Source: Lepisosteus oculatus (Eukaryota; Chordata; Actinopteri; Semionotiformes; Lepisosteidae). Taken from it: a stretch of 64,000 nt of DNA. The stretch covers positions 4,204,501 to 4,268,500 of the forward strand of contig NC_090714.1 in assembly GCF_040954835.1 (NCBI RefSeq), written 5' to 3'. Below, one piece after another: positions 1 through 64,000 of the stretch. The notes below the pieces were generated by a model. The model was not told the origin of the DNA. It worked only from the letters and a program-made list of their open reading frames with translations, and searched no databases. A program made the translations under genes and the position numbers. Every line of letters starts with the position of its first letter. The first letter of the stretch is position 1.

Positions 1-685
1 GTCTTTACCTGTCTTCCAGGCCCTGATGCAGTGAAGCTCGCCCCTAGCAGGATACTGCCTCCACCGTGCTTCACAGTAGGGATGATGTTCTGACGATGTT
101 CACTGTTACACTTGCGCCAAACGTACCGCTGAGGCCAAAAAGGCCAGTTCTGGTCTCTTCAGACCATAGGCTCTCCTTCAGCTTGGTCTCGGAGTCTCCC
201 ACGTGCCTTCTGGCAAAGTACAGTCGAGATCTGATGCACGGTTTTTGTCACTCTTCCATGAATCCCAAATTTGTGAAGCGCCCAGGCAATTTTCATATGC
301 ATGTTTCTCCCATCGCGGCCATTGCAGACTGTAATTCCTTAAGACTTGGGGCCCTTTGAGGACACCCTGTTCTCCACAGCTTCGCAGTTGTGCCTGTGCC
401 TTTCTACATTTCTTTACGATGGACTTTGCTGTGCTTTGGAGGATGTGTAATGCCTTGGACATTTTCTTCTACACCTCCCCTGATTGGGGCTTTTCAATAA
501 CCCTATCCCAGATCATATGTCTTCATGGTATAGGAACTGTACAGCTGTGGGACCTTCAGAGCTAGGTTTATTTGTCCTGGATGCATGTTTTGTATTGGAT
601 AAAAAATCCCAAATAAATACGTTATGATTCTATAAAGTAACATGGTAAAATGTGAAAAAGGGGAATACTTGTGATAGCCACTGTA
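1..685 (-). mobile_element. Tc1-like DNA transposon relic, 3' half of transposase to right terminal repeat
   Basis: Read on the - strand, the start of the window carries the Tc1 transposase stretch that surrounds the sequence 'gtgaagcacggtggaggc', and further in the block equivalent to 'gtctgaagagacc'. The right edge ends in the typical Tc1 terminus, with 'aaaatgtgaaaaagg' at about 646-660 and '...gccactgta' at 677-685 next to a TA. No frame stays open: the longest piece is 94 codons (462-178), so the copy is dead. It enters from outside the window, and its other terminal repeat is not visible. It lies upstream of the first coding exon of DHRS7B, which fits an intron or the 5' flank of that gene. 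Confidence 0.75.
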
Positions 686-1008
686 GATAAAACAGCAGTT
701 GTCAGCATAACAGTACGAAGTGACATTCTGGTCAGTGAAGTGGATTGTGGTCTGACACCTTCATTCAGAGTTGCTTTGCTCTGATGCTGTCAGTTCTGTC
801 TCAGTACTGCTAGAAATCATTAGGCTGCCTGTTCTTCCTGCAGTAAGACTGTCATGTCTGTGCTTGGCTTTGTGGTAAAATGCCTCCATACTGGGCCAGC
901 CTTGGCATTGGACCACACATGTCCTTGTGTGTCTCTGAGGCAGTCATGCCATGACCCTGATTTTCTGTCTCCTCTGTCCACAGGAGGAGTCCATCCGGAG
1001 ACGGACTG

Positions 1009-4000
1009 ATGGCGCTCGTGTCTGGGAACACTTTCCTGTTACTGCTGGGCAGCCTGGGGCTGGTGGCACTGTACCAGCTGCTGAAGAGGATGCGCCAGAA
1101 GGCCTATATCCAAGACGCAGTGGTGGTCATCACGGGCGCCAGCTCCGGACTGGGGAAAGGTGAGACCAGGGATTCTGTGCCTCGTTCAGCAGGGAGACCC
1201 CCCTTGTCATCCCATTGATGGACCCTGGGACTACCCTGTTCTAGCACAGAAGCAAACTGCTTTGTAGAAAATTGATCACAAAAAAAGAGCAAAACAGTCC
1301 CATGACAGGTAATCAGGACACCCAACAAACTTTGATTTTTGAGAGCAAACCTCATCACAGAGTTAGAGGATTGATTGGCCTGGGCTGGGGTGATAGGTAG
1401 ACATTTGGGAACACTTCTTGATGGTGTCCATTCACTGGTAATCAGTCAAGTATGTCTGGGTAGTCTGTTGCCGTTGTTATATTAGAATATTTAAAAAAGG
1501 GTTGTGACGAATGCAAAATGATGTTCGGATTTAACAGAACATCAGATCTGTCTGCGTGAGTGTGGAGGAAGGTTTGATCACTTCTCGCTGGCTAGGGATT
1601 GATCATCAGGAACAGACATTTGTCTCTTGCTCCCACCCTCCAGAGACAGGCTGATAGGTTGGATGGCTGTACTAGGTAGTCCGTTTCATGAGGAGCTCGA
1701 GTGAGGCTACTTGTAGCTTGTATACCAGCTGGAATGTCAACTCCATCATGACTGGGATAAGATTCAGGTCAAGAAGAAGAGAAGACGTATTTTGTGTAAC
1801 TGGAGGTGAATTTTCCAATGTTGTTTGTAGCTTTAACGATTTACACGTGAAGCATAGACAATACTGTCACAATCTTAAACATCTTAGACACAATCAGGGG
1901 TTACAATATATAAATATAGCAACATTTTATCCAGTCTCCATTGCTTTCTACTACTGTAATGACAGTTTTATTTTGTTTGAAAAGAAACCAATCGTATTAA
2001 TTTCAACAAGGCCCGAATCTTAAAACGCATGATCGCAGCATCCTGAGGTAAGCTGTACGTCAATAAAAAGTGCTCTAGTAGCACATCCAGCACATTTACT
2101 GGTCAGATCTAACTGACTCATTGGCTCCACTTGCTCCCCTCCACTCCCCATAAAACTCAATGGCTGCTTCTTTTGTGTCAGGATTCTCGGTTGTCTTAGC
2201 ACAAGATGGGTATAGTTTCAAAAGAAGATCTAAAGATCAAATAATGTGCCTGCAAGTTTTTCTTTCGCACTGTTGCCGAGTTAAAAAAGGCATGTTAGCA
2301 AAGACAAATGGTTACTATCCTGTACACCTACAAAAAGGTAAATGCCAGAATTCTTCCCCATATTTTATTTGTGTGCCTTGAGATGGAGTGGTGTCCCGTC
2401 CAGGGTGTATCTCGCCTTGTCTTGCTGGGGGAGGCCCCAGCTCTCCTGTGACCCTCTCCTGGATAAACCTCCTGTTTGTCGCCCCCCCAGAATGTGCCAG
2501 GGTGTTCCACGCTGCTGGTGCCCGCCTGGTGCTCTGTGGCCGAGACAAGGGACGACTACAGGAGCTCTCCAAAGAGCTGGCTGCAGTCTCGGATAGCGGC
2601 AGAAAGGTGAGTGACTGGCATGGCTCTTTGTCCTCTCCCGGGGGGACACCTATACAGTTCGTTTTCAGTCCAGGAGATTTCGCTTCAAGATCCCTCATTG
2701 CTTACAGAGCACTGCAAGAGCATGGCAGACAAGCTACTGTATTTATCTCATTGTAAATTTGATCCAATTGTCCTAATGAATAAGATAATAATATTACATA
2801 AAATTAGCTTATATCCTTATTTTTAAGGATGTTACACACATTAGATCAAACCTGATATGCTAATAAAGAGCATCTTTATCTCATTCCAGCATTTAGGAAT
2901 AATTGTAGATTCCAGAGAATATCCTGACTTTGGGTAAGGGCTGCATTCCGAACATCTGTGAAACTGGGGAAAAAAAAGTTGGATATTTCTCCTTCAGAGT
3001 TGTCTTAGGGCTTGTCAGGGTGATAAAAATCTCAGCACTGACATCAAAGACCCAAATCTAGGAAGAGCGGGTTAAAATTCTTCAGCACGTGCAGAGGAAA
3101 GTGGGTTCTTTGCATGACCCCCATTTGAAATGTTAAAGGCGTAACCTTTAAAGGAGAAATCTGAAAATACAAAACGTGATGCTCTGGTTCACGAGTAATG
3201 GGGCCACATTACTAATAATTGGGACACGATCCAAGTTCACATCAGCCTAACCAGCGGCTCAGGCTCAGTGGACATTGGGAGCGTGTGTGCGGAAATGTTC
3301 GCTGATTAGAATCTTCGACTTTCACAGACGTACCCACCGAGCACCGTGACCTTTGACCTTTCGGACACGGGCACAGTGGCCAGTGCCGCAGAAGAGATTT
3401 TAAAATGCCACGGCCGCGTGGACATTCTCATCAACAACGCGGGTATCAGCTACCGGGGCACCATACTGGACACCACAATCGACGTGGACAAGGAGGTGAT
3501 GGACATCAACTACTTCGGACCAGTCGCTCTTACGAAAGGTAATGGAATCTTTCATTTGCCCGTCCACATTGTCTGAATTCCTAAAACTGGACAGCAGTGA
3601 CAGGTGGGGTGGCAGATTCTAAACAAGTTGCATTCAAAAAAACATAATGAACTCTTTTGGTGAAGAGAGATGTAAATGCAGGTAACAATCTGGATAAAAT
3701 TAAACAGGTAGAAACGAAAATATTTGTGTTATAGAATTCCGTTTTTGATCACACAGCAGTAAATGTCAGGATCATCTTTGATCTAAGTCAGATCAAAGGC
3801 GACTGGACTTGGATCTGTCCCAGCACAGTTTATTTTCTGTTTCTGGAATGGGCCTGCTGTGGGCTGTGCCACCTCTGTCTCCTCTCCTCCGACCTGCCTG
3901 CTGAAATCAGGTGTGGCACAAGGCCTCGTGGTGAAACCTCTTCCCGAAGAGGTGGAGCTCGAGAACGCAGCCCGCTTTTGCCACCCTCTCTGTAAACAGT

Positions 4001-7000
4001 GTCTTTGCAGCCATTCTGCCCTCGATGGTTCAGAACCGGAGCGGACACATCCTGGTGATCAGCAGTGTGCAAGGGAAGATCGCTATCCCCTTCAGGTCTG
4101 CCTGTAAGTACCTTGCCTTGCTTTCAGTGCACGTTTGCCATGAAGCAGCACTCTGGAACCTAAGTAACTGACAGAAAAGCCAACATTGATTTTCCCTTTG
4201 GTGGTGCTGTTTGACAAAAGCTTTAATTCGTGGAAAAGCCTGAATCCACAAAAAACTACTAACCCTTCAAATCCTCCATCCCTTCCAGAAAAGACAGTCC
4301 AGGCAGTAGTACACGGGAAAAAAACTCTCTCTGGGTTAAGGTTATTGAATCCGTCCAAAGTGCACAGCTGTAAAAATTGCTGTCCGCTACGCAAACTAAG
4401 ACTTTTGCTTTTCTCTGTCAGTTAAAGGAGCAAATTGAATAAGGAGTGAAAGAATCAGGATGGATATTTTTTTTTTCCAGTTACGGAATTGGTGGATGCC
4501 ATGGTTATCTCTCATGGCCAGGCAAATTGTGTCTTCTGGTGGGGATGATTAAGAGTGTAACTTTCACGGAGGCCTTATCTGTGATCTATCCCTGGTAACA
4601 TGCCCGTCATAGGGAATGACATTTTAAGTGGCTGCAGTACTTGAGATAATGTGACTCGTGACTTGGTGTTCAGTGAGGAGAAGGCAACATGCTGAATGTT
4701 TTCATCCAAAAAGAATCCTGAGCACCTCCTTTCTGTGGTTGCTCGCATGTAACAGTTTCTCTGGTTAAGATGCAGATAGAATTGTTCGTTCAGTTGCGTG
4801 CCACCGGGAGGCAGTGTGTGCTATGAGCGTTGGCAGTGTTTGGAAAAAAGTGTTTCCTTGTTCAGTGGCATCAAACTACATGATTTCTTTGGACAACACA
4901 GACACTAACAGTGTTTCCTGATTGCTCAATAATTGTTGCATGCAATTACTGAATAATTATTGCACACAATCATAGAGTGTATGTGCAAAAACACATCGAT
5001 TTATTTCATTGAAAATGCAATACGTTATTATTGTTTGACACTGGCACCTACTCTTGGAAATAATTTCGAGCAGATGAGGCCAATGGCTCAGAACTGTTAC
5101 TTGACAGTGTTTAGCTAGAGCAATCGGGAGTTTACTGGGGTGCAGCTAATTAGATGACCCTGTTCGAGTCCGTATTCCATGGGGCAGTCCGCAACCGTCA
5201 GTCTCAGAATGTGAACGGCTGGGCTTTGCGGTTGAGTTTGGATCAGCAGTGTTAAGGAGAGGAGTGGAATGAAATGGAGTTTAAAATGTGATGACTGAGA
5301 GGAAGGACAGACTGGCCTTCACCCCTGCCTTTATGTGTGGGTGTATGAAAATGTACGTGGAACACATTGTATTAAGAAGTGTGAAAAATGTATAGTGATG
5401 CACGCTATGCATTTGTGCAAAGGAATGCCTGTTCTCCTGGTAGGTGTGTGTAGGTTTTCTCCTCCAGCGCTCAAGCAAGCAGCCATATCACCATGCAACT
5501 CCCAGATGGCAGCCCACTGAAGCTTAGTAGGTGTGAGCCTGGTCAGTTCCTGGATGGGAGACCTCCTGGGAAAGCTAAGGTTGCTGCTGGAAGAGGTGTT
5601 AGTGGGGCCAGTAGGGGGTGCTCATCATGTGGTCTATGTGGGTCCTAATGCCCCAGTATAGTGACGGGGTCACTATACTGTAAAAAAGACATTGTCGTTT
5701 GGGTGAGAGGTAAAACCGAGGTCCTGACTCTCTCTGGTCATTTAAAATCCCTTGAAATGAGTAGGGGTGTTTCCCCCGGCGTCCTGGCCAAATTTCCTCT
5801 TGGCCTTTACCAATCATGGCCTCCTAATAATCCCCATCTCTGAACTGGCTTCATCACTCTGCTCTCTGATGTGTGGGGAGCGTACTGGCGCACTGTGGCT
5901 GCCATCACATCATCCAGGTGGGGCTGCACCTAGTGTGGTGGTGGAAGGGGGTCCCCATTAGCTGTGTCCGAGCCACTGTGTGCTAACCTCTCGCGTTCGT
6001 CCTCTGCCAGACGCCGCCTCCAAGCACGCCACCCAGGCCTTCTTCGACTGCCTGCGAGCCGAGGTGGAGCAGTACGGGATCGAAGTGTCCGTCTTCAGCC
6101 CCGGCTACATCAAAACCAACCTCTCGCTCAACGCCGTCACCGGAGACGGGTCCACCTACGGAGGTGAGCGTCGCATTTCAGCTACAAACATGAAGCGCTG
6201 TACGTTTGTTAGCAATTGTCAGCATTGGGGAGATCAGTGGCTTTTAAAACAAAATACGTTACAGTTACAAGTGACTTGTACAAGGGTTTACAATTTCAAA
6301 TCAACAAGTTGTGGGGGGGTGTTTTTAAAATGTATGATCTATGATGTATGGCTATAGTTAAGTCCTACATCTCAGTGCAAAGCAGTGCATCTTTTCAAAT
6401 GATTTCAACCTTTAATTTACAAAATAGGAGTTACATAGTTACAGGCCCTTACATATGGAACTTGTAACTACAGTGAATTACTTTTTTTAAAAGTGATTTA
6501 CCACTGATACTGGCAATCGACCAGTGATGCTTACAGGACGATATCCCTTTGGATATCTGCAAATATTCCTCTTTGTTTTACAAGTCGTTTTCCTACAGGT
6601 GTATATAGTGAATTGGTACAGGGGGTTGTTGTTTTCCTAGTTAATTATCATGGTCTGCTGCTCCTGTGTTACACAGGCTCCACAGCGCCTGACTGGAGAC
6701 ATATTCCAGCTGCCCAACCACACCCCAGGGGGTATACTGTATATATCGGGGCTCACCCCCATCCTGCCAGTAATCAGCCAGCTGTAAACACGCAAAAAAA
6801 TATGTTGTCGTTCTCTTTTCGACACTTAGGTCAGCACCTTTCTAAACAGCCAGTTTAAGTAAAAGGAGGAAATTTTGCACTAGGGAAAAAAAACACTCTT
6901 CCAGTTCTTTGTCCATGCCTTTCATATCTGTTTTGCTGCACAGGTCTGATGAAAAATTGCGTGTGGTGGGGCAGTTTTACTTGGCTAGTGCGTAGGACGG

Positions 7001-8491
7001 AGTCCTTTTGGCACAAGCAGACTTCCATGTTTTTATTTACTTAAGCAGAATTGCAGCCATAGCTCAAATTCCTGTTAACTTGCTCAAGCTTAGCTGGACA
7101 AAATTGCACCAGACTGGAATTTGTGGTCCAGCCAGTAATTTTAAATCTAAGCAGTCCATAAATAAAACTTCAGCAAGACTGTTACTAAGCAGACAATAGT
7201 CCCTGCCCAAAGAAGCTGTGGATCCTATAAAACCACTTTGTTTTTTATAAATTATAAAACAATGCTAGTTTTAAAATTACTATGGCATTCAGCTAATGTA
7301 AGTTGTACATTTGGGGAGTCAAGTCCCAGGGTTTTATTTTAAACGCATCTGCAGATATAATTACATTCAATGTGACAAAAACATGGGCACTTAAACTACC
7401 TGACCAGCCCTACCATGGAAAACTGTGAAAAACTGACATAGTTCAAAAAGAGAAGTAATTTCACTGCCTGGTATGAACTGGTTTGCAGGACGCTTTAGTT
7501 TAACAATTATGTAAATCAACCTATAGGCACAATTTGTACCGTTTAGAACACTTGTCTGTGTTTGTCGGTGCAGTGATGATTTTAACTCCCTGTGACCCTG
7601 CGTTTAGAAACAGTATTCCCCTTCAGAAGATACATTTTCAAAGTGTGTTTGACTTCCTTGTTCAGTGGCATCAAGCTACACGATTTTTTTGGACAACACA
7701 GACGGTAACAGTGTTTCCTGATTGCTCAATAATTGTTGCATGTAATTACGGAATAATTATTGCACACAATCATAGAGTGATTGGGCAAAAACACATCGAT
7801 TTATTTCATTGAAAATGCAATACGTTATTATTGTTTGGCACCTACTCTTGGAAATAATTTCAAGCAGTCACTGCACTTAATTTCGAGCAGATGAGGCCAA
7901 TGGCTCAGAACTGTTACTTGACAGTGTTTAGCTAGAGCAATCGGGAGTTTACTGGGGTGCGGCTAATTTGATGACCCTGTTCGAGTCCGTATTCCCTGGT
8001 GCGGTCCGCAACCTTCAGTCTCAACAGAAATATTTACTCCATTGCTCGGGTTGTCTGACTCCTGAAAGAGGTTTGTCTCCAGTCTGATTGCCTGGTAGTA
8101 GATCTAGAGTGGCCAGAAGGTGAGATCAGCGATGACAAGGAGACATTTGCGCCCGGATTCTCAAAACGTCCTGTAAGCGCAGTTCAAGTGAAAAATGGGG
8201 GATAAGATCTCGGACATCGCCAGGATGAGTACAGGCCATTAGGAGGGGAGCTTCCCCGCTGATCTGGTTGTCTCTTGTGTCTCAGTCATGGATAAGAACA
8301 CCGCAGAGGGCTGGGACCCGCAGGATGTTGCCAGAGCCATCCTGGGGGCTGTGGGCAGCAAGAAGAGGGACGTCATGCTGGCCGGCCTCCTGCCCACCCT
8401 GGCAGTCTACCTCCGGACCCTGTGCCCCAGCTTCTTCTTCAGAATCATGGCTTCCAGGGCGAGGAAGGAGCGCAAAGCCAAGAACAACTAG
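1009..8491 (+). CDS. DHRS7B: Dehydrogenase/reductase SDR family member 7B, complete, six coding exons
   Basis: Exons: 984-1159 (ATG at 1009), 2491-2606, 3328-3538, 4011-4103, 6011-6163 and 8286-8491 (TAG 8489-8491). All five introns are GT-AG and the phases join without a shift to give 309 residues. The family is a peroxisome/ER-associated short-chain reductase, known as acyl/alkyl-DHAP reductase activity in ether-lipid synthesis. Visible parts: N-terminal membrane helix ~7-25; NADP-binding TGASSGLG at 42-49; NNAG at 125-128; catalytic Ser ~177/178; catalytic Tyr191 and Lys195 in YAASK; basic C-terminal tail ending RKERKAKNN. The Tyr191 codon is split across the exon 4/5 junction. The length matches the shorter human isoform, and the start was chosen because it opens directly into the membrane helix. 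The acceptor at 981-983 implies an untranslated first exon further upstream, not seen here. All key residues are present. Confidence 0.97.
2369..2470 (+). repeat. SINE 3'-body fragment in DHRS7B intron 1
   Basis: The fragment matches the widespread fish SINE/L2-tail body, with core 'gatggagtggtgtcccgtcc' (consensus-like 'gatggactggcgtcctgtcc') followed by 'agggtgtatc' and 'ctcctggataaac'. Related copies in this window are at 48742-48800, 58500-58800 (opposite strand) and 63500-63830. It ends only about 20 bases before the exon 2 acceptor at 2489-2490. Confidence 0.65.
4854..5206 (+). repeat. ~360-bp direct repeat, copy A (DHRS7B intron 4)
   Basis: This block and 7654-8024 are strongly alike throughout, from 'ttccttgttcagtggcatca' to 'cagtctca', differing by scattered substitutions and short indels. 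A tRNA B-box-like string 'gttcgagtcc' lies near 5163-5172, with possible A-box-like text upstream. It could therefore be two copies of one tRNA-derived SINE rather than a local duplication. I do not recognise the family. Confidence 0.8.
5478..5965 (+). mobile_element. 5S-rRNA-derived SINE (SINE3 type) in DHRS7B intron 4
   Basis: The head retains the 5S rRNA internal promoter. An A-box region around 5520-5530 ('gaagcttagtaggt') is followed by 'gagcctggtcagttcctgg' and the C-box 'ggatgggagacc' at 5553-5564. The body continues with 'ccagtagggggtgctca', and its second half carries strings such as 'cgtcctggccaaatttcc' and 'gcatcaccatccaggtgg'-like text typical of a shared SINE/LINE tail. The 3' end appears truncated near 'ggtccccatt'. 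It ends about 45 bases before the exon 5 acceptor. Confidence 0.75.
7654..8024 (+). repeat. ~360-bp direct repeat, copy B (DHRS7B intron 5)
   Basis: This is the partner of 4854-5206, 2.8 kb downstream and in the same orientation. It has a short extra stretch ('gcagtcactgcacttaattt') that duplicates part of its own middle. Coding exon 5 (6011-6163) lies between the two copies. Confidence 0.8.
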
Positions 8492-8806
8492 AAACCCGCC
8501 TTCTACCCGATGTCCTCATCTCCCCATGGCTTGAGCTGCTGGTGTTGTTTGGAAGGGTGGGAGGGAACTGGCTACTAGCAAACATCTTTGCACTGTACTT
8601 GATTTGAAACACTACTAGTGTTACTGCTAATATTGCTACGGATATAGGAGGCAGGAAAATCGAGACTTATAGGATGTGGGATTATCAATAATTGAAATAA
8701 TTCTAGACCCCTATTGTCTTAGATGTGTCAAGAATGTGCCGGAGTGGTGGGTATCGTTAGAGGCACCAGAGCTCTTCGTTCTCTGGCACAACTCTGGCAA
8801 AAGAGT

Positions 8807-8812
8807 AATAAA
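8807..8812 (+). terminator. Candidate polyadenylation signal of DHRS7B
   Basis: An AATAAA hexamer lies about 315 bases after the stop codon, on the coding strand and before the next transposon cluster. It is the first canonical hexamer downstream of the stop that I found. Use is inferred. Confidence 0.5.
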
Positions 8813-9546
8813 TGTGAAGCACACTAGGATCAGTTTTTAATTAACACTAACAATAACACAAACTAAAACAACACAACATGCAGTATACAAGTTACCCACT
8901 TCAGAAAGCAGGATGTTTCAGTGGCCCACATTTGGACCTCCCAGAAAAAACCCAGACCACTGACCCAGTACTCAGAAATCCCACATGATGCCTTACAGGC
9001 TCAAAAGAGAGTAAAACCTGCGTCCAAAATAAAACTGAATGCAACCCAGAGCTACATCTCCATTCCTGTAAATCCGGCTGCTCCAAAGTGAATGGCCTAA
9101 CCTGGAGAGAACGTTTTTAGCCTGGTAGCCTGTTTCCTAAGATAAGAGGAAAGCAAGCTCTCTTAAAGAAGGTTCAAATACTGAGCTAGAATCTGGCCTT
9201 TAAGGTCCTCTTGCCAGACACATGTCTCCTCTTCCTCGCTGTCTCTCTTCCTTCTCTTTCTACTTGCTTACCTGTCTTTTATCCTGTGTTTCTGGGTGTT
9301 GAATATTTACTAATTCCCCAGGAGGTCCCCTTAGGTCTTTGCCTCTTCTAAAGCTTACCTAAAGCTCAGTAAACACTTCCACTACAACTCATTGGTTCTT
9401 AAAACCTCGAGAACTGCAAAAATTAGCCTCTTAGCTTTTTCTGGCAAAATCATGTTTGTAACAAAATCACTAACCTGATTACCAGGATCATGGAACTCAA
9501 GAGAAACGGGCAGTTGAAAACACTGATACAAATCCTTCCAGCCATT
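8813..9546. other. Intergenic stretch without a recognised gene
   Basis: No open frame with a plausible exon structure and no repeat I can name. It begins after the DHRS7B polyadenylation signal and ends at the left terminus of a Tc1 element. Confidence 0.5.
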
Positions 9547-10160
9547 TACAGTGCCTTGTATTCAGACTTTTAAAGTTTGTTGCAAGTTTACAGCTTGCAG
9601 TCATGACCCTCTGAAGTGGCCATTAGTTTTTTGTTACACAACCTACTCATCACATGCAAAGCACAAATACAAAAAGTTATGATTGCATAAGTATTCAAAC
9701 CCTTTGCAGTTTTTTTTAGGTGCACAAATTACTTTATCAAGCCACACCGTTATCTGAGTGGCCCCTGTCTGTGTGCAGTAATACTGGTTCTCCTGATTAC
9801 AGAATAAAAACACCTGTCTCTGTGAGGTTCCTTATTCAGGCTTATTCATGAAGCAATGTTCAAGCAAAGACTCAAGCATGAAGAGTAAGGTCCCTCCAAA
9901 CTGAGCAGATGGTCAAGGAGGAAACTGAGGTGCCAAAAATGAAAGTTGTGGTCAGATTAGGCCTCGTTGGTTTAAATACCAAGTGTTACATATGGCACAG
10001 ACATAACAGTACATCTCCCAGTCAAATTAAAGTGGACAGAGAAAAATACAGGCATATACAGGAGGAGAACCAGTTTCGGTCTGCTTTAACAACTGGAGCG
10101 AAAATTCACCTCTCAACAAGACAATGATTCAGAGCACGAGGCCAAAGCTACATGGAAGTG
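9547..10160 (+). mobile_element. Tc1-like DNA transposon relic, internally deleted
   Basis: The left terminus 'tacagtgccttg' begins at 9547, preceded by sequence rich in T/A. Typical Tc1 sub-terminal text follows ('gcataagtattcaaaccc' near 9685), then 5' transposase-region text ('catgaagagtaagg', 'acatctcccagtca'). The copy then jumps to 3'-region text ('acaatgattcagagcacgaggc', compared in two pieces). Much of the transposase middle is missing, so it is dead. It merges directly into a LINE at about 10160. Confidence 0.7.
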
Positions 10161-11810
10161 ACAGCTGGAATATGTGCCTGGACACTAAGGTATTGTGCCG
10201 AAGAATTGAGTGGAGTTTTTCGACAACTCTTCCGGCTCTCGTTAGACACTGGCACTGTTCCAGCTGTTCAGAAGCACTACACAGTTGTACCCATTCCTAA
10301 GACGAATAGACCTAAAGCTCTCAGTGACCTCAATGATTTCAGGTCTGGCTCCATGAATGATGAGGGGCTGTGAAAAGTCACATATTGGGGCTGCAATCGA
10401 GTCCGCCCTCCAGTTTGGTTACCATCCTGGAAGGGGAGTTGATGATGCTAAAATGTTTCTACTCGGAAAAATGTAACCACATTCAACAACATTCTGGTTG
10501 GAAAAACTAATCACACGTTTCAAATTAGATCGTCAGCTTATCCTGTGGATCGTTAGTTTTCTGACCAATAGCACACAAAATGTATCTACTAATGGTTTAA
10601 CATCTGTCTTCATTTACACTTCTACTGGTTCACCACAAGACTGTGTTCTTTCTCCCCGGTTTTTCATCTCATATACTGACGACAGTCAGAGCAACTACGA
10701 AAATCATTACATCATCAACTAATACACTGTCATGCTGATGACAGTCTATTAGTCTCTCTCCTCTCAGAGCCAGGACAAACACACAGACCCATTCTGGACA
10801 ACTCCTTCAGCTGGTGTGATACTTCCTGCCTCGAGATGAATGTGTCAAAAAACAAAAGAAGTGATTGATGGTTTTAAAAAAAACCCAAAGCAACATCTTT
10901 CCCACAACAATCCACAGTTACAAATATCTGGGCACTGTGTTTGACGATAAACTTAAGTTCACCGAGAACACTGACGTCATTGTGAAGAAATCCCAGGGGC
11001 GCTTTTATGGTCTGAGAAAAGTCCAAGTAGGAATTCTTTCGACATTTTATAGCTCTTTCATTGGAAGTATTTGAACCTTTTCTTTTATCTCTTGGTTCAC
11101 TTAGTCAAAAAAAAGACAAAAAAATGTTGTAAACCTCTGAAATCCTTGGTGAGCCTTTCAGACCCCTGGCACAGCTGTGTGCCCAGCAGCCCCTGAGGAA
11201 GCTCACTTCCTTCAGCAGTCTCCTGACCTTCTGCCTTCAGGAAGACGTTTTTGTCCACAGCGCAGGATGGATAGAACGAAATTTAGCTTCATTCCAGAGG
11301 CCTGGGGCTCACGAACAATGACTGGAAATTATGTCTATTGGACAGAGCCCACCACCCCTACTCCCCCCACAAATAATACCTAATGCCAGACACTGCTCCT
11401 GTCATAAACTCAAAACCTTCTTCTTTAGAAGGGCATCTACTTAACTGGTTCTGTTATTTACTCCTCTGCTTCTACTGTACTCAGTACACCCATCTACTGT
11501 CTCTTCCTTCTGTGTATTCCTGTGGTGCATATACTGTGCATGTGTTCATTGTTGTTGTCGTTCTGTAAAGTGCTTCAAGCCACCTTTAAAGGTGTTATAC
11601 AAATCAAGTTTATTATTACTTTCAACCACTTTGATGGTTCGTTTGCTGTTACACCTATGTCTAGTTTTTCTTAGCAATGTTTGAATTTTGTTTGGGGGGC
11701 TTTTTGGTTTCTTTGTTTTGGTCTTGTGTTGTATGTTGCACCAATGTGCTGCTTAAATTGCCCCCCGCCCGGGGAATAAAGTAGGTTAAATTGAATGAAT
11801 GAGAGTCTCT
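10161..11810 (+). mobile_element. Non-LTR retrotransposon remnant, jockey superfamily (CR1/Rex1/L2-like)
   Basis: Translated pieces follow the reverse-transcriptase order of fish CR1/Rex1/L2-type LINEs. They are CAEELSGVFRQLFRLSL and VVPIPKTNRPKALSDLNDF (10190-10350), TGSPQDCVLSP (10620-10660), an ADDSLLVSLLSEPGQTHRP-like catalytic block in another frame (10735-10790), and SYKYLGTVFDDKLKFTEN (10915-10970). Several frame changes and stops separate them. The 3' untranslated part ends in 'tgctgcttaaattgcccc' and a short A-rich tail near 11810. The 3' region is interrupted by another fragment at 11345-11627. A second copy of the same 3' end is at 46311-47012. Confidence 0.8.
11345..11627 (+). mobile_element. 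LINE/SINE 3'-tail fragment nested in the LINE at 10161-11810
   Basis: The segment ends 'gtaaagtgcttcaagccacc...ttattatta', the familiar 'gtaaagcgctttgagccacc...tatataaataaa' tail with an A/T-rich end. Comparison with the uninterrupted copy at 46741-46880 shows that host-LINE text resumes after it ('ttactttcaaccac' against 'ttactttcaaacac'), supporting a nested insertion. Confidence 0.6.
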
Positions 11811-12554
11811 TCAATCTATCTGGATTCTATTGGGAAATTAATCTGAGGATCTTGTGCATTTAATTCTTGAAGGGCGCCGATTTAAAGAATACCTCGTTCC
11901 AGACCCCCCACAATGCTTTGCTCAAATACAGGTTCAAAAATGCCATTTTGACCGGGAAAACAGTATCTACTTATGGGTAAGAAGCCAGCTACTCCTACAT
12001 TTTTAATTCACTGATGAAAGCCAGGATGTTGGGTAAGTTCCGTGAAGTTGCTCCCCTACAAACTTAACCTTGATTTTGAAGTATTTTCCGTGCGTTTGCG
12101 TGAACGGGACATTTTTGTTGTCATCATACTGTAATCACAAGAGTTGAGGGCTTAGCCTTAAGAAGCGAACAGTTGCATGATCTTAAAAAGGCTTTAACTA
12201 GCACGTCTTACTAATTCGTAGCGGTTTTAATATTTATTAAATATGAAGAAGCAATCAGTTTCCCATCGTGTCCATTTCATATATGCAAATCAAGGGATTT
12301 AAAGATTCGTCACGTCTTTCGAGCCACGTGAATTTAAAAATTCCTGAATGAACAACTTCTTGTATTTTATGCAAAGCAAAAACGTGAAAGAGAGCCAAGA
12401 AATTGTTTAAAGAAGCACTATTTTAGTTAAGCTAGAAAGTTCAACACATCTGCAAAAGCGTTGGACCCTCAGGGTGTCTCACACATACAGACCTCGGAAA
12501 TATTTGAATATTTTTATTTTCAGATCAAATAATTGAACATATTTTACGTTTTAA
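11811..12554. other. AT-rich intergenic stretch without a recognised gene
   Basis: No convincing open frame, RNA gene or nameable repeat. It ends where homology to the duplicated unit begins. Confidence 0.5.
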
Positions 12555-14056
12555 AGGCAAAGACGAAAACCTCCGCCAGAACAGTTTTTAAAGGAGACCA
12601 AATGAAGGCTGATACAAGATTAATCAAACCTGGCTTCTGACTTTTAATTATTTAGAAATGTCTAAAACACGGACTGGATCCTGGAGCTGGGCGTCTCCGC
12701 TTTGACGCAAGAAAATTGAAGTACAATCCCACTCCGTACTTCTAGCCGAGCCGCTGATGAAGTAACCTTCAATTGGACATTTACGTTTTGTTTTCAATTC
12801 AATTCAAAATACTCTATTCATCCCCAGGGATTCAGATTGTCATTAGTAAAAGGTTAGAAATTAGCGTTAACCTTGCGCCAGAAACAGTTTTAGATTTCCT
12901 GTCTTTTAGCTTTGGATCAAGCGGTAAGAATTATATAGTGTTTGATAGTCAATCTCACCTGTGGTTACTGTACTGTACATCACTCGTTGGGTGTGGTATA
13001 TAACCTTTATATGCAGTGTATAATACGATACTGAATTTGAATTACTTTTTAAATTAATCAGAATGAGTTTGCATCTCTCTTAAAGATGACAATTATGAGT
13101 TCATATAAAGTTCCTGCATACCTGTCACACACAGTTTCCGCTAGTTTGTTGCCAGCTGTCTGATTTTCATAGACACCATTTTTACCACCTGCACTCTTTG
13201 CACTTGACTACAGTAACTTTCTTATCTTATAGTATATTAAATAATAGCTTCTCTGATCGTAATAATAAGGAGCTCTAATAGTAATATTCAATGCTCCTTT
13301 GATTGCAAAACTAGTTATTACACCCGTATCACTATTCTGTTTTCTATGCATACAGCAGTTCACTTTGTATTTACATGCATTGCTTCTGATTATTAACCTT
13401 TCAATCTGAAGGACTAAAATTCTATGTGGAACCTTGCCAAACGCCCATGGAAATATGAAATATAGCACGTCGTGACACCTACTAGCATAAAGGAACTAAA
13501 GGGATACTCTGTCCAGACACCAGCTGGGGTATTAAACATTAAGATGAATTTAGTTGTTCATATATTTTTTTTAAGTTGTCTTTAAAATCGTTTCAGACAT
13601 TTGGTTTAACAAAAATTTAAAAACAACATTTTAAACACTCAGACTTGAGACATACATACAGTATGACACATGACATACAGGCTCCCCCAACTGCATATTT
13701 TGATACTTTATTTTTCACTGTCATTCGAAAAGATAATCAAGTCATGTCCAGTCGCAAAATAGGCTAGAAAAGCGCTTTACAAGGGCGTTTCAGTACTTTT
13801 AATGCTTGAAAAGAGAGCAAACAGGTGGAACCGCCTCGTCTCAGGGCTGTGACTTGGCTTTAGGCTGAATAAGAGATGTACATGGCCGGTATTTTGCGTG
13901 GCCGGCCTGGTGGCTCCGCGGGCCAAACCATCGGACACTTCTAAAGTTCAGAGAGCAGATCGACTCCCGGAGAGTCTTGTGAGTTGAAGTCGAGCCCCGA
14001 GCCTCCCCGTCAGTCTGAGATCTAAACCCCGGGTGTAGCTCTCGTGCTGTCGGGGT
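12555..14056. repeat. Older partial copy of the duplicated unit (matches 19133-20491 and 37910-39202)
   Basis: The block runs collinear with the middle of R1 and R2. The first ~1.25 kb is only roughly 80% alike by eye (shared strings 'ccttgcgccagaaacag' and 'cttttagctttgg'). The last ~230 bp (13825-14056) is a GC-rich island about 95% alike to 20236-20491. Homology stops exactly at 'ctgtcggggtg', after which this locus continues into the left end of R1. No protein is recognised. A 103-codon - strand frame (14152-13841) overlaps the island but is not open over the same span in the other copies. Confidence 0.8.
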
Positions 14057-14884
14057 GCTTCTTCTTCTGGGAAGGAGAGATCCTGCACACTGAACTCGTT
14101 GGAGGACACAGCTGCCACAATGCAGGTAGGAGTATCTCTGCTCTGCCGGCACACAGCCTGTGTTTTACAGTCCAGGCTCTTTTGCACAAAGCACCTGTCA
14201 AATGTAAAGCGCTTTGTAAAATACCAGCTCTTCCCTCGTGTATTCTTGTTTCTGTCAGTATCACGTGTGCACCTGTCCTTCTCCAGCAGTGTTTAGACAT
14301 GAACTGGATTCTCTAAGTATCACTTTGTCCACCTGCTTCACTGGAAGAATGTGTGAATGTTCTCTCTAAAATATTTATTCATGGAAGATAAATTTTTGAT
14401 GTTCATTTTCACATCACTGTGTACTGAACTATGAATTTCAGTTTGTAGAACTTTTGTGATGCCACCACGGGCACTGCACTGAATGGGAGGTATTTTAAGG
14501 AGATTTTGCTCAGACTGTTGATCTCATTGAGATGGTGGAACTGAAGTACTGCAACATAAAACACCGCAATGATGATCGAAGTGGAACAAGACAGAGCAGC
14601 GCTCATAACTGCAGGCCATATAAATCAAACTCAGAGATAACAGAGGGTAGAAACTGAAGCCAAGCTGCACACAAACTACAGCTGACTGGATATGGTGAGT
14701 ACATGATTTCCCATTTGGAAAAGAACATAGAGAACGTGTTGGAAGACAACAGGAAAACAAAGACTTTGTATTAAACTAAACCAATGCAAAACAAAGAAAG
14801 GGCAGGGGGAGAAGTGAGAATTAGAAAAAAGAAAAAGGTAAAGAAATAATCAATAGCAGGTAGTATAAGATAAAAAAGTAAAAA

Positions 14885-15480
14885 ACAGACCTTTTGATCT
14901 GACATGTCTTTAACTCACCAGATCGGGGACTCCTTTCTGTTTCTTTATGACCTCGCTACCTGCCATGGGAGTTTGGGCAGGCGTTTGCAACTCTGCTGTA
15001 GATTTCTCCTGATGCTGATTATAAAACTGCCTCAGAAATTCATTTGGGAGATTTCAATGGCTGTTTGCTTAAGTCAGTTCTCCCTAATGATTATCAGTTT
15101 GTAAAAGGCTACACAAGAGGTTCTAGGACATTAGATCCCTGTTATGGTAACATTAAGAACACCTGTAAAGTTCATATCAGACCACCGACATGATGATCTG
15201 ATCTAATCCAAAAGAAAGAGCAGGAATTCAAAGCTGTGATAGATTGAGAGGGGAAAGTGATTCAGAGGAATATATAGGAAGAATTGAAACATGATAAAAG
15301 AGATTATAATTCCAAGGTGGAGAAACTAATGAATAGAAATAATGTACAGGAGGCGTGGCGTAGGATCTAAACCATGATTGGCCAGGTGCCCCTTAGTAAT
15401 GTGCAGAAATGAACAAGTCTTGAAGAGCTTAGTCCTGTATTTTATAACGTATTCTAAAAGTCACTAGAGATGTATACAGT
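14885..15480 (+). mobile_element. L2-type LINE fragment, end of endonuclease domain (R1)
   Basis: Translation in the LINE frame gives GDFNGCLLKSVLPNDYQFVK-type text, including the GDFN motif of AP endonucleases, followed by GYTRGSRTLDPCYGNIK (15100-15160). Frames are broken and no reverse transcriptase follows in this unit. The same fragment sits at the same place in R2, so it was present before the duplication. Confidence 0.75.
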
Positions 15481-18147
15481 TCTGAGTTTGTGGAAGACAT
15501 CTGCACATTGGCATAACTATCTTAAAAATCTATAACCTGTTAAGTGAAAATATTTCTGTCCAGTTACATTAACTTCAGTCACAATGAAATAATTTGAACG
15601 AATAGTTTTAGTTCATCAGCACAGCTGCTGGAGGATATTCAAGAGCTGAAGGTCTTCTGTAACTGAAGGGATTGATTTGTGTTTATTTTACTTTAGCGAC
15701 TTCCTAAGATTTCATGAAAAGGCGTGTTTTGTTGTTCACATGTTTTTAAACAGTGTACGAATAGGTGGCACTCTTCCCTGTGGCCCATCATTTCCATACC
15801 AAAGCCCCAGTACAGAGACTTTAAATATACTGGGTCCTACAGGGCTCAGACAGGTCATTTCAACTCATCCTCTTGGAGTTTTATCTGGGACTCAGTATTG
15901 CTAACAGGTACGTTTACATGCTCCTGGACTTTCTACTGTACTAAGCATGTCAAGTCCAGCCCTACCTGATGCAGTTATAGATGAGATAAGAACTCATGGA
16001 TATAAATGGTATGATTTTAGGGCCACTTTGTCCTAGCAGAAACCCATCACTGACACTTGTACTGTTATTTTAGATAGTTTTAATTGGGTTAGGTTTGTCT
16101 GGCAATTTGTTTTTATCACAGTTATTTAAGATAATATTTTACATACAGCTATATAATTAATCATAGATAATGATTGAACAATGGGCTTTGTATTGATTCT
16201 ATTTTCCTCTGGGCTTGAGCAACTGTCCCTCCTTGTGCTGACAACCCAATTCTACAGAAAACCTGTCATGAGTTGTTTTGAACTGTGGGAATTATATTTG
16301 TATCTGCAGTTAATTGTGGGTGTCTGTATATATACAGTATATATCAGTGCTCTGGGGTAGTGTAAAACTAGCTTGGGGAAGGCCAGTAACTATCTAAATA
16401 TCACAAAGGGACATTGGGCAGATTAACCTTTACTTGTGTGAAACTGACTGATTTTTAGGCTCATAATGATTTTCAATATCAATTATATATACACGAAACA
16501 GACATGAAATGGTTACATAGCAGTTTGGTTCTACAGTAAGTAGCCTTGTCTCATACTGAAATCTGTTTTCACATTTGTTGATGTAGGAATGATTACATCT
16601 CCAGTGATTTCTGATTGTATTTCTATACTCTCAACAGTGCTGATGATCACAGGCCTTTCCCCTATGTTCCTGAGCTGGGGGGATCATGAGGACCATCTGG
16701 ACACTCAACACGGTCTGCAGCCTCACCTGCATGAGAGGTCATTCTGAACAGCAGGTTCTTACACCATTAAGAGGGAGTTATGATGCAGGGTTTTGTCATT
16801 CAGGGGTTTAAAAGATATCACATTCCAAATTCTTTTAAGAAATGTTGCTATGAAAACATAAAATAATGGAGTGATCATTTTATCACTTGATACTCATTTT
16901 CTGTTTTGTAAATAGCTCTGCACCTGCAGTAACAAATGTTGAAAGTTGTATCTCTTCACATCTCTTGTTTTTCAAGGAATCAGTGGATAGTTTAGTGTTT
17001 CGTGTTTTGTTTTGTGAAAAAAAGGAAATGTAAACTAACTTTGTAAGCAAACAAAGAATGGTTTTCCTCCCGAAATGTCTTTTTCTGAGTAAACTTCCAG
17101 TTTCTTTCATTGTGTCTATGCTGTGGGGACTAGACAGATCTCTCAGAGACCTGGATAGACATTAAGATTGAATTACATTTGATACGTATTTGTCCTAAAG
17201 TAGTAAACAGTTAATATTGTTTAGAAGAAGAGCTGTTGAGTTGGATTCTGCTTCATGCAGATTAAAAATTAATCCCTTGAATGTTCAGAATGTTTATTTT
17301 TACTGTCACTTATAGCTAAATGTTTAAGTGTTTCTTCCTTTAAATATATGTGCATCTTAATCATTAGTAGTTAAATTGCTTATATTCTTGAGTCCACACC
17401 CAAAATGCCTATTTAAATGTGGAATGGTGTTCAGAGTTGTGTTGTGAAGCAGATTGTGGGTTTGTGCATTATAGCACCAGACAGGTGCTAATTAACCATG
17501 CAGTGCTCTTTCAGAGGACAGGCTGCTCTGCTCATACAGGACTGTGATCATTTTTCTCATTGTGTGCTCAGCCACAGGAAAGCACACTAAACCTCTCTGA
17601 TGGGTTTACATTCTCTCTCAAATTCTTCCCAATTATATGAAATGTCTTCACACAACACTTTGTAATTAACATTGTATTCTCTTGTCTGTCCTCAGTTTCT
17701 CAGAAGTCAAGCTGCAAGCAGGACTAAACTCCAAAATGAATGTACTGGGACTACAGCTGCAGCTCCTTATTATTGTCAGAAGCAGTCTGGACAAGAGCAA
17801 TATTCACTTAGAGGGAGCTGTGATATTAAGCAAATGCAAGCATCCCTAAATTATTTTAGCGATAGGAATTGTCTTATGACACAGTTGCTTGTGTACATGC
17901 AAGCAACAGCTGGAGTTGGACAGTCAAAAAGCTTGTACAACGACTGCCATGGATGAAGATGAAACATCATAAATTCATAACTGACAGCCACTCTGAGCCG
18001 TCTGCAGGGGCAGAGGAAACATGTAGGTTCATTAAAAAAAAAAACAGGAGGACGATCCCCTGTCGAGATGCCCTCTTACTACATAAAAATTGAGCGCACC
18101 AAAATAACCAAACAAATTGGTTCAAGAAACAATCCAATGACACTGGT

Positions 18148-18707
18148 TTATTGCAAAAATTGAACAAAAAGAAAACGAACAGGCGTTACTCGGTCGGCTG
18201 ATATCCAGAAGCTCCGGCGGTCCGCAGTCTGGAGCCCCGGGAGAGGAAACGCTCCAGTCAGGACAGCCGGCCGGAGAGACGGTGGCCACCCGGGACCGCG
18301 AGGTGAGGCCGGCTGCTCTCCGGGATCAACTGCTGCTTAAACAGGGGAGAAAAAGCGTTTTTTATACATATAGTCGCAAGTTCTGGCCTCTCGCCTTAAC
18401 CTGTACAAAGTTACACCACTTTTGGAAAGCAAAAATAAACGGTTTAGTCGTAGGGAGGTGTTCAACGGAGCGAAACCCTGTTTTACCCGTACTGACCATT
18501 TCCCTGTGGTATTTCCCCCACCCTCAGATTAAGTGAGCGCAGCTGTGGGCTTCTTCACAATCTACTGCTTTGCCATGCTGAGAAAAGTCCATTGGTCCTT
18601 GGATTTCTCCGACTACAACCACAAAGATCTCTTTAAACCCGAAAGCAAGAGGCTCTGCAAGCAGAGTGCAGACCGGTTGGATTCTCACCTTCGAACTGAC
18701 CGCTCAT
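18148..18707 (-). other. Candidate two-exon small open frame in GC island (R1)
   Basis: On the - strand an ATG at 18707-18705 runs 19 bases to a GTGAGA donor (exon edge 18689). A pyrimidine-rich acceptor at 18334-18333 opens a second exon that stays in frame to TAA at 18150-18148. The stop lies inside an AATAAA hexamer (18152-18147). The product would be 67 residues (MSGQFE + AVDPGEQPASPRGPGWPPSL...). R2 keeps the same structure with 66 residues (37471-36915), the only indel being one codon. Substitutions between the copies are mostly amino-acid-changing (about 13 against 6 silent), close to the neutral ratio, so protein coding is doubtful. A spliced non-coding - strand transcript would look the same. 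Confidence 0.25.
18187..18310 (+). promoter_or_regulatory. GC-rich island with splice-donor-like edge (R1)
   Basis: CpG-rich sequence in an otherwise AT-rich unit, ending at 'cgggaccgcgag/gtgagg' (donor at ~18303). It is well conserved in R2 at 36955-37068. It could be a + strand promoter and first exon, or the body of a - strand terminal exon (see the small open frame across it). No TATA box was noted. Confidence 0.35.
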
Positions 18708-20235
18708 CTGTCCAGTTTCACGCCACACGGGAGCTCTGCGCTTCGGCGTCCAGGCTGGTGTAGAGGACAGGAAGGCCGGGAAGCTGGAGAGGAGAAACTA
18801 GTGAATAAGACAACTGCTGAAACACCACTAACAGACCTGAGCAAACATTAAAAATACAGGTAGCTATTTTAAATAGTAGCAACAACGATCCGTTCAATTT
18901 CGTCTGTTGAAAGATACGAAGGTTACTGGTTTAGTTTGAGTTCATCCAGAAAACCTTTTCTAAAAATGCAGTTACTGGTCGCCTTCTTAATTATTCTGAA
19001 GCTCTGATTCCTTTTCATGTTTCATTTTGAACTACTCCCATCTAAATAGGAAGAAAACTTTCCGGCATTCTGCTACCCAAATGAAGCAAAACATCCCATG
19101 ATTATTTTTATGTCACTGCAGAGCCACTATTTAAGGATAAAAACGCACTACTCTTGCCAGAACAAGTTTTAAAGGACACTAATTGAAGGCTGATAAAGAT
19201 TAATCACACCTGGCTTTGGACTGTTAATTAATTAGACATGTCTAAAACACGGACTGGATCGTGGAGTTGACATGGATCCCTCAATCTTTCCGACACAAGT
19301 AACGGGAGTCAATCCCGTTCCATACTTTTAACTACACCGCTGATGAAATAACATTATTAAAACTTTAATTGAGGATTTACGATCTGTTTACAGTTTAATT
19401 CAAAATACAATGTTCATCCCCATCTATCATCAATAGTAAAAGGTTACAAGTTAGCGACACCCTTGCGCCAGAAACAGTGTTTCAGAATTCCGTCTTTTAG
19501 CTTTGGGTCAAGCAGTAAGAATTATACTGTTAGTGTTTGACAGTCAGTCTCACCTGTGATTACTGTACTGTGATTACTGTACTGTACGTCACTCCCTGAC
19601 CGTGGTTCCCTTTTCACTGTAAAACCTGTGTATACAGTGTAGAACACGATATAGACTTTTAATGACTTTTTAAAGTAATCAAAATGAATTTACATCTCTT
19701 TTAAGATGACACTTAAAGGTATGAGTTATTACAAATCTCCTAAACACCTGTCGCACACTGCTTCCACTAGTTCACTACCAGGTGTCTGATATTCATAAAA
19801 AACACTTTCACCACCTGCACTGTGCACTTGACTACAATAACTTTCACATATTATAGTTTATGAAATAATAGCGTCTCTCATAGTAATAATAAGAAGCGAT
19901 GTGATGCCCCATTTATTGCAAAACTAACTTTTACATCCTTGTCACTGTTCTGTTTTCTATGCATACACCAGTTCACTTTTTATTTCCATACATGGCTTTT
20001 GATTTTCAAATCTTTAATCTTTAAGCTTCTATGTTGAACCTTGTCAAACGCCCATGGAAATATAAATATACTGTCGTGACACCTGCTGTTCTGAGGAAAT
20101 AAAGGGATACTCTGCCCAAACACCAGCTGGGGTATAAAACATTCAGACCAATTTAATCGTCCATGTAGTTTTATTAAAGTTGTCTTTAGAATCATTACAG
20201 ACATTTTTAAAACATAATACCTGGTGAAAGAGCAA

Positions 20236-20491
20236 ACAGGGGAAACCGCCTCGTCTCGGGGCTGTGACTTGGCTTTAGGCTGAATAAGAGATGTACATGG
20301 CCGGTATTCTGCGTGGCCGGCCTGGTGGCTCCGCGGGCTGAACCATCGGACACTTCTAAAGTTCAGAGAGCAGATCGACTCTTGGAGAGTCTTGTGAGTT
20401 GAAGTCGAGCTCCGAGCCTCCCCGTCAGTCTGAGACCTAATTCCCGGTCTGAGACCTAATCCCCGGGTGAAGCTCTCATGCTGTCGGGGTG
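20236..20491. promoter_or_regulatory. GC-rich conserved island, second of R1
   Basis: The island is conserved in all three copies (13825-14056, this one, 38955-39202) at about 95%, while its AT-rich left neighbour has drifted to ~80% in the oldest copy. It contains CpGs and the strings 'ggccggtattctgcgtggcc' and 'cctggtggctccgcggg'. This copy also holds a short tandem repeat of 'ggtctgagacctaat' (about 20440-20462). No known gene or RNA recognised. Confidence 0.4.
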
Positions 20492-20959
20492 AGTTTGTCG
20501 AAGTGGCTGTTCTCTACCACGCCGGCCGTTTTGGGGGGCTCCATTTTCGGGGCCTTCCAAAACAGGGAAAATGGGGGGTTTAAGACCTTTATGAATGCAT
20601 AGATCGGAATTCAATTCGAAAAAGCAGCCCCTTATACCACTGAGACACCTGCAGGACAGGTGTGGCACTAGCAGTGAAAGAGAGGTGCAGTCCTAACTAG
20701 GAGCGACAGGGGTCTCTCTCCAGCACATTTCTCTTGATTCGACCAGCTGGCCGCAAGCTAAACGAGTCCGGCAAACAGTTTTGTAGGGGAATGTCACTGA
20801 ACTGGGTTCTCTGAAAATCCTCAGCCGTTAAATACTAAATTTATGATTTGGTGAGTATAAGTTTCTATTTATCTTCAGTAGCGTGAGTGTTGAGCCCTTG
20901 TAACCGAGTGCACAGCTGTCGTTCAGGAGCCGAGCCCGCCCCCAGAGTGACCTTCCTCA

Positions 20960-22355
20960 GCGGACACGCCCCGTCCACCTGTTCCACAGGTGCGCCCGGC
21001 AAGATGGCAGCGGGGTGAGTTTCTGCGGCGTGAGGTGCGTTTGCGTTTTATTTCGAATTTTCTTATTTTAAATGCAAAAACTAAAATTTCACTTTGAGGA
21101 AAGTTAGATAAAAATGTTTTGTTGTTGCAACTTTTGTTAATTGCATTTGTTCCTGTTTAATTTGTGTTTTAGGACGCCGAAATGACTGTCTGAGCGTGCT
21201 CTCGAAGTTTTGGAAGACTGCATTCAGCGTTCTTAAACTAACTTTCATGTAAATATTTTTTAAAGACATGGCATCTCTAGCTCTGTTTCCTTTAACGAAA
21301 AATGCTGTAATTTATCTTCAGTCACTTGCTGTATAAAGTTAGTAACCGTGTATCTAACTGATAGTATCTGCTTTTCCTAATTGGGTTATAATTTCGCTTT
21401 CCGTTCCGAAATGATCAACTTTTGCAAAGATTAAATGTACTAATTCGTATGTTTTCTTTTTTCTCCAGGTGACAAAAGGATTTCAAAAACCGGCCTCCAG
21501 TTATTAAAGTGTTTTTTCCCGAGGTAAGTTTTATTCTTATCTTACGTTATACTATTTATATTTGTGTATTAAAGACGACACGTATTTCACAGCATGTTAA
21601 CACCAGAACGGTTTTATACTAATGTTATCACTTCTTTTCGTTTAGTTGTGCTTTTGCTGAATACAAATAGGAAACACTAAATCGCTGGTTCTTTTTTATG
21701 GATTCTTTTATTCATAATAGGCTGAAGCTACTCTCTAAATATTGGAGTAGTGGGACTGGGATGTATCTGTGATTTCTCATGCTGTTACCTATTGGTTTCT
21801 TGTTGAATTTGAGCGTGTTTGTATGTTTCTTTATTGGGGCAGTTTATTTAAGAAGTTAAGACTTCAGAACTTCAAGTGAATCGATTGTGCAAATCCGATA
21901 TATTGTTAACTTGATCCTATTTCTTTTGCCTTCAGTTCTGCGGCTCCTGATCCTCTGCGCTCCGACGATCTGCTTTCCAATCCACTCCAGCAACTCGTCG
22001 TGCTTTGGCAGGTTCTTCTTGACAATGTGTGCTTTTTCTTGAACTTTATTTTAATATCGGTGGCTTGATCTGTAGTGTACCGTTTGTATATCGATATATA
22101 TTATTGTTAACCTGAATGTTTCATGTTGACTGCTGCTATTGTATGTGCTGCGGCTCCTGGTTCTCTGCACTTCGACGATCTCCGGCAATTTATTGACAAA
22201 GTGTGCTTTTCTTGCATTTGATTTTTGTTACCAGTACCTTGATCTGTAATGTCCTGATTCAGTGCTGTATTTTATTCTTGACCTGCATGTTTTCTGTTGA
22301 CTGCTGCTATTGTATGTGCTTTGAATTCTGCAATAAAAACTCCTTTCATTGTCTG
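20960..22355 (+). ncRNA. Predicted spliced long non-coding RNA, + strand (R1)
   Basis: Inferred from signals only. The GC-rich start region has an inverted E-box pair (CACCTG 20976-20981, CAGGTG 20987-20992) and a YY1-like 'aagatggcagcgg' at 21001-21013. Exon 1 would end at 21014 before GTGAGT. An exon probably opens at 21173 ('tttag/gacgccg'). A 55-nt exon lies at 21469-21523 ('ttctccag' to 'gag/gtaagt'). The last exon opens at 21936 ('gccttcag/ttctgcgg') and runs to AATAAA at 22332-22337. The last exon contains a 210-bp tandem duplication (units starting 21938 and 22148). Open frames are short: the ATG in the 21173 exon stops after three codons. R2 keeps the inner splice sites and polyadenylation signal but has lost the ATG and GT donor of exon 1. 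Confidence 0.4.
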
Positions 22356-22824
22356 CATTGTCCTGTATTTTCGAAGGTGTGAAGTGTTGTCTTGCGCGTG
22401 CGCCACGCACCGCAAGGCGACAACCCATCGCACTAACCTGGAAAAGTGCGAGGACGCCCGCCTTTTTAGATAGTCTGGGGGGGAATAGGGTCCCTAGGAG
22501 GGAGCGTGGGTCTAGCCCTGGGGGGAGGAGAAGGGAGGATAGCTCTAGCCAAGCCCCGTCACTCCCAGCAGGAGGGGAAGGCAGGCTGGAGATGGCCTCG
22601 GCCCGAGAGAGAGGAGGCACCCAGGGCGGACTCAGCCCATCAGTCACAGCTTGCAACTGACAGCTTTCTAAGTCCACACCCCAGGAGACCTGCCTCTCTG
22701 CAGGGACCAAAGCCACCACCAACCTGCCATCCTCTCCTGCCGGGAGCGGGTGGGCCTGGCTAGAGCTGCAGTCAATCAGCCAGCCCCCGCCTACCCCTCT
22801 CCAATGAGGCTTGATTGCTACCAC
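22228..22824 (-). other. GC-rich 198-codon open frame, coding status unclear
   Basis: This is one of the longest open frames outside host genes: proline-, serine- and leucine-rich, no domain recognised. R2 keeps the same frame open (ORF 41396-40902, 164 codons from its own ATG). The copies differ at few sites, and most of those change residues, so there is no sign of protein-level constraint. The opposite strand is also open (22349-22660), as expected for GC-rich DNA poor in stops. It overlaps the predicted 3' end of the + strand transcript and has no clear promoter or splice context. Confidence 0.15.
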
Positions 22825-22831
22825 ACCCCAA

Positions 22832-22985
22832 GAAAAACCCCAGATACTAAGTTTTTTGGCGGGAAAATCTGGACACGCTTAAAAAGGGGGTAGCCTTTGA
22901 CCTTTTTAAGTCAAAAAGCGATAGGGCGTCCCCTTGCGGCCGCAAAATCTCTCCGCCAAAAAACTCACCAACACCGGGGTTTTTC
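22832..22985. repeat. Nested inverted repeats with E2F-like motifs (R1)
   Basis: Outer arms gaaaaacccc (22832-22841) and ggggtttttc (22976-22985) and middle arms gttttttggcgg (22851-22862) and ccgccaaaaaac (22953-22964) share nearly the same centre (~22908). An inner pair cttaaaaagg (22878-22887) and cctttttaag (22901-22910) forms a separate hairpin. The left middle arm reads 'ttttggcgggaaaa', the textbook E2F-type element. R2 keeps the middle and inner arms exactly. It could be a foldback/MITE-like remnant or a regulatory element. Confidence 0.6.
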
Positions 22986-23034
22986 AGGGCCAAGGGGGTA
23001 CAGAACTCTGCACAAAAAAATGAAAGAACAACAT

Positions 23035-24400
23035 CAAGGTTCAATCAACCATTTATTGAGCGAAAATGGCATACAAAACAAAGCATTACAATACGTCAAA
23101 TGCACAAGCTTAGAAGTGAAAATGAACATGCATTTCAATCACAAAGTGTCAAAGCACGGCTACATTAATGCAAAATACTGTTACAAGTTAACAGAGTAAG
23201 AAAACATTTGCAAGCAGCTACATGTTAAAACAGAAACACACAGCACGTTACTGTTTCGTCGAGGCAGCGACCGGAATGAAGACTGCAACTTTGTTGCAAT
23301 TCCTGCAAAACAACAAAATCAGAATTAACTTTCGGTTACAAACAGGATCTCGAAATTATCTCAGGCAGATAGATGTTCTGAAACGATTCTTGCGTTCAAA
23401 AGATGAAAGTTTTAAAAGATTTACAGATGCAATAAAGCGATTAGCCTGGTGTAACAGTTACATTTAAAGTGTGAATACTGAAACAACACAGCTAGAGTGT
23501 GTCGATTAGGAACTACCACTACGAATGTGCTCTTTAACGTTTTCCATTTTGATTAGCATATTCGTTTTCTGCAACAATTAATTTAACACACAAAGTTAAT
23601 CCATATCTTTATAGGCTCCGTTGTTTTAATTGTTGTGATGCAATTTGGACGCCAAAACGGTTCTGAATAATTATTATACGCAGCAACAAACCCGAAATTG
23701 ATCGTAGTTTAGCAGAAAACGAGTTCTATAAATAGCAGGCCTACAATTTTGTAGGGTCAAAACCATTTCTGCCCGGGAGAAATCTAGTATCGCCTAGTTT
23801 GAGTCTTTTTTTGACAAGGTGTATCACATTTCCAACAACAATTTTCAGGAGATACATTATCTAATGTAGTTCAAAATGATACGTGTAAACGAATAAAAAG
23901 GTTTATACTTACATCGATAATTCCACCAGCTGAGCCAAGCATGTCCTACCCGCAGACACCGAACTGGAAACACAAGAACACAAGTGTTTAGACGATTATT
24001 TAAAGTTACATTAAACCAAGGTTTCTTAGTAGTAAACAGGGTTTTCACCAGGCTAGATAGCGCAGAAAACATTTCAAAGAAATACGTGTAAAGGAATGAG
24101 TAAAACGTTTATACTTACTTGGATAATTGCAGCAGCTGAGCCAAGCATGTCCTGCCCGAAGACACACAAATACAGAATTTAGAATTTAAAGACCATTAAA
24201 ACTAACAAGTATTCGTTGCAAGATAGATTTTTATCACTTTTCCTGCGAGGTTTAGACTACATAATTACAAGAGTTAAATTTTATCTATATTCAAATAGAG
24301 GAAAAACAGAAAATAATCATAAAAGACGCGGAACAAACTCACTCAGCTCCGCTCTCTCCAGCAGAAACCGGCGTACAGGTGCGCGGGGCGTGGCCTGCGA
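23035..24400 (-). ncRNA. Predicted spliced long non-coding RNA, - strand, with duplicated 33-nt exon (R1)
   Basis: Signals on the - strand: a GC-box-rich start ('ggggcgtggcc', 'gtgggcgtggcc' at 24380-24430), with exon 1 ending at 24343 before GTGAGT. There follow two 33-nt exons, 24151-24119 and 23945-23913, both beginning GACATGCTTGGCTCAGCT and followed by GTAAGTATAAAC. The last exon opens at 23302 ('gttttgcag/gaattgc') and ends near 23035, after AATAAA at 23057-23052. If translated from the ATG in the last 33-nt exon it would give only ~35 residues starting MLGSAGGIID. R2 keeps most of this (42667-42635 and the last exon), but its tiny frame ends earlier. I favour non-coding RNA. Confidence 0.4.
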
Positions 24401-24814
24401 GAGATGTCATTCGAGTGGGCGTGGCCACAGTCTGACGGTACAGGTTGCTTTTTTCTTGGCTCCACCTGGAAACTTGTTAAAGAAATCGAGCATGTTTACA
24501 GTAGCCCCCATGAATTACAAGTTTCAAAATCTTTCCCATAGCCCACTGAGTAATCACAGTGCATTTAATCCTTATTAGTATCTGAAAGCCGCATGATGTG
24601 AATGAAATAATGTAGCAATATGTAGGCGAGCTGTGGGGTCTAAAGTTCTTTGAAGGACACTTACTGTTCTATAACCTGATCTATATAAACTCTGCACCAA
24701 GAAGTCCGATTTTTCATGTGTAAACGTTTATCGTGCACTCAATTTACCACCTTTCTACTTCTAATTAGTCATGCAGCTGAAGTGTTGATGCAATACATTA
24801 CAAGAACATGAGAA

Positions 24815-25060
24815 AATTCAAATGAGAGGACAGTATTTGATCCATGTAGCCCTTTTGGTTAGTGAAATCAGTTTGATTGGATAGTCTCAAAGAACCATTG
24901 TTCAAAACTAAAGAGGCTGTTGGTTTCAACAAAATGGCTGGATTGCCTGTGCCACTCTCCCACAACTCTTTGTGTAAAGAAGTTTTAAATACACTTTCCC
25001 ATGACATCCTTTCATGCTTATCTTGGGTCATGTCAAAGTTGTCCACACTGTATTACTGCA
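24815..25060 (-). repeat. LINE-derived 3' repeat fragment (R1)
   Basis: The - strand carries 'acacaaagagttgtgggag', then 'tggcacaggcaatccagcc' and 'attttgttgaaaccaac', a widespread fish repeat. The same family lies at 43535-43790 (R2, -) and 57770-57985 (+). Family name not certain. Confidence 0.65.
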
Positions 25061-25650
25061 ACTTATTTTTTTTTTAACTGGTTAACTGCAGCAACTAATT
25101 AAAACATTAGCATAACACTAGTGCACTGTACTGAAGTACATGTTATATTCAAATAAACTCAAATCTCAGATTTCATGCTTCACTTGTTAAACCAGGCGGA
25201 CCCACCAGGGCTTTTGCAGAGGCAGAACCTACCTGGCAGGAGATGAACAATTTCCTAAAAAGCTCTGGAGCAGGATCAGCGTAAATGGTGTCCAGTAGAA
25301 GACTCCCAAGTACTGCGAGAGGCTCAGGCGCAGACTCTGGGAGCTGGTGAAAGCAGCAGGGAGGAGGAACTCAGTCAAGGAAAGCTGGCTGATTGCAAAG
25401 AGGTGTGTGAGGCCATGAGGGTTTTGGCTGCCACTATGGACATCTTAGGCTCAGAGTCTACAGTTCGCTGATGTCTCTGTCCTCTCTGATCTCCTCTGAA
25501 ATCAAGCCCTAGGTCCCTCACATCGCTGAGTTCTTCACTTGTGGTGTCCTGAGCTCAATGAGCTTCACCTCCGGCTCTCACCCTCTGGCTAGTCCTTGTC
25601 AGGGAGAAGCAGCGGATCGCCCTCGACTCGATCAATCTAGTTTGACCAGA

Positions 25651-26590
25651 GCTGCTCTATCGCCTCTTTGCCTTACTGGCAGGCCGACTCAGCAACGACC
25701 GAGGCTGCTTCTCCTCCAGACCTTCCTGCACCTCAATGACACTTCTCAGTCTCTCCAGGAGCCTCCCTGCTCTTCGCCACCCCTCCAGGAGCCTCTTTCT
25801 CCCCCCTGTAGCCACTGGTCCCCTCATGACCAGCCAGCCCTCGGGCTTCCAGGTCCTCCTCCAGCCGCTGACATCATCTCCTGACACCTCCTGGCCGGGT
25901 CTCACACAAACCAGAGTCTCCAGAGTCTCCAGAGTCTCACTCTCACACTCAGACTCAGCTCACTCATTACACAACTTTACACACTCATGTTAGAACCACA
26001 CAACTCAGTGCCTCACTGTCGTGTCCTACAGTAGGCTCTGCACAGACAGCTGACAGCACACCATTCCTGCGCCCAGTCACCAATGCTAACTACCTCCACC
26101 CTCAGTGGAGCTTTAACTCCCTCTCACTCTCATTCACAGCAGACTTACTGCACAGCCCTGTTCTCACACTCAACAGGCTGCTCTGTCTTTAAAAAATCAC
26201 ATCTTTCACACCAGACAATTCCCTCCAGGATAGCTGCTCTCACTCCATCCCTTCGATGTTCTTCTCCACAGTCTCCTCTGACACTGTTGCTCTCATATCT
26301 CTCCCCTCATCAGGGTTTCTTACACTGCAGCCACTACTCTGCTCTCACATCCGGCAGACCTGTTCTTTCCAGCTCTTATTATTAGACACAGCTCCGACCT
26401 GGTGACTCTCACTGCTGTGCCTCAGCCTGCATGTTAACAGGAGACCTGTTCTCCTCTGGACTGCCACTAACTCAGGACTGACCTCCTGCTTCAACTCTCC
26501 CAGGGAAGTTTTCAGCCTGATCTAATAATCACGCCTCCAGCTGAATCTCCTGAGCTTCCAGATGCTCTTCAGCTGTGGTCACATAGTAAT
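25651..26590. other. Pyrimidine-rich unique sequence right of R1
   Basis: CT-rich text with short internal repeats ('cagagtctc' three times near 25911-25940). Several frames are open on one strand, as expected from skewed composition; none is recognised. Not present in R2. Confidence 0.4.
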
Positions 26591-26599
26591 GTGCAGTTC

Positions 26600-27300
26600 T
26601 CTGTTGAGCGCTCCGCCTGCCTGCCAAACACACCCCATATGACAACATTTATACCAAAAGAGCAAAACTCAAGAAACCACAAGCACTTCAAAAACATTTC
26701 ATTTCTTAATGCAGGTGAAATTTGTTTCACAATTTTGGCAAGTATGCTAACTAGGCTGACTATGAACAACAATTCTATTGATGCATCTCTACAAAAGAGT
26801 GGTGTTCCAGGAGTGTCTGGATGCCTGGAACATGCTGGCACCATTTCTAAGATCACAGGAAGTGCGAAGCAAAAAGACCTTGCAGTCCTATTGTTAGATC
26901 TAGCTAATGCCTGTGGAGTTATACTATATCTCACAAGCTGGTTGTCACCATTTTATACTACTTTGTTCCTGGAAGGTTTTAAGAGCTACATCATCTTTTG
27001 ATCTATAGACACAAAGCAAGGAGCCCTGAACTGACTGTGCCCTGGGGCATCAGTGTAGAGGAGGCACATGAGCAAAAACCCAGGGAATATCAGTCCCTCA
27101 TCCCCGAGTGTCAGAGAAATGTGTGGACAGTATGAAGACTCCCAGCTGAAGCTGGCTGTAGAGGTTTTGTGGGACAGTCACTTTGGAGAGGCCTGGGGCT
27201 GCTTGGTGTCAAACAAGCAGCAAAGAGAAAGTTAGTGGCCAAGGTCTGTGAGCAAGTAAGTGCAGTATCCATCTGGATACTGGCTCTGGGTGACAAGGAG
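26600..27300 (+). mobile_element. Non-LTR retrotransposon reverse-transcriptase remnant
   Basis: One 136-codon frame (26591-27001) contains FIPKEQNS, then ISFLNAGEICFTILASMLT, GVPGVSGCLEHAGTI and DLAVLLLDLANACG, equivalent to the reverse-transcriptase region up to motif A (LDLANAYGSIP in relatives). About 130 bases on, in another frame, come NVWTV, then GCRGFVGQSLWRGLGLLGV and RRKLV-like text, which is near the C-terminus of the same element class. The central catalytic region is absent, so the copy is internally deleted and dead. The clade is not certain. Confidence 0.7.
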
Positions 27301-30300
27301 TGAGCTTTGGCTGTAGGGAGACAGACCTGAGCTGTTATGAGTGGATCTGAGTAACAACACTTGTGCCATAAACAATCCAGTGAATCTCAAAGAAAATGAG
27401 GGTTATATATCTTCACACCTCTGTGTTAGTTTATTGTAAATGCTCCTCTGGCAGGGTTACACTGACAAGATGTGTCTTGTGCGTTTCTGGCCCTTTTGAG
27501 AGGGGATATGTGACCAATTTGGCGGAAGATGTTCATGGTCCATCTCCCATTCCTGAATTGTTCAAACTGGTAGAAGCAGTAAGAACAGTTCATTCATAAT
27601 GGGTTGTGCCTAAAACAAAGAGATGAAACTGAAAACTGATAGCTGCTGGGGTTCTTTGAGTACATGAGGAGAAGCCAAAACCTTAAGCAAACACAAACAA
27701 AATGTTATTTCAGACTCTACTGGTGATTAAAAAAGTCACTCTGCTAGTTTTTTAAGTGCCTGCTTACCAAACCACCAGACCAAATCTCAGTGCAAATGGA
27801 AGGAAGCTGTTCAATGGGAAAAAACTGTTAAAGACCATCAGCCAATACAGGGCATCAAAAATTGATGGTTAATTCTATGTCTCAATGTAATCCCTCAAGA
27901 TCCTTAGTTAATTTAAATTTCAGGAGACTCTATTAGCAAAGCATGGATTTGCAATGGGTCTGCAGCACTGACTTTCTCCTTTGAGAAACCTCAGCTGAGA
28001 ATGCTATTCCAATCATAGCAGACATGGACAAATGTTCTGACGGAGGAAGAGGAAGAATACTGGGTAGGGATGCAGAAGTGGTTTAAGAGTTTATCAGAAA
28101 TCTGTACATGTATAAGGAATATATATAAGCCATTACCAAATCATTATATTTCTCTATTAAACGATTCCTGAAATAGACTGAGGTATGGTGAAATGTTTCG
28201 GAATTAATAATGTTCGAGGAAAATGGATTAAAGCAATGTTGCACTGTCCCTAGAAGGCTTCTGTAGTCACCTTGCATTTTGGCTCAAGCCCAGGCTGTGG
28301 TGTTTCTCTGAGCCAGGATGGCTTCTGAGAAGGTAGGGATCTGGAAACAGGTGTGCACTATTGAGCTGGACACTCCTGGGCATTCCGCATGAGGATTGTA
28401 GGGCTTTGGGATAGGTTCCCATGGAATTAGCCAAGCCCCTGTAATTAATGAAGAGGCTTATAAAAGTGACGTTTGGGAGAAATGCATTCAAACGTCAGTG
28501 TGAGTATTGCCCATGCTCTTGTGGTCTGGAGTAGTGGGATTTGTTTGGTGAGAAGAGCAAGATGTCACTGGTTTGGAAAATTCAACCAGCACACTTTTAC
28601 TGAAGCCAGCAGATCCTCCTTGGGACTTGACAAGCTGAGCTGTGTGAAAACACAACGTTTTGGCCGTGGAGCCTTTACAACGTTGTTTTATTTCTTCTTT
28701 TTTTCAGCATAGAATAAACGTATTACTTGTTCCTTTGCAGCCTATGCATACTGACACAGCTACCCACCTAAGCTGAGCTGTGGCTTGGAAATGCAGTAAG
28801 GGATGCTGTCCAGTAGGGGGAGTTACATGTGCTGGGATGGTATGTAAAGGATGCGTGTGCCAGCTCATGGGTAAACTATGTTGGGATGAGCTGAAGCTGT
28901 GGAGTAAATTGGCATTGCAGACCTACATTCAGCAGCACTGACCACAGCTGTTCAGGGTGTTGTATGCAAAATCCAGCTGAGCTTGTCCACATTGGTGTTT
29001 CTGTATTTTCTAGATGAGGGTTAGCTGGCTGCACTGTTGTACTGCTTCTGGAGGCAGTAGGTCCTTCAGCACAGGACTGACACTCTGCACAATTGAGTCT
29101 TCATGGGTTCGTACAGTGCCTTGCATTGATCCATCCTGTATGTCTTGGCAGCAAGCTGTTATGGAATCTGTCACTGAGAACCCCATTCCAAAGTACTAGG
29201 AAGCTGTAGTGGGAAGAATCCAGTGCACTCCTGATTTGGGGGATCCAGAAACCCAGTCTGACCCTGCTGAACAGCCAGTGGGGAGAGATCCACCGAAAAT
29301 CCAGGTAGGGCACTGCGGTACTTGGCTCAGCTGTTGAAATGAGTGGAAAATGAAGGTATATTGAAGGTCTGGATAAAAGCATCAGCCTAACAACCCAGTC
29401 CCTTTGTGCTAAAGGCTGCTTCCTCACAGCAGTATCTCCACTGGACAGTGATGGAAACCGTCCTTCAATGATGGTAATGGGTGAGGTTGAGCATGCTCTC
29501 TGTGCTTGGGAGTCCACTGTGTGACTGTCCTGGGTATGAGTGTCCAGTGTGTGGTGTCAGGACTTGGTCATGTAATCTGTCCTTTCAAGACGCGCAGGAG
29601 AGGTGTGCTCTTGGTATCTTTTTCCCCACTTCTGAAAAGAGCCCAGTTGATCACATGGGAAGAATGGAGAGATGTGCTGGGAAGCCTTTTTCTTCTGCCC
29701 TGGGAAGGATGGAGACTGGCAACCGAAGCTCTCCAGCAGGAAGGGGAGATCCTCAGCACTGCATCTGTGATGTGGAACCAAGATCTGTGGTTTGTATGGG
29801 GCTCCTCTGACCTTCTGTCATGTCCTTGAGCCTGCTCTTTTAATATGTGTATCATGTCTGTACAATAAAGCCAAGGTTTCACTGGAAGTCTCATGTACAC
29901 CCATTAACTTTGAACTCTGTCCTCTGTTGTGGTGCCACTGGTTAGTCCCCGATTGCTTTATTGGACTGAAGATCAGTACCTTCAGGGGTAGCTTTCATTG
30001 GGCTTCAATGTAATGTGGAGGGAAATTGCTGTATCTTCTCATGTACTGTTATCTCTTAAGAGATTAATGGCACCTTGCACTAACCAAGGAGCTTCAGTTG
30101 TCACACCTGTAAAGTAAGTCTCTGCCTATTTAATCTGAACAACTGCAGAAGAAGGGATCTATAGACCTCATCCTGAAACACCAATTGAAATGGTCTTACA
30201 GGTCCTCCACTATTTACCCAGGAGCACTGGGGAGAGAGTGCAGTTATGTGAATTGATCACTCACTGCCAGGAGCTCCTTTAAGGGTCCTCATTTTGTTGT

Positions 30301-31200
30301 GACTCCTTCAGAATTTTACATCACCTGGAGGGTTAGTCCAAGTCCTTAAATGACCTTTTAATAGGCAAGTATGGAACCCACAGAGCCCAGCCTCCCCCAA
30401 AATGGGGTTGAGAGAGTCTCCACTTAATCTAGAGCATATTGGGTTCTGTTACTACAGTCCAGTGAGAGAACATGTTTTGGTGATTTATTTAATCTGGGTA
30501 CAGGGCACAGTTACCATTCTCACTTTAAGTATTTTGTATAACTACTTCAACATTGTGGAGGGGAGTTGGGGGCAGGCATGTAATTACAGTTATAAATTAT
30601 TTATTATCTGTTGGTACAGAAAGCAGGGAATTCCACAAAGCTTGCATTAGTGTCACATATGCAGATGTGTCTCTGAAATAGACAGCAAACAGAGCTGTAC
30701 CTTTACATTTCAGGATCTTGGTCTCTTGTGTTCAGAAGGGTTTCATCCTACTGCAGTTATTTCACTACTGCACAAGGCTCAGTCCTCTTTCGTAGGTGGT
30801 GTTTGACATATTGGCAGGGATTCACTTTATCCATCATGTAAATGTGACAGTACCTGGTGACATGCACCAACAGGCCCTCTACCAGTTAGAGGAAAAGAGA
30901 AATTAAATTAATGGAAAACAAGCCTAGGCTGTCTAGACTAGCCATGAATTCAGCCAGGACTCCAGGGTTAACATCCCTACTCTTTAATCATTACAGACCT
31001 TTTTTAAACATCCAAACGATTGAACCTCTTAGAGCAAGGGGTAAGATGGAAGAGCACCTCCTACAGGTCTCTCCCACCCCAAACCCCACTCACAGTGATA
31101 GTCTGGATTTCCAGTTTCTGTACCAGTCTTGAGTAGGCTCAGACTTGCTTAATGTGAGATCAGGCTACAAGGTAGTAACACTGTTTTATTTTCCAGATCT
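27301..31200. other. Spacer between R1 and R2 without a recognised gene
   Basis: No multi-exon gene can be built here. The longest frames (29517-29101, 138 codons -, and 29481-29810, +) match nothing I know. An AATAAA at about 29863 ('gtacaataaagcc') looks like a 3' end on the + strand, but I see no gene leading into it. A ~50-bp string at 28716-28765 recurs at 45904-45950. Confidence 0.4.
28716..28765 (+). repeat. Short interspersed string, copy 1
   Basis: 'tttgcagcctatgcatactg' and following text match 45924 onwards ('tttgcagcctacgcatgcta') with few changes. Probably part of an interspersed repeat not otherwise visible. Confidence 0.4.
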
Positions 31201-31230
31201 GCTTCCTGACTGAAGAGCTGAGGAGTTTTT

Positions 31231-31413
31231 ATTGGCAAAGTTTAGAACCCAGAGCCCAACTCTGTCAACTGGTGGTTGGAGTACCTCTATCTCCTATTGG
31301 TCAGCTGTTCGTATACTGAGGAGCTGTTTCTGTTGCAAGCTTTATTATTGGTCGATAAGAGGAGGCATCTATTCAATTCCTATTGGCCAGATGTGGGGAG
31401 CTGAGAAGCCAAT
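31231..31413. promoter_or_regulatory. Cluster of five CCAAT boxes
   Basis: ATTGG at 31231, 31296, 31347 and 31382, and CCAAT at 31409, four in one orientation and one opposed. This density is typical of NF-Y-bound promoters or of LTR-like or MHC-type enhancers. No TATA box or first exon is obvious nearby. R2 begins 1.0 kb to the right. Confidence 0.4.
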
Positions 31414-33289
31414 CAGATTGTTTTCTAGATGACGATCTTCCTACACTCCTCTCTGAAACAGAATGTGTTTGAAGTTCCTAAAAGTACAGGACTGGTAGGA
31501 TTACAGAAAGTCACAATTGTATAAATTAAATAGAAGGCAATTTTCTATCCTCTGAATCATATTTACATCTTCATTAATATTCTTTGGATTGTAATGACCA
31601 CAAATGAGTTAGAACAGAGCTCTTATTATAAGTATCATGCTTGACAACAGAATCCACCTACAGTATAACAAATGTTGTGTGTGTGTAGGTATGTAGATGG
31701 ATGTAAGTTTGTCATATGTCTATTGTATGGTGTTTATTCAGATTGCTGTGGGTGTTGTTTTTATGCAAACTTGTCAGTTGTGGTTTGACTGCTAAAAAAG
31801 CCTTGAGCTATGTGTTACGGTGACTGGGAGGTGTGGCCACCATACTGTGTCCATATAGCGCTTAATTGGAACAGTTTGGGACTCAGTCAGTGTTACTGTC
31901 ATCACTGAAGCAGGAGACGATTTTTATTGACTCAGTATAAATCAAGTAAATGCAGTGAAAACTAAGTAAAAAGTATGTCATTTAAAAGTTATTAAATGTT
32001 TAAAAGGAATAAAATCTGACTCATATGTATTCAAGTGCCGTTATAATTGAAAAAAAAAAACAATTTAATATTGTCCGCTATCACCTACACTTGAGGCAGG
32101 TTTTGACATTCATGCAGATTTTTACAATTGGAACAGTCCAGTAGTCATCTTGTAAAGATGATACAGCCACCATTCAAACACAAGACACAAAATGAAGAAA
32201 ACCCAGACTCGCCTGTATCAGGATGTCTGCTCATAGCTTGACCTGGACATGCATGCAGAATGCCAAGTTTACACCAAGAGTGTGAAAGATGAGAAATGAA
32301 AAAAATTAGGAATCCCTATATTTGTGACAGTGCTGACTTTCTAATGAGAGAAACTGAAACATGTTAGTGTTCACTTGCTAATGAGAGGACTCTCTCCAGT
32401 TTTAATCGAGAGTGTGTGCATTGTGGATTATTTCAGACCTGAAGGCTTCTTCTTCTGGGAAGGAGAGATCCTGCACACTGAGCTCGTTGGAGGACAGAGC
32501 TGCCACAATGCAGGTAGGAGTATCTCTGCTCTGCTGGCACACAGCCTGGGTTTTACAGTCCAGGCTCTTTTGCACAAAGCACCTGTCAAATGTAAAGCGC
32601 TTTGTAAAATACCAGCTCTTCCCTCGTGTATTCTTGTTTCTGTCAGTATCACGTGTGCACCTGGACTTCTCCAGCAGTGTTTGGACATGAACTGGATTCT
32701 CTAAGTATCACTCTGTCCACTTGCTTCACTGGTAGAATGTGTGAATATTCCTGTAAAATGTTTATTCTTGGAAGGTACACTTTTGATGTTCGTTTTCACA
32801 TCACTGTGTTCTGAACTATGAATTTCTGTTTGTAGAACTTTTGTGATGCCAGCCACCACGGGCACTGCACTGAATGGGAGGTACTTTAAGAAGAATTTGC
32901 TCAGACTTTTGATCTCATTAAGGTGGCGAACTGAAGTACTGCAACATAAAACACCGCAATGATGATCGAAGTGGAACAAGACAGAGCAGCGCTCATAACT
33001 GCAGGCCATATAAATCAAAACCAGAGATGACAGAGAGTAGAAACTGAAGCCAAGCTGCACACAAAATACAGCTCACAGGATTTGGTGAGTACATGATTTC
33101 CCATTTGGAAAAGAACATAGAGAACATGTTGGAAGACAACAGGAAAACAAAGACTTTGTATGTAACTAAACCATAGCAAAACAAAGAAAGGGCAGGGGGA
33201 GAAGAGAGAAGAAGAAAAAAGAAAAAGGTAAAGAAATAATCAAGAGCAGATAGTATAGGATAAAAGAAGTAAAAAAACAGACCTTTTGA

Positions 33290-33790
33290 ACTGACAAATC
33301 TTTAACTCACCAGATCGGGGACTCCTGTCTGTTTCTTTATGACCTCGTTACCTGCCATGGGAGTTTGGGCAGGTGTTTGCAACTCCTCTGTATATTTCTC
33401 CTGATGCCGATAATAAAACTGCCTCATAAATTCATTTGGGAGATTTCAATGGCTGTTTGCTTAAGTCAGTTCTCCCTAATGATCATCAGTCTGTAAAAGG
33501 CTACTCAAGAGGTTCTAGGACATTAGATCCCTGTTATGGTAACATTAAGAATGCCTGTAAAGTTCATATCAAACCACCAACATGACGATCTGATCTAATC
33601 CAAAAGAAAGAGCAGGAATTCAAACCTATAATAGATTGAGAGGGGAAAGTGATTCAGAGGAATATATAGGAAGAATTGAAACAGGATAAAAGAGATTATA
33701 ATTCCAAGGTGGAGAAACTAATGAATAGAAATAATGTGCAGGAGGCGTGGTGTAGGATCTAAACCATGATTGGCCAGGTATCCCTTAGAA
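33290..33790 (+). mobile_element. L2-type LINE fragment, end of endonuclease domain (R2)
   Basis: Counterpart of 14885-15480, with the same GDFNGCLLKS-like and KGYSRGSRTLDPCYGNIK text. It is followed by R2-only sequence. Confidence 0.75.
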
Positions 33791-34209
33791 ATGGGAGCTG
33801 GCTTGAGCACACACCCCACTATGTAAATGAACTGATTTTTTTTTTTGCTCTGTTCGAGAGAAGAGAACCAGGAGAACCTATTTTTAACAATGTGATTGAC
33901 CCCACTGGTGTGTCTCTCTTTACTGTAACATCGAAACAAGTGAAGTGTGTGTTTTTTGTGTTTTAAGGACTCGAAAATGAATGTGCCTGGAAAATCTGGA
34001 AGGCAATACTTTGCAGAAATGAACAAGTCATGAAGAGCTTAGCCCTGTATTTTATAAATTATTCCAAACGTCACTGGACATATATACAGTTCTGAGTTTG
34101 TGGAAGACATCTGCACATTGGCATAACTCTATCTTAAACATCTATAACCTGTTAAGTGAAAATATTTCTGTCCAGTTACATTAACTTCAGTCACAATGAA
34201 ATGATTTGA

Positions 34210-34560
34210 ACAATTAGTTTTGTTACATCTTCAGTCTGCAACCAGTGCACTCAGGGACCCCTGTCAGTTTGTGTTACAGAGCGAAACAAGGAGTGGAAGA
34301 AGAGTCTGTTGTTTTGTTAAATCAAGAGTACAAGCATTTAGATACTCTGTCATCCTAGGTGTGTGTACTTCTTGCTGACATATCTGCATTTAACAATATT
34401 CAGCCAAACAGGTTGGTAAGGAAGATTTTGAATATGGGAGAACATCACACAATTACTCAGTGGATATACAATTCTCTTCCTGGTCGGGGACAGTATTTGT
34501 GAGTGAGGTTGGGGAAGACTCTCACCATCAGCACCAGCACAGTGGTAAGATTCCTAAGAT
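34210..34560 (+). mobile_element. L2-type LINE fragment, start of reverse-transcriptase palm (R2 only)
   Basis: Around 34370-34490 the frame reads LLADISAFNNIQPNRL, VRKILNMGE and TITQWIYNSLPGR. This is the counterpart of the L2 block 'LFVDFSSAFNTIQP...'. R1 has about 90 unrelated-looking bases here. It may be the downstream part of the same LINE as 33290-33790. Confidence 0.6.
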
Positions 34561-36914
34561 TTTATGAAAAAGTGTGTTTTATTTGCATGGTGGCTGTCAG
34601 TTTTTAAACAGTGTACGAGTAGGTGGCACTCTTTCCTGTGGCCCACAACACCATACCAAAGCCCTAGTACAAAGACTCCTGCAGCGAACTTTAAATATCC
34701 TGGGTCCTACAGGCCTCAAACAGGTCATTTCAACTCATCCTCTTGGAGCTATGGTTTGTCTGGGCGAATATGTGAGCGAATAATTTACATCCTTACATTT
34801 ACATACAGCCCCAGTACAAAGACGCCTGAAGTACCTGTGTCCTACAATTGCTACTCTTGAAGTTTTATCTGGGACTCGGTGTTGCTATCAGGTAATTTTA
34901 CATGCTCCTGCACTGACTACTGTACTAAGCATGGCGAGTCCAGACTAACCCCATGCAGATTTAGATGAGATAAAAGGTTATGACCATGAATGGTATGATT
35001 TAAGGGCCACGTTGTCCTAACACAAATTTATTTTAGACTACTTTAATTGGGTTGTGTTGGTCTTGCAGCTTGTTTTTTATCACAGTTATTTGAGCTAATA
35101 ATTTGCATACATACATTTAAGTACTGCTATATGATTCATCATAGATAACTATTAAACAATAGGCTTTGTGTTGATTCTATTTTCCTTTGGGCTTGAGCAA
35201 CTGTCCCTCCCTGCTGCTGACAACCCAGTTCTACAGAAAACCTGTCATGAGTTGTTTTGAACTGTGGGAATTATATTTGTATCTGCAGTTAATTGTGGGT
35301 GTCTGTATAAATACAGTATATATCAGTGCTCTGGGGTAGTGTAAAACTAGCTTGGGGAAGGCCAGTAACTATCTAAATATCACAAAGGGACATTGGGCAG
35401 ATTAACCTTTACTTGTGTGAAACTGACTGATTTTTAGGCTCATAATGATTTTCAATATCAATTATATATACACCAAACAGACATGAAATGGTTACATAGC
35501 AGTTTGGTTCTACAGTAAGTAACCTTGTCTCATAGTGAAATCTGTTTTCATATTTGTTGATGGAGGAATGATTATATCTTCAGTGATTTCTGATTGTATT
35601 TCTCAACTCTCAACAGTGCAGACGATCACAGGCCTTTCCCCTGAGTCCCTGAGCTGGGGGGATCACGAGGACACCTGGACACTCAACACGGTCTGCAGCC
35701 TCACCTGCATGAGAAGTCATTCTGAACAACAGGTTCTTACACCATTAAAAGGGAGTTATGATGTAGCGTTTTGTCTTTCAGGGGTTTAAAAGATATCACA
35801 TTCCAAATTCTTTTAAATGGTGCTATGAAAACAAAATAATAGTGATCATTTTATCACTTGATACACATTCTCCATTTTCAGTAAATAATGTAGCTCGGCC
35901 CCTGGAGTTACAGATGTTGAAAGTTGTATCTCTTCATCTCTCTTGTTTTTCAAAGATTCAGTTGGTGGTTTAGTGTTTTACATTTTGTTTTGTGAAAAAA
36001 AGGAAATGTAAACTAACTTTGTAAGCAAACAAAGAATGGTTTTCCTCCTGAAATGTCTTTTTCTGAGTAAACTTCCAGTTTCTTTCATTATATCCATGTT
36101 GTGGGGGACTACAGAGACCTCAGAGACCCAGAAAGACATTAAGATAGATTTACATTTGATGTTGTCATAGAGTACTAATCAGATATTTTAAAGAACTGTT
36201 GAATTGGATTCTGCTGCATGCAGATTAAAAGTTAATTCCTTGAATGTTCTGGTCACTGACCAATAGTTAAACACTTGAGTTTGAGTGTTTCTTCCTTCAA
36301 ATGTGCATTTTTATTAGTTAAGATGCTTGAGTTGGCTCTCAAAATGCCTACTTAAACGTGGAATGGTGTTCAGAGGTGTAGCATTGTGAAGTAGATAGGG
36401 GGTGTGTGTTATAGCATCATAACGGTGTTATATAACCATGCAGTGCTCTTTGAGAGGACAGGCTGCTCTGCTCATACAGGACTGTCATCATTTTTCTCAT
36501 GGTGTGCTCAGCCACAGGAAAGCACATTAAACCTCTCACTTATTTACTCTCAAATTCTTGCCAATGACATTAAACAAACGCAAGTGTCTCTAAAGAATTA
36601 TTTTACCAATAGGAACTGCTTTCAGGCAGTTGCTTGTCCACAGGGTGCATGCCTTTGTGTACATGCAAGCAACAGCTGGAGTTGGACAGGCAAGAAGCTT
36701 GTACAACGACTGCCACGGATGAAGATGAAGCATCCTAAATTCATAACCGACAGCCACTCTGAGCCGTGTGCAGAGGGAGAGGAAACGCATGTAGGCTCAC
36801 TAAAAAAAAAATAAAAAAAAAAAGGAGGACGATCTTAAGTGGAGGCTCACTTCCAACATGAAGTTATCCAAGATACCCAAACAAATTGGTTTAAGAAACA
36901 ATCCAAAGACTAGT

Positions 36915-37471
36915 TTATTGCAAAAATCGAAATAGAAACAGTACAGGTGTAACACGACCGGCTGTTATCCAGACGCTCCGGCGGCCCGCAGTCTGGAGCC
37001 CCAGGAGAGGAAACGCTCCAGTCAGGACAGCCGGCCGGAGAGACGGTGGGCACCCGGGACCGCGAGGTGAGTGCGCCTGGTCTCCGGGATCAACTGCTGC
37101 TGCTTGAACAGTGTAGAAAAAGCGTTTCTAACGCATGTAGTCGCAAGTTCTGGCCTCTCGCCTTAACCTATACAAAGTTAACACCACATTTGAAAAGCAA
37201 AAATGAGGTTTATTCGCAGTGTTCAACGGAGCGAAAACGTGTCTTACCTTTACTGACCATTTCCCCGTGGAATTTCCCCCCACCCTCAGATTAAGTGAGC
37301 GCAGCTGTGGGCTTCTTCACAATCTACTGCTTTGCCATGCTGAGAAAATTCAATTGGACCTGGGATTTGTCCGACTACAAACACAAAGCTCTTTCTTTAA
37401 ACCTGGAAGCAAGAGGCTCTGCAAGCAGAGTGCAGACCGGTTGGATTCTCACCTTCGAACTGACCGCTCAT
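36915..37471 (-). other. Candidate two-exon small open frame in GC island (R2)
   Basis: Counterpart of 18148-18707: ATG 37471-37469, donor edge 37453, acceptor before 37096, TAA 36917-36915 inside AATAAA. It would encode 66 residues. The acceptor carries an extra CAG (CAGCAGCAG). Coding is doubtful for the reasons given for R1. Confidence 0.22.
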
Positions 37472-38954
37472 CTGTCCAGTTTCACGCCACACGGGAGCTC
37501 TGCGCTTCGGCGTCCAGGCTGTTGTAGAGGACAGGAAGGCCGGGGAGGAGGAGGAACAAGGGAATAAGACACCTGCTGAAACACCACTAAGACCTGAGCA
37601 AGCATAAAAAAATACAGGTAGCCATTTTAAATAGCAGCAACAATGATCCGTTCCATTTCGCCTTTTGAAAAAAAGAAAGTTACTGGTTTAGTTTGAATTC
37701 AGCTTTTCTTTATAAGACAGAAGGCCTTTTCTAAAATCAAGTTACTTTCCGCCTCCTTAATTATTCTGAAACTCTGATACCTTCTCTCGTTTCGTTTTGA
37801 ACTGTTACTGTCAAAATAGGAAGAGAACTTGTCCGACATTCTGCTACCCAAATAAAGTGAAACATCCCGGGAATATTTTCCTGTTGCTACAAAGCCGGTA
37901 TTTAAGGACAAAGACGCAATACTGCTGCCAGAGCAAGTTTTAAAGGAGACTAATTGAAGGCGGATAAAGATTAATCACACCTGGCTTCGGACTGTTAATT
38001 AAGCCTGGAGTTGGCATGGATCCCTCAGTCTTTCCGACACAAGTAACTGGAGTCAATTCCGTTCCACACTTTTAACTACACTGCTGATGAAATAACCTTA
38101 TTAAAACTTTAATTGAGGATTTACGATCTGTTTACAGTTTAATTCAAAATACAATGTTCATCCCCATCTATCATCAATAGTAAAAGGTTACAAGTTAGCG
38201 ACACCCTTGCGCCAGAAACAGTGTTTCAGAATTCCGTCTTTTAGCTTTGGGTCAAGCAGTAAGAATTATACTGTTAGTGTTTGACAGTCAGTCTCACCTG
38301 TGATTACTGTACTGTGATTACTGTACTGCACGTCACTCCCTGACCGTGGTTCCCTTTTCACTGTAAATCCTGTGTATACAGTGTAGAACACGATATAGAC
38401 TTTTAATGACTTTTTTAATTAATAAAAATGAATTTGCATCTCTCTTTGAGTTAATACAAAACTACTAAGCACCTGCCGTACAGTGCTTCCACTAATTCAT
38501 TGCCAGTGGTCTGATATTCATAAAAAAACACTTTCACCACCTGCACTCTGTGCATTTGACTACAACAACTTTCACATATGATAGTATATGAAATAATAGC
38601 GTCTCCAATAGTAATAATTAGAAGCGATGTGATGCTTCATTGATTACAAGACTAGTTATTACACTCTTGTCACTATTCTGTTTTCTATGCATACACCAGT
38701 TCACTTTTTATTTACATACAATGCTTTTGATTTTTTAATCTTTAATCTTTAAGCTTCTATGTTGAACCTTGTCAAACGCCCATGGAAATATAAATTTACT
38801 GTCGTGACACCTGCTGTTCTGAGGAAATAAAGGGATATTCTGCCCAAACACCAGCTGGGGTATAAAACATTTAGACCAATTTCATCGTCCATATGTATTT
38901 TTATTAAAGTTGTCTTTAGAATCATTACAGACATTTTAAAAACATAATGCCTGG

Positions 38955-39202
38955 TGAAAGAGCAAACAGTGGAAACCGCCTCGTCTCGGAACAGTGAATT
39001 GGCTTTAGAGATGTACATGGCCGGTATTCTGCGTGGCCGGCCTGGTGGCTCCGCGGGCTGAACCATCGGACACTTCTAAAGTTCAGAGAGCAGATCGACT
39101 CCCGGAGAGTCTTGTGAGTTGAAGTCGAGCCCCGAGCCTCCCCGGCAGTCTGAGACCTAAGCCCCGTGAAAAAACTCGGTGAAGCTCTCATGCTGTCGGG
39201 GT
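38955..39202. promoter_or_regulatory. GC-rich conserved island, second of R2
   Basis: Counterpart of 20236-20491. A - strand frame of 151 codons (39380-38925) crosses it, but the R1 frame is interrupted within the same span, so I do not call it a gene. Confidence 0.4.
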
Positions 39203-39679
39203 GAGTTTGTCGAAGTGGCTGTTCTCTACCACGCCGGCCGTTTTGGGGGGCTCCATTTTCGGGGCCTTCCAAAACAGGGCAAATGGGGGGTTTAAGTCCT
39301 TTATAAATGCATAGATCGGAATTCAATTCTAAAAAGCAGCCCCTTATACCACTGTGACACCTGCAGGACAGGTGTGGCACTGGCAGTGAAAGAGGGGTGC
39401 AGTCCTAACTAGGAGCGACAGGGGTCTCTCTCCAGCACATTTCTCTTGATTCGACCAGCTGGCCGCAAGCTAAACGAGTCCGGCAAACAGTAGGACATAC
39501 AACATTTTGTAGGAGAATGTCACTGAATTGGGTTCTCTGAAAATCCTCAGCCGTTAAATACTAAATTTATGATTTGGTGAGTTCAAGTTTCTATTTATCT
39601 TCAGTAGCGTGAGTGTTGAGCCCTTGTAACCGAGTGCACAGCTGTCGTTCATGAGCCGAGCCCGCCCCCAGAGTGACCT

Positions 39680-41030
39680 TCCTCAGCGGACACGCCCCGT
39701 CCACCTGTTCCACAGGTGCGCCCGGCAAGAAGGCGGCGGGGCGAGTTTCTGCGGCGTGAGGTGCGTTTGCGTTTTATTTCTAATTTTCTTCTTTTAAGTG
39801 CAAAAACTCAAATTTCACTTTGAGGGAAGTTGGACAAAAGTGTATTGTTGTTGCAACGTTTGTTAATTGCATTTGTTCCTGTTTAATTTGTGTTTTAGGA
39901 CGCCGAAATGAGTGTCCTGTCTGTTTGAGCCTGCTTTCGAAGTTTTGATGTAATACTTTCATGTTAGTATTTTTTAAAGACATGGTATCTCTAGCTCTGT
40001 TTCCTTTAACGAAAAAAGTTGTAATGTATCTTCAGTCATTTGCTGTATAAAGTTAGTAACCGTGTATCTAACTGATAGTATCTGCTTTTCCTAATTGGGT
40101 TATAATTTCGCTTTCCGTTCCGAAATGATCAACTTTTGCAAAGATAAAATGTACTAATTCGTATGTTTTCTTATTTCTCCAGGTGACAAAAGGATTTAAA
40201 AAACCTTTTTTTCCGAGGTAAGTTTTATTCTTATCTTACACTATACTATTTATATTTGTGTATTAAAGACGACACGTATTTCACAGCATGTTAACACCAG
40301 AACGGTTTTATACTATTTTTTTGCTGAATACAAATAGGAAACACTAAAGCGCTGGTTCTTTTATGGATTCTTTTATTCATAATAGGCTGAAGCTACTCTC
40401 TAAATATTGTAAATTTTGGAGTAGTGTGACTGGGATGTATTTGTGATTTCTCATGCTGTTACCTATTGGTTTCTTGTTGAATTTGAGCGTGTTTGAATGT
40501 TTCTTTATTGGGGCAGTTTATTTAAGAAGTTAAGACTTCAGAACTTCAAGTGAATCGATTGTGCAAATCCGATATCTTGTTAACTTGATCCTTTTTCTTT
40601 TGCCTTCAGTTCTGCGGCTCCTGATCCTCTGCGCTCCGACGAACTCATTTCCAATCCACTCCAGCAACTCGTCGTGCTTTGGCAGGTTCTTCCTGACAAT
40701 GTGTGCTTTTTCTTGAACTTTATTTTGATATCGGTGGCTTGATCTGTAGTGTACCCTTTGTATATCGATATATATTATTGTTAACCTGCATGTTTCCTGT
40801 TGACTGATGTTATTGTATGTGCTGCGGCTCCTGGTTCTCTGCACTCCGACGATCTCCGGCAATTTATTGACAAAGTGTGCTTTTCTTGCATTTGATTTTT
40901 GTTACCAGTACCTTGATCTGTAATGTCCTGATTCAGTGCTGTATTTTATTCTTGACCTGCATGTTTTCTGTTGACTGCTGCTATTGTATGTACTGTGAAT
41001 TTTGCAATAAAAACTCCTTTCATTGTCTGC
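39680..41030 (+). ncRNA. Predicted spliced long non-coding RNA, + strand (R2)
   Basis: Counterpart of 20960-22355. Kept: exon at 40183-40217, last exon from 40610, AATAAA 41006-41011, and the 210-bp tandem units starting 40612 and 40822. Changed: the exon 1 edge reads 'cggggcgagt' (GC instead of GT) and the ATG in 'aagatgg' is 'aagaagg'. If expressed, it may start or splice differently from R1. Confidence 0.35.
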
Positions 41031-41543
41031 ATTGTCCTGTATTTTCGAAGGTGTGAAGTGTTGTCTTGCGCGTGCGCCACGCACCGCAAGGCGACAACCC
41101 ATCGCACTGACCTGGAAAAGTGCGAGGACGCCCGCCTTTTTAGATAGTCTGGGGGGGAATAGGGTCCCTAGGAGGGAGCGTGGGTCTAGCCCTGGGGGGA
41201 GGAGAAGGGAGGATAGCTCTAGCCAAGCCCCCTCACTCCCAGCAAGAGGGGAAGGCAGGCTGGAGATGGCCTCGGCCCGAGAGAGAGGAGGCACCCAGGG
41301 CGGACTCAGCCTATCAGTCACAGCTTGCAACTGACAGCTTTCTAAGTCCACACCCCAGGAGACCTGCCTCTCTGCAGGGACCAAAGCCACCACCAACCTG
41401 CCATCCTCTCCTGCCGGGAGCGAGTGGGCCTGGCTAGAGCTGCGGTCAATCAGCCAGCCCCCGCCTACCCCTCTCCAATGAGGGGGGGTGGGCGAGGCTC
41501 GGCTTGATTGCTACCACACCCCGAGAGAAACCCCAGATACTAA

Positions 41544-41668
41544 GTTTTTTGGCGGGAAAATCTGGACACGCTTAAAAAGGGGGTAGCCTTTGACCTTTTT
41601 AAGTCAAAAAGCGATAGGGCGTCCCCTTGCGGCCACAAACTGTAAGCAAAATCTCTCCGCCAAAAAAC
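41544..41668. repeat. Nested inverted repeats with E2F-like motifs (R2)
   Basis: Arms gttttttggcgg (41544-41555) and ccgccaaaaaac (41657-41668), and cttaaaaagg (41571-41580) and cctttttaag (41594-41603), are identical to R1. The outermost left arm has changed, and ~10 bases are inserted on the right side. Confidence 0.6.
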
Positions 41669-41734
41669 TCACCAACACCGGGGTTTTTCAGGGCCAAGGG
41701 GGAACAAAACTCTGCACAAGAAATCAAAGAACAA

Positions 41735-43270
41735 AATCAAGGTTCAATCAACCATTTATTGAGCGAAAATGGCATACAAAACAAAGCATTACAATAAGTC
41801 GGATGCACAGGCTTCAAAGTGAAAATGAACAAGCATTTCAATTACGAAGTGTCAAAGCACGGCTACATTAACGCAAAATACTGTTACAAGTCAACAGAGT
41901 AAGAAAACATTTGCAAACAACTACAAGTTAAGATACAGAAACACACAGCACGTTACTGTTTCTCCGAGTTATCAGTCGAGGCAGCGACCGGAATGAAGAC
42001 TGGAACTTCGTTGCATTTCCTGAAAAAACAGAAATCAGTATTAACTTTTTGTAACAAACAGGATCTCGAAATTATCCTAGCTATTTAGATCGAGTTTCTG
42101 AACTGATTCACACGTTCAAAAGACACAGTAGCAATAAAGCGATTAGCCTGGTGCAACAGAGTGTTCCTGTTCAACAAGGTATTGAAGCAGTTATATTTAA
42201 AGATTACATTCCATGTGTGAATACCCAAAGCACAATACAGCTAACGTGTGCCGATTGCAGACTAACATTCTTTTTATGCTTTCCTTTTGGATAAGCACTC
42301 TTTTCCTGAAACAGTTTAGTTAACACAAATAATTCATCCATATCTTTAAAGGCTCCGTTGTTTTAATTGTTGTGATGCAATTCGAAAGCCTAAACGGTTT
42401 CTGAATATTCTATTAGACGCATAAAAAAAAACTAAATTGATTGTAGTTTAGCAGAAAATGATTTCTATAAACAGCAGGCCTATAACATCGGGTCAAAACG
42501 ATTTCTGCCCTGGAGAAATCTAGTATCTCCTAGCTTGAGTCTTTTTTCGGTGCTGTGCATTACATTTCCAAGAACAGTTCTCGGGAGATACTTCAAAATG
42601 ATACGTGTGAACGAATAAAAAGGTTTATACTTACATTGATAATTCCAGTAGCTGAGCCAAGCATGTCCTGTCCGCAGACACCGAACTGGAAACACAAGAA
42701 CACAAGTATTTAGACGATTATTTAAAGATAAATTAAACCAAGGTTTCTTAGCAAACGGCGTTTTCACTAGGGCAGATAGCGCAAAATATATTTGAATGAG
42801 ATACTTGTAAAGAAATGAATAAAATGTTCATACTTACGTTTAAACTCCCAATATTTAATGCGAATCGTGTCCTTCCCTAAACTGAGAATAGCAAAATTTA
42901 CAATTTTAAGCCCATTAAAAGGTTAATTGCAAGCGACAATTATATTACGAATGTAAGAGCAAACTCTGGAAAATAACGAAAATCTTTACAAAGCTACTTT
43001 TCAAAGTCCTTTCCAAACGCAGGTTTGGAAGAATGCACACGCTTAGTTTTGTGAACAAAGGCGCATGAAAAATGCTATTTAGCTCCCAACGAAAATACGT
43101 GTTTTACCCTTTTCTCATGTAAGGTTTATTCTACATAATGACCTTAAATGTTATCTACATTCAAATAAAGGAAAATAAAACATAATCATAAAAGACGCGG
43201 AACAAACTCACTCAGCTCCGCTCTCTCCAGCTGAACCTGGCGCACAGGTGCGCGGGGCGTGGCCTGCGAG
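41735..43270 (-). ncRNA. Predicted spliced long non-coding RNA, - strand (R2)
   Basis: Counterpart of 23035-24400. Exon 1 edge at 43212 before GTGAGT, a diverged exon-like segment 42871-42838, the 33-nt exon 42667-42635, last exon from 42019, and AATAAA 41760-41755. Spacing of the two small exons is kept (203 against 206 bases). Confidence 0.35.
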
Positions 43271-43534
43271 TGATGTCATGCGAGTGGGCGTGGCTACAGA
43301 CTGATTGTGCAGGCAGCTTTTTTCTTAACTACACCTGAGGAAGAAATCGAGCGTGGTTACAGAACCCCCCATTAGTTACTAGTTTCAAAATCTTTTTTTC
43401 CCCATAGCCCACTGAGTAATCACAGTCAGTGCATTTAATCCTTATTAGTATCTGAAAGCCGCATGATGTGAATGAAATAATTTAATTCTAATTAGTCATG
43501 CAGCTGATGTGTTCATGTAATACGTTAAAAGAAC

Positions 43535-43790
43535 ATGAGAAAGTTCAAATTAGAGGACAGTATTTGATCCATGTAGCCCATTTGGTTACTGATATCAGTT
43601 TGCTTGGATAGTCTCATGTAGCCATTGCTTAAAAGTAAAGAGGCTGTTGGCTTCAACAAAATGGCTGGATTGCCTGTGCCACTCTCCCACAACTCTTTGT
43701 GTAAAGAACTTATAAATACACTTCCCCATGACATCCTTTCACGTTTCACATGGTTCATGTCAAAGTAGTCCACACTGTATTACTGCAACT
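43535..43790 (-). repeat. LINE-derived 3' repeat fragment (R2)
   Basis: Counterpart of 24815-25060 with the same 'acacaaagagttgtgggag' core on the - strand. Confidence 0.65.
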
Positions 43791-44522
43791 TATTTTGTCA
43801 TCTGGTGAGCTGCAGTAGCTACTTAACTCATTAGCATGATTTTCAATACTAGTTTACTGGACTGGAGTACATATTACATTCCAATAAACTCAAATTTCTC
43901 AACCTCAGTGCAACCCCTTTGCTAATCTTTAAACCCTACCCTAAGCATTACAAATGGATACAAGATCAGGAAAGCTGGAGTTTACAAAAGAGGAGGTGGA
44001 AGAATATTTGTTCGAACCCACAGTGACCCCAGAGACCAGGAGGAGCTGGAGACGATGGCTTCACTCGCTAAACCAGACGGACCCACCAGTGTTTTTGAAG
44101 AGTTGGAACCTACCTGGCAGGAGATGAACCATTTCCTAAAAAGCTCTGGAGCAGGATCAGCACCTGAGCCAAATGGTGTCCAGGACAAAACTCCCAAGTT
44201 CAGCGAGAGGCTCAGGCTCAAGCAGCAGGGAGTAAGAACTCAGTCAAGGAAAGCTGGCTGATTGCAAAGAGGTGTGTGAGGCCATGAGGGTAGTGGCTGC
44301 CACTATGGACAACATCTCAGGCTCAGAGTCTACAGTTCGCTGATGTCTCTGTCCTCTCTGATCTCCTCTAAGATCAAGCCCTAGGTCCCTCACATCGCTG
44401 AGCTTTTCACTCGTGGTGTCCTGAGCTCAATGAGCTTCACCTCCACCTCTCACCCTCTGGCTAGTCCTTGTCAGGGAGAAGCAGTGGATCGCCCTCGACT
44501 CGATCAATCTAGTTTGACCAGA

Positions 44523-46254
44523 CAGACCCACCAGTGCTTTTGAAGAGTTGAAACCTCTTCTAGCAAATTTACAACTCTCTTCTTGTTCGAAACAAAGAGG
44601 AATACTAGTTTGGATTGCACAAATGGGCTACACCTGTTTGTTTCACCTAACAATCACAATGATGAAACTAGTGATTGATGCTCGTTTTCCAGTAGCCTGA
44701 AGAAGAACGCTTCTCTGTTACTTGTAAAAAGTTGGGGAAATACCTTTTTTCTTTTTCTTCATTTTCCCTAGGCTGAGAGTTTCCAGAGAATCAGTTGCTG
44801 CTGTTACAGCACTATCTTGGTTTATTTCTACTTTGTTTCCCTCTTTCTTCTCTTCAGCTCTGACAGACCCAGGTGATGCATCTCTCTCTCAGGGTTTCAG
44901 ATCTCTCTAACCTCAAAGTCTGTTTGGTGCAAGAATGTGGTAGCATTCTCTTTTGCTCTGACAAGAGCAGGTTTCCCCGGACATAAAGTTACAACATGCT
45001 TAACATTCCTGTGACAATGAAACTTTAAACAGGTTTTAGTATTTTATCATAATAATTCTTGCCTATTTATATGCATTTCTATAGTGTTTCCTTTAGGAAT
45101 AAAACTATACATGCCGGTCACTATATGGTATACAAAAAATACATAGGTATCAATTTTAAGATGGGTTTAATTGTATTCTAATAGATTTAACTCCTGCTCA
45201 CTGGACATTACAGTGTTTTTGATGGAGAGCTCTGGTGTTAACTGACAAAGTCTGCAGTAGAGCTGTTGGTGTGAAAATGAGGTATTCCTCTGATACGTTA
45301 CGAATCCCACAGGTACAACTGCTGCCTCTTTGAAAGCGACATGATGAAAAAGCAGAGATAAGATATGAGAGACTCCTGGTGTCCTATGAAAGTATCAGGG
45401 GAAATTCAGATGACGCACCAGAAATTGACTGTAACTCTCCTATCAGTTGTGGCCTGCCTGCTGTTACTATCAAATTCAAGCACCAACACAAAATCCCCAA
45501 AGAAGTCACCTGTGTTTGCTGGCATGTCCTAAATTGCAAATAACTCATTGTGGCTTACTCTTCATTTGGCTCTCAGAGTGTTTGACTACATGCATTGAAC
45601 CGGTATTCAACACCTGTCCTGTTTATTTACTCGGATGTTGAATCTATTGTCAGCTGTGTATCTCCTCGGGTTTCTGATTTCTGGAAGAGAGCTCTGAGTA
45701 ACGCTGTCTGTCTTGTAATTTTTCTTCACATCTGTATATTTTTCTGTGTACTGTATGTGTGCCTTTTCTCAACAATTGACCAAAAAAGAAACCCTGACAT
45801 AAATTCTTAAACATTTCAGAATTTGCACATATAGCAGTGCTATATCAGATAGTATGATGATATGAACAAAGTTTATTCCATGCTGAAAAGAGAAGAAATG
45901 ACCATAACCTTTACTTGTTTCTTTGCAGCCTACGCATGCTAACGCAGCTACCAACTTGAATTTGTAGTATGATGATAGCACTGATAATATTCTCAATCAT
46001 GAAACTTTCAATGGAAGGGGAGTTTTGCTCATTGTAATAAATATGCTCCACCAAGAACAAGGTGAGTCGGTTCTTGGGCTGTCTTGTGCTGGTCTACTGT
46101 ATGAATAGATAGAAGATGTTGTGGTATTACAGATTATATTCTTTAATTCCAGTTTTGACCTTGTATCTATACTTCTGTACTGATATTTACAGTGGAAGAT
46201 AAGCAAGAATAAGCTAAGAAATGTAATGAATTTCAAATGCCACCTTCAAAATGC
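44523..46254. other. Intergenic stretch without a recognised gene
   Basis: AT-rich, no exon-like frame. 45904-45950 repeats the ~50-bp string at 28716-28765. Nothing else nameable. Confidence 0.45.
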
Positions 46255-46310
46255 TGTAAATACAAAATTTCTGCAGTTTCCCTCACGGGATCAATAAAGT
46301 ATCTATCTAA
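46255..46310 (+). mobile_element. LINE/SINE 3' tail
   Basis: 'ctcacgggatcaataaagta' followed by 'tctatcta' is a typical non-LTR 3' end with a short tandem tail. It abuts the LINE 3' segment beginning at 46311. Confidence 0.5.
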
Positions 46311-47012
46311 ACCTCTGAAATCCTCGGTATTTTGTAGTGATGAAGAATATCTGAGCGCAAAGATTAAACATAGACTATGTTGTATGTCTGGGATGGATAA
46401 TTTTGTGTTTTGACAGATGTTTGAGACGTACCAAGTGACTGAAGACAAAAGTGACTGTTTAGACAAAAATGATCCTTGTTTTCTGAGTAACGACAGCAAT
46501 TTACCAAGAGATATTTTGTAAACTATATAGTATGTCTTGCGTTTACTATACATTTTGTTTCAGTAAAAAGGGGGAAATTACTTTTTTAAATTACTCAACA
46601 AATAACTAACCTTTCAGACCCCTGGCACAGCTGTGTGCCCAGCAGCCCCTGAGGAAGCTCACTTCCTTCAGCAGTCTCCTGACCTTCTGCCTTCAGGAAG
46701 ACGTTTTTGTCCACAGCCAGCGCAAGACGGATAGAAGGAAATTAAGCTTCATTCCAGAGACCTGAGGCTCACAAACAGTGACTGGAAATGATGTCTATTG
46801 GACAGAGCCCATCAAGAAAATGCGAATGTACTTTAATACCTTCCTAAATACTACACACTGTTACTTTCAAACACTATCGTGGTCCATTTGTTTTTTTTAT
46901 GCGTATACCTTTTTCTCCTAGACTTTTTTTTGCTGTTGTTATGCAATGAATGTTGCACTGCTTGCTGCTTAAATTGCTCCCCTGGGGACAAATACAATAT
47001 TTTAAATGTTAT
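46311..47012 (+). mobile_element. 3' end of the same LINE family as 10161-11810, interrupted
   Basis: 46311-46329 matches 11131-11149 ('acctctgaaatcc'). After ~280 unrelated bases, 46610-46810 matches 11153-11350 closely ('gacccctggcacagctgtgt', 'ccttcaggaagacgttttt'), and the tail 'tgctgcttaaattgctcccc' matches 11748 onward. The copy is 5'-truncated and carries its own insertion. Confidence 0.75.
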
Positions 47013-50000
47013 TTACAGTTAGTCTGCTTGGAAATGACACCTGGGACCGGAAAGATGACGATGCACGAAGCACGAAACAGGACTGTACAAGGAGAAAGGG
47101 CTGAGGCAGGAAGAAGGAGGAAATGACCCTCTTCAGCAAGTCCAGCCAGCGGTAGGAATGCACAAAAGTTTGTTTTCCTAAGACGAAAACAATAAAACTT
47201 GCTTTAGGAGGGGAAAAAAACATCCTATTTGTGTTTCTTTTTGTGTATTGTAAAATGATGGATTGCTCTACTCCTGCCTTGGCTGTATAAAAATACGGCA
47301 GCAGTCCAAGAACTTTCCAAGACTGTTTTTTTTCATTTTCTAAAGAGGCAGGAAAGCAACACATGCTAATTTCGCCACAAGTTCACAAGCCAAGAACTTT
47401 TTTTTTTACAGAAGCAGTGCCCGTGCCGAGCATTTGTGCGTTCGACACTTGGTCCGGCTGTTTCGGGAAAGGTGGCCAGGTCAGGTGATTACCGATGTGC
47501 ACTGGGCTTCACAGCTGCACATCTGAGCTTTCTTTCATTCAGTGAGGCATTGAACACGCACTGAAGGCTGGCCAGGAAAGTGAACACTGACAAGGACAGT
47601 AACAGCGCTGATCTGTACCGAGCACAATGTAGGGATGCAAGGAGTCACAGCACAGTTCAGTGAAGGTTTAGGAGGAGTTGTAGTGCCCTGAATTACAGCA
47701 ATATTTTGATCTACAAAAGGTTTTATAGTTCAGCTCCAGCTATGCCTGAGGTATCACACACAAGAGCAGGTGTCTGTTTAAAAATTCTCTCAAGCTAGGT
47801 CAGGAGTACTACATCTACAGCGGTGACTGTATAAATATATATAGCTTCTGCATCTTCAACCCAGTCCAGCTATTAAATGTTCTTAATGAGCTGTATTCTT
47901 TTTGATTGGCTGTCAAATTATCATCTCCCTGCACCGCATTCACGAACTCTGAACACACCCTGGGGGCCTGCACTGTTCAATCCATTGGCTTAATAAATAC
48001 ACTGGTTGCTCTGAAGAGATAGCTCCCTGATCAAGATCCAGACGGAATTAAATACAGTGCAATGTAATGCATTTTATTACTTCTTTATTCTTTTTCTAAA
48101 ACCTGCAAAACCCGCGAAGCCGACTGCAATTTAACACTCGACTTAAATTGAGTTTTTGTTCATGAAAATGAAAGTTTGGAGACTTTGCAGCTCATTAGAT
48201 TGTGGATGTAATGAACCTCAGATGAACTAAAGAACACTGAATCAACATTTTTTTGTTCGTTTTAGCTACCTTTAGAAATGTGAAAAGCCAGCTAACAGCA
48301 GCAAGTCATTGAAAATGACAAAGGCTGTCAGAAATGCTCTGTACAATTTAAGAAAAGCCCTACGCCAAATACAATACACCACTTTATACATCACAATTAC
48401 AATATCTTTTGCTCTGAGACTGCTCAAAATGATTTGCCTTGAATAATTATTAGGCAAGGCAATTATATTCAACACCAGATCTGCATTTTTATAAGAGCAA
48501 AAGGCATGTGTTCCACACCGTCAGCTTTGTAGAGACCATTTGTGAAAATAATTTATGTAACTGCAATCGACCTGCTCAGAGGAAAAACGATCTTTGAGCC
48601 TGTCGTTTTCTATCGAGCAACACCTGCACTATTCCCTGGTGTATAGCTTACCTGGGCAAACGGGAACAAGTGGTGATGCTGTTATACAGTATTAATAACT
48701 GTCCAGAGACATGCCGGTTAGTTAAATGGCCTTGGTGTGAGTGTGTATGCCTGCCCAGCGATGGACTGGCGTCCTGTCCAGGGTATATCCTTGGTATAAA
48801 TCTTGGTGAAACACTGACTGCTCATACTGTATGTAAATTGTACAACAATTTGAATGTAGACACAGAAAGCTGCTCTTTTCAAGCACACAGAGCTGCTTGC
48901 GAGATTCGAGATGTGTTTCCCAGAGCAGTGGAACCAAGACATATTCGAACGAACGGTTAACGGATACAGGAACCACAATAGATGCACCACAGAACTGAAA
49001 CCTCCGAAAATCCACATGAAAAGCATTCTGACTGATGTTAATACAGATGAGATATGAATGGCTCCATTCAAACCAAGATTTTTATAGGTGAATGCTTTCA
49101 CCTGAGGCTCCGATTCACGATTTTGAGATCTGAACATGTCTGAGCAAGACTCTGTGACTAGAAACAAGCAAAGTGAAAATGAGCAAAGTGAAAATGCTCA
49201 TCACTCCTTTAAAACTCTCGATCTATGTCTTGTTTCTAAGATTAATAACTTGATCATTAGCGTTGGCTTCAAAAACCCTTGTTTTCGGAGAGCAGGTCAC
49301 AACACACACACTTCTGTAACTCCTTGGACTTGCTGAAAATCCTTCCCACAAATCCAGTAAAAGGTTTGCGCTTGCATTTATACCAGTCATGACTACACCT
49401 GAAAATAATATTAGAGATCTATTTGAATTTTTAGACCCTTTAGAGCTTTAGTCTCTTCAATACAAGCTTTTCTGTTTGCTGACAGAACTAGCATCCTACT
49501 CAAAGATTCATTCCACCCTGAACCAAAATTGATACAGCCTCTGTCCATGTCAACCGTCTGGGCTTGGAACTGAAGCCATAATGACTTCAGCTCAGAATTC
49601 AGCTGAAGACCCAACTGAGCCAGCTGGGCAGATCTCCCCTGGTTAAAATTAGAATGCAGATCAGATCCCAGTACAGTTTTGCGGAGGGGAAATTGTGATG
49701 GCAGCTCCTGCTGATGGCAATTTGAGTTATGCCAGGATAGTAACTTGAGGTGCAACTTCAGATCCATGGTGCACAGAAATAGGGTACTGTAGACCACAAT
49801 GTTACTGTGTACAGTGTGAATAGGGCAAGCTGGTGAGAGCAACTTGTGCTACTGTTTTGCACAGGGAAGCCAGTGGCAGACACTCAACGACTTCTTTAAT
49901 AAACATGTGCAATAACTGATGGCTTGCGTTTCGAGGGCGAGCAGCATGTTTTAGCACCGGCCACTACTGTTTTTCAGAGTCACCTGCGGGATTTCCACAC

Positions 50001-50886
50001 AGCGTGTGGATTTTTTAACCGCAGGCTCTGCCATGAGGTTCACACTAGGAGAAATAACTCAGGAAAGGCACCCAACAAGTAAGACTCTACACTTTACAGT
50101 GTATTACATTCACCATGGCATACTAGAATCACTGGAACTTTATTAAGTAGAGAGAATCGGTTGCAAGCTTGCATTTTGTAATTGCTGCTAAGTCATCTCA
50201 CACTTTCAAACTTCCAGTGGAAACCTCTGGCGTCTTGCAACACACAGAGTGCAATATTTGCAGAATTGCAGGTGACAAAATGCAAGGACTACCTTAACGC
50301 ATTTGGTGCATTAAGGCAGGTATTTCCATTGCATGCAAGTCTCGGGTTTATTTAGTTGGCATGACAGGGAAAAAAAAAGAGTCATGGAAAGAGGCAAAAA
50401 AAACTAATAAGCGAGTTAAAATAGGGAATGATCATGTTTCTGAATAAACACTACAGCAGAAGGATACCAGAACGATATTAAAAAAAGAAAGAAAAAGAAA
50501 ATACAGAAAAGAGTGTTTCAGATTTCCTAATATTTAATGAAGTGAGCACTCTCTGACGAGCAATAAAGGGTTACAATAAAACTACCAGGAAAAAAAACAT
50601 ACCAGGCCTTTGAGAATACTTCAAAACTGTTTTGTCCATTCACTTTCAATGGTCTCTTAATCCTCAATTTACTGTACGGAGGATCGGGGGGAAAAAAATA
50701 GAATATCAATCAGTGCACTGGTGATGTTACTTCAAAAGTAAATAGAAAAAAAAAAATCCCTAGAGTTTTAACCATTATCCCTCTGGGCTTCAACCAGAAA
50801 CAAAGAAAGCTTTGTGTATGTCAAACAATACTAGATGCTGATTTTTTTTTTAAGGTCTTTTAGGGCTGTTTTTTTTTTTTAATAAA
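47013..50886. other. Intergenic region and likely TMEM11 3' untranslated region at its right end
   Basis: No host gene recognised. The TMEM11 transcript must run leftward from 50887; a candidate AATAAA on the - strand is near 50346. 48742-48800 is a SINE-body fragment ('gcgatggactggcgtcctgt'). The 143-codon - strand frame at 49842-49411 resembles nothing known. Confidence 0.45.
48742..48800 (+). repeat. SINE 3'-body fragment
   Basis: Contains 'gatggactggcgtcctgtcc' followed by 'agggtatatccttgg', the same body as at 2369-2470 and 63700-63740. Confidence 0.6.
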
Positions 50887-53800
50887 TCATACGACATAGA
50901 GTTCATAAATCTTCTTTACGCAGTAAGCCAGGGCGGCCAGCGCTATCGTGTTGTGGAGTCTCTTTCTGTGAATGTCATCCTTCCTCACCAGCACCACGGG
51001 GGTGGAGGAAGTGAGCGTATGGAGGGGCAGGCGGGACAGTTTCTGGCTGTCGTACTCCACTTGGTACTTGCAGCAGGGGTCGAACTGCCAGGAGATGCCG
51101 TAGAGCGCCGCGCAGGCCACGCTGGCCGCCCCCGCCGGCAAGGCGATGTAGCGCGAGTACTCCAGCGGCAGGGACAGCGGGGTGAGCAGGCAGGCCACGC
51201 CGGACAGCACGGCGGTCTTGTGCAGGCAGTTGCCCACGGTGACCCAGCGCGCCGTCTCGTCCCCGATGCGGGTGGGCTCGATCACGATGTACTTGTACTG
51301 GGCCTCCAGAGCCTGCTCCAGCTCGTACTCAAACTGGTCCTGGGCATTCTCCCCGTTGTAGATCTCGTGGACGATGTAGCAGTCCGTAGTGGACATCACA
51401 CCCCTGGAGAGGATTCAAAGGAGGGGGGGGGGAGGGACAAAGGGGGAGTGATTAAAGATCGGAGTATTTTTACTTCCGATAGTTGTTTTTTCCCCATTTT
51501 CCTTGCAGATTGGCCAGCTTGCTGATGGATACACAAGCTGCTTGTATCACCTCCACACTGGGGCAGCTGCGCTGAACTGTCACAGCGTTTCAAAGGCTCA
51601 CTCGCACACGAGCCAGTCTGATAACGTGCAAGAGACAAAGTCTTAATTAGAAAAGAAACCAGGAACTAAATAAGGTGAACAATGGTGTGCGCGGTTTTCC
51701 CCACTATTGTATTTTCCGGCTTCACAGATCAGCTGCCAAGTTCTTTTAATTGCTCGTCTGATGAGCTACACTATCGAAACACGATCGGAGAATTAAGACG
51801 AAACCCCTCCTCAGTGACCTCTCAGAAAAACACCTGACATCATAACGACAAAGACCACAGGTCCTCCATCAATTGGTTGTAAGCCCAGAAAAATCAATCA
51901 ACACAGAAAGCTTAGTACTTCTTCAATTTTAGGACAGCCTGTTAAGGCATACCTTGTTTCTCCACTGTTATGCTTCTTGGGGGGGGGGGGGAACAGGGAA
52001 AAACACAACATATTTCATAATTAGATCATACATAATATTCACAGAGGTGAAACTAGAATCAGTTGGCGATGCTCTGATTCCTGGAGCCTGGCGATAGTGA
52101 GAAACCTGTAAACGACGCTCTTTCAGATTAAACTTGACGTCGCCGAAGCTGAAAAAACTTCAAACACATTAAAAAAACGCAAATGGGTTTTTAATTGTTT
52201 TTTTATTTTTTTTAATTCAGCATTCACAACAGAACTTTCAAAATGTGATTTTTTTTTTTAGATCCTCAGGGGACAACCAAAGCATCACACAGAAATAAAA
52301 ATGAAACGGCACCCACCCCATGAACGAACTTTCAGAACATTTATAGTAAAAGTATAAAAGTCCTTTAAGGGCTGTTCTGCAGATCATAAAAAGTTCCACA
52401 GCCTTGCAGCAACTCGACATCCATGAGTGGCCAGTTAATACATTAAAAAGAAAAGCACATTCTTATGAGTACAAATTGCACTGCACATACAATTATACTA
52501 TTAACTAGGAGCACTGTGTACATACATAGCCAAAAAAATAAGCAACATCGAAATTCCCATCCCTGTAATGAGAATATTTAATTGAAATATGTAAATTTAA
52601 TTTCAGAATATGTAAGATGCCTCCACAAAAAAAAGCATATTTTTCCATTATTTCTGCCCCTCGCTGTGTATCGTTTGAATTACTACTGTCATTCACAGGG
52701 CAGACCTCATCACAGCTGGGTGAAAAGATTTCACTGCTGTACCGGACCTAGATACAGAGCTCGCAATGAGGACACGACTTTAGACTAACCACTGCATGCT
52801 CTCAAACAAAGAGGGAAGAGAATCTTCACTTCAGTTTATTTTTCTTTAGGAAACGCTGCTCAGTCGTCATTGCAGCCGGGAGGCAAAAATAAAAATAAAA
52901 ATAAATAAACGCTCACTAGCCGGACTTCGCAAATGGCGACAGTTTCTACTACTAGTGAAAACCGTGTCTTCCACTTCAGCGTGCTTTGCTGAATGAAATT
53001 TATTGGCAGAGAATACGAGTCCCTGTGTGACATCAAAACCGGTATGGTAATATGTAATCACTACTTTGGTAGTGCATTTATTTTTATTCAACGTACAGCT
53101 GTCTTCGGCTTTCGAGGAGAGACGTAACACTCTAAATAATCGAAGCAATATACTTAGGAATACGAAGCCACGTTTTGCTATTTACTATTTATGTGAACTT
53201 TACTCACTTCCAATTTATTTACAGTGGGCCAGATCAGAGTGACCAAGGTTCACTCAAGTGCAACGTTTGCATACAAAATGGCTCCAAATCCAATCAGCAG
53301 ACATCACACACATTACAATATGAAGACAGAAACAGTTAAGTGAATCGTGAAGAATACATAAACTTAGTTTGGATTTACTTTCAACTCTGGTCTTGAGATC
53401 TCGGTTACAGTACACCGCTGATTACTTGCGGTTATCAAAAAAAATACCATCAACCCATCAGCAGCGTGAGAAGCTGTTCACACTGTGAAGATTTTTTTAA
53501 ATTAATGTCAGTACTAGGCTTGTTCGGCTGCTGCGTTTGTAGGGTTCTCGGCCGTACGAGAGTAAATAAAACCACCCCGCGACCTTCGCTTAACTCCCCC
53601 CAACAACAACACAGAAAATGTATGTTACGCGGCTTCTTTTTTGTAACAGAAAAAAAAAACTTGTAAAATAACAGCACACTCGCTTCATTAATACAGGATT
53701 TCGGGACAATATGAAGTCGTTCGATTAGCAGAAAACGGTTATCGCGTCTCTGTGTCCGAGGAACAGAGTCAATAAGATGTAAACCTAAGAGTTCACTTCG

Positions 53801-54286
53801 CCAAACGTGCAATTGTGTTAATTTATGTTGCACCCGTTTTAACACGCCCCACCATTTTCTTATCTTGTTCAACTACTTTCTGTAATCGCTGCAATTCCGA
53901 ACATCGAGGTGTTGACAGGTTTTTTTTCCATAAATCATTGTGTTTACATTTCTAATAAACACCTTATTAGACAGTCTCCACAATGCACCGTTTTTGTTTT
54001 GGGGGGAAGTGCTTTTTTATATTCTCGGGTCTGTTGAGATCTTTAATCGCGATCCTGGTCTCACAGCACACCTAACCAAAACAAGACCTCACACGGCCAT
54101 TAATGAAAGGATATTGACAACTGGCAACAAAAAATAACCCTTAAAGACAAAGGCGGAATACATAAATATTCTTTAAAACCGCCAGCGATGATCAAGGTGT
54201 TTAAATTTCGCTTGACGGCGAGAATGAAGCAGCACTGACCTCTCCCTGTTGACTGGGACACCGCGCCTCCTTCCCCACGCCGCCAT
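50887..54286 (-). CDS. TMEM11: Transmembrane protein 11 (mitochondrial inner membrane), complete, two exons
   Basis: Exon 1: 54286-54240 (ATG 54286-54284; MAAWGRRRGVPVNRER), donor GTCAGT. Exon 2: 51403-50887 (stop TGA 50889-50887), acceptor 'cctctccag'. They join in frame to 187 residues (human 192, from memory). TMEM11, the PMI homologue, is a multi-pass inner-membrane protein that associates with MICOS and affects cristae and mitochondrial morphology. Visible: conserved TDCYIVHEIYNGENAQDQFE (22-41), YKYIVIEPTRIGDETARW (52-69), hydrophobic segments ~77-96 and ~101-121, DPCCKYQVEYD after the second, SSTPVVLVRKDD, and a hydrophobic C-terminal stretch. N-terminal residues 9-19 differ from the mammalian form, as is usual in fish. 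The single intron is 2.8 kb. The first exon codes only 15 complete codons and is easily missed. Confidence 0.96.
51404..54239 (-). other. TMEM11 intron 1, no other gene seen
   Basis: Contains G-runs (about 51423-51433 and a 13-G run near 51979), T/A-rich text and unremarkable frames, such as 140 codons at 53872-53450. I found no exon or named repeat in it. Confidence 0.6.
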
Positions 54287-54570
54287 CTTGGAGACTTAAC
54301 ACACTGCGGCTGTCACAACGTCAAGCAACGCAGCATGGGAATTGTAGTTCTTTTCAGGAAAGCCTTGTTTCCCTTAGCGACGCTGAAGCAGTGGTCTGGA
54401 AACTACAGCTCCTGTAGTCTATGGGGGTCCTGCTTTTGCAAGCAGACGTTCATGGGTATAGCTGTTTGCCGTTGGGTTATTTTCCGATCACAAAAGTTGA
54501 CCAGTAACGTCGAGAAACAGACTACATTTCCCACTGCATATTGTGTGTTGACCAGGGCGGCCAATCGAAC
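54287..54570 (-). promoter_or_regulatory. TMEM11 promoter with ZNF143/THAP11-type and YY1-type motifs
   Basis: A YY1-like 'caagatggcggcg' spans the TMEM11 start codon. Upstream on the - strand, 54348-54333 reads ACTACAATTCCCATGC, the core of the ZNF143/THAP11 SBS element. A second, ACTACATTTCCCACTGCA, is at 54531-54548 in the other orientation, and between them is a perfect inverted repeat ACTACAG-CTC-CTGTAGT at 54402-54418. A CCAAT box lies at 54561-54565. This is the layout of a TATA-less housekeeping promoter. Binding is inferred from motif match. Confidence 0.65.
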
Positions 54571-57500
54571 GCAAGGACAGCACTATGGGGCACTATGTAG
54601 GACAAACTGTTCGTAAAGTGAGTGTCACAACATTTTTTAAATTTGTTCAGAGTAATTTTACCAAGAGATGGTTCATAAAGATTCTTATTCTTTAAAAAGC
54701 ACTTCACTTAGCTACCCATTTGAAGTAACTTTTCCTTTAAAAGTGTTTACAGTAGGTAAGCGAAAGTTGAACTCAATGAGACGTATTCACGCAGGTCAAA
54801 CTCGACCGTTATCATTGCATAATTGTATTTGTAACGGCTCTTTTTTCTACTTAATCTTAGACCATATACATTATATTGCTATATAATATATTGCTATCCT
54901 CTATATTAAGCTCTAAAACGTAGTGCTTTTACTATTGCAGGAGTATTTAAGTTATGTTCAGTTCTCATCTTTATCCTACAGTACACCACTTATTTAGAGT
55001 CTAATAATTCTATGGTAATTTCCTTGTCAGCTGCAGTATTTGAAGTGGTCAATATTACGTCTCTTATAGAGGCTGTTTGCACTTGGACAACGTAGTGATC
55101 TTTCGATATTTGCCTCTCGTGAAATTAAACTCACGCAGTACCCAGTATATAAACGTACTATATATGTGTGTATTCTGACTCATACGAAATGCCAGTAAGC
55201 AAATTATCTTAAGTTATTGCGATATTATAAAATATATATATCAGAAATAGTGGATTAGTGGATATTTATACAATTATAAGCGGCTTTTATATTCATATGA
55301 ACTGCCAAAGTGCAGAGCTGAACTGTAAAAGTGCAGGAGTCGATCTACATTATTCTGAAACCGAGCTTCTATTCAAATTAAAAATGCTCACTCCATGAAA
55401 GATGTGCGGTATTGAGTAGTACTATACTAGCACCGTAGTGCTTACCACAGGACTATGATTTAAGAGTGCGGTCTGCATTGAAATGCGTTGATTTCCCTGG
55501 TATGTGGTACTTCATGTAGCCAAAGAAACACAACATTTACTGCGTTTTATACGATAGTTTTCAAGGCGCTTACCGCAGTATTTGAAGGGGCGGTGTAGGC
55601 TAATGGTGACTGATTTTTCAGGCATTTAGCTTTCTGTTCACAACATTCCCAAATCGGATCTTGACCTGCCCGCAGGCCTTTAGAAGGGGTAATATTTCAG
55701 GGGTCATGCTCTGTTGATTGGGGATGGGTTTCAGGGTAAATGCTGAAGGTGACATCTCCGGTTTATTTGGAGTTATATTTAACATCGGTCAATCAGTGTC
55801 AGAGCAAAATGAACTGCTCAGCCTTTTGCCTGCGCAGTTCAACACGTTGCAAACTGCTTCTCCAGTCGGCTTCCTGGTTATTTAATAATTAGCAGAGGCT
55901 TTATAACATTCAAGGTGCTTGTTGTGTTAATGTACAGCAGTAGTGTGGATAAGAAGGGCTGTGTGTTGAGTCATATATCTGCTTGTTATTGTAACTGTAC
56001 AGGCCTACTTCAAAATATTTTTTTGAAAACCTGGACTTCTTAGAGACCTGAGAAGGGCAAAGGTTCTTTTACAGCCCACCCTGAAAATAACATAACAGAT
56101 TTTATTCAGCAATTTAGAGTCACAGTAAATCACTGAGGTGACTGAGCTGTTAATACAATAATGTATAGTGCTATAATATAATAATTCCATTGATCCTGTA
56201 CGCGACAAAGTTGGTTATGAGCTAATTGGGAGGAAAAGTCAGTTGTGAAAGGTGATAGCAAGTCTGTCAACAGTGAAAACCACAAACATTGTGAAGGAAA
56301 AGTCATGGTCAAAGTTCAGGCTCATGAAAAGTTATCCGTGTGGGAGACCCGGACTGTACTGGATTGTGCCAAATGTATTTTCAATGATTTCTTTGGCAAA
56401 GGAGATGGAGGATTAGATCGTCTGGACGTGTAAGGCTTTGAACCCACAAATGTCCCCTCTGAGTCTGGGTATATTGTTCGTCAGTCCCCTCGGCGTTTCT
56501 CAAAATCTCAGAAACGAATTGGCGGTAGGATTGTGGGCTTGTGCTGACCACTGGGTCTCTTTTTACTTTTTCATTCTGCTCCACCTCGCTATGGAGCCCT
56601 GAGTACATTTCTCATGGCCTGTTGGATGTGTTTCAGCACAAGCCCCCCCTTTGAAATTTTGTCAATGTTTTTGACAACCAGCACATTGCAGGATCAATGC
56701 CTTATGCCCGCAATTACATGTCGCAAGAGAACAACAACACAGCTGTTCAAAGTGTGAGTGCGTCGTTAGGATCCGTCCTGACTCTTCTGTGAAAGCACTC
56801 ACCCGAGTAATGCTGCCTCTAGATTAGGCTTTTTTGAGGTCAGTCAGCAAAATGTGAAATTTGCCTCTGGAAAAAAAAAAACGTTTTTCCAATAATTAAA
56901 GGCCAGATTTGCAGAGTTCATGTCTGTAAAAATGTTAGCTCTGTTTTGGTTTTTTTTTAAATCAAGAGGTAGCCAGTAAGATTATTTTTTATATTCAGCC
57001 AATTCACCTTGAGGAGCCTTGTTTTCGCAAAGCCCCTGCAAAGTATTTTGGACTCTAGGGAGATACCAGTAAATTTTTCATTACCCCTTCATTATTCAGC
57101 GTACAATAGGAGATAACCTGGCTTCCCAAACAATTGAATGACTGAGGACGAACTATCATTGTGCTTATGAGTAAAATCTCTATTTAAATAACTTGTTGAT
57201 TATTAGACCTGACTTATACCTCTAATTATAAAGATATCTTGGCAGTTTAAGTTTTTATGCCATCACAAACCGTTGGGATTATTAGGAGAAAATGTGTCAT
57301 AGGCTTTTTTATTGTAGACTGGCAAATAGGAGGAACAAATCCTCTGAAACCGATCTTCAGCGATGTTTGAACCGTCTCCCAGTATTTAATAGAGAATACA
57401 ATCCACATAGTTTGTTTTTAGAAGGTTTACTCATTTTTGCACATTCAAACAGGACCACGGAATCTTCAAAAATGCAAATACCAGTTGTACACGTAAATAA

Positions 57501-57769
57501 GACATCTCAGAAAAAGAAAAAAAAAACAGACAAAACCATTTAGTCTGATCTAACTGGAAGGATAGGCAAGGAAAATCACTTTCCACCTGTAATTTCGTAG
57601 CTTTATTGTCAATATGTTTCTTAATTTAAAGAACAGTGATGGAACTTGAAAGACAGCAATAGCGTAATGAGTCCTGAGTTGTAAAGGCACGTAACTGTTT
57701 TAGTCTTTAACAGAAAGGACTACGAGGGGATCTGATTCAAGTATATCGTAGTGCTCAAGGGCACTGATA
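54571..57769. other. AT-rich intergenic region without a recognised gene
   Basis: I see no exon-like frames, RNA genes or nameable repeats. Short A/T-rich inverted stretches ('tatataatatattgctat' near 54880) are composition effects. Confidence 0.5.
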
Positions 57770-57985
57770 AAGCCAACCCACTGAACACAAACCAGAGAAC
57801 ACTGAGGATGGGCACCTCTTCACACAAAGGGTTGTGGGAGTGTGGAACAAGCTACCCAGCCATGACGTCAAAGCCTGTACCCTGGCTTTTGTCAAGAAAC
57901 GTCTGGTTCAGAACCTCAGATCATAAACCATATGAGTTAGATGGGCTGAATGGCCTCTGCTACATAAAAGACACAGAACATTATA
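57770..57985 (+). repeat. LINE-derived 3' repeat fragment
   Basis: Contains 'cacaaagggttgtgggagtg', 'ggaacaagctacccagcca' and 'gatgggctgaatggcctc', the conserved strings of a very common fish repeat. Its relatives at 24815-25060 and 43535-43790 are on the other strand. Confidence 0.7.
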
Positions 57986-58499
57986 GAAACAAAAGGACAC
58001 ACAAGAAAAGTAGAGGGATCGTGGCAATAATGACAGTGGAAGGAGCTGACATGAGATCCACAAGAGCAGAACAGATCAATTAACATTTGCAACAGGATAA
58101 GTGAAGTCTGGCTTATGCTTAACAAGACCCTGAGGACCCATGTCATATAAAAAGAGCTGCTGTAGCAATCCTCCAAGTACTTTTACCAGGATATATCAAA
58201 GTCTCTTCTGTTTTTCCTTCTTCTTGGGAATCCCCCAAAATACCACCAGTAAACGTAGAAACAAATGTCGCAGGTAAATGTTTAATTCATTGCTGATGCA
58301 CATTATTGCAGGTGAATTAGCTGTTATGGTGGGAAAGAACTTGACCTTTAAGTGAATACATTTGCTTTATAATGGGCCAGTGAAACTACCTTTTAGGTTT
58401 ATTGCATAATTACTGCAGGTTTTGAAAATGAGAAAGCCAAAAATGTTAAAAGGCATTTTTTTAACATGACCATGACACTTTTGTCTCAATGCTTTCAGA

Positions 58500-58800
58500 T
58501 GTCAATGTGCACACATTCTTGTGTTTATACAGGTGAGGGTAGATTCCAGACCAGAGCCACAGCAGCGCGGAACCCGAGCTCATCCTAGTTTCGCTGGTGT
58601 TAAGAGGACTAGAGAGCATGTGACCCCCCTCCTGGATGGGACACCAGTCCATCACAGGTACTAACCCCCAGAACTGCTGATTCCCAGCCTCACTCAAGGT
58701 ACAAGAGCAGTGTCTGCAATGGGGACTCAAAAGCAGAACCTAGCAGTCATGAGTCCAACCCCATACTCACTACACCACCCACGATACAGACAGATTTAGG
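58500..58800 (-). mobile_element. tRNA-headed SINE
   Basis: Read on the - strand: a decayed tRNA-like head ('gtggtgtagtgagtatggg'), then a 'ttctgcttttgagtcccc' region where box B would be. The body holds 'tgatggactggtgtcccatc'. It shares this body with the SINE at 63500-63830. Confidence 0.6.
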
Positions 58801-59084
58801 ACTAATTTATCTGAAATCATTGAATATCTTCTTTTTCCTTGTCATTTATTCTTTTTAAAAACGTCTGCCAGTTGGCAGCGTGGGGAATAAGACTCCTCTG
58901 ATTCAGATTTTAAAAAATCATCTTAGAAATCTGTTTCAGAAAGCTGTACCAGATTCACAGTATGCTGGGCAGCCAGGAGGGTGCTATTCGACTAATCCCA
59001 CATGGGCTGGTAATGCAGTCCCTGCTGTGTCTATTGAAGGAGTAAGGAAAGCAGCTTCTGGCATTTTTTAGACTCTCTCCTGGC

Positions 59085-59275
59085 CCTGGCTAGTTTTGCT
59101 GGTAGAGCATGCGACTCATAATCTCGGGGTAGTAGGTCCTTGTCTCACATCGGGCACCAGGACCTCAATTCTGGAGGTTGGGCACAAGGCGAACAACCCT
59201 GTCCTGTAAAAAATAAACTGTTACGGAATGCCAGAAGGCATAATGGACAAACATCCATCCATCCATCCTAACACT
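59085..59275 (+). mobile_element. tRNA-derived SINE or tRNA pseudogene with (CATC)n tail
   Basis: 59090-59160 folds by eye like a tRNA: 'ggctagttttgctggtagag' (D arm, A-box-like), an anticodon-loop-like 'ctcataa' with CAT in anticodon position, and 'catcgggcacca' at the acceptor end. Box B ('ggtccttgtctc') is degenerate. A body and 'catccatccatcc' follow. It is more likely a SINE head than a working tRNA gene. Confidence 0.5.
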
Positions 59276-62200
59276 CTGGCTCCTACACTGCAGGATTACC
59301 AGCATCTCCAAAGGGACCACTTTGTGAGGATGAAAATCAGCAGCAAAGGATAAAAGGGAATACTCTGCAGTGCATGATTGGCAGATAATTATATCACTGA
59401 AAACAATTACAAAGACAGTCAAAGAAAGAGTGTTTTCATTTCCCGGTTTCCACTTAGGGGAGGCGGTGTGGAGAAGTGTTGGGGCCCCTGTGGGGGGACA
59501 CTGCTCTGGTGCCTGAGGCACTGTTCCTCACGGCCTGCTCCAGTGTTCGCTCTCCTATCTCAATAGATCACCAGCTTGTCACTGGGAAGCTGGTCTCAAT
59601 GGACTTATCTGGTTAAATAAGGCGAAGCTGAACTGAGAGAAATGCCTCCTGCCCTGAGAGTTTTACTTACGGGTGATCCAAGATAGAAAAAGAAACGAGG
59701 CAAACGACAGCCGGAAAATAAGGTTGGATCAGTAGAACTACGGATTTAAGCACTGAATTTTACCATAATAAATCTGAAAAAAACAACGGTATTTGAATAA
59801 TTAAAACAGCACCCTGTCCCACCCATGCTAAGCTTTTATCATTTGCATCCAGACAGAAATAGAGCAGAAAAGTGTTTACAATTCTAAAGATCCCATTTTC
59901 CTGAACCCTAGCATACATAAAGGTCCTATTATGATGTTCAGAATGGCTGTTTATTCAGATTCTAGGTGGGAATTACAACAATTCTAAAGATTCCCTACCC
60001 TGGCTCAACTGAACCTCTTTCGTCTAGTTTGTCAACTCTCTTTGTGGGAGCGGACGTTTGGGAGAATATGGAAAATGAATGTGAAGAGATGTGTGGGTTT
60101 GGGGAACTAGGCTAAATTCTAGGTTGGGTATAAATGGGGAAAAAAAAGTACTCTAAAATGTCTGATTTATTACGGACCTCCCTCCCAGAAAGTTTTTTTG
60201 CGCGCATGTGCAAAGAGTAATCACAAATGAATGCATCACAGGTTTTTTCCCCCTGCACGTGCATGTGACACACATTGGCTCAGCGAGGACAATGCTGGGT
60301 TTCCCACACTTCCCACAGTCTGTTCTCTCTCGTGTCTGCCGGGGAAAGATTGTAGGGTGTTCATCCAAAAGAGGCTGAGCCTGACTGAGTGGCGGGGGAT
60401 AATTGCGAAGCACTCTTCTGTCAGATCAGGAAAACCCACCATCATTCTAATGGTCTTTGGAAACAAATATGCTTACGTATTGATTAGAGATTTAATTACA
60501 AAGTGTTTTTTTTTGTATGCAATGAAAATGAACACTATCAAAATCTTAACTCAGTCCTTAATTACCTGAAATGTACTGGAACAATGTGTACAGAATTTCG
60601 ATCTGCCTTTTATTACAATCACGTCTTAGAAAAGCATATCGGCCTCCGTTTTAATATTTCATCTACTAAAGAAAGTTATATGATATCACTGTAACCGAAG
60701 ACTGCCTCTCACCACGATTTTACCACACAAAGATTTTGTTGCGTACGTTTTCCATTTCCTCCAAGGCACCTGTTGGTGTACATTTGTTAATTCTTCGTAG
60801 TTTTAAAAAAGAAATAAAAATAATGAGATCTAAAGTGCACCATGCTGGCTGGTGTTGTGGAGTTTATTTCCCAATACATCCACCTTTATAATGCATTGAT
60901 GAGAGTCATTTGACATTTGAAATAATTTATTTTGGGTACACACTGGAGATCAATATAAAGGTTTGTCTGTTATTTATATAATTAACTCTTTAGCGCACAC
61001 AGGTAGATACCAAGTAGACACAGGCTGATACCGAATGCGTGTGGTCAAGTTATTTGAAAGTCTAAAACTTTTTTAAGGTGACATACAGTATATATATTTT
61101 AGACAAGAGATATTGTGGCTCATTGATGTACAACTCCCTTTCATGAATGAAGCAAGGTCAGAAAGACTTTTGAAATTAAAGGCTTCTACCCATGCATTTG
61201 ACGTCCACCCAGGCTATTGTCTTAGGTGGCCACTGAGCTGTCCATTTCTCTCAGTTCAGCTGTTCTGGAGTTCTTGAAAAGCTGGAGCAACAGTACATCA
61301 GAATATGTGGCTGTTATTATCGACTCTTGAAATCAAGATGTAGAGTCCATGTGTACCTGACTCAGAGTCTCAGGCCCCATCAGACCACCACACCCATCTG
61401 AGACAGATCACTTCTCATTCTAGGGAGCACACAGTGGTTCCTATCCTCTACAACGACTGTGGTAGAGCTTTTACAGCAATCTGTCACCTTGCCTACATCT
61501 GTCAGCTACATTGGTTTCTTTGAAAATGGCAGATATTTCCTGTAATATATATATATACGCGCCCCCCCACCTTGCCTTTTGAGATTGTCAATGAATCGAC
61601 TGTCCCACATAAGGGAAGGGTATTTTCTTTGGAGACCCACACTTCCCCCTGTCAATATCCCCTTCTTTTGACATTACAAGCCCCACATCACAAAAAGTCA
61701 CATCTCACAACTCCCAACTCACTGTTAAACCACCAGTAGAGGAAAGAGTGGCCAGCAAGAAAGCACCCAGATCTCTGCTCCGACCAGAGCCGCCAACTGG
61801 CTGGACTGGACCCCTCGAGAACCCTATTTTTAGTGACACTTCTGTTCAATAAAACGTTACGCAATTCACACATATCGAGAGGGATACACAGCAAGGGATC
61901 CATTTCTCACAATGTGTAAACCAGCAGTGTAGCTTCGTTTTTTTATTAAAAAACGTCTGCTTGCTACTTGCCTGGGATACACTATACAGAACACGAGATA
62001 ATCCAAACACTTAAAACGTAAAACGGATTTCACTTGATTTATTAAAAAAAACACACCTAAAGGCTTAGTAGGAAAGGAGTCTTCGGCAGTTTCATTGATG
62101 TCTGCAGTGTGGTTGTCCTTTTTTACTGACATAATGAAAACATATATTGCAGGTATTCCCTTGTCTAATGAAACTCAACATACTGTTCGCCTATACTATA

Positions 62201-63257
62201 TGTATAGTATAACCTTTGCTTATCCTAATGGTCTATTAACTATGCATTTTTCTGACTCGTGACAATACATGTGTTACAAAAAATCGTGCTCTTTAATGTC
62301 ACAGTGTATAGTTTTCCTATGAACGCTGACCTTTCTAAATTGACCTTTCATAAGCTGTAAATAGTTGGCTTTATTCTGTTATACTGGATGTAACAGAGTC
62401 AAGTTCCTCTAGCTAGCACTGTAAATATCTTCCACTGCCTCGGATCATTCCCTGAGGCCTTCACTTGTGCACTTGTGAATTCACGTAGCAACTGGAATTG
62501 TAACAGAAAAGGATAATAAAAGTTCCTGAAGATCACTTTCTTCCATCCTCCAGTGCTCGAAGCTTCAGTCATCATGAGTGAGGTATCCAAATACGCTGCC
62601 CAAAGACACAGTTTACTTCCGAAAGCCCAACTCAACCCACCTGGCTAGCATCCAGCTTCATTCTGGTAACCCTTGTCAAGTAGCAGATGAATCTCAAGCA
62701 ATGAGGATGAAATATGTCCCCTCCTTGACATGTAACCTTTCCCAGATCTTTCCTGGACATCGCGGTCATTGGGTCATGTAGGCCTTTTCACTCAGTCCTC
62801 ACCAGCTGAAATCGTGCACAAAGGCAAAAAGAAACCCCAGCATCACCTGTGGGAACATGTGTTGGAGCACCAGCTGGGGGTTTCCTGTTTGAGATAGAAA
62901 GGCCTTTTCAGTATGGAGTGGCTGTTCCACAAAGAAAGATCGCTCCACCCGTTTCTGTCAGACCTGCAGCATCCCGATCACGATGGAAGCGGGTCCCCTC
63001 TTCTTGTCTTCCTTGTTAAGATGGAATCCACCGGCTCCATCGTTCTCCCTGGATGTGTGAGTGCAAGCACCACTTAGGCGGGACGAAATAGATAAATAGG
63101 ATCCGGAAGGATGTTCTGTGATCCTAAATGAAGCACCTGTCCTCCAAAACATGCTCCCTACTCCTGAGCTCCCCTTTCCCCCACCCACCCCACCCTCCCC
63201 TCACACTTCCTGTCCTCTGACCCCAACAGACACAGAGCCTCTCTCTTCCTCTCAGGA
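59276..63257. other. Intergenic region and NATD1 3' untranslated region at its right end
   Basis: Includes a short (TA)n tract at about 61545-61558 and C-rich text at 63180-63205. The NATD1 transcript runs leftward from 63258; I cannot fix its polyadenylation site. No other gene recognised. Confidence 0.45.
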
Positions 63258-63374
63258 TCAGTGCAAAATTCGCTCCAGGTACTGAGGGTGTGGGTTTTCT
63301 TTGACATATTTTTGGATGTACCAGCAGGTCAGGTGAGCCTTCAGGTCCTCCTCAACCACAAAGTCCATGGCGGC
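63258..63374 (-). CDS. NATD1: N-acetyltransferase domain-containing protein 1, last coding exon only
   Basis: The exon opens at 63374 after a pyrimidine-rich acceptor ('ctctctgttaag') and ends at TGA 63260-63258. It encodes [20 protein letters not shown] followed by [18 protein letters not shown]. This is the characteristic C-terminus of NATD1 (C17orf103/Gtlf3b), a small GNAT-fold (YjdJ-like) protein of uncertain function. The N-terminal acetyl-CoA-binding part is encoded further right, outside the window. Phase 0 at the acceptor fits the Lys that precedes AA in relatives. Order and strand relative to TMEM11 match mammals. Confidence 0.93.
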
Positions 63375-63499
63375 CTTAACAGAGAGGTGGGGGAAAAAGA
63401 GAAACCAGTTTACCGTCACATTAATCCACGAGGATAGAAAAGAGGATAGAAAAATTGAAGCTGGTTTCAAGCCAAGCCAATGCTGTCAAGAGAATGTTT

Positions 63500-63830
63500 G
63501 GGCAGATACAGCTCTACTGGAGGGCTGGCAAGGGGGTTAGCGTGGGTTCGATTCCAGACCTGGGGTGCTATCTGCCTGGAGCTTGGATGTTCTCCCCGTG
63601 TTTGCAGGGGTTTCCTCCAGGTGCTCCAGTTTCCTCCCACTACACAGACATACTGGTATATTAATGGGCTTCTGGGAAAACTGTGCCTGTGGGTATGTGC
63701 TCTGCGATGGAGTGGCGTCCTGTCCAGGGTGTACCCTGCTTTATGCCAGTTGCTTGCAAGGATAGGCTCTCTCTCCCCTGTGACCCTGAATTTGGAAGAG
63801 GTGGTTAGAAAATGGGTGAAAGAATAGCTT
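63500..63830 (+). mobile_element. tRNA-headed SINE with common fish SINE body, in NATD1 intron
   Basis: A box B-like 'ggttcgattccagacc' at about 63545 is followed by 'ctggagcttggatgttctcc', 'ccgtgtttgcaggggtttcc', 'gcgatggagtggcgtcctgt' and the 3' 'ggttagaaaatgggtg'. It is nearly full length. The orientation is opposite to NATD1. Confidence 0.75.
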
Positions 63831-64000
63831 TATTGGATCCACAATTTCTGCTTCGTATACATGAAGAAAATGTTGTTGGGAGTTTACTTTGGGATCAAAG
63901 TGTTTCTGTGCGCGACACTCTTCCTAGTCGCAGAAACTGGAATGGACAGTGGATATTTCAGGGATAACCACTGTGAAGTATATCATCCGTTGTTATCACC

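Follow-up and report, generated by a model that had tools for sequence, protein, structure and literature searches.

Genomic context of the convergent locus

The stretch of Lepisosteus oculatus DNA analyzed here (64 kb in total, hereafter the window) holds parts of two recognizable protein-coding genes. A coding exon of the TMEM11 family was found on the minus strand at 50890-51414 (Pfam Mito_morph_reg, E = 7.7e-77). On the plus strand, the ORF at 5962-6354 encodes part of a short-chain dehydrogenase (Pfam adh_short, E = 1.2e-7), which we take to be DHRS7B. The name TMEM11 for the first of these is likewise presumptive, and TMEM11 and DHRS7B are presumably neighbors in human. Another ORF (2382-2753), which had no Pfam match, was read by eye as belonging to the same gene as 5962-6354. 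The sole Rfam match over the 64 kb window was 5S-like and was located at 5475-5592. Comparison of the window with itself identified a tandem-duplicated unit, the two copies of which span approximately 14057-25650 (R1) and 32445-44522 (R2). BLAST blocks between R1 and R2 were 79.5-93.9% identical, and identity per 100-base bin ranged from 56 to 100%. The locus described below is located in R1, between the dehydrogenase and the TMEM11-family genes. Nothing recognizable as this locus was found among the literature matches listed.

Predicted transcription units

The initial annotation had proposed two convergent noncoding transcripts, assembled from splice sites, GC-rich start regions and AATAAA signals. 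The donors and acceptors that it listed for both strands are all present, as are the two poly(A) signals, which lie approximately 0.7 kb apart in a tail-to-tail arrangement (Table 1). GC-rich starts were confirmed at both outer ends (GC 0.65 and CpG observed/expected 0.91 for 20905-21050 in the plus unit; 0.61 and 0.89 for the start of the minus unit), although only the plus start passed a 200-base screen. The last exon of the plus unit includes a tandem repeat (22016-22149 and 22190-22320).

Table 1. Predicted features of the convergent locus in R1 and of its R2 copy, in positions of the window.
Feature	Position	Strand	Details
Plus unit, GC-rich promoter and exon 1	20905..21014	+	Donor after 21014 (GGG/GTGAGT), score 10.2; putative transcription start site
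Plus unit, exon 1 alternative donor	after 21034	+	
Plus unit, exon 2 (55 nt)	21469..21523	+	Acceptor 16.4, donor 11.5
Plus unit, exon 3	21936..22358	+	Acceptor 12.1; AATAAA at 22332; putative 3' end
Inner ends of arms, GC-rich imperfect palindrome	22358..22997	.	Axis ~22655; between the poly(A) signals; 0.64 kb
Minus unit, exon 3	23036..23302	-	Acceptor 12.8 (R2 12.0); AATAAA at 23057; putative 3' end
Minus unit, exon 2b (51 nt)	23913..23963	-	Acceptor 10.3, donor 7.5; retained in R2
Minus unit, exon 2a (33 nt)	24119..24151	-	Acceptor 6.6, donor 8.7; tandem copy of exon 2b
Minus unit, GC-rich promoter and exon 1	24343..24452	-	Donor after 24343 (TGA/GTGAGT), weak (5.4); putative transcription start site
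R2 copy of plus unit	39631..41032	+	Exon 1 donor GC; exon 2 cut to 35 nt (40183-40217)
R2 copy of minus unit	41739..43321	-	Donor 43212, exon 42685-42635, acceptor 42019; exon 2a relic

Splice sites were scored with vertebrate splice-site weight matrices. All acceptor-donor pairs 25-300 bases apart were then scored on both strands of the whole 64 kb window, with 30 Markov-simulated windows as the control. Exon 2 of the plus unit ranked first in the window, at 27.9, followed by its R2 copy at 25.7. The score of 27.9 was reached in none of the 30 simulated windows, the best simulated pair scoring 25.1, and it also exceeded that of a pair within the Pfam-matched dehydrogenase ORF (6011-6163, 20.1). 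The middle exon of the minus unit, of which 23963 is the best acceptor, is ordinary by the same measure: its summed score is 17.8, and 104 pairs in the window score at least 17 (58.6 +/- 10.9 in the simulations). On the basis of these simulated-window scores, the plus unit by itself exceeds chance expectation, whereas the minus unit does not. The last exons were assessed by counting acceptors of at least 10 followed by AATAAA within 80-700 bases. Since 36 such stretches were found in the window, the two last exons among them (8.1 +/- 2.6 in simulated ones), both last exons are unremarkable in this respect. The likeliest interpretation of these signals is that of two convergent noncoding transcripts, spliced and polyadenylated, chiefly for the plus unit.

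Mirror-image organization of the two units

When the minus unit was reverse-complemented and compared with the plus unit, three collinear matches emerged, arranged around a single axis at approximately 22,655. These are an outer match (20937-21093 versus 24421-24272; 63.5% of 159 columns, E = 8e-10), a middle match (22410-22468 versus 22939-22880; E = 0.017) and an inner match (22541-22626 versus 22767-22680; 75% of 88 columns, E = 6e-12), for which the R2 equivalents had E values of 2e-9, 0.007 and 9e-13, respectively. The other matches obtained for R1 and R2 in this inverted search of one arm against the other had E values of 0.12 upward. The outer match takes in the promoter, exon 1 with its donor GTGAGTTT and the first part of intron 1. 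The promoter alignment scored 65, compared with a maximum of 52 in 1000 shuffles, and the promoter piece aligned to the minus unit in the wrong orientation scored 29, a value reached by 42 of 500 shuffles. This is a new observation: at both of their ends, the plus and minus units are inverted duplicates of each other, in R1 as well as in R2. What had been annotated as a pair is better termed two inverted copies of one ancestral unit, a relationship that the earlier reading had missed.

In an inverted self-search of the whole window, two pairs lay within 5 kb and above 37 bits in each of R1 and R2, the inner palindrome and the pair of promoters, and there were no others. The pair at 22410 was too weak to appear in that search. 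Likewise, profiles built from the four promoters and from the four inner ends matched only the four arms in the window at E < 0.05. The inner-end profile additionally matches its own complement inside the palindrome. A candidate third copy of the arm near 28.6-29.3 kb was rejected, its profile matches being weak (E = 0.083 and 0.01) and their scores within background.

Between the matching ends, the exons of the two arms show no recognizable likeness. Alignment of one R1 arm against the other did not rise above shuffles for exon 2 (100 of 500 shuffles reached the score), exon 3 (210 of 500) or intron 2 (347 of 500), so that homology across the whole arm was not found. In R2, the corresponding scores were reached by 278 of 500 shuffles for exon 2 and by 77 of 500 for exon 3. 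No alignment above shuffles was obtained for the outer flanks of the arms. The intron 1 comparison was marginal (3 of 500 shuffles) and that from the poly(A) signal inward was better (1 of 500). Under stricter scoring, the transcript bodies were at background (19-31) and the inner ends scored 64, compared with a maximum of 36 across the arms and one control stretch elsewhere in the window. A second control stretch, which holds a known repeat, scored up to 341 under the same scheme. The distances of the landmarks from the axis are similar on the plus and minus sides (1641 and 1688 bases for the exon 1 donor, 1186 and 1308 for exon 2, 719 and 647 for exon 3, and 323 and 402 for AATAAA). Because the landmarks are similarly spaced about the axis in this way, we infer that the bodies of the arms quite likely share descent as well.

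The arms meet in a palindrome between the two poly(A) signals. Its core (22541-22767) is self-complementary at 106 bits, and its R2 copy at 118 bits. These inner 227 bases are not a near-perfect palindrome, being 69% (R1) and 71% (R2) self-complementary in a gapped alignment. The inner region folds better than expected (z = -9.0 in R1 and -7.4 in R2), with an additional local hairpin (22370-22440, z = -5.8) directly past the plus poly(A) site. The R1 and R2 copies of the inner palindrome are 98.5% identical with 3 gaps, the highest value among the 16 segments, although certain 100-base bins in other parts of the unit match as highly. We take the self-complementarity of the palindrome to stem mainly from the meeting of the arms. 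The possibility that it represents a selected RNA was considered and set aside, as each of the few R1/R2 differences inspected by eye affects a single pair, either breaking or restoring it, with no double change seen.

Sequence change between the tandem copies

The inner splice sites and both poly(A) signals have counterparts in R2, as had been noted from the start. The accompanying claim that they survive within changed DNA holds for the minus unit, in which exons plus promoter match at 382 of 416 positions (91.8%) and introns at 731 of 900 (81.2%, p = 3e-7; exon 2a, with 11 of 33 bases matching in its R2 relic, is left out of this count), but not for the plus unit, where 442 of 458 aligned positions in exons 2 and 3 (96.5%) and 778 of 816 in the introns (95.3%) are the same (p = 0.39). 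Gapped positions are excluded from these identities, and a single gap removes 20 bases of plus exon 2. The excess in the minus unit comes mostly from exon 3, which adjoins a long and highly similar tract. With exon 3 omitted, exon 2b and exon 1/promoter together gave p = 0.015, and each of them compared singly with its own neighbors gave p = 0.24 and 0.44, respectively.

Several predicted elements were altered in R2. The exon 1 donor of the plus unit has changed from GT to GC, the ATG of the same exon reads AAG, and 20 of the 55 bases of exon 2 are deleted. Exon 2a of the minus unit survives as a relic at 42900-42786 (E = 2e-7), its donor still present. As a control, we followed splice-like sites in the aligned unit that belong to neither model. 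In R2, 27 of 30 such donors and 5 of 8 such acceptors persist, compared with 3 of 4 donors and 4 of 4 acceptors of the models above the same thresholds (model donor 24343 and acceptor 24151, both below the thresholds, were left uncounted). Since the sites outside the models persist about equally well at this level of divergence, retention in R2 does not argue for function. A simulation of neutral change gave probabilities of 0.002 to 0.00015 for the four minus-unit splice sites holding their R2 scores, to which we give little weight because these sites were preselected as conserved and the control shows no special retention. Among them, the acceptor of minus exon 3 changed in score only from 12.8 to 12.0 despite one indel and about five substitutions in the gapped alignment, which counts modestly in favor of the locus; the simulated probability of 0.8% for this acceptor counts 9 of 22 ungapped differences and thus overstates the case. 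The conservation argument for the locus is weak. The proposal of a functional locus is left unsupported, with indels in an exon of the plus unit and plus exons no more conserved than the plus introns.

Coding potential and RNA family searches

The open frames are trivially short, as had been claimed: the longest ORFs were 25-38 amino acids in all seven transcript models, no longer than expected by chance (equalled by 58-91% of random sequences). Six-frame translation of 12.0-26.7 kb yielded no Pfam match at E = 0.01. A small peptide on the minus unit, carried in frame by the copies of the 33-nt exon, was considered and rejected, since a 12-base insertion in R2 cuts the frame, the R1/R2 changes inspected by eye alter amino acids, and a frame of that length is expected by chance.

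No Rfam family reached its curated score at the convergent locus and none came near its cutoff in 20.4-25.0 kb. The best match under permissive settings was to MIR1858, presumably a plant family, at 40.6 bits against a cutoff of 137. It falls inside the inner palindrome and outside any intron, and the score was attributed to the GC-rich hairpin instead of to homology. Structured last exons were considered and rejected, as neither folds better than shuffles (z = -0.10 for plus exon 3 and +0.70 for minus exon 3).

Origin of the locus

The observed sites, mirror-image ends, tandem copy and lack of a frame above chance are best explained if one small transcription unit was duplicated in inverted orientation long ago and the resulting block was later duplicated in tandem, probably yielding two spliced lncRNAs, an account that we consider to have about an even chance of being correct. 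Each arm would comprise an outer GC-rich promoter, a short exon 1, a middle exon of approximately 50 nt, an AATAAA-bearing last exon and a GC-rich 3' flank, and the two 3' flanks would meet as mirror images at approximately 22,655. Transcription by RNA polymerase II would initiate at the two outer promoters and proceed inward, with termination sites approximately 0.7 kb apart. The products would be two spliced and polyadenylated RNAs of approximately 0.4-0.55 kb without a meaningful reading frame, and the whole inverted block would later have been duplicated in tandem to give R1 and R2. That the units are transcribed and spliced is somewhat more likely than not.

The likeliest of the alternatives is that the sequence is dead or was never transcribed, the duplications carrying splice-like and AATAAA sites that are not regularly transcribed, or just the relics of a former gene. 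This is rather unlikely. In its favor, sites outside the models survive about equally in R2, plus exons are no more conserved than plus introns, R2 lacks the plus exon 1 donor and part of exon 2, and the splice sites of the minus unit are of ordinary strength. It sits poorly, however, with the first and second rank of plus exon 2 and its R2 copy among the exons of the 64 kb, with the CpG retained at both starts and with the stable score of the minus exon 3 acceptor. The mirror-image layout of approximately 3.5 kb and the strong self-complementarity of the inner 227 bases would also be expected of a foldback or long-terminal-inverted-repeat mobile element with promoters in its arms, the transcripts then being those of the element. 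We consider this unlikely, as the four arms were the only copies that the promoter and inner-end profiles found in the window, and R1 contains no Pfam domain. The outer ends of neither the R1 nor the R2 copy showed a target-site duplication, the longest shared words in the 46-base flanks being of 4 (R1) and 5 (R2) bases compared with shuffled means of 5.2 and 5.1, in a test that has low power with uncertain element ends; for lack of this duplication the locus was not classed as a mobile element. A distinctly unlikely alternative is that the two units are unrelated neighbors in which the promoter likeness (through shared factor sites) and the palindrome (an unrelated hairpin) arose independently. 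The failure of the bodies to align between the matching ends would fit such an origin, but the 159-column promoter match extends into intron 1 and was equalled in 0 of 1000 shuffles, the landmarks are nearly equidistant from one axis, and no comparable inverted pair within 5 kb exists elsewhere in the window.

Exon 1 of the plus unit in R1 reads CAAGATGGCAGCGGG/GTGAGT, which we presume to resemble the start of a housekeeping gene, and the locus could on that account be the remnant of an inversely duplicated protein-coding gene that lost its frame. Such an origin is documented for some mammalian lncRNAs (PMC5577775). It is just as distinctly unlikely here, given that the exon 1 ATG is AAG in R2, that no domain and no ORF above chance were found in the seven models, and that a 64-base inner block has no clear third-position bias (3, 5 and 6 mismatches by phase). 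Short noncoding exons, a GC-rich start and introns conserved as well as exons in the plus unit are also the attributes of a host gene for intronic small RNAs of the snoRNA type. Among the Rfam families searched there was no match to sustain this, the best snoRNA family in 20.4-25.0 kb reaching 22.1 bits under permissive settings against a cutoff of 65 and none appearing at E = 1 across the whole window, so that a snoRNA host is extremely unlikely. It is very unlikely, too, that the locus is a palindromic, tandemly amplified noncoding gene pair whose arms keep their promoter and splice layout while the exons drift, and whose actual product is a hairpin RNA formed by read-through of the palindrome.

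Should the inverted duplication of a transcription unit have any function, transcription itself, or the promoters as local regulatory elements, would be likelier to carry it than the RNA sequence, because the plus exons show no special conservation and no likeness is recognizable between the exons of one arm and those of the other. If the duplication account is true, a convergent lncRNA pair would have arisen by inverted duplication and not by chance neighborhood. Four descendants of one unit (two arms in each of two tandem copies) would then lie within one 30-kb stretch. If transcribed, they would constitute a natural test of how lncRNA genes originate and of what such genes keep, as the promoter and splice layout could be compared with exon sequence across the four copies.

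Comparison with known systems

Lineage-restricted spliced lncRNA loci of vertebrates are typically short and polyadenylated, with few exons and a GC-rich start. The units described here are likewise short, with few exons, a GC-rich start, a poly(A) signal and no ORF above chance, but they are known from predicted sites and form a mirror-image pair that was duplicated again in tandem. Foldback and long-terminal-inverted-repeat transposons share the long inverted arms, whereas at this locus no target-site duplication was seen, R1 lacks any Pfam domain and the window contains no further copy. Loci whose hairpin RNAs feed endo-siRNAs are known from flies, and these too consist of an inverted repeat able to fold on read-through. 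Here, by contrast, self-complementarity amounts to 69-71% over the inner 227 bases, and the predicted transcripts end before the palindrome. Finally, HOXA-AS3 and HOXB-AS3, lncRNAs from paralogous regions (PMC8330917), are also paralogous noncoding transcription units; these belong to separate HOX clusters, whereas the units of the present locus are inverted neighbors, with 3' ends approximately 0.7 kb apart.

Repeated sequences and extent of the tandem array

Self-comparison of the window revealed a block of roughly 1.4 kb that is present three times. Because the diverged copy ends where R1, the upstream of the two tandem-duplicated units, begins, the tandem array may formerly have been longer.

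Copies of the ~1.4-kb block in the window
Feature	Position	Remarks
Block copy	19156-20491	within R1
Block copy	37901-39203	within R2
Block copy, more diverged	12575-14057	73-88% across two parts; end coincides with R1 start

Direct repeat pairs were also found by self-comparison at 4854-5206 / 7654-8023 (88% alike) and 11154-11354 / 46610-46814 (93% alike). A profile search linked the flank of the predicted noncoding unit (24756-25167 in R1, 43483-43898 in R2) to a diverged inverted relative at 57957-57814 (E 4e-12), and these sequences probably represent a dispersed repeat. A 5S rRNA-like match spanning the full model length (5475-5592, 42.7 bits) is possibly a 5S-derived SINE.

Predicted transcript end and inner palindrome

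The third exon of the predicted + strand noncoding transcript contains a tandem repeat (22016-22149 / 22190-22320, 77%) that is retained in R2. Immediately past its poly(A) signal lies a short strong hairpin (22370-22440, -34.8 kcal/mol, z -5.8), in which the single R1/R2 difference falls, as judged by eye, outside the stem.

Open frames on the - strand (22228-22878 in R1, 216 aa; 40902-41510 in R2, 202 aa) span the inner palindrome, the GC-rich self-complementary stretch between both poly(A) signals. The R1 frame, the one searched against Pfam, had no match, and both frames are probably a consequence of high GC. Within 22800-22965, the E2F-like sequence TTTTTTGGCGGGAAAA occurs close to a CCAAT and an A/T-rich box, and this cluster includes a 13-base inverted repeat (22850-22862 / 22953-22965). 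The region could be a further promoter.
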